Source of the DNA: an uncultured Lachnospiraceae bacterium | GTDB lineage: Bacteria > Bacillota > Clostridia > Lachnospirales > Lachnospiraceae | Direction of reading: 5' to 3' | Length of the DNA stretch: 34,603 nt | Assembly (NCBI GenBank): GCA_947626435.1 | Contig: CANQSB010000030.1 | Location: 1 to 34,603 of the forward strand | In this document: positions 1 through 34,603 of the stretch, one piece after another | Numbering within the stretch: position 1 is the first letter of the stretch | Layout: every line of letters begins with the position of its first letter | Notes under the pieces: model-generated | Told to the model about the DNA's origin: nothing | Database searches by the model: none | The model's input: the letters and a program-made list of their open reading frames with translations, nothing else | Program-made: the position numbers and the translations under genes

Positions 1-30
1 ACTATCTTGAAACAACTCAAAAATAACCAT
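1..30 (-). CDS. Possible start of a further minus-strand gene, cut by window edge
   Basis: An ATG at 30-28 is followed by ten open codons (MVIFELFQDS) that run off the left edge. About nine bases upstream is an AAAGGTGG ribosome-binding-like sequence. It lies downstream of the ABC ATPase gene on the same strand. Too little is visible to name a product, and the ATG could be fortuitous. Confidence 0.3.
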   Translation of the reverse strand, partial: MVIFELFQDS

Positions 31-101
31 TTTTTTATTCCACCTTTTCACAAACTTCACATCAATAAATGTTTTTCCGTTTTTTTACTGACTTTCCGAG
101 A

Positions 102-833
102 CTACACATCAATTATATTTGCCGCCTCAAGCAAAAGCTTAGTGTAGCTGCTTTGGGGGCTTTTGTATATATCGTCAACATACCCCTGCTCAAGGATTAC
201 CCCGCCGCGCATAATCATCACCCTGTCGCACATCTGATAAACCACGCGCAGGTCATGCGATATAAAAAGTATTGAAAGTCCCATTTCCTTGTGGAGTTTC
301 AAGAGCAGCCTTATAATCTGCGACTGTATTGTCACGTCAAGCGCCGAAACAGGCTCGTCCGCAATCAGAAAATCCGTATTGCACAAAAGCGCCGCGGCTA
401 TCGCTATGCGCTGTCTCTGGCCTCCTGAAAGCTCCGACGGATAATGCTCCTTGATTTTTGCGTCAAGACCGACTTTTTCAAGCATTTCCCCAACCTTCTC
501 CTGCCTTTGCGTATGGCTTAGCCTGTCCTTGCCTTTTTTCATACGCATAGGTTCCTCCAATATCCAGCCGATTTTTTTTGACGGATTAAGCGAGCTGTAC
601 GGATCCTGGAATACCATCTGCGGATTGGGACAGTCAAGGCTTATGCTGCCGTCATAGTGTCGCTGCATTCCAAGTACCGCTTTTGCAAGCGTCGTCTTTC
701 CGCAGCCGCTTTCGCCTACGAGCCCTAAAATCTCGCCTTTTTTCATGCTAAAAGAAATGTCCTTCAGCACATGCTGCTTTTTATTATAATATACATTTAA
801 ACTGTTTATTTCCAGTATGTTTTCTGTGTTCAT
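102..833 (-). CDS. Peptide/nickel-type ABC importer, ATP-binding subunit 2 (DppF/OppF/NikE type)
   Basis: One of two ATPases that power the importer encoded upstream. In 243 residues it has Walker A at about 40-47 (GESGCGKT), the ABC signature LSGGQ at 135-139 and Walker B LIADEP at 156-161, followed by the SALDV D-loop. It is the last gene of the set: binding protein, two permeases, ATPase 1, ATPase 2. It is shorter than classical DppF/OppF (about 300+ residues) and nearer NikE in size, lacking the long C-terminal extension, so the substrate could be peptide, nickel or a similar small ligand. GGGGATA precedes the ATG. The family is certain; the substrate is not. Confidence 0.93.
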   Translation of the reverse strand: MNTENILEINSLNVYYNKKQHVLKDISFSMKKGEILGLVGESGCGKTTLAKAVLGMQRHYDGSISLDCPNPQMVFQDPYSSLNPSKKIGWILEEPMRMKKGKDRLSHTQRQEKVGEMLEKVGLDAKIKEHYPSELSGGQRQRIAIAAALLCNTDFLIADEPVSALDVTIQSQIIRLLLKLHKEMGLSILFISHDLRVVYQMCDRVMIMRGGVILEQGYVDDIYKSPQSSYTKLLLEAANIIDV

Positions 834-851
834 AACAATATCCCCATACAG

Positions 852-884
852 AGCCTTTAAACTTTAAATCATAAAATAAAGGCT
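852..884 (-). repeat. Short inverted repeat between the two ABC ATPase genes
   Basis: AGCCTTTA at 852-859 pairs with TAAAGGCT at 877-884 across a 17-base AT-rich loop. It sits between the two ATPase genes and overlaps no CDS. No T-run follows the stem on the minus strand, so it is more likely an mRNA stability or spacer hairpin than a terminator. Confidence 0.35.
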
Positions 885-929
885 TTGAATTTAAAACCAG
901 CTATAGCCTGTACAATAAGTTTTTCACAA

Positions 930-1736
930 TCAGAGCTTAGGCTTTTCAAGCTTTGGAATGGCGTTTATAAGCTCGCGGGTATATTCCTGTCCGGGATTAT
1001 TGAAAATCTCGTCAGCCGCACCCTCCTCTACTTTCTCGCCGTCGTGCATTACAAGTATTCTGCCGCATATGCTTTTTACAAGGCTCAAATCGTGCGATAT
1101 GAATAAAATAGATGTTTTCTGTTCTCTGTTCAGCCGTTGCAAAAGCTTCACTATCTGCAGCTGTATTGTGACATCAAGCGCTGTCGTCGGCTCGTCGGCG
1201 ATAAGGAGCTTCGGCGCGCATATCATAGCCGCCGCTATCATCACGCGCTGGCGCATGCCACCCGACAGCTCATGCGGATATTTTTTATAGATAAGCTCGG
1301 GATTGTCAAGCTCTACGTTTTTTAAGCTTTCAATCACAAGCCTATAGCGCTCCGCCTTGCCGATTTCAGGCTTGTGTATTTTAAGGCTTTCCTCCACCTG
1401 CCAGCCTATGCGCTTTGTAGGATTGAGGGAAGTCATAGGCTCCTGAAAAATGACACCAATGTCATTTCCCTGTATCTTTCTAAGCTCAGAGCGTTTCGCA
1501 CTTAAAAGCTCTTTTTTGTCAAAAATTATTTCCCCGCTTGTAGTCACGTCATGGCGGCGCAAAAGCCCCGCTATAGCCATCGCCGTCATTGATTTGCCCG
1601 AGCCCGACTCGCCCACTATTCCCAGTATTTCACCATATTTTAATGTCATATTTATGTTTCTGACAATATGCTCGGGAGCATCATGGTCATGAAACTCTAT
1701 ATTCAGATTTTTGACCTCTAACAAAATATCGCTCAT
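930..1736 (-). CDS. Peptide/nickel-type ABC importer, ATP-binding subunit 1 (DppD/OppD/NikD type)
   Basis: Cytoplasmic ATPase subunit of 268 residues with Walker A at 42-49 (GESGSGKS), the Q-loop in VIFQEPMTSLNP, LSGGM signature at about 157-161 and Walker B LLIADEP at about 177-183. It pairs with the next ATPase to energise the two permeases encoded upstream. Like its partner it lacks the long C-terminal oligopeptide-transporter extension of classical OppD, so the length matches NikD-type subunits better. The 169 bp gap from the upstream permease stop holds only a small GGCAG/CTGCC hairpin near 1857-1874. Family call is firm; substrate unknown. Confidence 0.93.
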   Translation of the reverse strand: MSDILLEVKNLNIEFHDHDAPEHIVRNINMTLKYGEILGIVGESGSGKSMTAMAIAGLLRRHDVTTSGEIIFDKKELLSAKRSELRKIQGNDIGVIFQEPMTSLNPTKRIGWQVEESLKIHKPEIGKAERYRLVIESLKNVELDNPELIYKKYPHELSGGMRQRVMIAAAMICAPKLLIADEPTTALDVTIQLQIVKLLQRLNREQKTSILFISHDLSLVKSICGRILVMHDGEKVEEGAADEIFNNPGQEYTRELINAIPKLEKPKL

Positions 1737-1905
1737 ATTTTACCACTGTTTTCTGAATTTAAAATTTGGAAGTTTCTATTTTCCTATGTTTATTCACTGT
1801 TTTATTGAAATAATGACAGACTTCTCCGCTTATATCAATCAGCATTTATCCGAATAGGCAGACATCAGGCTGCCCACAAGTGAACAGGCATCTTCATCAT
1901 TACAG

Positions 1906-2718
1906 TTAATTTTTCAGCCCGTCCGCCAAAAGTGAAAAACCAAGCACGAGCAAAATTATCATAAGCCCCGTAAACACAGCATAATTTGGCGCTGAAAACA
2001 GATATCCCTGCGCTTCTGAAAGCATACTACCCAAACTTGCATCAGGCGGCTGCACACCAATGCCAAGATAGCTCATTCCCGCCTCCGCAAGCACGGCGTT
2101 ATTAAAGCCTATCATTATTGATGAAAGCAGCACTGTCATCGTATTTGGAAGGATATGCACAAAGATTATCCGCATGTGTGGCACTCCCGCAAGCCTCGCG
2201 CTTTTTACGTAATCCATCTCGCGGTACTTGATGAACTCGCCGCGCACTATACGCGCAAAGCTCGGCACAAACGCAATGCCAAGCGCAAGCACGACATTGT
2301 ACTTCCCCGTACCGAAAAGACTGATAAACACAAGTGCAAGAAGTATGCTCGGAAACGCAAACACCACATCATTTATGCGCATGACAACCTCATCAAGCCA
2401 GCCGCCGAAATACCCTGTGACAGCTCCGATAATTATGCCGCTCACCACGCCGATAACCACAGTTGCAAACGCTATGATGAAGGTATTGCCCATTCCCTTA
2501 AGCACTCTCGAAAAAATATCCCTGCCAAAATTATCACAGCCCATAAGATGCGACAGACTTGGCGCCGCCAGCTTGGCGCTGCTGTCCATTTTTGTCGGAT
2601 CATATGGAGTATAAAAAAATCCTAGTATTATTAAAAAGAGCATAGTGGAAGTAATCACAAGACCGATTATTAAGTTTGCAGAGTGTTTTTTCTTGGAATA
2701 CTTTTTCCCAATTTGCAT
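1906..2718 (-). CDS. Peptide/nickel-type ABC importer permease 2 (DppC type)
   Basis: Inner-membrane permease of 270 residues. An N-terminal cytoplasmic stretch and first transmembrane helix (about residues 18-40) are followed by the GRDIFSRVLKG segment typical of DppC/OppC. The multi-helix core ends in an EAA-type loop (EAGMSYLGIGVQPPDASLGSML, about 210-230) that contacts the ATPase. It should form the pore with the DppB-type permease. Unusually, 259 bp containing a long palindrome (2746-2941) separate it from the upstream permease, although the genes otherwise form one transport operon. Confidence 0.93.
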   Translation of the reverse strand: MQIGKKYSKKKHSANLIIGLVITSTMLFLIILGFFYTPYDPTKMDSSAKLAAPSLSHLMGCDNFGRDIFSRVLKGMGNTFIIAFATVVIGVVSGIIIGAVTGYFGGWLDEVVMRINDVVFAFPSILLALVFISLFGTGKYNVVLALGIAFVPSFARIVRGEFIKYREMDYVKSARLAGVPHMRIIFVHILPNTMTVLLSSIMIGFNNAVLAEAGMSYLGIGVQPPDASLGSMLSEAQGYLFSAPNYAVFTGLMIILLVLGFSLLADGLKN

Positions 2719-2745
2719 ATGATTTAATTCCTCTTTTATAATTGT

Positions 2746-2941
2746 GTTAAGCAGGTCGCTTGAAGATGTTCATATACCCATTCAGACTCGCTCGCGCTCC
2801 GTGGTAAGCGTAGCGGACGCTAAACTCAACTGCGCTGTAAAAGGAGCTACGCTTTTACAGCTTGTTTCGTTAAGTGCCGACGCTTCCCAAGGGTCTTCAT
2901 GGGTATATGAACATCTTCGAGCTAGTGTATTGGCACTTAAC
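2746..2941 (-). repeat. Family C long palindromic element, copy 1 (between permease genes)
   Basis: A perfect 20-base inverted repeat (2762-2781 with 2899-2918) brackets a nested perfect 10-base stem (2834-2843 with 2852-2861, loop GAGCTACG). A second, overlapping inverted repeat GTTAAGTGCC (2869-2878) / GGCACTTAAC (2932-2941) cannot form at the same time as the outer stem. The right end resembles that of copy 2 at 25476-25556 (GGTCTTCaTGGG followed by TATGA). It lies between the two permease genes of one operon, so it would be transcribed. Its function is unknown. Confidence 0.7.
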
Positions 2942-2977
2942 TATTTTTGTGGGTACTTAAAAGTTTTATTATTTTCA

Positions 2978-3937
2978 TTACTTACTCAGAATATCCTTTT
3001 GAGCCACTATCCGCGGGTCTACTATCTGATAAATGATATCCACACAAAAATTCGTGACAATCACCACCAACGCTATAAGCACGATTATAGCCTCCACCAC
3101 AGGATAATCCCTGTATGATATGGAAGTCAAAAGTATGCGCCCTATACCAGGTATATTAAACACCTGCTCTATTACAATGCTCCCCACAATCATATCCGCA
3201 AGCGTCATTCCCCACAGCGTTATCACAGGGAGCATAGCGTTTCTGAGCACATGGCGGTAAAGCACCTTGCTTGTGTTATTTCCCTTGCTGTAGGCTGTCC
3301 TCACATAATCCTTGCCCGCCTCATCAATGCACGAGCCGCGCAAAAGCTTGACCGACATTGCAATTTTGGGCAGCGCAATCGCTATGCAGGGAAATATCAT
3401 ATATAATATAAAGCCTCCCAAATCCGTTTCATACGAAACAAATCCGCCCGGCGTAAATATCTTAAAAATTAGTCCAAATATATAGGTAATCAAAATCCCC
3501 ATAAAAAAATGCGGCACGGACATCATTACCTGATTTACCACTATTATAAGCCTGTCCATGCCCTTGCCTTTATGCTTGGCTGAGTATATGCCGACAGGCA
3601 CGGACACTCCCGCCATTATAATAAATGCCGTCACTGCCATCACTACATTGATAGGCAGCTTTGACAAAATCATCTCCGACACTGGCACATTGTATTTATA
3701 AGAAATGCCAAAATCGCCCCTGACAAAGCCGGTAAGCCAGTCCGCGTATCTTTCCATAAAAGGTCTGTTGAGCCCAAGCTCCTCGCGCACAGCCTCAATG
3801 CGTTCAGGCGTGGCATCTGTTCCAAGCGACGCAAGCGCAGCGTCCCCCGGTATTATGTCAAATGCAAGATAGACGAGGAATGAAATGCATAAAAGCGTTA
3901 TCAGCGTCGTCGCAAGCTTTTTTAAAACATATCTCAT
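2978..3937 (-). CDS. Peptide/nickel-type ABC importer permease 1 (DppB type)
   Basis: Inner-membrane permease of 319 residues. I chose the ATG at 3937 (MRYVLKKLATTLITLL) because AGAGG lies just upstream and the protein then begins with the usual DppB first transmembrane helix; the frame is open for 29 more codons upstream with no family-like sequence. The FDIIPGDAALASLG and GLNRPFMERYADWL segments after helix 1 are characteristic. The core has several transmembrane helices and the EAA-type loop near ADMIVGSIVIEQVFNIPGIG. It forms the translocation pore with the DppC-type permease. Confidence 0.93.
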   Translation of the reverse strand: MRYVLKKLATTLITLLCISFLVYLAFDIIPGDAALASLGTDATPERIEAVREELGLNRPFMERYADWLTGFVRGDFGISYKYNVPVSEMILSKLPINVVMAVTAFIIMAGVSVPVGIYSAKHKGKGMDRLIIVVNQVMMSVPHFFMGILITYIFGLIFKIFTPGGFVSYETDLGGFILYMIFPCIAIALPKIAMSVKLLRGSCIDEAGKDYVRTAYSKGNNTSKVLYRHVLRNAMLPVITLWGMTLADMIVGSIVIEQVFNIPGIGRILLTSISYRDYPVVEAIIVLIALVVIVTNFCVDIIYQIVDPRIVAQKDILSK

Positions 3938-4029
3938 ACCTCGTCTACCTCTTTTCACTAATATGCGCCCGCCTACAATAGCAATTTTACTTAAAAATAA
4001 ACGGAACAGCATACCTTCCTGCAATATAT

Positions 4030-5658
4030 TTATTCTACTGCGTAAAGCTTTGAAAAATCCTGAATGTATAAAGGATAAAATTCATATCCCGCATATTTTT
4101 TACTTATCGCGACAAGCTCGCACAAATCCTGAATGTACACATTTGCCGCCGTGTCCGTAAGTATTTTCTCGCACTCCTTGTAATACTCCGTTGCCAAATC
4201 GTCGTCAAGGACTGCCTCTGCCGACAGCGCGTTTTTATAAGCCGCGTCGTAATCAGGGTTATTGTAGTTTGTAAAATTGTTGCTTGCTGTTGACTGGAAA
4301 CGGCTCAGCATAGCGCCCGCCGTAAGCGTAGACGCGTCAACTCCGACTACTGTAGCCTCAAAATCACGCGCACCGTACACGTCACTCAGCCAAGTCTCCC
4401 ACTCGATAAGCTCAATATTCATAGTCACGCCAATAGCCTTGTACTGCTCCGCCAGAACCTGCGCCGTATCAATATGCTGCTGATAATTTGACGGCACCTT
4501 TGCCGTAAACTCAAAGCCGTCAGCATAGCCAGCCTCTGCAAGCAGCTCCTTTGCCTTCTCTACGTCAGTCGCATATACGTCGTTTAACTCCTCCATATAG
4601 TATTTCCCAAATGTCGGAAACATACTGCTGCCTACTGGCGTACCCTTGCCGTCGGAAACAAAGTCCAAAATCTCCTGCTTGTTTACCGCATAGCTCAAAG
4701 CCTGGCGCACAAGCTCGTTGTCAAACGGCTCTACATCATTGTTTAAGTACATGCCCTGTACAAGATTCATAGTGCCTTCAAGTATGTTAAAATTATCACC
4801 CAGCTCTGTCGCCTGCGCCGTAGTCACTCTGGCAACCATGTCCACCGCGCCGCCCTCAAGGTTCATCACGATAGCGTCAGCATCGGCAAGCACCTTTAAA
4901 TTAACAGTCTTTATATGCGCGGGCTCTCCCCAGTAATCGTCAAAGCGCTCCAATACTACATTTTCCTGCAGCGAACGCGACACAAACTTATATGGACCCG
5001 TGCCTACAGGATTTGTTTCAAGGTCTGCCACATCAGCTGGCACGATAGCCGCCTCGATAGTGGCGCATATCGCGATAAACACGCTGCTTGCCTCTTTCAG
5101 CGTGACAACAATGGTCTTGTCATCGGGCGTCTCGACGCTTGCAATATTAGAAAACGCCGATATAACGGGTTCTCCCCCGTTTAAACCGGCGCATTTTTCA
5201 ATCGAATATTTCACGTCTGCAACCGTTACGGGATTTCCGTTGTGGAACTTGATGCCGTCCCTCAATGTGAAGGTATAAACCAAACCGTCCTCCGACATTG
5301 TATAGCCGCTTGCCACAGCAGGATTGAGATTGCCATCGCTGTCAGGCTTGTATAAGCCCTCGTAGATATTGAACAGTATCTCCTGCGTGCCTGAACCGTT
5401 TGCAAGGTTAGGGTCAAGGCTGTTCAAATCCTGCGGAATGCCTATAGTAATCTGCGAATCGGCATCATCTGTCGTCGGCTGCGCCTCTGTCTGAGCTTGT
5501 GTCTGTGCGCTCTCAGAGCTTTCATCCGTCGAAACAGTCGCATTTTGTGTAGAGTCTCCATCAGCCTTATCACCTGCGCATCCGCCCAGTGCAATAGTCA
5601 GTGTAAGCAACATACTTACGAAAAGAACCTTTGGTTTTGTGTGTTCTCTCTTAGTCAT
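4030..5658 (-). CDS. Extracellular solute-binding lipoprotein of the ABC importer (SBP family 5)
   Basis: Ligand-capturing lipoprotein of 542 residues. The start at 5658 (MTKREHTKPKVLFVSML) has AAAAGGAGT eight bases upstream and gives a proper signal peptide ending in the lipobox LGGC at about residues 24-27, so the mature cysteine is lipidated and anchored outside the membrane. A Thr/Gln/Asp/Glu-rich linker follows to about residue 65, then the SBP_bac_5 fold: LNSLDPNLANG, EGLYKPD, the DGIKFHNGNPVTVADVKYS block, and GTGPYKF. Being first in the five-gene set, it probably follows its own promoter at 5756-5784. The ligand (peptide, nickel chelate or other) cannot be read from sequence. Confidence 0.93.
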   Translation of the reverse strand: MTKREHTKPKVLFVSMLLTLTIALGGCAGDKADGDSTQNATVSTDESSESAQTQAQTEAQPTTDDADSQITIGIPQDLNSLDPNLANGSGTQEILFNIYEGLYKPDSDGNLNPAVASGYTMSEDGLVYTFTLRDGIKFHNGNPVTVADVKYSIEKCAGLNGGEPVISAFSNIASVETPDDKTIVVTLKEASSVFIAICATIEAAIVPADVADLETNPVGTGPYKFVSRSLQENVVLERFDDYWGEPAHIKTVNLKVLADADAIVMNLEGGAVDMVARVTTAQATELGDNFNILEGTMNLVQGMYLNNDVEPFDNELVRQALSYAVNKQEILDFVSDGKGTPVGSSMFPTFGKYYMEELNDVYATDVEKAKELLAEAGYADGFEFTAKVPSNYQQHIDTAQVLAEQYKAIGVTMNIELIEWETWLSDVYGARDFEATVVGVDASTLTAGAMLSRFQSTASNNFTNYNNPDYDAAYKNALSAEAVLDDDLATEYYKECEKILTDTAANVYIQDLCELVAISKKYAGYEFYPLYIQDFSKLYAVE

Positions 5659-5755
5659 GTCTTTACTCCTTTTCTTATTCTTTCTATATTCAGTTGTCGG
5701 TGCGTCAGGTATAGTCTGCCGCTTTTTAATGCAGTACCATCCCTCAGCTTTGATA

Positions 5756-5784
5756 ATTGTATACAATATCTGCCAAAAAAGCAA
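5756..5784 (-). promoter_or_regulatory. Candidate promoter with overlapping palindrome upstream of the ABC importer
   Basis: Read on the minus strand, TTGCTT (5784-5779) is followed after 17 bases by TACAAT (5761-5756). The perfect 12-base palindrome ATTGTATACAAT (5756-5767) covers the -10 region, a suitable place for a repressor dimer. The site is about 100 bp upstream of the binding-protein ATG. The -35 is a weak match. Confidence 0.45.
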
Positions 5785-5811
5785 TATGTATTTCAAAATA
5801 TTATTGTACTT

Positions 5812-6264
5812 TTATTTGTCCAATACCTTTTTAAGCTCGTCCATAAAAGTATTGATGTCCTTAAATTCACGGTACACAGAGGCAAAACGCACATACGCTA
5901 CCGCGTCCAAGTCCTTCAGCTTATTCATCACCAGCTCGCCAATCACCTGGCTTGGCACTTCCTTTTCCTCCCTGCCAAAGACCTCGGTCTCCACCTCGTC
6001 AACAAGCTTATTTATTTCGCCTATGCTCACAGGTCTTTTATGGCAGGCGCGCAAAATCCCACCCTCGATTTTAGTTCTGTCATATGCCTCTCTGTTGTTA
6101 TCCTTCTTAATGACGATAAGGGGAATGGTTTCCACCTTCTCATATGTAGTAAAGCGCTTGCCGCACTCGTCGCAGACGCGCCGCCTGCGGATCGAGCTGC
6201 CGTCCTCGGCCGGTCTTGAATCTATAACTCTCGTACTTTCACAACTGCAAAATGGACATTTCAT
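5812..6264 (-). CDS. nrdR: Transcriptional repressor NrdR
   Basis: ATP/dATP-sensing repressor of ribonucleotide reductase genes, 150 residues, the normal family length. The N-terminal zinc ribbon has Cys3, Cys6, Cys31 and Cys34 and the family-typical [16 protein letters not shown] basic stretch. An ATP-cone domain follows (about 49-139), starting at [19 protein letters not shown]. The start is the ATG at 6264, with GAGGAGG upstream. A near-consensus promoter sits at 6358-6386. No ribonucleotide reductase gene or obvious NrdR-box pair was found in the window, so its targets are elsewhere. Confidence 0.97.
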
Positions 6265-6357
6265 ATCAAATATGCCTCCTCTCGCTGCGCATATGAATTA
6301 TCAGTACATATACGGCAATTAATTTGTATGTAAATTTAATGAATTTTCTTACAATTC

Positions 6358-6386
6358 AGTATACGTGAAGATTAAAGCGATGTCAA
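6358..6386 (-). promoter_or_regulatory. Sigma-A promoter of nrdR
   Basis: On the minus strand a perfect TTGACA (6386-6381) is followed after 17 bases by TATACT (6363-6358). It lies about 95 bp upstream of the nrdR start, giving a leader of roughly 85-90 nt. This is among the best promoter matches in the window. Confidence 0.85.
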
Positions 6387-6432
6387 CTACAATACACTCA
6401 TTTGCAAGCTCATTTGCTAACTCATATCCCTG

Positions 6433-6547
6433 TAAAATCAAATATTCGCACCTGTGATATTACGCTGTGATATTCCTTATACTTTTCTTATGCTTCGCTT
6501 ACGCCGAAAAATCAAAAATCCGCACCTGTGATGTCATACTATGATAT
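6433..6547 (-). repeat. Imperfect direct repeat between ylmC-like gene and nrdR promoter
   Basis: Two roughly 41-base direct repeats at about 6433-6474 and 6507-6547 share the core CACCTGTGAT(A/G)T(T/C)A and flanking ATCAAA and GATATT. The unit AATATCACAG is itself repeated inside. They lie just upstream of the nrdR promoter and just after the ylmC-like gene. They could be binding sites or the remains of a small element; nothing identifies them. Confidence 0.5.
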
Positions 6548-6561
6548 TACGCGGCAATGCG

Positions 6562-6789
6562 TTATATATCCACCAATATAATATCAGGTCCAATCTGCTT
6601 AATGCACTTATACGGAATGACAATCTCCGAATCGTCCGTAAACATGCTCCAAAAGCCCTTGCAGCCGGGCACCATAATCTTGCATATGCAGCCTCCGCAT
6701 TCGTCAATTTCCAGATTGCAGATATGTCCTAATCTCTTGCAATCCTTTATGCTTATAACCTCTTTCTTTTTCAACTCACTATACAGCAA
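6562..6789 (-). CDS. ylmC: YlmC/YmxH family protein (PRC-barrel-like)
   Basis: A 75-residue protein beginning MLYSELKKKEVISI and containing GHICNLEIDECGG and a PGCKGFW motif, matching the YlmC/YmxH family. The family is associated with sporulation in Bacillus and has a small PRC-barrel-like beta fold. Position next to nrdR is common in Clostridia. The start is a TTG codon at 6789, supported by AAGGGGGCG seven bases upstream; no ATG is available in frame. Whether this organism sporulates cannot be told from the window, and the molecular function of the family is not established. Confidence 0.85.
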   Translation of the reverse strand: MLYSELKKKEVISIKDCKRLGHICNLEIDECGGCICKIMVPGCKGFWSMFTDDSEIVIPYKCIKQIGPDIILVDI

Positions 6790-6872
6790 TCCAACGCCCC
6801 CTTAAAAGCAATCGCTTTTATATCATATGCGACGGCTCCCAAATATGCGACTGTACATTCAAAAATTATACG

Positions 6873-6920
6873 AAAAAAAGGATTTCCAAACCTGCCCACA
6901 CGGCAAATCTGAAAATCCTT
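6873..6920 (-). terminator. Intrinsic terminator after the GH3 gene
   Basis: Minus-strand hairpin: AAGGATTTTC (6920-6911) pairs, with one mismatch, with GGAAATCCTT (6887-6878). An inner TGCC/GGCA stem lies between them, and a seven-base T-run ends at 6873. It begins about ten bases past the GH3 stop codon. Confidence 0.75.
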
Positions 6921-6930
6921 ATATGTCATT

Positions 6931-9108
6931 TTACATGCTTAATGTCACATCAGCCACATCGACAACCTCCTCTGCCGACTTGGCAAGAAGTATCATATAA
7001 TTGCCCGCATCGACCTTAAAGCCTCCACTCTCCTCGTCATAGTATGCAAAAGCGTCTTCCCTAAGCTCGACCTTCACCTGCTTAGTCTCGCCTGCCTCAA
7101 GCCATACCTTCTCAAATGCCTTTAGCTCCTTTGCAGCCTTCTTTACCTTTGGGAGCTTATCAGCCACATATATCTGCGCAACCTGAGCGCCCGCTCTGCC
7201 GCCAATATTTGAAATATTGAACGTCACCTCGACAAGCTTACTTTCCCGAGTACATTCAACCACCCTTGCCGACAGCCCAGTCATTACAAACTCAGTATAT
7301 GAAAGCCCATAGCCAAACGGAAACGCCGTCTTGACATCATATGTGTCATAATACCTATAGCCTACAAAAATGCCTTCGCCATAATTTACGCTGTCGCCCC
7401 CGGGGAACTCTCCAAGCGCCACCGCAGGACAATCTTCGCCGCTTACAGGGAATGTCTCAGGAAGTCTTCCCGAAGGATTAACCTCGCCGAAAATAACCTC
7501 CGCAAGCGCCGCTCCGCCTTCCATGCCCGCATACCAACCGCATATAAGAGCCTTTGCCTTGTCCACCCATTCACTCATATCTACGGGCGAGCCTACCTGC
7601 ATTATGACAACTGTGTCAGGTCTTACGTCCAAAAGCTTTGATATAAGCTCATCCTGCTCATACGGAAGCTTCAGACTTTCGCGGTCCTGCCCTTCTGTAT
7701 CATAGTCGTGCGTAAGCCCTCCGACAAAAATTACGGCATCCGCATCTTTTGCCGCTTCAAGCGCATCCGCCATATATTCAACATTCTTTTCTTTCTGGCG
7801 TTTTAGCTTTTCCTCGTCTGTCGGCTTTTTTTCAGGTTCAGGACTGCCGTTCAGACTGTCAGCCTGACCGTTTTCATTGTCACCCGTATTCGCCCATATA
7901 TTTCCGACATCTTCATTGCAATATCCTGGTTTGTATACAATCTTCGCGTTGCCGCCAAGCACCATATTTATGCCCATAAGCGGCGTTATCTCATAAAGCG
8001 CCTTTATCTCCGCGCTGCCGCCGCCTAGCGCCTGGCGTCTGTTGGCATTCTCGCCTATTACCAAGAGCTTTTTAATTTTCTTTTTATCAAGCGGCAGTAT
8101 ATTGTCGTCATTTTTCAGCAATACTACTGACTCCCTGGCAGTCTGGCGAAGCGTTTCCTTGTCGCGGTAATCGTTGTAGGTGCCGCTCTTTCGCTCGCCG
8201 TCAAGCATGTGAAGCTCGTTCATCACATGGAGAATGTGCCTTACCTTTTCGTCAAGCTTTTCTATCGCAAGTTCTCTGTCGACTTCGCCGTTTTCTATCA
8301 TTTTAAGCAGCGGATTGGCAAGGTAATATTCATCAAAATTGTCCGTAACTGACATTTCCATGTCAAGCCCGTTCGTAAGCGCCTCTTTCGTGTCATGCAC
8401 TCCGCCCCAATCGGAAACTAAAATGCCTTCAAAGCCCCACTCGTCGCGTAAAATCTTATTGAGCAGGTAGTCGTTATGGCAGCAGTGCGTTCCACGAAGC
8501 TTGTTGTACGCGCCCATGATGCCCTTTGCCTTACCCTTCTTTACAGCCGCCTCAAATGCGGGAAGATAAATCTCCCTAAGCGCCCTCTCGCTTATCTCTA
8601 CATTTACGTCAAGACGCCTCGTTTCCTGATTGTTCACTGCGAAATGCTTCACGCATGATGAAACGTCATTTTCCTCAATACCCTTTACAAGCGGCACCAC
8701 AAGCTCAGACGTCAGATATGGGTCTTCTCCCATATACTCAAAGCTGCGCCCGCATCTGGGGTCGCGCATTATGTTTATCCCCGGTGCCAGTATCATGTCC
8801 TTGCCGCGCCCTCTTGCCTCTTTGCCGAGAAGCTGTCCTGCCTTGTAAGCAAGCTCCCTGTTCCAAGTCGCCGCAAGCGCGGTGTTGCTCGGCATATATG
8901 AAACGCTGTCATATGAAAGCCCGATATCCTGCCATGTATCATTCTTAAAATCCTTGCGCACCCCCATGGGACCGTCCGAAGTTATAAACGGCGGTATTCC
9001 AAGGCGCTCTACCCCTTTGGTAGTAAAAAGCCCGCTGCCATGAATCATGTCAGTCTTCTCCTGTAAAGTAAGCTGACTGATTAATTCCTCTATTTTTTCG
9101 TTTGTCAC
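6931..9108 (-). CDS. Glycoside hydrolase family 3 beta-glycosidase (cytoplasmic)
   Basis: A 725-residue enzyme that releases terminal beta-linked sugars, probably glucose or xylose, from oligosaccharides. The (beta/alpha)8-like domain carries DGPMGVR (45-51), the KHF motif (154-156) and the catalytic nucleophile Asp233 in SDWGG. The second alpha/beta-sandwich domain follows from about residue 320. It is interrupted by a highly charged linker (about 405-445, rich in Glu/Lys/Asp). A fibronectin III-like domain forms the last ~90 residues. There is no signal peptide, so it likely acts on imported oligosaccharides. The start is GTG at 9108, with AGGAGGGATTGAT placed ideally; the overlapping ATG is followed at once by a stop. 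An intrinsic terminator follows. Confidence 0.93.
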   Translation of the reverse strand: MTNEKIEELISQLTLQEKTDMIHGSGLFTTKGVERLGIPPFITSDGPMGVRKDFKNDTWQDIGLSYDSVSYMPSNTALAATWNRELAYKAGQLLGKEARGRGKDMILAPGINIMRDPRCGRSFEYMGEDPYLTSELVVPLVKGIEENDVSSCVKHFAVNNQETRRLDVNVEISERALREIYLPAFEAAVKKGKAKGIMGAYNKLRGTHCCHNDYLLNKILRDEWGFEGILVSDWGGVHDTKEALTNGLDMEMSVTDNFDEYYLANPLLKMIENGEVDRELAIEKLDEKVRHILHVMNELHMLDGERKSGTYNDYRDKETLRQTARESVVLLKNDDNILPLDKKKIKKLLVIGENANRRQALGGGSAEIKALYEITPLMGINMVLGGNAKIVYKPGYCNEDVGNIWANTGDNENGQADSLNGSPEPEKKPTDEEKLKRQKEKNVEYMADALEAAKDADAVIFVGGLTHDYDTEGQDRESLKLPYEQDELISKLLDVRPDTVVIMQVGSPVDMSEWVDKAKALICGWYAGMEGGAALAEVIFGEVNPSGRLPETFPVSGEDCPAVALGEFPGGDSVNYGEGIFVGYRYYDTYDVKTAFPFGYGLSYTEFVMTGLSARVVECTRESKLVEVTFNISNIGGRAGAQVAQIYVADKLPKVKKAAKELKAFEKVWLEAGETKQVKVELREDAFAYYDEESGGFKVDAGNYMILLAKSAEEVVDVADVTLSM

Positions 9109-9139
9109 ATCAATCCCTCCTCTTAACTTAAATCTGCAC

Positions 9140-9173
9140 GAAAGCTGCCGCTCCTGCGCTTTTCACAGCTTTC
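9140..9173 (-). repeat. Hairpin immediately after lgt
   Basis: GAAAGCTG (9140-9147) pairs perfectly with CAGCTTTC (9166-9173) across an 18-base loop. It begins at the base next to the lgt stop codon and lies just before the GH3 ribosome-binding site. No T-run follows on the minus strand, so it may protect the lgt 3' end or modulate read-through. Confidence 0.4.
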
Positions 9174-10052
9174 CTACGCTTTTTCGACGTCAGATTTCTT
9201 TGCCATGCGAAAGCGTATGATAAAATTAACCACTACAGCCGCCGCAAACATAACAATGCCAAGCACCTGAGATACGGCGATGCCTGTGTGCGGTATCAGA
9301 AGCTGGTCTGTGCGAAGCCCCTCTATAAAAAATCTGCCTATCCCATAGCCTCCAAGATATATCAGACACATCTGGCCGTTATATTTCTTGTATTTATGAT
9401 AAAAAAACATAAACGCCAGCAGGCACAGATTCCACATGCCTTCATACAGGAAAGTCGGATGAACCTGAATAAAATTCACATCACCCATAGCTATCATGCC
9501 ATCAATATGCGACTGCGCTATATCCCATGACCTTACCGCCTCGACAGGCAGCCTCATGGCAAACAGATTGTCAGTGTACCCGCCGAACGCCTCGCGGTTG
9601 AAAAAGTTGCCCCATCTGCCAATAATCTGCCCGAGCACAAGTCCATACACACCGCAGTCTCCAATCTGGTACGGCGATAGCTTTTTCACTTTTGAATAAA
9701 CGAAGAGTGTCGCAAACGCGCCTATCACCGCGCCGTAAATCGCCATACCACCCTGCCGCGTATTGAAAATACTGAGCAAATCATCCTTATACATATCCCA
9801 TGAAAAGACGACGTAATATATGCGCGCGCCTATTATTGAAAAAATAACGGCATATATGGCAAAATCCCATATTATGTCAGGGTCAAGCCCTTCCCATCTG
9901 GCAATCCGCGCGGCAAGCAGAATCCCCAGCCCCACGCCAATGCCGATAATCAGACCATAAAGCGCAATGCGGAATCCGAATACATAAAAGCTTTTTGGCA
10001 CATTTTCCAGATAAATTCCCAAGTGTGGAAATGCAATGTCTGTTGAGTTCAT
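9174..10052 (-). CDS. lgt: Prolipoprotein diacylglyceryl transferase Lgt
   Basis: Membrane enzyme, 292 residues, that moves diacylglycerol from phosphatidylglycerol onto the lipobox cysteine of prolipoproteins; the solute-binding lipoprotein at 4030-5658 would be a substrate. Seven or so transmembrane helices are apparent. The signature GRWGNFFNREAFGG contains the conserved Arg and Glu, and HPTFLYEGMWN follows. The usual HGG loop reads RQGG here, as in many Clostridia. I chose ATG at 10052 over the ATG 18 bases upstream because AGAGG is correctly spaced from it. It sits 66 bp after ychF. Confidence 0.95.
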   Translation of the reverse strand: MNSTDIAFPHLGIYLENVPKSFYVFGFRIALYGLIIGIGVGLGILLAARIARWEGLDPDIIWDFAIYAVIFSIIGARIYYVVFSWDMYKDDLLSIFNTRQGGMAIYGAVIGAFATLFVYSKVKKLSPYQIGDCGVYGLVLGQIIGRWGNFFNREAFGGYTDNLFAMRLPVEAVRSWDIAQSHIDGMIAMGDVNFIQVHPTFLYEGMWNLCLLAFMFFYHKYKKYNGQMCLIYLGGYGIGRFFIEGLRTDQLLIPHTGIAVSQVLGIVMFAAAVVVNFIIRFRMAKKSDVEKA

Positions 10053-10118
10053 TTTATACCTCTTTTTCATTACCGCTTATAAACAATGCGATATTTTTAA
10101 CCGTCAATTATTGCGGTT

Positions 10119-11216
10119 TTAGACATTAAATCTAAATAATATCACGTCTCCATCCTTAACGACGTAGTCTTTGCCCTCCAAGCCCACAAGTCCCTTGTCC
10201 CTTGCCGCGGCAAGCGAACCGTTTTCAAGCAAATCCTTATAATTCACAACCTCGGCGCGGATAAAGCCGCGTTCAAAATCAGTATGTATTTTGCCCGCAG
10301 CCTGGGGCGCTTTCGTGCCAAGCTTGATTGTCCATGCGCGGCACTCGTCCTCGCCCGCCGTAAGGAAGCTTATCAGCCCCAACAGGCGGTAGCTTGCCGC
10401 TATAAGCTTGTCCAAGCCTGACTCCTTTAAGCCCAAATCTTCAAGGAACATCTGCTTTTCGTCGTCATCAAGCTCCGCTATCTCCTGCTCTATCTGAGCG
10501 CAGATTACGAATACCTCAAAGCCCTCCTTCGCCGCATACTCGCGTACCGCCTTCACTCCGGCGTTGCTCGCGCCGTCATCGGCAAGGTCGTCCTCGGCAA
10601 CATTTGCCGCAAAAATAACAGGCTTGTCAGTAAGCAGGTTATAGCCGTTCCTCCATGCCGTTTCTTCCTCATCGTCAGTGGTAAAGCTCTTGGCAAGCTT
10701 CCCTTCCTCAAGATGCGCCTTGAGTCTTTCCGCAAGCGCAAGCTCCTTCGCCTGTGACTTGTCGTTCTTTGCCCCGCGCGAAACCTTCGCTATGCGTCGT
10801 TCAAGTATCTCTATATCTGAAAAAATAAGCTCCAGATTGATTGTCTCAATATCCCTGAGCGGGTCAATGCTGCCGTCAACATGCACTATGTTTGAATCCT
10901 CAAAGCACCTTACCACATGTACTATAGCGTCAACCTCCCTGATGTTCGCAAGGAACTGGTTGCCAAGCCCCTCGCCCTTTGACGCGCCCTTTACAAGCCC
11001 CGCGATGTCCACAAACTCAATTACGGCGGGCGTTACTTTTTTGGTTTTGTACAGGTCGCCGAGAAGCTTGATGCGCTCGTCCGGTACTGCCACTACGCCG
11101 ATATTAGGGTCGATAGTGCAGAACGGATAATTTGCCGACTCCGCGCCTGCTTTTGTGAGTGAGTTAAAAAGAGTGCTCTTGCCTACATTCGGGAGACCGA
11201 CGATTCCCAATTTCAT
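10119..11216 (-). CDS. ychF: Obg-family ATPase/GTPase YchF (redox-regulated ATPase)
   Basis: A 365-residue ribosome-associated P-loop NTPase. The G1 loop is GLPNVGKS at 7-14, and DIAGLVKGASKGEGLGNQFL covers the G3/switch region. A coiled-coil insertion (about 125-165) follows the YchF pattern, and the C-terminal TGS domain ends in DGDVILFRFNV. The family prefers ATP over GTP and is linked to translation and oxidative stress responses. The ATG at 11216 has GGAGGAAATAACAAAAT upstream. A candidate promoter lies at 11305-11333, and a 30-codon ORF with its own ribosome site overlaps the gene start. Confidence 0.96.
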   Translation of the reverse strand: MKLGIVGLPNVGKSTLFNSLTKAGAESANYPFCTIDPNIGVVAVPDERIKLLGDLYKTKKVTPAVIEFVDIAGLVKGASKGEGLGNQFLANIREVDAIVHVVRCFEDSNIVHVDGSIDPLRDIETINLELIFSDIEILERRIAKVSRGAKNDKSQAKELALAERLKAHLEEGKLAKSFTTDDEEETAWRNGYNLLTDKPVIFAANVAEDDLADDGASNAGVKAVREYAAKEGFEVFVICAQIEQEIAELDDDEKQMFLEDLGLKESGLDKLIAASYRLLGLISFLTAGEDECRAWTIKLGTKAPQAAGKIHTDFERGFIRAEVVNYKDLLENGSLAAARDKGLVGLEGKDYVVKDGDVILFRFNV

Positions 11217-11256
11217 ATTTTGTTATTTCCTCCTTAAAAATGAAATCTTTTCCCAT
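11164..11256 (-). CDS. Possible 30-residue leader ORF overlapping the start of ychF
   Basis: ATG at 11256 follows AAAGGAGCG at good spacing and opens 30 codons (MGKDFIFKEEITKYEIGNRR...) in a frame different from ychF. It ends at a TAA (11166-11164) about 50 bases inside the ychF gene. It lies within the transcript predicted from the 11305-11333 promoter. The residue content is unremarkable. Its ribosome site looks better spaced than that of ychF itself, so translation of this ORF could affect ychF initiation. It may also be chance. Confidence 0.3.
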   Translation of the reverse strand: MGKDFIFKEEITKYEIGNRRSPECRQEHSF

Positions 11257-11304
11257 TGAAAACGCTCCTTTCATAAAGAAAAGAGCCTCTGATATAGCAT
11301 AAAT

Positions 11305-11333
11305 ATCGTACCATATTAAGGTTCAAATGTCCA
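11305..11333 (-). promoter_or_regulatory. Candidate promoter of ychF
   Basis: Minus-strand TGGACA (11333-11328), a 17-base spacer, then TACGAT (11310-11305). It lies about 90 bp upstream of the ychF start and downstream of mazF. The leader also contains a possible GCTC..GAGC hairpin at about 11266-11290. Confidence 0.55.
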
Positions 11334-11447
11334 TATCTGTATTATATTTCCAACTTTTCGCCAATATAATTTTCAAATTCTTTTTATTTATGTTTTCATC
11401 ATTCATAATTTTTTGCGTTTGCTATATCTCAAACTCCACTATAAAAA

Positions 11448-11774
11448 TCAAAAAAATGTTTTAATATACGACAGGGTTTTATCAAATAAGTCCTTGGGCA
11501 TTTTTTCCACAAACTGAATGTTCCTACTGGTAACGTCTAAACATTTAATATGCTCTGTTAAAATTACTCCTGTTGTTTTCGTCCTGCCATCTAACGGAAT
11601 ATGCAGTGGAAAAGTATTATTTGTGTTTGTTATTGGGCATACGATGGCGAACTTAGTCCTTATAAAAAATTGTTCATTACTAATAATTACGCCAGGCCTT
11701 CTTCCAGCCTGTTCGTGTCCGGACTGAGGACTAAAATCAAGGAATACTATATCTCCCTGTTTTGGATTATACAT
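11448..11774 (-). CDS. mazF: MazF/PemK-family endoribonuclease toxin
   Basis: Toxin of 108 residues that cleaves mRNA at short sequence motifs when freed from its antitoxin. The typical N-terminus is present: GDIVFLDFSPQSGHEQAGRRPGVIIS, with the conserved GHEQ-x-RRP core, then the VCPITNT strand and a GVILTEHIKCLD segment. The ATG at 11774 overlaps the antitoxin stop by one base (TAATG), and AAGGAAG lies eight bases upstream. A GTG six bases earlier is too close to that site. The close coupling with the upstream antitoxin is standard for type II modules. Confidence 0.93.
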   Translation of the reverse strand: MYNPKQGDIVFLDFSPQSGHEQAGRRPGVIISNEQFFIRTKFAIVCPITNTNNTFPLHIPLDGRTKTTGVILTEHIKCLDVTSRNIQFVEKMPKDLFDKTLSYIKTFF

Positions 11775-12019
11775 TACCACACTTCCTTTCCGATTGGAGA
11801 ACCCCAGTCGAAATCTTCCGCTGTGCTTTCGCCAGTATAATCTTTAAAAATATCATCTAAAGTCAATGCTTTTTCCTTTTTTACTTTCGTAATTACAATA
11901 TTATCATCAACTCGATTCAATTCCACAAGATCATTTTCCATCATTCCCAATGCGTCAAGAAATGCCTTTGGTATCCTTATCCCCTGTGAATTTCCCCATT
12001 TTTGAATTGTAGCTTGCAT
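11774..12019 (-). CDS. mazE: MazE-family antitoxin (AbrB-like)
   Basis: Antitoxin of 81 residues. The N-terminal swapped-hairpin AbrB/MazE DNA-binding fold begins MQATIQKWGNSQGIRIPKAFLDALG, followed by NIVITK. The acidic C-terminal tail (about 55-81, LDDIFKDYTGESTAEDFDWG) should wrap around and inhibit MazF. It is translated from ATG 12019 behind AGGAGG. The promoter just upstream carries two identical palindromes, consistent with self-repression by the MazE-MazF complex. Confidence 0.93.
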   Translation of the reverse strand: MQATIQKWGNSQGIRIPKAFLDALGMMENDLVELNRVDDNIVITKVKKEKALTLDDIFKDYTGESTAEDFDWGSPIGKEVW

Positions 12020-12042
12020 AAATTATCAGCCTCCTCGCTATA

Positions 12043-12072
12043 AGTATATACAATAGTATATACCATTGTCAA
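12043..12072 (-). promoter_or_regulatory. mazEF promoter with twin GTATATAC operator-like palindromes
   Basis: Minus-strand TTGACA (12072-12067) and TATACT (12048-12043) are 18 bases apart. Two identical, self-complementary octamers GTATATAC lie at 12044-12051 and 12056-12063, one over the -10 and one in the spacer, with centres 12 bp apart. This is the expected layout for autoregulation by the toxin-antitoxin complex. The promoter is seen directly; the operator role is inferred. Confidence 0.8.
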
Positions 12073-12162
12073 TAAAACTATATATAAATTATTCCCAATC
12101 CGCTAACATTTTTCTCTTTCAAATTTTAAAGCTTTTTATCCAACATACAATTATCTAATGAA

Positions 12163-12199
12163 TAAAACAGCAGCGTTCAAGTTTTTCACTCGAACGCTG
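12163..12199 (-). terminator. Probable terminator after purA
   Basis: CAGCGTTC (12171-12178) pairs with GAACGCTG (12192-12199). Read on the minus strand, the stem is followed by CTGTTTTATT. It lies about 75 bp past the purA stop and before the mazEF promoter, so it closes the purine cluster. The T-run is short. Confidence 0.5.
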
Positions 12200-12275
12200 T
12201 GATTTGATATTGCGTGCAGTTTGCAGCTCTAATGACCGTAATACCCACGCCACATAATAATTGAATTATTTCCGA

Positions 12276-13568
12276 CTACTTCTTCAACGGACTCTCCCGA
12301 TAAATAATATCCTCCCTAGACGGTCCGTTGCTAATATGCGTTATCGGATAGCCTATATGCTCCTCGATAAACTCCACATACCTGCGGCAATTCTCAGGCA
12401 GCTCCTCATACTTCCTTATGCCGCGTATCTCGCATTTCCAGCCAGGGAGCTTTTCAAATACGGGCTTAGCCTTTTCGAGCTTTGATGTGACGGGAAACTG
12501 TGTCGTGACCTCTCCGTCAATCTCGTAGCCCGTACATACGGGGATTTCATCAAGATAGCCCAGCACGTCAAGCACTGTAAAGCATACATTGGTAGTGCCC
12601 TGCATACGGCAGCCGTACTTTGACGCCACACAGTCAAACCAGCCCATTCTTCTAGGACGTCCCGTAGTCGCGCCGTACTCGCCCCCGTCGCCACCTCTGC
12701 GCCTGAGTTCATCCGCCTCAGTGCCGAAAATTTCAGACACAAACGCGCCTGCGCCGACTGCAGACGAGTATGCCTTGCACACCGTATAAATCTCCTTTAT
12801 CTCATAAGGCGGAAGTCCCGCGCCGATAGCGCCGTATGCCGCCAGTGTAGATGATGATGTAACCATAGGATAAATGCCGTGGTCGGGATCTTTTAGCGTG
12901 CCAAGCTGTCCCTCGAGCAGAATTTCCTTGCCCGCGTTTATGGCGTCATACAGATATGTAGCGACATCGCATACATACGGCTCAATCATATTTCTATACT
13001 CATGCAGAGTGGACAAAAGCTCATCCGTGTCAATGAGCGGCTTGTGGTAAAGATGCTCCAGAATAACATTCTTCTGCTCCGCAACGCGCTTAACCTTATC
13101 CTTTAAAATCTCCTCATCAAAAAGCTCGCTGACCTGAAAACCGATTTTTGCGTATTTATCAGAATAAAACGGCGCTATGCCTGATTTTGTAGAGCCGAAA
13201 GACTTGCCGCCAAGCCTTTCCTCCTCGTACTGGTCAAACAGCACATGATAAGGCATCACTATCTGCGCCCTGTCCGACACAAGGATTTTGGGCATTGGGA
13301 CATTCCTGTCCGTGATTGACTTGATTTCCTTCATAAGCACAGGAATGTTAAGCGCCACGCCATTGCCGATAATGTTTGTCGTATGGCTGTAAAATACGCC
13401 TGACGGAAGCGTGTGCAGCGCAAATTTGCCGTAATTGTTTACTATAGTATGCCCCGCGTTCGCCCCGCCCTGAAAGCGTATGATGATATCCGCCTTCTGT
13501 GCAAGCATATCCGTGATTTTGCCCTTTCCCTCGTCGCCCCAATTAGCTCCTACTACCGCCTTAACCAT
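12276..13568 (-). CDS. purA: Adenylosuccinate synthetase PurA
   Basis: GTP-dependent enzyme, 430 residues, that joins IMP and aspartate to give adenylosuccinate, the first step from IMP to AMP. The GDEGKGK nucleotide loop is at 11-17, followed by QGGANAGHTIV with the catalytic His, and GRPRRMGWFD near residue 300. The preferred start is ATG 13568, because GGAGG lies six to seven bases upstream; the ATG at 13574 directly abuts that site. It has its own promoter at 13652-13680 yet sits right after purB, whose product completes the AMP branch. Length is normal. Confidence 0.97.
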   Translation of the reverse strand: MVKAVVGANWGDEGKGKITDMLAQKADIIIRFQGGANAGHTIVNNYGKFALHTLPSGVFYSHTTNIIGNGVALNIPVLMKEIKSITDRNVPMPKILVSDRAQIVMPYHVLFDQYEEERLGGKSFGSTKSGIAPFYSDKYAKIGFQVSELFDEEILKDKVKRVAEQKNVILEHLYHKPLIDTDELLSTLHEYRNMIEPYVCDVATYLYDAINAGKEILLEGQLGTLKDPDHGIYPMVTSSSTLAAYGAIGAGLPPYEIKEIYTVCKAYSSAVGAGAFVSEIFGTEADELRRRGGDGGEYGATTGRPRRMGWFDCVASKYGCRMQGTTNVCFTVLDVLGYLDEIPVCTGYEIDGEVTTQFPVTSKLEKAKPVFEKLPGWKCEIRGIRKYEELPENCRRYVEFIEEHIGYPITHISNGPSREDIIYRESPLKK

Positions 13569-13651
13569 TGTCATACCTCCGCGTCTTTATATATTTGATG
13601 CAGCTACCTTCCTTCACTTCGTTTCGGTATAAATTATCCACACCGTTTTTT

Positions 13652-13680
13652 ATAATACAACTTTTTTCCCGATATGTAAA
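13652..13680 (-). promoter_or_regulatory. Candidate sigma-A promoter of purA
   Basis: Minus-strand TTTACA (13680-13675), a 17-base spacer and TATTAT (13657-13652), about 85 bp upstream of the purA ATG within the 249 bp purB-purA gap. This suggests purA can be expressed apart from purC-purF-purB. I saw no purine riboswitch or PurR-box match nearby. Confidence 0.65.
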
Positions 13681-13817
13681 CAACAAGAAACACACTTTAT
13701 AAATTTTCTGTAACGGTTCAGCCCTCGGTTTCACTTCCACGCTTGATGCACACAAAATGCCCCAAAGCCGCATTTGGACACTGAACTACTACACTTTTCT
13801 ATTGTCGCAAATAAAAA

Positions 13818-15269
13818 TCATACAGAAATATCGGCTTTAACGCCAAGCTCCGCCTTGTTTGCCTCCAATACGGGTTTGACAACTTTGTTTAAAAAGTTCT
13901 CCACCTGCAGCGGCGCGCGTCCGACATATTTTGAGGGCTCCATTGCCGCCTGAAGCTCCTCGAGTGTCAAATTAAATTCGCTGTCCGCCGCGATAAGCTC
14001 AAGCAGGTTGTTATCCTTGCCCTCAACCTTAACATTTCTCCCCGCTTCCATTGAAAGCTTTCTAATCTTCTCATGCAGCTCCTGACGGTTGCCGCCGTTC
14101 TTTACGGCATCCATCATAATATTCTCTGTCGCCATAAACGGAAGCTCCGCAAGCATATGCTTTCTGATAACCTTATCATATACCACAAGTCCGTCCACAA
14201 CATTTAAGCAGAGGTCAAGTATACCGTCCACTGCAAGAAAGCCCTCGGGGATAGAAAGGCGTTTGTTTGCCGAATCGTCAAGCGTCCTCTCAAACCACTG
14301 TGTAGCTGAGGTTATCGCGGGATTGAGCGCGTCTATCATCACATAGCGCGAAAGCGACGCGATACGCTCAGAGCGCATAGGATTTCGCTTGTATGCCATT
14401 GCTGACGAGCCTATCTGGTTCTTCTCAAACGGTTCTTCCACTTCTTTTAAGTGCTGCAGAAGTCTTATGTCGTTTGACATCTTATGCGCGCTCGCCGCAA
14501 TTCCCGCAAGCACATTTGCCACTCTCGTGTCCACCTTGCGCGAATATGTCTGTCCTGATACGGCATAGCACTCCTCAAAGCCCATTTTTTCGGCAATCAT
14601 GGGATCTATTTTGTCTATCGTCTCATTATCGCCATTGAAAAGCTCGAGAAAGCTTGCCTGTGTGCCTGTCGTACCTTTTGAGCCTAAGAGTTTCAGGCTG
14701 CCTGCCACATACTCCAAATCCTCCAAATCCATGAGGAACTCCTGCAGCCAAAGTGTAGCCCTCTTTCCTACTGTCGTAGGCTGCGCGGGCTGGAAATGCG
14801 TAAACGCAAGCGTAGGCAGATCCTTGTATTTGTCCGCAAAGCGCGCAAGCTCATCAATAACGCTCACAAGCTTTTTATGCACAAGCTTCAGCGCCTCGCG
14901 CATCACAATAATATCCGTGTTGTCGCCGACATAGCATGAGGTAGCCCCAAGATGTATAATGCCCGCCGCCTTCGGACACTGCTGCCCATATGCGTAAACA
15001 TGGCTCATCACGTCATGGCGCACAAGCTTTTCGCGCTCCCTCGCCACATCATAATTTATGTCCTCCGCGTGCGCTTTCAGCTCGTCAATCTGCTCCTGCG
15101 TGATTACGGGCTTTCCGTTTTCGCTGAGTCCCAGCTCCATCTCAGTCTCGGCAAGCGCAATCCAGAGCCGCCTCCAAGTCCTGAATTTCATGTCCTGTGA
15201 AAATATGTACTGCATTTCCTTGCTCGCGTACCGCTCCGAAAGCGGGCTTGTGTACCTGTCTGTGCTCAT
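13818..15269 (-). CDS. purB: Adenylosuccinate lyase PurB
   Basis: Acts twice in purine synthesis: it splits SAICAR to AICAR plus fumarate, and adenylosuccinate to AMP plus fumarate. The 483-residue protein has the fumarase/aspartase-superfamily loop [12 protein letters not shown] at about 287-298, [14 protein letters not shown] around 157-170, and [14 protein letters not shown] with the catalytic His region at about 106-119. At 483 residues it belongs to the longer subgroup resembling animal ADSL, not the ~430-residue B. subtilis type. GAGGTAAAAT precedes the ATG. It lies between purF and purA. Confidence 0.97.
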
Positions 15270-15397
15270 ATTTTACCTCTTTCCATATCAATTTTAAAGA
15301 TTGTGAAATGTATTCCAAACTATCTGAATCATATGCCTGTAAGCCTTAGCAGCGCCTAATGCTGCTTAATCCCTTGAGAAATTTTAACAGATGCTTT

Positions 15398-16846
15398 TTA
15401 CGCATCATACTCGCCGCGTATATCCTCCTTGGGCGGCTCTATCGGGTACTTGCCGTTGAAACACCCCTTGCAGATATTCAGTCCGCCCACCATATCTTCA
15501 AGGCGTGATATGTCCAGATAGGCAAGCGTGTCCGCCCCGATAATTTTCCTTATGTCCTCGACAGTCCTGTTGTAAGCGAAAAGCTGCTCCCTTGCGGGGA
15601 TATCCGTGCCGAAATAGCACGGCCACAAAAATGGCGGCGAGCCTATCCGCACATGAACCTCCCTCGCGCCCGCTTCGCGGAGCATTCTCACTATCCTGTC
15701 TGATGTCGTGCCGCGCACGATTGAGTCGTCTATCATAATAACGCGCTTGTTATCGACCACTTCTTTTAATACATTGAGCTTTACCTTGACGCTTGACTCC
15801 CTGCTGCTCTGCTTGGGCTTTATAAATGTCCTGCCGACATAGCTGTTTTTTACAAAAGCCGTGCCGTATGGTATGCCAGACTGCAGCGAATACCCAAGCG
15901 CGGCGGCATTGCCCGATTCAGGCACGCCAACAACCAAATCAGCCTCCACAGGCGAATCAATCGCAAGAAAACGCCCTGCCTGTATGCGCGAGGAATACAC
16001 ATCCACGCCGTCAATCCTGCTGTCTGGCCTTGCGAAATAAATATACTCAAATACGCATCTTGCCTGCTCATTTTTAGGCAGGACTCTTGTCATATCTGAA
16101 ATAATGCCGCTCTCGGGCGTGATTGTCACAGTCTCACCAGGCAGCACGTCTCTTACAAATTCCGCGCCTATAGTGTCAAGCGCACAGGATTCAGAAGCAA
16201 GTATGTAGCTGTTCTCGCGCTTTCCTATACAGAGCGGTCTAAAGCCGTATGGGTCGCGGGCTCCGATAAGCTTCCGCGGACTCATAACCACAAGCGAATA
16301 CGCTCCCTTTATCTTGTTGCACGCCCTGTTTACTGCCTCCTCGACAGTCTTTGAGTTGAGGCGCTCACGCGCGATATGGTAAGCTATAACCTCAGAATCT
16401 ATAGTCGTCTGGAAAATTGCGCCCGTGTACTCCAAGTCGTGGCGAAGTTCAGCCGCGTTTATAAGGTTTCCGTTGTGCGCAAGCGCAAGCGTGCCCTTTA
16501 CATAATTTAAAACCAACGGCTGCGCATTTTCAAGCGTAGACGCTCCCGCCGTGGAATAACGCACATGACCTACGCCTATGTCACCCTTCATGCTTTCAAG
16601 TCCGTCCTGCGTAAAAACTTCGTTGACAAGCCCCATACCTTTATGCGACAGCACCTTGCGCACGGGACCGTTCGTGTCGCTCACCGCAATGCCGCAGCTT
16701 TCCTGCCCTCTGTGCTGCAGCGCAAAAAGCCCGTAATAAATAGTCGATGCCACGTCGTTTCCGTCAAAATCGTAAATGCCGAAAACTCCGCACTCCTCCC
16801 TCAGCCCTGTTTCCGCAAGACAGTCATAAATTTTTTCGTCATACAT
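15398..16846 (-). CDS. purF: Amidophosphoribosyltransferase PurF
   Basis: Commits PRPP to purine synthesis by transferring glutamine amide nitrogen, 482 residues. I chose ATG 16846 (MYDEKIYDCLAETG), with CAGGAGAG upstream; the open frame beyond it is only intergenic repeat. Residues 1-18 would be a propeptide removed to expose the nucleophile Cys19 in EECGVFGIYD. The Ntn glutaminase domain contains GHVRYSTAG. The PRPP-binding motif VIMIDDSIVRGTTS lies in the C-terminal half. Late cysteines near KGCFNGKYP fit the Fe-S-bearing B. subtilis type. Tandem family A hairpin elements fill the gap from purC. Confidence 0.97.
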   Translation of the reverse strand: MYDEKIYDCLAETGLREECGVFGIYDFDGNDVASTIYYGLFALQHRGQESCGIAVSDTNGPVRKVLSHKGMGLVNEVFTQDGLESMKGDIGVGHVRYSTAGASTLENAQPLVLNYVKGTLALAHNGNLINAAELRHDLEYTGAIFQTTIDSEVIAYHIARERLNSKTVEEAVNRACNKIKGAYSLVVMSPRKLIGARDPYGFRPLCIGKRENSYILASESCALDTIGAEFVRDVLPGETVTITPESGIISDMTRVLPKNEQARCVFEYIYFARPDSRIDGVDVYSSRIQAGRFLAIDSPVEADLVVGVPESGNAAALGYSLQSGIPYGTAFVKNSYVGRTFIKPKQSSRESSVKVKLNVLKEVVDNKRVIMIDDSIVRGTTSDRIVRMLREAGAREVHVRIGSPPFLWPCYFGTDIPAREQLFAYNRTVEDIRKIIGADTLAYLDISRLEDMVGGLNICKGCFNGKYPIEPPKEDIRGEYDA

Positions 16847-16902
16847 AACTTTCTCTCCTGTTTTTACCCTATAAAGCCTTAACCCTTGCTCAAATCCTAA
16901 TA

Positions 16903-16984
16903 AAAAACGCTGCCTTTGCGTTTTTCTAAACATTTAGGAAGTCTTAGGCGATGTCCTTTATCGCCTTAGAGTTCCTTAATGTTT
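16903..16984 (-). repeat. Family A two-hairpin element, copy 1 (upstream of purF)
   Basis: The short hairpin has arms 16903-16910 and 16918-16925 (AAAAACGC/GCGTTTTT). It is joined to a 57-bp imperfect palindrome at 16928-16984. Read on the minus strand the short stem comes second and ends in TTTTTTATT, which looks like an intrinsic terminator. The same composite recurs at 17021-17103, 27806-27888 and 28926-29015. Confidence 0.8.
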
Positions 16985-17020
16985 TCCCCTAATTACGTTC
17001 ACGTTCTGCAAAATCATACC

Positions 17021-17103
17021 GAAAAACGCCGACCTTGCGTTTTTCTAAACATTTAGGAAGTCTTAGGCGATGTACTTTATCGCCTTAGAGCTCCTTAATG
17101 TTT
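17021..17103 (-). repeat. Family A two-hairpin element, copy 2 (over the purC stop codon)
   Basis: A perfect 9-bp hairpin (17021-17029 with 17037-17045, GAAAAACGC/GCGTTTTTC) is followed by a 57-bp imperfect palindrome at 17047-17103. The palindrome contains the purC stop codon and encodes its last five residues. Copies 1 and 2 are tandem, 36 bp apart, and nearly identical over the palindrome. Confidence 0.8.
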
Positions 17104-17963
17104 TTTCCCGTGAGAAGCGAATACGCTTCCTTATACTTATCAATAGTCTTCACAACCACATCATCAGGAAGCAGATACCCGCTGTCAGGGTTCGCCTTCA
17201 GCCAGTCCCTCACAAACTGCTTATCAAACGACGGCTGCCCCTTACCCGCCTCATAGCCTTCAAGCGGCCAGAAACGCGAACTGTCAGGCGTAAGCATCTC
17301 ATCGCCAAGAACTACATTCCCATTTTCATCAAGCCCGAACTCAAATTTAGTATCAGCAATTATTATCCCTTTACTCAAAGCATACTCCGCACATTTCTTG
17401 TAAAGCACTATCGTAGCGTCCTTTATCTTCTGCGCATACTCCCGCCCCTTTTCCGGATAAATCTTTTCAAGCGCCTCTACACTCTGCTCAAAAGAAATAT
17501 TCTCATCATGAAGCCCCAGCTCCGCCTTCGTACTCGGCGTGTAAATCGGCTCAGAGAGCTTTTGCGACTCCTGCAAACCCTCCGGAAGCTTTATACCACA
17601 TACCGTACCGTCTTTCTGATAACTCGCCCAGCCACTACCAGTTATGTACCCGCGCACAATACATTCAATAGGAAGCATCTCAAGCTTACGACACATCATA
17701 CTGCTACCCTCAAACCGCTCATTCCTGAAAAATTCCGGCATATCCTTCGTATCAGTCGAAATCATATGATTAGGTATAATATCCCTTGTAAAATCAAACC
17801 AAAATTTGGACATCTGCGTAAGCACAGCGCCCTTCCCCGTAATCTTGTTTTTAAGAATAACATCAAACGCCGATATCCTATCCGTCGCCGCTATTATAAG
17901 GTTCTCCCCTATATCATAAACCTCCCGTACCTTTCCCTCTTTAATCGGTGTAAACTGCTGCAT
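17085..17963 (-). CDS. purC: SAICAR synthetase PurC
   Basis: ATP-dependent ligase, 292 residues, that joins aspartate to CAIR to form SAICAR in purine synthesis. Seen motifs include KEGKVREVYDIG at the N-terminus (ATP loop), ATDRISAFDV, CIVRGYITGSGW, and FEFGLDENGNVVLGDEMLTPDSSRFW. It is of the longer (~290-residue) SAICAR synthetase type, not the ~240-residue form. ATG 17963 follows AAGGAGGAATTAAG. A ~320-nt leader predicted from the 18294-18322 promoter carries two tandem family B hairpins. The last codons (NIKEL and stop) lie inside a family A palindrome. Confidence 0.97.
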   Translation of the reverse strand: MQQFTPIKEGKVREVYDIGENLIIAATDRISAFDVILKNKITGKGAVLTQMSKFWFDFTRDIIPNHMISTDTKDMPEFFRNERFEGSSMMCRKLEMLPIECIVRGYITGSGWASYQKDGTVCGIKLPEGLQESQKLSEPIYTPSTKAELGLHDENISFEQSVEALEKIYPEKGREYAQKIKDATIVLYKKCAEYALSKGIIIADTKFEFGLDENGNVVLGDEMLTPDSSRFWPLEGYEAGKGQPSFDKQFVRDWLKANPDSGYLLPDDVVVKTIDKYKEAYSLLTGKNIKEL

Positions 17964-18002
17964 CTTAATTCCTCCTTTATATTAATAATATTATATAGAT
18001 AC

Positions 18003-18132
18003 TTGCGAAACCCTACTCGATAACATAGAGTTTGTGTGAAATATACAAAATCAGCGACGCTTCGCATCGCGCACCAAGTCGCGTTTTTGTATATTTCACA
18101 CAAACTCGGACAGTTGAGAACACCTTTCGTAA
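18003..18132 (-). repeat. Family B palindromic element, copy 1 (purC leader, proximal)
   Basis: About 130 bp bounded by TTGCGAAA (18003-18010) and TTTCGTAA (18125-18132). It contains perfect 23-bp inverted arms at 18028-18050 and 18085-18107, and an inner GCGAC/GTCGC stem (18054-18058, 18078-18082). Its purC-proximal end is about 40 bases from the ATG. It closely matches the copy at 30641-30771. Confidence 0.85.
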
Positions 18133-18149
18133 TTACTAAGCATTTATTA

Positions 18150-18262
18150 AAAAGTTTCATTCGACAACATAGAATTTAGGCAAAATATATAAAATAAGCG
18201 GCGTCTTGCGCAGCACCTAGCCGCGTTTTTATATATTTTGACTAAATTCGGACAGTTGAAAC
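18150..18262 (-). repeat. Family B palindromic element, copy 2 (purC leader, distal)
   Basis: A diverged tandem copy. The 23-base arms 18172-18194 and 18227-18249 pair with one mismatch, and the inner stem is GCGGC/GCCGC (18198-18202, 18220-18224). At least six positions differ from copy 1 in both arms in a way that keeps pairing. It lacks the clear terminal TTGCGAAA boundary. Confidence 0.8.
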
Positions 18263-18293
18263 ACCCCTGCCCCCTTCACCAACACACTATATT

Positions 18294-18322
18294 ATAATAC
18301 CTTGTCTTCATACATTATGCAA
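18294..18322 (-). promoter_or_regulatory. Candidate promoter of purC
   Basis: Minus-strand TTGCAT (18322-18317), a 17-base spacer and TATTAT (18299-18294, within TATTATAATATAG). It lies between the end of the four-gene cassette and the family B elements, so both hairpins would be in the purC 5' leader. The rest of the 385 bp gap holds nothing else I recognise. Confidence 0.6.
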
Positions 18323-18348
18323 GCCACTTTTCATTATACATCCAAACC

Positions 18349-19536
18349 TCACGCCAACACCTTCTCATACTCCGACACCATATCCACTATACTCCTAGCA
18401 TACTCCGGATACTGCGCCACAATATCCTTCACCTCATCCTGCGCCTCCTGCGCCACCTGCGCATTATACTCCATCTGCTTCCTAAGCTTCTGACGACGCA
18501 AAATAAGATTATGCCGTATCTCAACCATCTCCTTGCTGTCAATAAGCGCCTGCGCCTGATGAATCCATATCACAGGATCCTGTATCTCATGGCGGCGCAA
18601 CAGCTTTATCAGCGAACTCTCGTTAAACTCCATATCCTGCTCCATCTGCTGCTCCTGCTCGCGCGCCATGTTCTCCTGAATATATTTGTCCCAAAGCTTA
18701 TTCAACTCCACCGAACTGTTTACATCATATTTCACATAAAGATACTCAAGCAAATTGGTGTTGTTCACATAGCGAATCTTAACCGTATTCTGCAAAAGTA
18801 CAAGCTTGTTGATCGTCTTTTCCACCTTCACAAGCTCCCTCTGCGAATCGTGGTATTTAACATACATAAGCGTTATCGCAAACGCCGAAACCAGTATCGC
18901 TATCAGATAGCCAAGCTCCACATCAAGCTTTAAGACCGCCCCCAAAATGGCAAGCAGTATCGCAAGAAACACCATCGACGCTACACATATCGTCGTTATA
19001 CCCTTCATATTTCTCTGCGAGTTTATCAGCTCATTCCTGCGGAAATTGTAGGCGTGCCGCTCACCGTCAAGCCTGCCCAAATCCTTTTTTACAAGCACCT
19101 GGTATTCCTCCGCCTTTTTGAGCTTGTCATAGCCCTCGGGCATGTACTGCTCGATGCGCTCCATATGGCTGTATTCCTCATCGCTCATAATCATGCGCTT
19201 TTTTCTCAGGCGTTCCCTGCTGCCCTCTATCTCCACTATCGCCTTGGCATACTTTTTTACCTTTTCCTTTGTCTCTTCCGGAAACGCCTCTATATCCTCC
19301 ATATCCTTAAGATATGATGTAACAAGACTGTATTCGCCGCCAAGCGTATCAAGCTCATTTGACGCCTCCGATATCTGTTCAAGGCAGGCGTTTATATAAT
19401 TTTCGCGCTGTGTCTGGTCGTGCATGTCCACATCCTCGCGCCTCAGACCGGTGTCCTCCCATTCGGGATTGTATTCATCTTCATAAAATTCGTCTTTTTT
19501 CTTAAACAGCCCTTTCAGCCGCCCCAATAAACCCAT
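18349..19536 (-). CDS. Coiled-coil protein with a central two-helix membrane hairpin (unknown function)
   Basis: No family recognised. A 395-residue protein, last of the four-gene cassette. Residues 1-40 are short, charged and probably disordered. About 42-178 is Glu/Lys/Arg-rich helix likely to form coiled coils. Two hydrophobic helices (about 180-202 and 207-227) are separated by only a few polar residues, so both ends should face the cytoplasm. A second long helical region (about 230-390) is rich in Gln/Glu/Met. The layout suits a membrane anchor or scaffold for the cytoplasmic partners encoded upstream. The ATG at 19536 has only a modest GGACGG site, 63 bp after the preceding stop, so translation may be coupled or weak. 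Confidence 0.85.
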   Translation of the reverse strand: MGLLGRLKGLFKKKDEFYEDEYNPEWEDTGLRREDVDMHDQTQRENYINACLEQISEASNELDTLGGEYSLVTSYLKDMEDIEAFPEETKEKVKKYAKAIVEIEGSRERLRKKRMIMSDEEYSHMERIEQYMPEGYDKLKKAEEYQVLVKKDLGRLDGERHAYNFRRNELINSQRNMKGITTICVASMVFLAILLAILGAVLKLDVELGYLIAILVSAFAITLMYVKYHDSQRELVKVEKTINKLVLLQNTVKIRYVNNTNLLEYLYVKYDVNSSVELNKLWDKYIQENMAREQEQQMEQDMEFNESSLIKLLRRHEIQDPVIWIHQAQALIDSKEMVEIRHNLILRRQKLRKQMEYNAQVAQEAQDEVKDIVAQYPEYARSIVDMVSEYEKVLA

Positions 19537-19599
19537 CTATGCGCCGTCCTTTCCGTAAACCATGATACCGCAGGCTCAAGCTTTCAAAAACCAAATGCC

Positions 19600-20433
19600 T
19601 TACAGCTGTGTCTGCCTTTTGTAATCATGCTTTAGCTGCGATATAAGACCTTTTGCCTGCCGGTAATAATTTTCCATGTCGCCGCCCGCCTTGCACTCAT
19701 CAAGCTGCTCCAAACGCGCCCTCTCATTTGAGGTCTGCCACTTCCTGTCAGCCTCCTCACACAGCTTCTCCGCACGCACAAAATCCTCCTCCCAGTCGGG
19801 ATTTTCGCGCCTGAATCCGCCATACGCATAATCCGTCATCGCCTTTTTGGACGCAATTATGTACGCCAGCCTTATCCTGTCGTCAGGATTTATGCAGTAC
19901 GCCTTGTAATAGTAATCCGCCGCAAGCCCATACGCAAAGTCAAGCGCATAGAGCGATGCCATGTTGTAATACATAAGCGCCCTTGCCGCTTTGTTGTTCA
20001 TGGGAATATATTCCGCAAGCTCCGCATATATCACGAGCGCCTGCCGGAAACGCCCCTGCTGGTAAAAATACTCAGCCTGCTTTTTGTACCGCTCCAGCAT
20101 TGTAAGGCTTGACTGCTCCTTTAGTATAACCTCTATCTGCCGTATGGTTTTGTCGTCATACATGCCCGTCTTTTGAAGTATGGTCGTCACAAACGCCGCG
20201 ACGGACACCCTTTTCCTCACATAGACTTCAAGCTCATCCGCAAGCTCGTCAAGCCCGCACTCTTCCCTTATCCATTTGACAAGCTCAGCCGTAACTATCG
20301 AATCGTCAATAAGACGCACCTTATTATAAAAATAATAGCAAAGCTCCTCTATCGAATAGAGATTGACATCCGACAGCTTCACATAATACGGTATTTTTGC
20401 GTAGTTTCCCACGCATAAACATACATTATTCAT
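19600..20433 (-). CDS. TPR-like helical protein (unknown function), third gene of the cassette
   Basis: A 277-residue soluble protein with no named family. Residues 1-110 form a predicted mixed or helical domain starting MNNVCLCVGNYAKIPYYVKL. About 115-190 has at least two TPR-like helix pairs (YKKQAEYFYQQGRFRQALVIYAEL, then AADYYYKAYCINPDD). The C-terminus is highly charged helix (about 215-277). I chose ATG 20433 over the longer open frame because it follows AGGGGGC and starts 26 bp after the upstream stop; the longer frame would overlap that gene. TPR proteins often act as Hsp70 adaptors, and the gene upstream encodes an Hsp70-like ATPase, so an adaptor role is a reasonable inference. Confidence 0.82.
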   Translation of the reverse strand: MNNVCLCVGNYAKIPYYVKLSDVNLYSIEELCYYFYNKVRLIDDSIVTAELVKWIREECGLDELADELEVYVRKRVSVAAFVTTILQKTGMYDDKTIRQIEVILKEQSSLTMLERYKKQAEYFYQQGRFRQALVIYAELAEYIPMNNKAARALMYYNMASLYALDFAYGLAADYYYKAYCINPDDRIRLAYIIASKKAMTDYAYGGFRRENPDWEEDFVRAEKLCEEADRKWQTSNERARLEQLDECKAGGDMENYYRQAKGLISQLKHDYKRQTQL

Positions 20434-20458
20434 TAGAGCCCCCTGTAAATAGCACATG

Positions 20459-21790
20459 TTATGAAATGACCTCGACCGGCAGACATTCGCGCCATAGCTT
20501 TCCCGTTGACGGAAACAGCTCACCAAAGCCTTTGTCCTTTATCTCTATCCACACTGCCTGCGTGTCCTTCATGTAAAACCTGATGCCTATGCGGTTCGTC
20601 TTGTTGCCGCGCACGCTAAGCCCTTCCAGAGAAATATTCGCCACGCGCGTCCTGCTGCCGTCAATCGGCGTTATAGTAAGCGAAAGGGTGTTATTTTTTA
20701 CAAGCATGACATCAAACTCCTTGTCCACATCATACCAGCTCGTGCCCGCGTTCAGTATCGGAAAATATATCTCCTCCTGCCCTTTGTCGCACTTCATTCC
20801 TATATTGGCGCGAAGCTTGTCATCCGAAAGGTAGACATATTCGTTCGAAAGCGTTGACGGCAGAAGCCTCTCGCGCGCACCGTAACACGCCCCCTTGCTG
20901 AAAAGGTTGTTGCCCTGAAACACGCGGCAGCCGCGGCACAGGTATCTAAGCGACTCTCTGCACCAATCCTTTGAAAAGTATCCGCCAAGCAAAAACGCTG
21001 AAGTCACAACGCGCTCCTCACAATACCCCCGCGCCATTTCGAGAAGCCCCGCGTCAAGCCGTTTGTATAGCTTTGCCCTCTCGTCATTTCCCATGCCCGA
21101 AATATTAGGCATCTTCATCTGCGGGAAATCAGCCGTTTCTATAAAACATGCCACAGGATTCGTGTTGCGGTTCATCTGCAGGATATAGCTTCTTATGCCC
21201 GCTTTCGTGTAATCGTACAAAAGCACATCATGTATCCACATTTCCTGCGGCTGGTGTATCATATACTGGAAAAAGCAGTCCTCGCGGCTCATGAAATAAA
21301 GCTCCGCCTTTTTGGGCGGAATATTTTCCATGGCGGACCTTATCGCCTGCATAAGCGCGGGACGCATCTCGTCCATCGTAAAGGCGATTGCGCCTATGTC
21401 CTCCTGGCGTATATGGGCCGACAGCAGTGAAAGCGTCTTCCTTATATATGTTTCAAGAAGCTCGCCCGCGTCGTACTCGTCATCGCCGATACGCACCTTT
21501 TCTTTTTTTTCCGCAAGCCCGACGAAATTATCAGCAAGCTGCCCTTTGCCGTCCTTCACGCTTTGAGCCGCGTCGCCGCCGATAAGCCAGCTTGCGCGTC
21601 CGTCGCTTTCAAGCCGCCTGCTCAAAAGTACGGGTATGTCATATTGCTCCTCGCCCATCACCATGCTGAATGTGTCGGGTACGCTCTGGTCCGCGCGGCA
21701 GTAGCTTATCTGCGCATAAACCTGCCCCAGTTCAAACCCAATTACCACCTTATTGCGTTTTGAAAATTCGTCGATTTTATCAATAAACAT
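20459..21790 (-). CDS. Hsp70/actin-fold ATPase-like protein (DUF5716-like)
   Basis: A 443-residue protein with the Hsp70/actin architecture readable in sequence. Numbered from the alternative upstream start: phosphate-1 loop VVIGFELGQVYAQ (about 19-31), phosphate-2-like VLLYDYTKAGI (about 193-203), adenosine-motif SAFLLGGYFSKDW (268-280), and a SKGACYGA segment (302-309) like the AxGAA of Hsp70. The last ~90 residues resemble a minimal Hsp70 substrate-binding beta domain (SLEGLSVRG, then IGIRFYMKD and a terminal STGK), with no helical lid. I recall similar Lachnospiraceae proteins labelled DUF5716. The start is uncertain: ATG 21790, or TTG 21799/21802 nearer the GGGAG site. It lies 26 bp after the giant gene. 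Confidence 0.85.
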   Translation of the reverse strand: MFIDKIDEFSKRNKVVIGFELGQVYAQISYCRADQSVPDTFSMVMGEEQYDIPVLLSRRLESDGRASWLIGGDAAQSVKDGKGQLADNFVGLAEKKEKVRIGDDEYDAGELLETYIRKTLSLLSAHIRQEDIGAIAFTMDEMRPALMQAIRSAMENIPPKKAELYFMSREDCFFQYMIHQPQEMWIHDVLLYDYTKAGIRSYILQMNRNTNPVACFIETADFPQMKMPNISGMGNDERAKLYKRLDAGLLEMARGYCEERVVTSAFLLGGYFSKDWCRESLRYLCRGCRVFQGNNLFSKGACYGARERLLPSTLSNEYVYLSDDKLRANIGMKCDKGQEEIYFPILNAGTSWYDVDKEFDVMLVKNNTLSLTITPIDGSRTRVANISLEGLSVRGNKTNRIGIRFYMKDTQAVWIEIKDKGFGELFPSTGKLWRECLPVEVIS

Positions 21791-21816
21791 TATTAGCAAC
21801 AATCTCCCGTTTCCGC

Positions 21817-24800
21817 CTAATTAAGCACCTTAAAAAGCTCCCGCGCGCAGAAGTCCTGATAAAGGTATTCTTCCGTAAGCCTTTCCGCCGTCGCCGCATC
21901 CTGCATTTCCGCGCTCACCATTATGTCGTTCAGCACTGCAAACCTGCTGTAGCCGCCTGCGTCATCCTGCGCATCGCCAAGCAGCGTGTCGCTCTGAGTG
22001 ATATGCTCTCCCTGCTCTCCATCGGCATTCGTAAAGCTCTCCGTAATATAATACTGCAGCGCCTCGCCATGGAAAAGCTGAAATATACTGACATAAATGC
22101 CGTCGTACATCTCACGCATTTCCTGAACCTCATAGCTTTCCGCAGGCTTGTCGCCCTTTTCGGCATCCCCGGAATCCCCTCCTGCGCCGTCATACGCAAA
22201 ATGTATATGCACCCTGCTTCCCTGCGCGCTCTTGTACTCCACGAAAATGGCGTTTCTGAAATAATGCAGCTCAGGCACTGTATCGGCGAGCTTTGCGTAA
22301 AATGGAAAGTACCTGTCCTCGCGCAGAAGCTCCGCCGTTATCGCCCTCAATGCCCTGATGTCGAGCCTCTGCAGATATTGCTCTGATTCCGCGGCACGCT
22401 TCAATATCGCAAGCTTATATACCTTGTCCACCGCCGCCCCTGACGCATACGCCTCATACAGCCTGTCAAAAATCCCATCATCCACAATCGCGTCATAGAC
22501 AAAATATTCATACGCCGCGCTTTTGAACAGCCTGTCGGCAAGCTCCGCGTCATAGCCGTCATATTCGGTGTACGCCAACAGGATTGCGTCCCTGTCCTGA
22601 AAGCTTACGCCGGTATAATCAATCTGCATAAGCATACGGTACATTATATCCCGAGTGTCAAGCTCCAGCTCCACTGCAGCGCGCCACAAACCCTTTAGCT
22701 CTGAAAGCCTGCCGCAGTAATGCCGCATTAAATAACAGAGGATATTTTCATCATAACGCATGTTTTTATATACATAATATGCCGCTGCTACAAGAAATTC
22801 CTCGTAATCAAACTCTCTCATGACTATGCGCTTGCTCACAAGCCTTGCCAGCGTCTTAATGTTGACTTGCGCAAATCCGTACTGCCTAATCCAACTATAC
22901 GCCTTTTCAAACATCCCGCGCGACACAAAATAGCGTATGACCTCCGCCCTTTCCTGCGCCTGCATTGCACCCGCCTCAATATCCTCAAGAAACGCGTCAA
23001 GCTCGCCTATCCTGTCATTGTCATAGTAAAAGCGCATAAGCTTTGTGCGTATGTCCTTTTTGAAATCCTCCATCACCTGCTCGGACTCCGCAAGGCTTTT
23101 GAACCTCTGGAAATTGTCCTCCGTAATGGCGATATAGTTTTTGTCAAGCTCGCACAAATATATGTCAAAGCTAAGGCGTCCCTCCAAATGCCTGCTCACA
23201 TACGATACCAGCTTGTCCGTATTCATAAGCTGCTTGTTTTCATAGCTTATGCTTTGGGTAAAGCGCCTGCCCTCGCCGTCCTGCAGAAACAGCTTATACT
23301 CGCTGCCGTAGATAGGCAGCATGCACACATTATTAATCACCGGGTATGCGCTCTCGCCGCTCAGCTTTTCATGTATGACCGCCACGCTCTTCACCCGCTC
23401 ACTGTCAATATACAGCCTGTGCATAAACAAAAGAGGTGTAAACGCATACGCCATGTCATCGGCAACCATATGCGGCGTGACAACATTTTGGTACAGATAC
23501 GCTATATTTTCATTTATGCGCCCTGCCTTTATCGAATCGAGCACAAACCTCTCGATTGCTATGCGGTAGCTCTGTTCCAAATCAGGGTATTTATCGGCGT
23601 TTTTTATGACATACGCGTACAAAAAGGCATTCAGTTCGTAATCGAGCGTGCTCTGGTACGCAAAATACATAAGCACCATGCGCGGTATCTCTATGTCCTT
23701 ATCCATTATCTCCCCGTATTTGTCGAGCTCAAGCGACATCATATAATACTCGTAAAGCTTTGTCACCCGCACCGAATACTCGACGCCAAGCGCATACCAT
23801 CCAAAATATTCCGCGCCCTTTTTGTCACCCATTATGAGAAGACTGCAAATCGCCGCAACCGTCTGGGGCGACTTGCCCAAATCATACGCCTCGCACAGAA
23901 TACGGTACAGCAGCGGCGAATATTCCTTTTTGCGCGCCGCGATATACTGCAGCTGTTCTATCAGGTTGGCATCCAAAACGCCATTCCTCGCCCCATGCCA
24001 AAGCACATTTTCCTCAAAAGCATCGAGCTTCAGCAAAAATGTAGGGTTGTCGCGCAGCAAAAGCATAGCCTCGCACATTATCACAGGGCTTGCGCAGCCC
24101 GCCTTAAAAAGCGTCTCCATAAACTGCCATTTGTACTCGCTGCGCCTTGCAAAGTTTTCATCCAAATCCATCAGAAACCATGCGATTTTCCACTGAGCCA
24201 AATTATTCGCATATGCGTTTTCAATAATGCCGAGAACCTCCTGTATATAATCCTCGTCGCGGTTATACAGAGTGGTAAGGTAAAGATAATAGCAATATTC
24301 CACAGACTCCCTGCCCGCCTCATACGCGGACTGCCGCACATTATCGAGCAACCACTTAGCTTCATTAAAGCGTTCTTTTTCTATCAGGAGCTGTACCTGC
24401 AAAAGCCCTGTGAGGGGATTGTCCTCGTCAAGGTCCCTCAGCGCTTCTATATCATGTGTTATTTCACCAATCAGCGTTTCATGTGAGTACTTGCCATAAC
24501 GCATGTCTATGTAATGACGCGTAAGACTAAGCTGGATTTGTTTTTTCTGCCTTTCTATATCGTGGCGCTCGCTCGTCTTCTCCATCATTATGCTTACAGG
24601 AATAATATAGTCCCTGCTTGCGCTCGCGAAAACAATACGCCCGCTATTTAATCCTTTATGAAGAAGCGTGGCATCTATCTCAACCTTAAAATCACATATG
24701 TTATTATCAAAAGAGCTGTCGTCCAAAAACTCGAATGACGGCTTTATAAAATCGCCGTCGCTGTACACGCGCAGATATGTATAGCCCCAGCTATCACATG

Positions 24801-25395
24801 TTATTTTTATGCTGCGCCAAGTATTCAACTGTATTTCTTCAAGCATGATGCTTTCTGTGTCAAAGCTGTAGGTAACAGGTGCTTTTTTATTCACCTCGAC
24901 GAGAAACTCGTCGACATTCTGCTGATTGCCATGGATGCGCGACAATCCCATATATGAAAGGCGGGCATTTTTGTCATTTTTATTCAATATGGTGATAAAT
25001 TCAGGTCTGTAAAAAAGCTCTACTGCCTCGGTCCATTCCGCCTTGGCAAGGTTGGTAAAGTGAAACAGGTTTTTGATGCCCCCGAGCGAACTTTGGAGAA
25101 AAGGCTTTTGGACGCTGACAGCGTAAGGTATGGCATACTCTCCGTAATTGCTTATGATGGAAAGTTCGCCTGATACGGTATCGCCAGCTTCGGCATTTGA
25201 CAAGTCAAAAAAATACTGCACTTCAAAGTCTTGTCCTTTAAACCTGTTTTCCGGCACTCTTATTCTTGTATCGGAAGAATATATCTCACCTTCCGCATAT
25301 CTGTCAGAGGCATGGATGAAAAAGCTGCCTTCTATCAGTTCTTGCGGTTTTGCGGCGATTTCAATATTCTCACAGGAAAATTCCAGATAGCCCAT
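21817..25395 (-). CDS. Giant beta-sandwich plus helical-repeat protein (DUF5717-like), first gene of the cassette
   Basis: A 1192-residue protein of unknown function, resembling Lachnospiraceae proteins I recall as DUF5717. ATG 25395 (MGYLEFSCENIEIAAKP) is preferred, with AGGAG seven bases upstream. Residues about 1-105 and 155-285 look like two Ig-like beta-sandwiches. About 290-1040 is almost all amphipathic helix with Tyr-rich helix-turn-helix repeats, like a large TPR/solenoid scaffold. About 1050-1150 returns to beta structure with an acidic Gly/Asp insertion, followed by a final helix. There is no signal peptide or membrane segment, so it is cytoplasmic. It is expressed first from its own promoter (25428-25456). 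Confidence 0.85.
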   Translation of the reverse strand: MGYLEFSCENIEIAAKPQELIEGSFFIHASDRYAEGEIYSSDTRIRVPENRFKGQDFEVQYFFDLSNAEAGDTVSGELSIISNYGEYAIPYAVSVQKPFLQSSLGGIKNLFHFTNLAKAEWTEAVELFYRPEFITILNKNDKNARLSYMGLSRIHGNQQNVDEFLVEVNKKAPVTYSFDTESIMLEEIQLNTWRSIKITCDSWGYTYLRVYSDGDFIKPSFEFLDDSSFDNNICDFKVEIDATLLHKGLNSGRIVFASASRDYIIPVSIMMEKTSERHDIERQKKQIQLSLTRHYIDMRYGKYSHETLIGEITHDIEALRDLDEDNPLTGLLQVQLLIEKERFNEAKWLLDNVRQSAYEAGRESVEYCYYLYLTTLYNRDEDYIQEVLGIIENAYANNLAQWKIAWFLMDLDENFARRSEYKWQFMETLFKAGCASPVIMCEAMLLLRDNPTFLLKLDAFEENVLWHGARNGVLDANLIEQLQYIAARKKEYSPLLYRILCEAYDLGKSPQTVAAICSLLIMGDKKGAEYFGWYALGVEYSVRVTKLYEYYMMSLELDKYGEIMDKDIEIPRMVLMYFAYQSTLDYELNAFLYAYVIKNADKYPDLEQSYRIAIERFVLDSIKAGRINENIAYLYQNVVTPHMVADDMAYAFTPLLFMHRLYIDSERVKSVAVIHEKLSGESAYPVINNVCMLPIYGSEYKLFLQDGEGRRFTQSISYENKQLMNTDKLVSYVSRHLEGRLSFDIYLCELDKNYIAITEDNFQRFKSLAESEQVMEDFKKDIRTKLMRFYYDNDRIGELDAFLEDIEAGAMQAQERAEVIRYFVSRGMFEKAYSWIRQYGFAQVNIKTLARLVSKRIVMREFDYEEFLVAAAYYVYKNMRYDENILCYLMRHYCGRLSELKGLWRAAVELELDTRDIMYRMLMQIDYTGVSFQDRDAILLAYTEYDGYDAELADRLFKSAAYEYFVYDAIVDDGIFDRLYEAYASGAAVDKVYKLAILKRAAESEQYLQRLDIRALRAITAELLREDRYFPFYAKLADTVPELHYFRNAIFVEYKSAQGSRVHIHFAYDGAGGDSGDAEKGDKPAESYEVQEMREMYDGIYVSIFQLFHGEALQYYITESFTNADGEQGEHITQSDTLLGDAQDDAGGYSRFAVLNDIMVSAEMQDAATAERLTEEYLYQDFCARELFKVLN

Positions 25396-25427
25396 TACTT
25401 TACTCCTAAAAAATATCATTATTTTTT

Positions 25428-25456
25428 AGTATATCAAATTTTTGGGTGTAAGACAA
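25428..25456 (-). promoter_or_regulatory. Sigma-A-like promoter of the four-gene cassette
   Basis: Minus-strand TTGTCT (25456-25451), exactly 17 bases, then TATACT (25433-25428). The gap to the ATG at 25395 is about 32 bases with AGGAG inside. It sits just after the family C hairpin that follows ilvE, so the cassette is probably an independent operon. Confidence 0.7.
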
Positions 25457-25475
25457 TAAGGAAAATACAGAAAGA

Positions 25476-25556
25476 CATACACCCCACTCGGGCCTGCCTT
25501 CGCTCATGGGAAGCATAGCCGCACTATGCTTCCAAACGGTCTTCGTGGGGTGTATG
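25476..25556 (-). repeat. Family C palindromic element, copy 2 (after ilvE), possible terminator
   Basis: The outer stem is CATACACCCCAC (25476-25487) with GTGGGGTGTATG (25545-25556). The nested perfect 10-bp stem is 25509-25518 with 25524-25533 (loop CCGCA). The right end GGTCTTCgTGGGG then TATGA matches copy 1 at 2746-2941, and the left CCCAcTCggGCcTG region is related too. On the minus strand it begins nine bases past the ilvE stop and is followed by a T-rich stretch, so it may end ilvE transcription. Confidence 0.7.
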
Positions 25557-25564
25557 ATTATAGA

Positions 25565-26587
25565 TTATATCTCTACTATCCAGCCTTTTGGAGCCTCCAA
25601 GCGTCCCATCTGGATGCCTGTGAGGGTATCGTAAAGCTTCTGTGTGGTGGAACCCATTTTTTCCATGCCTGAGGGGAAGCAGATTTCCGCGCCCTTATTT
25701 ACGATTTTGCCAACGGGTGATATTACTGCCGCCGTACCGCAGAGCCCACATTCAGCAAAATCCTTTACCTCATCAAAGAGCACTTCTCTTTCCTCTACCT
25801 CTAAGCCAAGATAATCCTTAGCCACTACCATAAGCGAGCGCCTCGTGATTGACGGGAGGATGCTGTTTGACTTAGGCGTAACTATCTTGTTGTCCTTTGT
25901 CACGAACAGGAAGTTTGCGCCGCCTGTCTCCTCTACCTTTGTGCGCGTGGCGGGGTCAAGATACATATTCTCGTCAAAGCCTTCATTGTGCGCCGTCACT
26001 ATCGCGTGAAGGCTCATGGCATAATTTAAGCCTGCCTTGATATGTCCTGTGCCGTTTGGCGCGGCGCGGTCAAAATCGCTCACCTTTATCGTAAGAGGCT
26101 TGGCGCCGCCCTTGAAATAAGGTCCTACGGGCGTACAGAAAATTCTGAACTGGTACTCGTCCGCCGGCTTTACGCCGATGACGGGATTAGAGCCGAACAT
26201 GTACGGTCTCACATAGAGCGTAGCGCCCGAACCGTAAGGTGGAACATATGCCTCGTTTGCCTTTACCACCTTTTTTACCGCCTCTACGAAGCGTCCGTCG
26301 GGAAGGGCGGGCATTTCAAGGCGCAGGCAACTGTCATGAAGGCGCTGCTCATTTAAGTCGGGGCGGAACACTACCGTCTTGCCGTCCTGCGTCGTGTAAG
26401 CCTTCAAGCCCTCAAAGCAGGTCTGAGCATACTGCAGGACGCCCGCGCACTCGTTTATGACAATGTTCGCGTCCTCTGTAAGACAGCCTTCGTCCCAAGC
26501 GCCGTCTTTATAATTGCTGACATACCTTTTGTCAGTCTGTCTGTAGCCGAAGCCCAGACTTGACCAGTCAAGATTTTTCTTTTCCAT
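25565..26587 (-). CDS. ilvE: Branched-chain amino acid aminotransferase IlvE
   Basis: PLP enzyme, 340 residues, that makes or degrades leucine, isoleucine and valine by exchanging the amino group with 2-oxoglutarate. The PLP lysine is Lys184 in GHIKAGLNYA. The substrate loops LQYAQTCFEGLKAY (about 51-64) and YVRPYMFGSNP (125-135) are present, and the C-terminus has VEETGGANFLF and ECGLCGTAAVISPVG. Length and motifs match the ~340-residue class (type II, like eukaryotic BCAT) and not the ~300-residue E. coli class. GAAAGGGAG precedes the ATG. It is single, with its own promoter and a small GTACAG/CTGTAC leader hairpin (26635-26656). Confidence 0.96.
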   Translation of the reverse strand: MEKKNLDWSSLGFGYRQTDKRYVSNYKDGAWDEGCLTEDANIVINECAGVLQYAQTCFEGLKAYTTQDGKTVVFRPDLNEQRLHDSCLRLEMPALPDGRFVEAVKKVVKANEAYVPPYGSGATLYVRPYMFGSNPVIGVKPADEYQFRIFCTPVGPYFKGGAKPLTIKVSDFDRAAPNGTGHIKAGLNYAMSLHAIVTAHNEGFDENMYLDPATRTKVEETGGANFLFVTKDNKIVTPKSNSILPSITRRSLMVVAKDYLGLEVEEREVLFDEVKDFAECGLCGTAAVISPVGKIVNKGAEICFPSGMEKMGSTTQKLYDTLTGIQMGRLEAPKGWIVEI

Positions 26588-26668
26588 AGTTGACTAACTC
26601 CCTTTCTATTTAATTGTTTTGATTTTAAGATTTGGTACAGTCCATAACGCCTGTACGACTTCTTTACA

Positions 26669-26697
26669 ATTATCGTACTAAAAAGCTCAAAAGTCAA
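26669..26697 (-). promoter_or_regulatory. Sigma-A promoter of ilvE
   Basis: Minus-strand TTGACT (26697-26692), a 17-base spacer and GATAAT (26674-26669). The leader is about 75 nt, too short for a T-box, with one 6-bp hairpin at 26635-26656. Confidence 0.8.
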
Positions 26698-26787
26698 CAT
26701 TTTTGGATTAAAGTCGCAAACTTTTGGAAAAAATTATAATGTACGCACACATGTTTATAACTGTGGCATGGTCAGCTTGCCATAGGA

Positions 26788-27198
26788 TTACTTTATACTC
26801 AGGATTGCCTTCACATCCTTATCTGTCAAGCCTGTTTTTTCATTGACTACATAAAGGTTCTTAATGCCGTTATATAAGGATTTATCATCGTCTAAAATTA
26901 TATACTCCGATACGCCTCTGCTATTGGCGTAATCTTCTATCTCCTTTTGTCTGTCGTCTAAATCTTTTGTCCTTCCCAGTATTTCTATATGCTTGTCTTG
27001 AAATTCGTCCAGTAATTTCTTAACTTGGGGCGTACACATGCCGTAATTATGAAAATACCCAAAACGCCAGGTTGATATTAACACTATTTTTGCTTTTGTT
27101 TTATTACAAATCCTTCCAAGCCTGGCTACACATTCCTTGTCTATGTGCCACTCCTGTAATTGGTTTAATACGCCGTCTATATCAAGAAATATTACCAT
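26788..27198 (-). CDS. Small HAD-superfamily phosphatase-like protein (SAK RNA-repair HAD type)
   Basis: A 136-residue protein with the HAD motif I FLDIDGVLN (Asp6, Asp8), motif II-like Ser/Thr in LISTWRFG (about 40-47), and an acidic motif ILDDDKSLY near residue 100. This compact form matches the HAD domain found in 'Swiss Army Knife' RNA-repair proteins (Pfam HAD_SAK), here standing alone. The family suggests hydrolysis of a terminal phosphate on RNA or nucleotides; the true substrate is unknown. The ATG at 27198 lies 27 bp after the folA stop with GAGGCGG upstream, so it is probably co-transcribed with thyA-folA. Confidence 0.82.
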   Translation of the reverse strand: MVIFLDIDGVLNQLQEWHIDKECVARLGRICNKTKAKIVLISTWRFGYFHNYGMCTPQVKKLLDEFQDKHIEILGRTKDLDDRQKEIEDYANSRGVSEYIILDDDKSLYNGIKNLYVVNEKTGLTDKDVKAILSIK

Positions 27199-27225
27199 TA
27201 ATGCCGCCTCCGTTATGACATGGGG

Positions 27226-27717
27226 TCACTTTTTGCGTTTATATTCCAAAAATGCGTATTCCAAATCAAAATATGTCTGCTCCTCGCTTTCCGACACGAG
27301 CTCCCAGTCGTCGTTTTCGTCCAAATTGGGAAAATATGTGTCCGCCTGATATGAAAAGTTTATTTTTGTGACATATGCCGTATCGCATAGGTCAAGGAGC
27401 TGTCTGTATACACTCTCGCCGCCGAAAACATAAATATCCTCGCTATCGTACTGCTTTAGTTCTTCTTTTAACTCATCTATTGAGTGCACTACAGTCGCGC
27501 CGTTTACGCTGTAGTTTTTATCTGTGGTAAGCACTATATTTGTGCGGTTCTTTAGAGGCTGTCCCTGCGGGAAGGATTCAAGCGTCCTTCTCCCCATCAC
27601 GATGACCTTGCCCGTCGTCTGTTCACGCATACGCTTGTGGTCGTTTGGTATGCGCACCAAAAGCTTATTCTGATAACCTATCGCCCAGTTTGCGTCAACT
27701 GCTACCATTATATTCAT
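27226..27717 (-). CDS. folA: Dihydrofolate reductase FolA
   Basis: NADPH-dependent enzyme, 163 residues, regenerating tetrahydrofolate from the dihydrofolate that thymidylate synthase produces. Seen are the N-terminal MVAVDANWAIGYQNKL strand and loop, the acidic catalytic residue Asp26 in RIPNDHKRM, GKVIVMGRRTLESFP, and FGGESVYRQLL for cofactor binding. Length is standard. GGGAGG lies eight bases before the ATG. It follows thyA with a decayed and a complete family A element between, which could uncouple the two genes. Confidence 0.95.
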   Translation of the reverse strand: MNIMVAVDANWAIGYQNKLLVRIPNDHKRMREQTTGKVIVMGRRTLESFPQGQPLKNRTNIVLTTDKNYSVNGATVVHSIDELKEELKQYDSEDIYVFGGESVYRQLLDLCDTAYVTKINFSYQADTYFPNLDENDDWELVSESEEQTYFDLEYAFLEYKRKK

Positions 27718-27740
27718 GTTCCTATCCTCCCGTTTCTTCT

Positions 27741-27804
27741 ATGTCCTTGCATTTTCCCAAACATTAGAAGCTCTTAGACAATGCCTTTTGACGCTCCAAC
27801 ACTT
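27741..27804 (-). repeat. Decayed family A element between thyA and folA
   Basis: The segment CTTGCATTTTCCCAAACATT (about 27746-27765) aligns with the short-hairpin right arm and the palindrome start of the intact copy next door. The left palindrome arm continues to about 27780, but the right arm is no longer recognisable. It is tandem with the intact copy, as in the purC-purF gap. Confidence 0.5.
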
Positions 27805-27805
27805 T

Positions 27806-27888
27806 GAAAAACGCCGCCCTTGCGTTTTTCTAAACATTTAGAAACTCTTAGACGGCGTCCTTTGGCGTCTTAGAGTTTCTTAATGTTT
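27806..27888 (-). repeat. Family A two-hairpin element, copy 3 (after thyA)
   Basis: A perfect 9-bp hairpin, 27806-27814 with 27822-27830 (GAAAAACGC/GCGTTTTTC), is followed by a 57-bp palindrome at 27832-27888. On the minus strand the palindrome begins directly at the thyA stop. The same positions are unpaired as in the other copies, while the stem sequence differs with compensation. Confidence 0.8.
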
Positions 27889-28736
27889 TATATTGCCATC
27901 GGAATGTCCTTAATATTCGGCTCGCACACATAGTTGTCAAGCCTTACATCGTCCTTTGTGAATTTGTAGAAATCGTGTATCTCAGGATTAAGCCAAAACT
28001 GCGGCGCATCATGGACGGGACGCGCGATAAGCTCTTTGACTATGTCAACATGCCTGTCATAGATATGGGCATCCGCAATCACATGCACAAGCTCGCCAAC
28101 TTTCATATCGCAACACTGCGCAAGCATATGTACAAGCACCGCATACTGCACCACATTCCAATTATTTGCGGCAAGCACATCCTGAGAACGCTGGTTCAGT
28201 ACGGCGTTCAGCGTAAGCTTATCCTCGCCCTTTTTCTGCGTCACATTAAAAGTCATGCTATACGCACAAGGATAAAGACGCATCTGACTTAAATCCTGAT
28301 GGACATAAATATTCGTGAGTATACGGCGGCTGAACGGATTATTTTTGAGGTCGTAGATAACCCTGTCCACCTGATCCATCATGCCTTCCTTATACTCATG
28401 CTTTACACCGAGCTGATAGCCATACGCTTTCCCGATAGAGCCGTCCTCATCAGCCCACAAATCCCAGATATGCGTGCCTAAATCCTTGATATTATTCGAC
28501 TTCTTCTGCCATATCCACAAAAGCTCGTCCGTCGCTCCCTTGATAGGCGTCTTCCTTATAGTCTGCGCCGGAAACTCCTTTCCCAAGTCATACCTGTTCA
28601 CGACGCCAAACTTCTTAATCGTATAAGCAGGCGTACCATCCTCCCAATGAGGACGCACCCTCTCCCCCTCCGTACTCGTGCCATTCTCCAATATATCCCT
28701 GCACATACCTATAAAAACCCTATCCGCATAACTCAT
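27888..28736 (-). CDS. thyA: Thymidylate synthase ThyA
   Basis: Folate-dependent methylation of dUMP to dTMP, 282 residues. I chose ATG 28736 (MSYADRVFIGMC), with GGAGG upstream; the in-frame TTG at 28778 lacks support. The nucleophile is Cys157 in LYPCAYSM, followed by NQRSQD (181-186) and the DAHIYDRH dUMP-binding segment. The Cys is followed by Ala where E. coli has His, but this belongs to a distinct clostridial ThyA clade, not a damaged gene. The start overlaps by ATGA the end of a nine-residue ORF. folA downstream supplies the cofactor recycling. Confidence 0.95.
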   Translation of the reverse strand: MSYADRVFIGMCRDILENGTSTEGERVRPHWEDGTPAYTIKKFGVVNRYDLGKEFPAQTIRKTPIKGATDELLWIWQKKSNNIKDLGTHIWDLWADEDGSIGKAYGYQLGVKHEYKEGMMDQVDRVIYDLKNNPFSRRILTNIYVHQDLSQMRLYPCAYSMTFNVTQKKGEDKLTLNAVLNQRSQDVLAANNWNVVQYAVLVHMLAQCCDMKVGELVHVIADAHIYDRHVDIVKELIARPVHDAPQFWLNPEIHDFYKFTKDDVRLDNYVCEPNIKDIPMAI

Positions 28737-28762
28737 CCCAAATCTTCCTCCAACTTCTCCAT
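28733..28762 (-). CDS. Possible nine-residue leader peptide overlapping thyA
   Basis: ATG at 28762 opens MEKLEEDLG and stops with TGA at 28735-28733, overlapping the thyA ATG as ATGA. The thyA ribosome site GGAGG lies inside it. The layout would allow translational coupling, but the leader's own ribosome site is weak and there is no conservation evidence. Confidence 0.25.
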   Translation of the reverse strand: MEKLEEDLG

Positions 28763-28925
28763 AATAATATTTCCCCAATTACCGCCTATCCACACTCATC
28801 CATAAACCACACAATAAACCAATTCCCTTAACTCACTCTGTTACACCACAACAAAAAGAACACCCACCTCTCGCCAAATCAACAACACTGCCTCTTTTAC
28901 TGTTTCCAACACTTTCGCTAAAGCA

Positions 28926-29015
28926 GGAAGAACGCCCCCTAAAGGGCGTTCTTCCAAAAAACTTAGCAAGTCTTAGGACGCGTCTTTTGCGTCCTTAGAG
29001 TTGCTTAGTTTTTTT
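28926..29015 (-). repeat. Family A two-hairpin element, copy 4 (over the beta-CASP gene stop), terminator-like
   Basis: A perfect 12-bp hairpin (28926-28937 with 28944-28955) is joined to a palindrome at about 28956-29015 flanked by A-runs and T-runs. It includes the stop codon of the upstream gene. Read on the minus strand, the palindrome stem is followed by TTTTTT, so it probably works as an intrinsic terminator. Confidence 0.8.
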
Positions 29016-30606
29016 CCCACCGATCAGCAAGCGAATTTATCTGGTCCGCAAAGCGCGCCAAATCCTTATTTGATCCGCCCTCATTCTTGCGGATAACATC
29101 AAGCAGCCTCTGTCCTGCCGCCAAAAGCCTTGCAAATACATCTGAAACCGCATGTGCGCGCTTCTTGATAAGCACAGGCTCCGCCTCGTACTCTACCGTA
29201 TTCGTCAAAAGGTCAACCCGCGTACCCGAGTATGGCGCATAGGCATTGTGTCCGTATTCATTTTTAAGGCAGTCAACAAAAGCGCTGCAAACGCTGTCCT
29301 CACCATGGACTACAAACACGCGCTCAGGCTTTTTGTCAAAAGCGTTTACCCACTCAAGAAGTCCGTTTTTGTCGGCGTGACCGCTCATGCCCGGAAGCTG
29401 CATTATCTCGGCGCGCACTTCTACAACCTCGCCAAAAAGCTTGACCTCGTCAGTGCCCTCCACGAGTATGCGTCCAAGCGTACCCGCCGCCTGATAGCCT
29501 ACAAACAGTATGGTACATTCGGGACGCCACAAATTATGCTTCAAATGGTGCCTGATGCGTCCCGCCTCGCACATGCCGCTCGCTGAAATAATTACTTTTG
29601 GCGTGTCGTCAAAGTTAATTTCCTTCGACTCGTCGCTCGTAATCGCAAGTTTTAAGCCCGGAAACGCAATCGGATTTATGCCGCGCCGCACAAGCTCCAT
29701 CGCGTCCTCGTCAAAGCAAGTGTATATATTTTTCTGGAAAACGCCCGTAGCCTCAACCGCAAGCGGACTGTCAACATATACCTCAAACCCCGGAAAATCA
29801 GGGACAAGGTTATCCTCCTTGATTTTACGAAGAAAATAGAGCATTTCCTGTGTCCTGCCCACCGCAAAGGACGGTATTACCACATTGCCGCCGCGCGCGA
29901 AGGTCTTGGCTATGACATCCGCCAAATCCTTGACATATTCAGGCTTTTTGTCCGTATGCAGCCTGTCGCCGTAAGTCGACTCCATGACCACATAATCCGC
30001 TTGTCTGGTATAAATCGGGTCTTTGATAAGCGGTTGGTTTTTGTTGCCGATATCGCCCGAAAATACTATCTTTTTGGTGACGCCAGCCTCTGTAAGCCAC
30101 ACCTCTATACTCGCCGAGCCGAGAAGATGACCTACATCCGTAAATTTTATCGCAATGCCGTCGCATATCTGTATCGTGCTGTTGTATGAGCATGGGACAA
30201 TGCGCTTGATAATGCCGTCAGCATCCTCCATGGTATAAAGCGGCTCCACAGCTTCAAGCCCTGAATGACGCTTCGCCTTGCGGTTTTTCCACTCCGCCTC
30301 CTGCATCTGTATGTGGGCGCAGTCACGCAGCATTATCGAGCATAAATCAGCCGACGCCTCCGTAGTATATACATTTCCCTTAAAGCCCCTCGCGTACAAA
30401 AGCGGCAAATTACCCGAATGGTCAACATGCGCATGCGTCAAAAACACATAGTCAATCTCCGACTCCGCCACAGGAAGCTCGCAGTTTTCAAAAACATTCG
30501 CCCCCTGCTGCATACCGCAGTCAACCAAAATATTTTTACCGCACGCCTGTATATAGTGACAGCTCCCCGTAACCTGATGATCCGCCCCTACAAAGGTTAA
30601 TTTCAT
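29005..30606 (-). CDS. Metallo-beta-lactamase/beta-CASP RNA-processing nuclease
   Basis: Zinc-dependent nuclease of the CPSF73/YsH1-like bacterial group, 533 residues, likely acting on RNA. The zinc motif HAHVDHSG is at about 58-65. The beta-CASP domain (about 195-390) holds VVIPSFAVGRTQEMLYFL. The C-terminal motifs are ISASGMCEAGRIRHHL, LPGMSGHADKNGL and VFVVHGEDSV. A short helical tail follows (about 470-533). It has no RNase J-type C-terminal region. ATG 30606 is supported by AAGGAGGAATTTCA; the longer open frame adds only intergenic sequence. A family B element lies about 35 bases upstream in its leader, and a family A palindrome covers its stop codon. Confidence 0.92.
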   Translation of the reverse strand: MKLTFVGADHQVTGSCHYIQACGKNILVDCGMQQGANVFENCELPVAESEIDYVFLTHAHVDHSGNLPLLYARGFKGNVYTTEASADLCSIMLRDCAHIQMQEAEWKNRKAKRHSGLEAVEPLYTMEDADGIIKRIVPCSYNSTIQICDGIAIKFTDVGHLLGSASIEVWLTEAGVTKKIVFSGDIGNKNQPLIKDPIYTRQADYVVMESTYGDRLHTDKKPEYVKDLADVIAKTFARGGNVVIPSFAVGRTQEMLYFLRKIKEDNLVPDFPGFEVYVDSPLAVEATGVFQKNIYTCFDEDAMELVRRGINPIAFPGLKLAITSDESKEINFDDTPKVIISASGMCEAGRIRHHLKHNLWRPECTILFVGYQAAGTLGRILVEGTDEVKLFGEVVEVRAEIMQLPGMSGHADKNGLLEWVNAFDKKPERVFVVHGEDSVCSAFVDCLKNEYGHNAYAPYSGTRVDLLTNTVEYEAEPVLIKKRAHAVSDVFARLLAAGQRLLDVIRKNEGGSNKDLARFADQINSLADRWEKN

Positions 30607-30640
30607 TGAAATTCCTCCTTCTGCTTTTATTATTAGATGT

Positions 30641-30771
30641 TTGCGAAACTCCACTCAGTAACTTAGAGTTTGGGTGAAATATACAAAATAAGCGACGATT
30701 CGCATCGCGCACCAAGTCGCGTTTTTGTATATTTCACACAAACTCGGACGGTTGAGAACACATTTCGCAAT
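30641..30771 (-). repeat. Family B palindromic element, copy 3 (beta-CASP gene leader)
   Basis: 131 bp with perfect terminal inverted repeats TTGCGAAA (30641-30648) and TTTCGCAA (30764-30771). It has 23-base arms at 30666-30688 and 30723-30745 with one mismatch, and an inner GCGAC/GTCGC stem. It is nearly identical to the copy at 18003-18132 and is likewise about 35-40 bases before an ATG preceded by AAGGAGGAATT. Confidence 0.85.
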
Positions 30772-30786
30772 TGCATGTTTTATATC

Positions 30787-30815
30787 ATAATACAATTTTA
30801 CCACATCTTTCATAA
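30787..30815 (-). promoter_or_regulatory. Weak candidate promoter of the beta-CASP gene
   Basis: Minus-strand TTATGA (30815-30810), 17 bases, TATTAT (30792-30787). The -10 context GTATTATgATATA matches that of the purC promoter (GTATTATaATATA), and both lie just upstream of family B elements. The -35 is poor. Confidence 0.3.
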
Positions 30816-30850
30816 AAAATATTATAAAATTATCATTATGATTCCAGACT

Positions 30851-33151
30851 TTAATCAAATTTAATCTCCGTCAACCTGTCTTTTTTAAGTTCAAGCTCAA
30901 TTATCTTTCCATCATACATCACACGCCTCATACAATCCCTTCCGCTGCATATCCGCGCACTTTCCAATCTTAAATCGCTCCATTCTATGTTTATTTTAGC
31001 ATTGCCACGCACTTTTATTCCATTTACCCTGCCATTCCTCCATGCCGCAGGCAACGCAGGCAAGAGCACTATACGCCTGTCGTCGCTCTGGACAAGCATT
31101 TCCGTCATTGCCGCTATCGAACCAAAATTCCCGTCGATTTGAAAAGGCGGGTGGTTGTCAAAAAGATTCGGCAATGTTGAATTTATAAAAAGCTGTCTTA
31201 GGTTTTCGTGGGCTTTTTCGCCGTCCCAAAGCTTGGCATAATGGTTCATTATCCATGCCCTGCTCCAGCCTGTGTGTCCTCCTCCGCTTTCAAGGCGTTT
31301 TTGGAGAGTAAGAGCCGCCGCTTCCGCAAGCTTTGGCGTGCCGTCCTTTGTTATCTGCGTTGACGGATGCAGCCCGTAAAGATGTGAAATGTGGCGGTGT
31401 CCGGGTTCTTTTTCCGCATATTCTTCGCACCATTCAAGTATTCTGCCGTCACTGCCTATGCGTGTCGGTATCAGCCTGTCGCATGCCTCCTTTATCTGTC
31501 TGTCGAGATCGTCTGATATGCCAAGCACCTTCGCCGCTTTATTGCACTGCGTGAACAAGTCGCGCAATATTTGATTGTCCATCGTCACGCCTATAGTATT
31601 TGCGCCCTGCTCGCCATTTGGCAGGATAAACGTATTTTCAGGCGATACGCTGGGACAAGTGCAGAGGTATTTTTTGCCGTCAAGCTCATATTCTATCATA
31701 AAATCAAGGAAAAACAGCGCAGCTTCGCGCATCATAGGAAACATTTCAGCTAAAAAGGCTTCATCGCCTGTATATTCGTAATGCATCCATATATGGGTAC
31801 ATAGCCACGCGCCCCCCATAACCCAGAAGCTGCCCGGAATCCACAAATCCTGCGGTGCTGTATCCCCCCATATATCCGTATTGTGGTGGGCGACAAAGCC
31901 TCGGCAGCCGTACATGACCTGCGCAGTTTTTCTGCCATTTGGCAGCATTTTTTTCATCAGATCAAAAAGCGGCGTGTGGCAGTCGCCCAAATCACATGGC
32001 TCGGCGCACCAGTAATTCATCTCTGTGTTTATATTGATTGTATATTTTGAGTCCCAAGGCGCTTCTATGTCCTTGTTCCATAAGCCTTGGAGCGTCGCGG
32101 GAAGTGTGCCGGGGCGGCTGCAGCTTATGAGTAGGTATCTGCCAAAATTGAAATAAAGCTGCTCCAGCGCGGTGTCGTCCCTACCCTCCGCGATATTTTT
32201 AAGTCTTATGTCAGTCGGTATTTTGCCTTGTATTTCCTGCGTCTTTTCATCGCATAACGTCAGGCTTACTCTGTCAAAGTACGATTTGTAGTCATTTATA
32301 TGGCTGCTTTTTAGCTCCGTATAGCTTTTCCGCGACGCTTTTTCAAGAATCTCCTTTAAAGCGGCTTCAAGCGTCTTGCTTTCCGGAGCTACGCGGTATG
32401 TGGTGGCGGCACTCCAATATATCCATACCTCCGAGGCATTTGTAACCGATATGCTCTCGCCTATTACCTCTATGCTGCCGTCAGGCGTTTCCGCCTTGCA
32501 CAGCATGGCGTAGTCAATGCCGTCACGCCCAAGATTTCCGCCCAGAATTATGCTGTTCGCCGCTGCCTTGCGCGAATATTCGTATATATGGTGTCTGGTT
32601 TGCATTATGTCAAGGCAGAGCTTATTTTTGCCATCCGCCTTTAGATGCGCCACGCATATATCATCGGGGGCGCTTATGAATATTTCCCTGTCATAGCTTG
32701 TGTCGTCATAGAAAAAATGCGTATATGCAATCGCGCGCGACACATCAAGCCCTCTCTCATATTGCGTGACCTGACTATACTCTATCCGTTTTCCAAAATC
32801 GTAGTTGATGTCAACATCACCGAGCGTCTGATATATCCTCATGCCCTGCGGCGTGCCGCCAAGCGCCTGCTTACACAGCCGTTCCGCATCGTGTATCTTT
32901 CCTGACATTATAAGCTTCCTTATGATTGGAAGCTTTTCCCTGGCACTTGGATTGTTTCTGTCCATAGGTCCGCCGTACCATATGCTTTCTTCGTTTACCT
33001 GAAGATGCTCTCCGTTTATGCCGCCAAACACCATCGCGCCAAGCCTGCCGTTGCCAAGCGGTAGCGCCTCGTTCCAGTCGTTTGCCGGAGTGTCATACCA
33101 CATTACTGTGCTGTGGGCTTTGTTAGCTTTGTATGCTGATGTTATATCCAT
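30851..33151 (-). CDS. Glycoside hydrolase family 95 (alpha-L-fucosidase/alpha-L-galactosidase type), cytoplasmic
   Basis: A 766-residue inverting enzyme expected to remove terminal alpha-1,2-linked fucose or L-galactose, for example from plant xyloglucan or host glycans. The N-terminal GH65N-like beta domain begins WYDTPANDWNEALPLGNGRLGAMVFGG. The (alpha/alpha)6 barrel has the NINTEMNYWCAEPCDLGD catalytic-base region and HHNTDIWGDTAPQD, and the C-terminal part has IDGNFGSIAAMTEML. There is no signal peptide, so the substrate must be imported. AAAGGAG precedes the ATG. The gene starts 37 bp after a small unknown gene and is followed by the beta-CASP gene. Confidence 0.93.
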   Translation of the reverse strand: MDITSAYKANKAHSTVMWYDTPANDWNEALPLGNGRLGAMVFGGINGEHLQVNEESIWYGGPMDRNNPSAREKLPIIRKLIMSGKIHDAERLCKQALGGTPQGMRIYQTLGDVDINYDFGKRIEYSQVTQYERGLDVSRAIAYTHFFYDDTSYDREIFISAPDDICVAHLKADGKNKLCLDIMQTRHHIYEYSRKAAANSIILGGNLGRDGIDYAMLCKAETPDGSIEVIGESISVTNASEVWIYWSAATTYRVAPESKTLEAALKEILEKASRKSYTELKSSHINDYKSYFDRVSLTLCDEKTQEIQGKIPTDIRLKNIAEGRDDTALEQLYFNFGRYLLISCSRPGTLPATLQGLWNKDIEAPWDSKYTININTEMNYWCAEPCDLGDCHTPLFDLMKKMLPNGRKTAQVMYGCRGFVAHHNTDIWGDTAPQDLWIPGSFWVMGGAWLCTHIWMHYEYTGDEAFLAEMFPMMREAALFFLDFMIEYELDGKKYLCTCPSVSPENTFILPNGEQGANTIGVTMDNQILRDLFTQCNKAAKVLGISDDLDRQIKEACDRLIPTRIGSDGRILEWCEEYAEKEPGHRHISHLYGLHPSTQITKDGTPKLAEAAALTLQKRLESGGGHTGWSRAWIMNHYAKLWDGEKAHENLRQLFINSTLPNLFDNHPPFQIDGNFGSIAAMTEMLVQSDDRRIVLLPALPAAWRNGRVNGIKVRGNAKINIEWSDLRLESARICSGRDCMRRVMYDGKIIELELKKDRLTEIKFD

Positions 33152-33188
33152 ATTTCTCCTTTTGCCGCTTTATTCCCTTGCAGCTATT

Positions 33189-33401
33189 TTACTTGCTGAT
33201 TCTTTGCGCGTCCAAAAGCGCCTGCAGCGCCTCGTCGCTCTCGCTCACCCATGCGTCCTCTTCCTCGGCGTTTAGACCGAGGTATTGCGCCAATGTGCGC
33301 TCATCGTCGCTCATTCCCCATTCATAGCTGTAATCGTCTATCGCTTCAAATTCAATTTCGCCTGAAATATATAGTTCCTTAAATGTCTTTGTAGCTTCCA
33401 T
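33189..33401 (-). CDS. Small acidic hypothetical protein
   Basis: A 70-residue protein, strongly acidic (SDDERTLAQYLGLNAEEEDAW), beginning MEATKTFKELYISGEIEFEAIDDYSYEW. No family is recognised. CAGGGGGAAAA lies just before the ATG, and the gene ends 37 bp before the GH95 start, which supports it being real and co-transcribed. Two TTGACA hexamers lie upstream at 33463-33458 and 33477-33472, but neither has a good -10 partner. Confidence 0.65.
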   Translation of the reverse strand: MEATKTFKELYISGEIEFEAIDDYSYEWGMSDDERTLAQYLGLNAEEEDAWVSESDEALQALLDAQRISK

Positions 33402-33479
33402 TTTTCCCCCTGTGACGCTTTAAGTGATTGGTTTTTACTGTCTTCCACTATGAGCAATGTCAAAAATATAATGTCAAAA

Positions 33480-33836
33480 TTAAATAACCTGATTTTTCTT
33501 GCATATCTGTATCGCCAGCTCCGCAATGTGCAGCACTCTGGGGAACTCATCAAATCTCAGATTTCCGTTTGTAAGGTGCTCATTTATTTTGGGGTTGCCG
33601 AAATACTTGCTATTCTCATTTTTACAGATAAACCTGCCAATAAGATGCAGCCATTCATAATAAGCCCCACCCGCGTTATTGCAAGACTTAGCAAGCGGGA
33701 CAAACGGCTTTCCTTCTACATCGTATGTAAGGCTGACAACCACTACATAATTGAGCTGATATATAATGGCGACCTTGTAAGCTTCCTTTTCTATGACAAT
33801 CAAGTTATCATTTAACAAATATGATATAGTTTTCAT
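33480..33836 (-). CDS. Hypothetical protein, 118 residues
   Basis: A 118-residue protein beginning MKTISYLLNDNLIVIEKEAYKVAIIYQLNY, probably a beta-rich N-terminal half then helices. I see no named motif. AAGGAGATTTAA precedes the ATG, which makes it more likely real than chance. It lies between the AAA-ATPase/PD-(D/E)XK gene and the small acidic gene, and a plus-strand frame of similar length overlaps it but has no ribosome site. Confidence 0.6.
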   Translation of the reverse strand: MKTISYLLNDNLIVIEKEAYKVAIIYQLNYVVVVSLTYDVEGKPFVPLAKSCNNAGGAYYEWLHLIGRFICKNENSKYFGNPKINEHLTNGNLRFDEFPRVLHIAELAIQICKKNQVI

Positions 33837-33889
33837 TTAAATCTCCTTAACGCATATAGCATCCAAACAGCAATAAAAATCTATCATTT

Positions 33890-34603
33890 TTAGCTCCCGC
33901 CTATCAGGACCGTTTTGCCTTCAAATGCAAAGCCGTATTTCTTAATTTTTTCAATAGGTATGCCCTTGTCCGTCAGCGTTTGGGCATAACGCCTTTCCTC
34001 TATCTGGGTAAGCGCCGCGCTCACCGTATCCGCAAGCATCCGCTCATCATCTGCATCACGCACCTTAAACTCCATGATAATCGCATTATCACCCTTGTTC
34101 AATGGTTCAAGCATTACATCATATCTGCCAAAGCCGCTTTCGCGGTTTGATGTGAGATGATACCTACCCCTAAGCTCTACCAACAATCCAAGCACAAAGC
34201 CATGATAGAAGCGTTCCGGTTCTGATTTGCCTGACTTTCTCCTGCCCGTATCGAAACAGCTAAATACCTCGCTTGACACGCGGTTCATATATTCATTCAT
34301 CGCCTTTGTATCGTCTGAAAGAAGCGCCTTGACAAAAGTATTATAAGAAGACTTGACTGCCGCAAACCACTGCCTTACCATATTGTCAAACATATATCTG
34401 ACCTCCAGATTGGTGAGCGCAAGCTCATATTCCGGCATCTGACCGCTCCACCAGTCAACATCTTCAAATTTTCCTGCCTTTTCAACCTTGAGATATCCAC
34501 TCGCTAACAAAAAGCTCCATATGGCGTTTTCGTCATTTTCCAACTGATTATACACAATTTGCTCATCAACCTGGCTCTTTATTGTATGTCCCGACAGCAG
34601 GGT
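33890..34603 (-). CDS. AAA-ATPase-like/PD-(D/E)XK nuclease-domain protein, C-terminal part (cut by window edge)
   Basis: The frame stays open to the right edge, so only about 237 C-terminal residues are seen. The visible part matches the end of the large 'AAA-ATPase-like plus PD-(D/E)XK' proteins common in gut anaerobes (Pfam AAA-ATPase_like with PDDEXK_9). It has [18 protein letters not shown], a [11 protein letters not shown] helix, and the nuclease-like core [11 protein letters not shown] then IIMEFKVRD, giving the D...ExK pattern. The GTG at 34555 is internal, not the start. These proteins often occur in many copies; their role (defence, mobile or housekeeping) is unsettled. Confidence 0.85.

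Follow-up and report, generated by a model that had tools for sequence, protein, structure and literature searches.

Among the described systems closest to the locus analysed here, Ssz1, an atypical Hsp70 of the ribosome-associated complex, hydrolyses little or no ATP and forms a stable complex with a partner (PMC8476630). A theme of the GTPase-centred GAP1-N2 systems brings together an HSP70, a GrpE, a second HSP70 that lacks its peptide-binding domain, and FNIII in fusion with DnaJ or TPR (PMC7159879), and the Hsp70-like domains of CnuD belong to CoCoNuT, restriction systems of the McrBC type (PMC11090510). The locus considered here is a four-gene operon around an Hsp70-like protein of Lachnospiraceae. 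Few bacteria are as abundant in the guts of mammals as this family, and the gene set occurs in 117 of its 120 sampled genera, yet our literature search by family name and by concept found no description of it; the sole paper retrieved for the names DUF5717 and DUF5716 is an unrelated study in which DUF5716 occurs once.

The window (the whole stretch of DNA analysed, 34,603 nucleotides of an uncultured Lachnospiraceae bacterium) holds the four genes on its minus strand: gene A (21,817–25,395; a DUF5717 protein of 1,192 aa, with AGGAG ahead of its ATG), gene B (20,459–21,790; DUF5716, 443 aa, ATG start), gene C (19,600–20,433; a TPR-family protein of 277 aa) and gene D (18,349–19,536; a two-TM, coiled-coil-type protein of 395 aa). 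Counted from the ATG starts, the gaps from A to D are 26, 25 and 63 bases, which confirms the co-oriented, closely spaced genes of the preliminary description; a TTG codon lies 12 bases upstream of the ATG of gene B. Compared with two relatives at 76–95% amino acid identity, dN/dS of the four genes is 0.067–0.124, and thus they are not decaying. The single promoter proposed at 25,428–25,456 does exist as a site, TTGTCT-17-TATACT on the minus strand before gene A (25,456–25,428), matching the consensus at 9 of 12 positions with TG preceding the second hexamer, but as a promoter it is weak in the window because the number of such sites over 17,000–25,700 is near the shuffled background (21 versus 14.6, s.d. 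3.8; in the stretch holding the site, 2 versus 0.7 in shuffles). Among relatives, 32 of 109 loci have a site matching at least 10 of 12 positions in the 200 bases that precede A, versus 5% of mononucleotide shuffles. The next gene upstream is co-oriented with A in 51 of the 109 loci and separated by 42 bases or fewer in 22, so that the transcription unit may begin before A in those loci. HrcA heat-shock control was dropped as a candidate, as no CIRCE-like element precedes A in the 109 loci, where the best candidate (in 2 loci) matches 12 of 18 positions of the consensus. An Rfam scan of the window yielded nothing over threshold, and an RNA element was dropped. Elsewhere in the window, distant from the operon, lies a YchF-like GTPase (10,119–11,216).

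The DUF5717 and DUF5716 labels mentioned in the preliminary description are those of A and B. A matches PF18984 (1.3e-275) and PF18983 (1.8e-72) with 917 and 244.6 bits against a curated cut-off of 25, and B matches PF18980 (3.9e-95) with 318.6 bits against a cut-off of 34.7. The AF2 model of A (pLDDT 86.4, pTM 0.57) predicts the Ig-plus-helical scaffold earlier read from its 1,192 residues, comprising an Ig-like beta domain (residues 1–108), helices (110–167), a second Ig-like beta domain (173–272), a helical solenoid (276–656) that continues (726–1046) after a beta insert (658–722), and a beta domain (1050–1139) followed by C-terminal helices. The label 'Ig-like' is based on the strand pattern together with Foldseek matches to Ig modules, and the Foldseek matches of A are generic (best E 6.0e-7, low TM-scores). 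Sequence searches of the PDB with A and B gave no credible match.

The Hsp70 fold of B is well supported by profile comparison and structure prediction, as the preliminary description had anticipated. The window copy is not detected by PF00012 in the Pfam scan. Compared by hhalign with an Hsp70 set, B reaches Prob 95.6 (E 1.2e-8) versus at most 0.2 for 10 column-shuffled controls, and its residues 18–432 align to DnaK 2–472, co-linear over 391 columns. The best PDB match of its AF2 model (pLDDT 90.5, pTM 0.88) in Foldseek is 5obv (4.6e-18), a lidless DnaK without SBD-alpha, and 48 of the first 50 rows carry the title of an Hsp70 or of a complex that contains an Hsp70; the remaining two are chains from the ciliary central pair that the row does not name. 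These 50 rows include three entries of the ribosome-associated complex (chains of 6sr6, 5mb9 and 7x3k) that, judged by length, are probably Ssz1. By all three methods, B is predicted to consist of an NBD followed by an SBD-beta. Hsp70 and MreB have a common nucleotide-binding fold, and the Hsp70s of an expanded gene set (see below) also match PF06723 (8.2e-8 to 1.6e-18), features that could fit a structural ATPase of the actin-like MreB/FtsA type whose filaments are cross-linked by A. The SBD-beta of B, its co-linearity with DnaK and the Foldseek rows speak against an actin/MreB-type protein, however; we set this candidate aside and regard the corresponding filament model as scarcely credible.

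B is not a canonical Hsp70. Both the alignment and the model stop at the SBD-beta, leaving no alpha-helical lid; the NBD is shortened (about residues 231–265 of B versus 228–305 of DnaK in hhalign, at the IIB region of DnaK); and neither the Hsp70 lysine (K70) nor the GGGT loop is conserved in the B family, the alignment to DnaK being loose near the lysine. The first Asp/Glu (phosphate 1) is retained in 113 of 116 B proteins, as Glu in the window copy, and a Glu lies near the position of DnaK E171 in 97 of 116, two columns off in the motif-comparison alignment. Because of these retained residues B may still be capable of weak hydrolysis, but with neither catalytic lysine nor phosphate-2 loop conserved across the family, the earlier label 'ATPase' becomes doubtful.

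C and D have no Pfam match above cut-off in their window copies. The assignment of C as a TPR protein is upheld by its relatives, 23 of 36 of which match TPR_2 (E up to 0.01), and by its counterpart in an expanded set (L179; TPR match 2.2e-21), but not by the window copy itself. D has two adjacent hydrophobic 19-residue windows, beginning at about residues 176 and 195, in agreement with the proposed membrane hairpin; its coiled coil was judged by eye. Its 36 relatives show scattered weak matches to membrane profiles (DUF2207_C in 8, best 1.4e-4). A SLATT effector was considered for D and rejected, the sole NCBIfam match (E 0.042) being below cut-off. Strong genome-wide matches to D occur in 53 of 120 family genomes, some misses possibly reflecting contig ends, whereas almost every family genome has A, B and C; D is thus an accessory to the other three, and the 'membrane-tethered' trait earlier suggested for the whole finds no support as a general feature.

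Within the family, sampled at one genome per genus (genomes inside and outside the family are drawn samples), B has a single match in 117 of 120 genomes. Across 121 loci (120 fetched plus the window), A adjoins B on the same strand in 117, with a largest gap of 363 bases, and C lies beside B in 119, fused behind it in 4. The misses of A comprise two contig starts (L067 and L129), one locus with A on another contig (L102) and one without A (L142), and those of C are L095 and L142. Among the best 80 of 532 relatives found with D as bait, all 75 contigs holding the four genes have the order A-B-C-D, and all four are present in each of the 68 contigs in which D is preceded by more than 6.5 kb. The neighbourhood search suggested by the preliminary description thus finds the genes adjoining in related genomes, and this conservation, together with the B–C fusions, argues for one complex, in keeping with the single machine first envisaged. 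The protein alignments omitted fused, open-ended and short (<75%) proteins and retained, window included, 116 B, 108 A, 113 C and 54 D. In 33 of the 121 loci, one of the next five genes downstream encodes a valyl-tRNA synthetase. A mobile or phage origin was discarded, as a plasmid search with B gave no match and the sole PHROGs match is phrog_1270 at the hairpin of D (1.6e-4).

Beyond Lachnospiraceae but within the order, many genomes carry an expanded gene set, new with respect to the preliminary description, in which four Hsp70-type proteins and a GrpE accompany relatives of the Lachnospiraceae operon. The order is Ig, solenoid, Hsp70 (H1), coiled-coil GrpE protein (X), degenerate Hsp70 (H2, the counterpart of B), Hsp70 (H3), VWA-fused Hsp70 (H4), TPR and, in some cases, hairpin. 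In 20 expanded regions hand-picked from 60 genomes, 7 of them read past C, the DnaK lysine, the GGGT loop and the phosphate-1 Asp are each present in 100% of H1 (20 proteins), H3 (15) and H4 (8). By contrast, H2 (16) and B (the first 45 of 116 rows) do not keep the lysine and GGGT, and keep the first Asp in 93% and 88%. A relationship of B to H2 is well supported at the sequence level: a family B profile (36 rows) matches H2 of L179 with Prob 99.9 (E 4.6e-32), and the two share a C-terminal D-x-GFGE-x-FP signature. In a tree of 14 B and at most 12 each of H1, H2 and H3, B groups with H2 of L176 (100/100), and the branch that sets B and H2 apart from H1, H3, H4 and DnaK is also supported at 100/100, with the caveats that B and H2 are on long branches, that H2 is paraphyletic and that the program warns of false joins. 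The extra Hsp70s of one genus (L166–L169) were rejected as H1, H3 or H4 types since the tree groups them with DnaK; the whole-genome Hsp70 search in the family used PF00012 on 7 genomes of that genus.

This pattern bears on the possibility, in line with the preliminary description, of an ordinary ATP-cycling Hsp70 specialised for membrane-associated clients, under which B would hydrolyse ATP with the host DnaJ and GrpE, C would serve as co-chaperone and D as tether. Such a role could draw on the NBD and SBD-beta of B and on its retained acidic residues, but lysine 70 and GGGT are not conserved in B and H2 and yet kept in the neighbouring H1, H3 and H4, B has no lid, a shortened NBD and a window copy below PF00012 detection, and 67 of 120 genomes gave no match to D. 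We consider this reading unlikely.

The genes for X, H1, H3 and H4 are absent from the 121 family loci, in which the same search matched MreB (L056) and a stand-alone VWA protein (L084). X matches strongly (E ≤4.1e-34) in 60 of 131 order genomes from outside the family and in 0 of 15 family genomes, a count that sets aside 9 of 69 matching genomes with weak matches (E 1.6e-8 or worse). Among the 131 genomes, A is found in 60 and both A and X in 58; A, X and PF18980 co-occur in 53, any of them in 62 and none in 69. A and X are on different contigs in 17 of the 58 genomes by hand count (contig breaks or splits) and about 42 kb apart on one contig in G478, so the expanded set does not form a single operon in every genome. 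The system is absent from all genomes sampled outside the order. Of the four Hsp70 types, Lachnospiraceae thus seem to have retained the pseudo-Hsp70 alone, although expansion, or loss elsewhere, is also possible because this direction is drawn from one order in which 69 of the 131 non-family genomes lack the system. We lean, by a little, towards a scenario in which this order of Clostridia evolved a dedicated chaperone machine of four lidless Hsp70-types, a GrpE of its own fused to a long coiled coil, a TPR protein, an Ig-solenoid scaffold and a membrane hairpin, whose active Hsp70s and GrpE were shed by one large gut family that kept the pseudo-Hsp70 core as a single-copy, near-universal complex. 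Such a complex would be a bacterial pseudo-chaperone in which the ATP cycle is not what is indispensable.

The beta-sandwich protein, TPR, several Hsp70s, GrpE, VWA and 2-TM protein of these gene sets could also be those of a conflict or defence module like the GAP1-N2 systems (Kaur et al. 2020, PMC7159879). However, Pfam, to the extent that it models GAP1, identifies no GTPase or GAP1 in A–D or in nine proteins of L179, L187 and L176, the operon is near-universal and single-copy in the family, B has no plasmid match, and A–D and X match no profile of a known defence system in PADLOC (0 matches). Both expanded-set Hsp70s that were scanned, H1 (4e-5) and H4 (1.7e-6), match the PADLOC candidate PDC-M61B over part of the NBD. 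A defence role is very improbable in our judgement.

Our best explanation, which we hold to be probable with due reserve, is that the products of the operon form a cytoplasmic scaffold complex, shared across the family, around an Ssz1-like, non-cycling pseudo-Hsp70, the reduced descendant of a larger chaperone machine. The ancestral machine would have comprised an Ig protein, a solenoid, three motif-intact Hsp70s, of which one was fused to VWA, a degenerate Hsp70, a coiled-coil GrpE, a TPR protein and sometimes a hairpin. B would not run the Hsp70 ATP cycle, a proposal based on its lack of the lid, the phosphate-2 glycine loop and the catalytic lysine and on the lack of an exchange factor in the operon. 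Instead, it would stay in one conformation like eukaryotic Ssz1, perhaps nucleotide-bound, as a stable docking partner. C would bind B directly, A, with its Ig domains and long solenoid, may be an arm holding a client or a larger assembly, and D, where present (about half of the genomes), would serve as the membrane tether of the assembly. Alternatively, B might be a non-hydrolysing Hsp70 that acts as an adaptor at ribosomes or RNA. CnuD, with degenerate motifs, is a predicted RNA binder (PMC11090510), and Ssz1 is a ribosome-located Hsp70 that has no lid and scarcely hydrolyses ATP (PMC8476630). The downstream valyl-tRNA synthetase gene points the same way, but this synteny is weak evidence, Pfam finds no RNA-binding domain and a membrane protein is added in about half of the genomes, making such an adaptor decidedly unlikely. 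Should the scaffold reading be true, the family offers a natural experiment on the indispensable part of an Hsp70 machine, in which three active Hsp70s and GrpE would be dispensable and the pseudo-Hsp70 with its scaffold would not. Two families without an assigned function would then become a complex amenable to testing, with its original biochemistry predicted by the expanded gene set.

Set against known systems, A and B are members of Pfam DUF5717 (PF18984, PF18983) and DUF5716 (PF18980), to which Pfam assigns no function. CnuD of CoCoNuT resembles B in its Hsp70 NBD/SBD, degenerate motifs and adjoining helical repeats, but no McrB/McrC-type gene is found at the operon. The GAP1-N2 theme shares with the expanded set one neighbourhood of HSP70, GrpE, a second HSP70 and a beta-sandwich protein with TPR/DnaJ; conversely, the expanded form has four lidless Hsp70-types and a GrpE fusion, and the family operon is near-universal and single-copy. 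No J-domain match was obtained among the scanned operon proteins (A–D and nine expanded-set proteins). DnaK/Hsp70 (PF00012) has the NBD and SBD-beta of B, co-linear and with the same predicted fold, whereas B has no alpha lid and a shortened NBD, and conserves neither lysine 70 nor GGGT. Ssz1 likewise has an SBD-beta without SBD-alpha, and its low or absent hydrolysis and stable partner are traits that we propose, by analogy, for B. By contrast, Ssz1 is eukaryotic and works with a J-domain partner, whereas the partners proposed for B are the TPR and Ig-solenoid proteins.

A gene check on the window sequence confirmed the four genes and the positions given for them in the preliminary description: gene A (21817-25395) encodes a DUF5717 protein, gene B (20459-21790) a DUF5716 protein, gene C (19600-20433) a small protein of the TPR family and gene D (18349-19536) a protein whose sequence includes two hydrophobic segments next to each other. 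Counted from ATG starts, the intergenic gaps are 26, 25 and 63 bases. An aminotransferase class IV gene (25565-26587) lies upstream of the operon, and SAICAR synthetase and further purine genes lie downstream (12276-17963: adenylosuccinate synthetase, a lyase with ADSL_C, glutamine amidotransferase and SAICAR synthetase). Purifying selection acts on all four genes, with dN/dS values of 0.067-0.124 against the fetched sequences L201 and L202; against L203, A and C were saturated. Two palindromes just 3' of D (18028-18107 and 18172-18249; 23-nt arms, 100% and 96%), of each of which a 47-nt stretch is repeated at 81% identity with a spacing of 142, look like a single palindromic element present twice. 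A repeat of an 83-nt stretch (94%, spacing 119) occupies 16903-17104, where the SAICAR synthetase gene ends, and a 317-aa open frame antisense to that gene (17070-18023, plus strand), with no Pfam match, is probably a shadow frame. A HAD_SAK_2 protein (26788-27198; PF18143, 2.3e-23) adjoins dihydrofolate reductase and thymidylate synthase genes.

Within the family Lachnospiraceae, sampled at one genome per genus, the B profile (PF18980) found exactly one match each in 117 of 120 genomes (98/101 when restricted to good-quality ones). A class-wide draw of 291 genomes gave matches in 10/10 family members and 0/281 others. Among the three family genomes without a match, G029 and G091 lack A as well, whereas in G098, where A sits at a contig end, B may be off the contig. 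We fetched 120 loci (116 from the family search and 4 from the class-wide draw) and scanned them with profiles built from the window proteins. The proposed grouping recurs in related genomes: with the window counted, A adjoins B in 117 of 121 loci (gap ≤363 bases) and C is co-located with B in 119. A is missing from the locus in L067 and L129 because the contig starts there, A being on another contig; in L102 it is on a separate contig from B; L142, from a genome that is 67% complete, lacks A and C, and L095 lacks C. B and C are fused in one open frame in four loci (L118, L136, L146 and L149), with B N-terminal and C C-terminal. D occurs in 54 of the 121 loci, and a whole-genome search detected it in 53 of 120 family genomes at E <1e-89 (two further genomes have weak matches only); found in only about half of the family genomes, it is thus an accessory part, although some misses may be contig ends. 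Among the best 80 of 532 confirmed relatives in a search with D as bait (74 contigs labelled Lachnospiraceae, one Roseburia), the order A-B-C-D is kept in all 75 contigs having all four genes. Neighbour clusters resembling the window purine genes, with names assigned by eye, are found in 16-25 of the 121 family loci.

The Hsp70-like fold proposed for B is supported by profile and structure comparisons. In hhalign, a profile of 116 B proteins matched a set of 17 Hsp70s with Prob 95.6 (0.1-0.2 in ten column-shuffled controls) and E 1.2e-8, placing B 18-432 on DnaK 2-472; the match spans the NBD and SBD-beta and ends ahead of the lid, and B is shorter than DnaK at the IIB region. For an AlphaFold2 model of B (59 sequences; pLDDT 90.5, pTM 0.88), the top Foldseek match in the PDB was the lidless DnaK 5obv (4.6e-18), and the titles of 48 of the top 50 rows name an Hsp70 or a complex holding one, including the ribosome-associated complex with Ssz1, the other two being ciliary central-pair chains unnamed in the row. 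TM-scores are modest (0.40-0.53 by query) and rmsd is large, so the predicted domain placement of B is close to no listed state. Across the 116 B proteins, the first Asp position holds Asp in 97 and Glu in 16, next to residues that are not GTT; the phosphate 2 Asp position holds Asp in 60 and Glu in 17; and 97 have a Glu near DnaK E171, two columns off in the motif alignment of B with the H1-H4 Hsp70s described below. The few conserved columns are G22, G273, G304-A305 and D423-x-G425-F-G427 (numbering from the TTG start), and neither the KR-motif lysine nor GGGT is conserved. This motif state suggests that nucleotide binding by B is possible and normal ATP hydrolysis unlikely, and with the lysine and GGGT lost, the earlier label of ATPase is probably not apt. 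A PF00012 search of the window genome returned DnaK and two frames, of 338 and 343 aa, which are MreB-like by size.

For A, an AlphaFold2 model (pLDDT 86.4, pTM 0.57) predicts two N-terminal Ig-like beta domains and a long helical solenoid, in agreement with the suggested Ig-plus-helical scaffold, together with a beta insert within the solenoid and, at the C end, a further beta domain; matches of A in the PDB, with a best E of 6.0e-7, are generic (Ctr9, Ski3, ciliary central-pair and receptor Ig domains). The TPR identity of C is supported by its relatives, 23 of 36 of which match TPR_2; the window copy has no Pfam match above cut-off. Family-profile searches of D and its relatives yielded no family assignment.

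Outside the family, these genes have counterparts in an expanded set. Among 146 genomes of the order, the A profile PF18984 matched in 15/15 family and 60/131 non-family genomes (one of the 60, G512, below cut-off). Non-family matches are often split into an Ig gene (~400 aa) and a solenoid gene (~900 aa), otherwise forming one ~1300-aa gene; the split is seen in 15 of 20 expanded regions chosen by hand. An Hsp70 of ~559 aa (H1) follows the solenoid in all 20, and the coiled-coil-GrpE gene X comes next in 18 (complete copies 560-645 aa; L176 copy 279 aa), the remaining two, L177 and L181, ending at that point. Where sequence continues, three more Hsp70 genes come after X: the degenerate H2 (16 loci), H3 (15) and H4 (8 usable). 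A C-profile match comes after the Hsp70 genes in 7 of the 20 regions (E <1e-10) and also in L199; of the seven genomes whose sequence was read beyond C, L176, L179, L196 and L198 have D next, and L197, L199 and L200 do not. In L179, Pfam matches are HSP70 for H1 (1.8e-77), GrpE at the C end of X (1.4e-14), DUF5716_C (1.8e-25) and HSP70 (1.9e-16) for H2, HSP70 (2.5e-57) and also DUF5716_C (1.2e-10) for H3, HSP70 (2.5e-95) and VWA_4 (1.3e-10) for H4, and TPR_2 (2.2e-21) for the C counterpart; GrpE was also matched in X of L187 (1.4e-8) and L176 (5.4e-12). On the DnaK profile of 579 positions, alignments of H1-H4 end at medians of 467-480 and those of the DnaK-type set at 577; none of H1-H4 thus shows a recognisable lid. 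The expanded set is not a single operon everywhere; A and X are on different contigs in 17 of 58 genomes with both (hand count), and ~42 kb apart on one contig in G478. In H4 (L179 12517-14676, L185 and L195) a VWA domain stands at the place of the Hsp70 lid, and its metal site reads D-x-T-G-S, a variant; a DxSxS search matched none. In L178, L180, L182, L183 and L188, the Ig gene is preceded by a gene for a related protein of 331-482 aa, for which 1-3 hydrophobic segments are predicted.

Judged by sequence, B is the counterpart of the degenerate H2. The family B profile matched H2 of L179 with Prob 99.9 and E 4.6e-32, and both proteins terminate in D-x-GFGE-x-FP. The lysine, GGGT and first Asp are each 100% in H1 (20), H3 (15) and H4 (8); the lysine and most of GGGT are lost in H2 (16), as in B (45 of 116 rows used). 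In an IQ-TREE tree of 75 rows, in which H2 is paraphyletic, branches are long and the program warned of false joins, B forms one group (100/98) joined to H2 of L176 (100/100), and a 100/100 branch separates B and H2 from H1, H3, H4 and DnaK. X is strong (E ≤4.1e-34) in 60/131 non-family genomes, A and X co-occurring in 58 of 60 each, and PF18980 matches in 56 (51 above cut-off), where the match may be H2 or H3; A, X and PF18980 occur together in 53 of the 131, at least one of them in 62 and none in 69. By contrast, strong X was found in 0/15 family genomes, two of which have weak matches to the GrpE end, and a profile search found no X, H1, H3 or H4 gene in the 121 family loci, the H3 profile matching B itself in 69. 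Two further matches in family loci were not H-type genes, being MreB in L056 (PF06723 2e-142) and a VWA protein in L084. The latter, a stand-alone 446-aa protein (L084 15288-16628; VWA_4 3.9e-9) encoded in one family genome within the stretch fetched for the operon, is a possible partner of the operon, or there by chance. In the window's genus, L167 and L168 carry an extra 556-aa Hsp70 close to an ORF of 466-469 aa that, judged by eye, begins like a J domain.

Outside the order, PF18984 gave one sub-cut-off match among 278 genomes of the class draw and X short GrpE-type matches only (best 4.5e-10); the expanded-form solenoid, run against 279 phylum genomes, found family A in 4 (best E 2.2e-54 to 3.9e-99) and, beyond family A, one match only, at 2.4e-4. 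These near-empty searches confine the system, within the sampled genomes, to one order, which we take to be Lachnospirales. Common neighbours support the descent of family and expanded loci from one ancestral locus. Upstream of the family operon, the most frequent neighbour is a mostly divergent 367-aa gene (37/121 loci) for an aminotransferase class I/II (identified in L178); in 12 of 20 expanded loci a gene related to it lies close to that for the Ig protein, and the five of these that were compared all match the 37. Valyl-tRNA synthetase (identified in L198) lies at most five genes downstream in 33/121 family loci; after D comes a class I synthetase in L176 and an 880-aa ORF in both L196 and L198.

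The best reading of B is that of a scaffold, a pseudo-Hsp70 that does not cycle, in the manner of Ssz1; the latter is without SBD-alpha and hydrolyses the ATP it binds little or not at all (PMC8476630). B would dock C, as the natural B-C fusions suggest, and A; the client would be held by the Ig domains and solenoid of A, and D, where present, would be the membrane tie of the assembly. A genuine ATP cycle would, in the expanded relatives, be driven on this scaffold by X and the three active Hsp70s; the retention in the family of B with A and C, and not of the other Hsp70s or X, suggests that the scaffold is what matters there. A literature search, thin in its coverage of subscription journals and without bioRxiv, found no publication on the four-gene or expanded set. 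The nearest published part list found, in Kaur et al. 2020 (PMC7159879), is that of the GAP1-N2 systems, which differ in that their GTPase and GAP1 were not found here and the distribution here is of the core-gene type. Degenerate Hsp70 domains are used elsewhere too, as in CnuD of CoCoNuT systems (PMC11090510).
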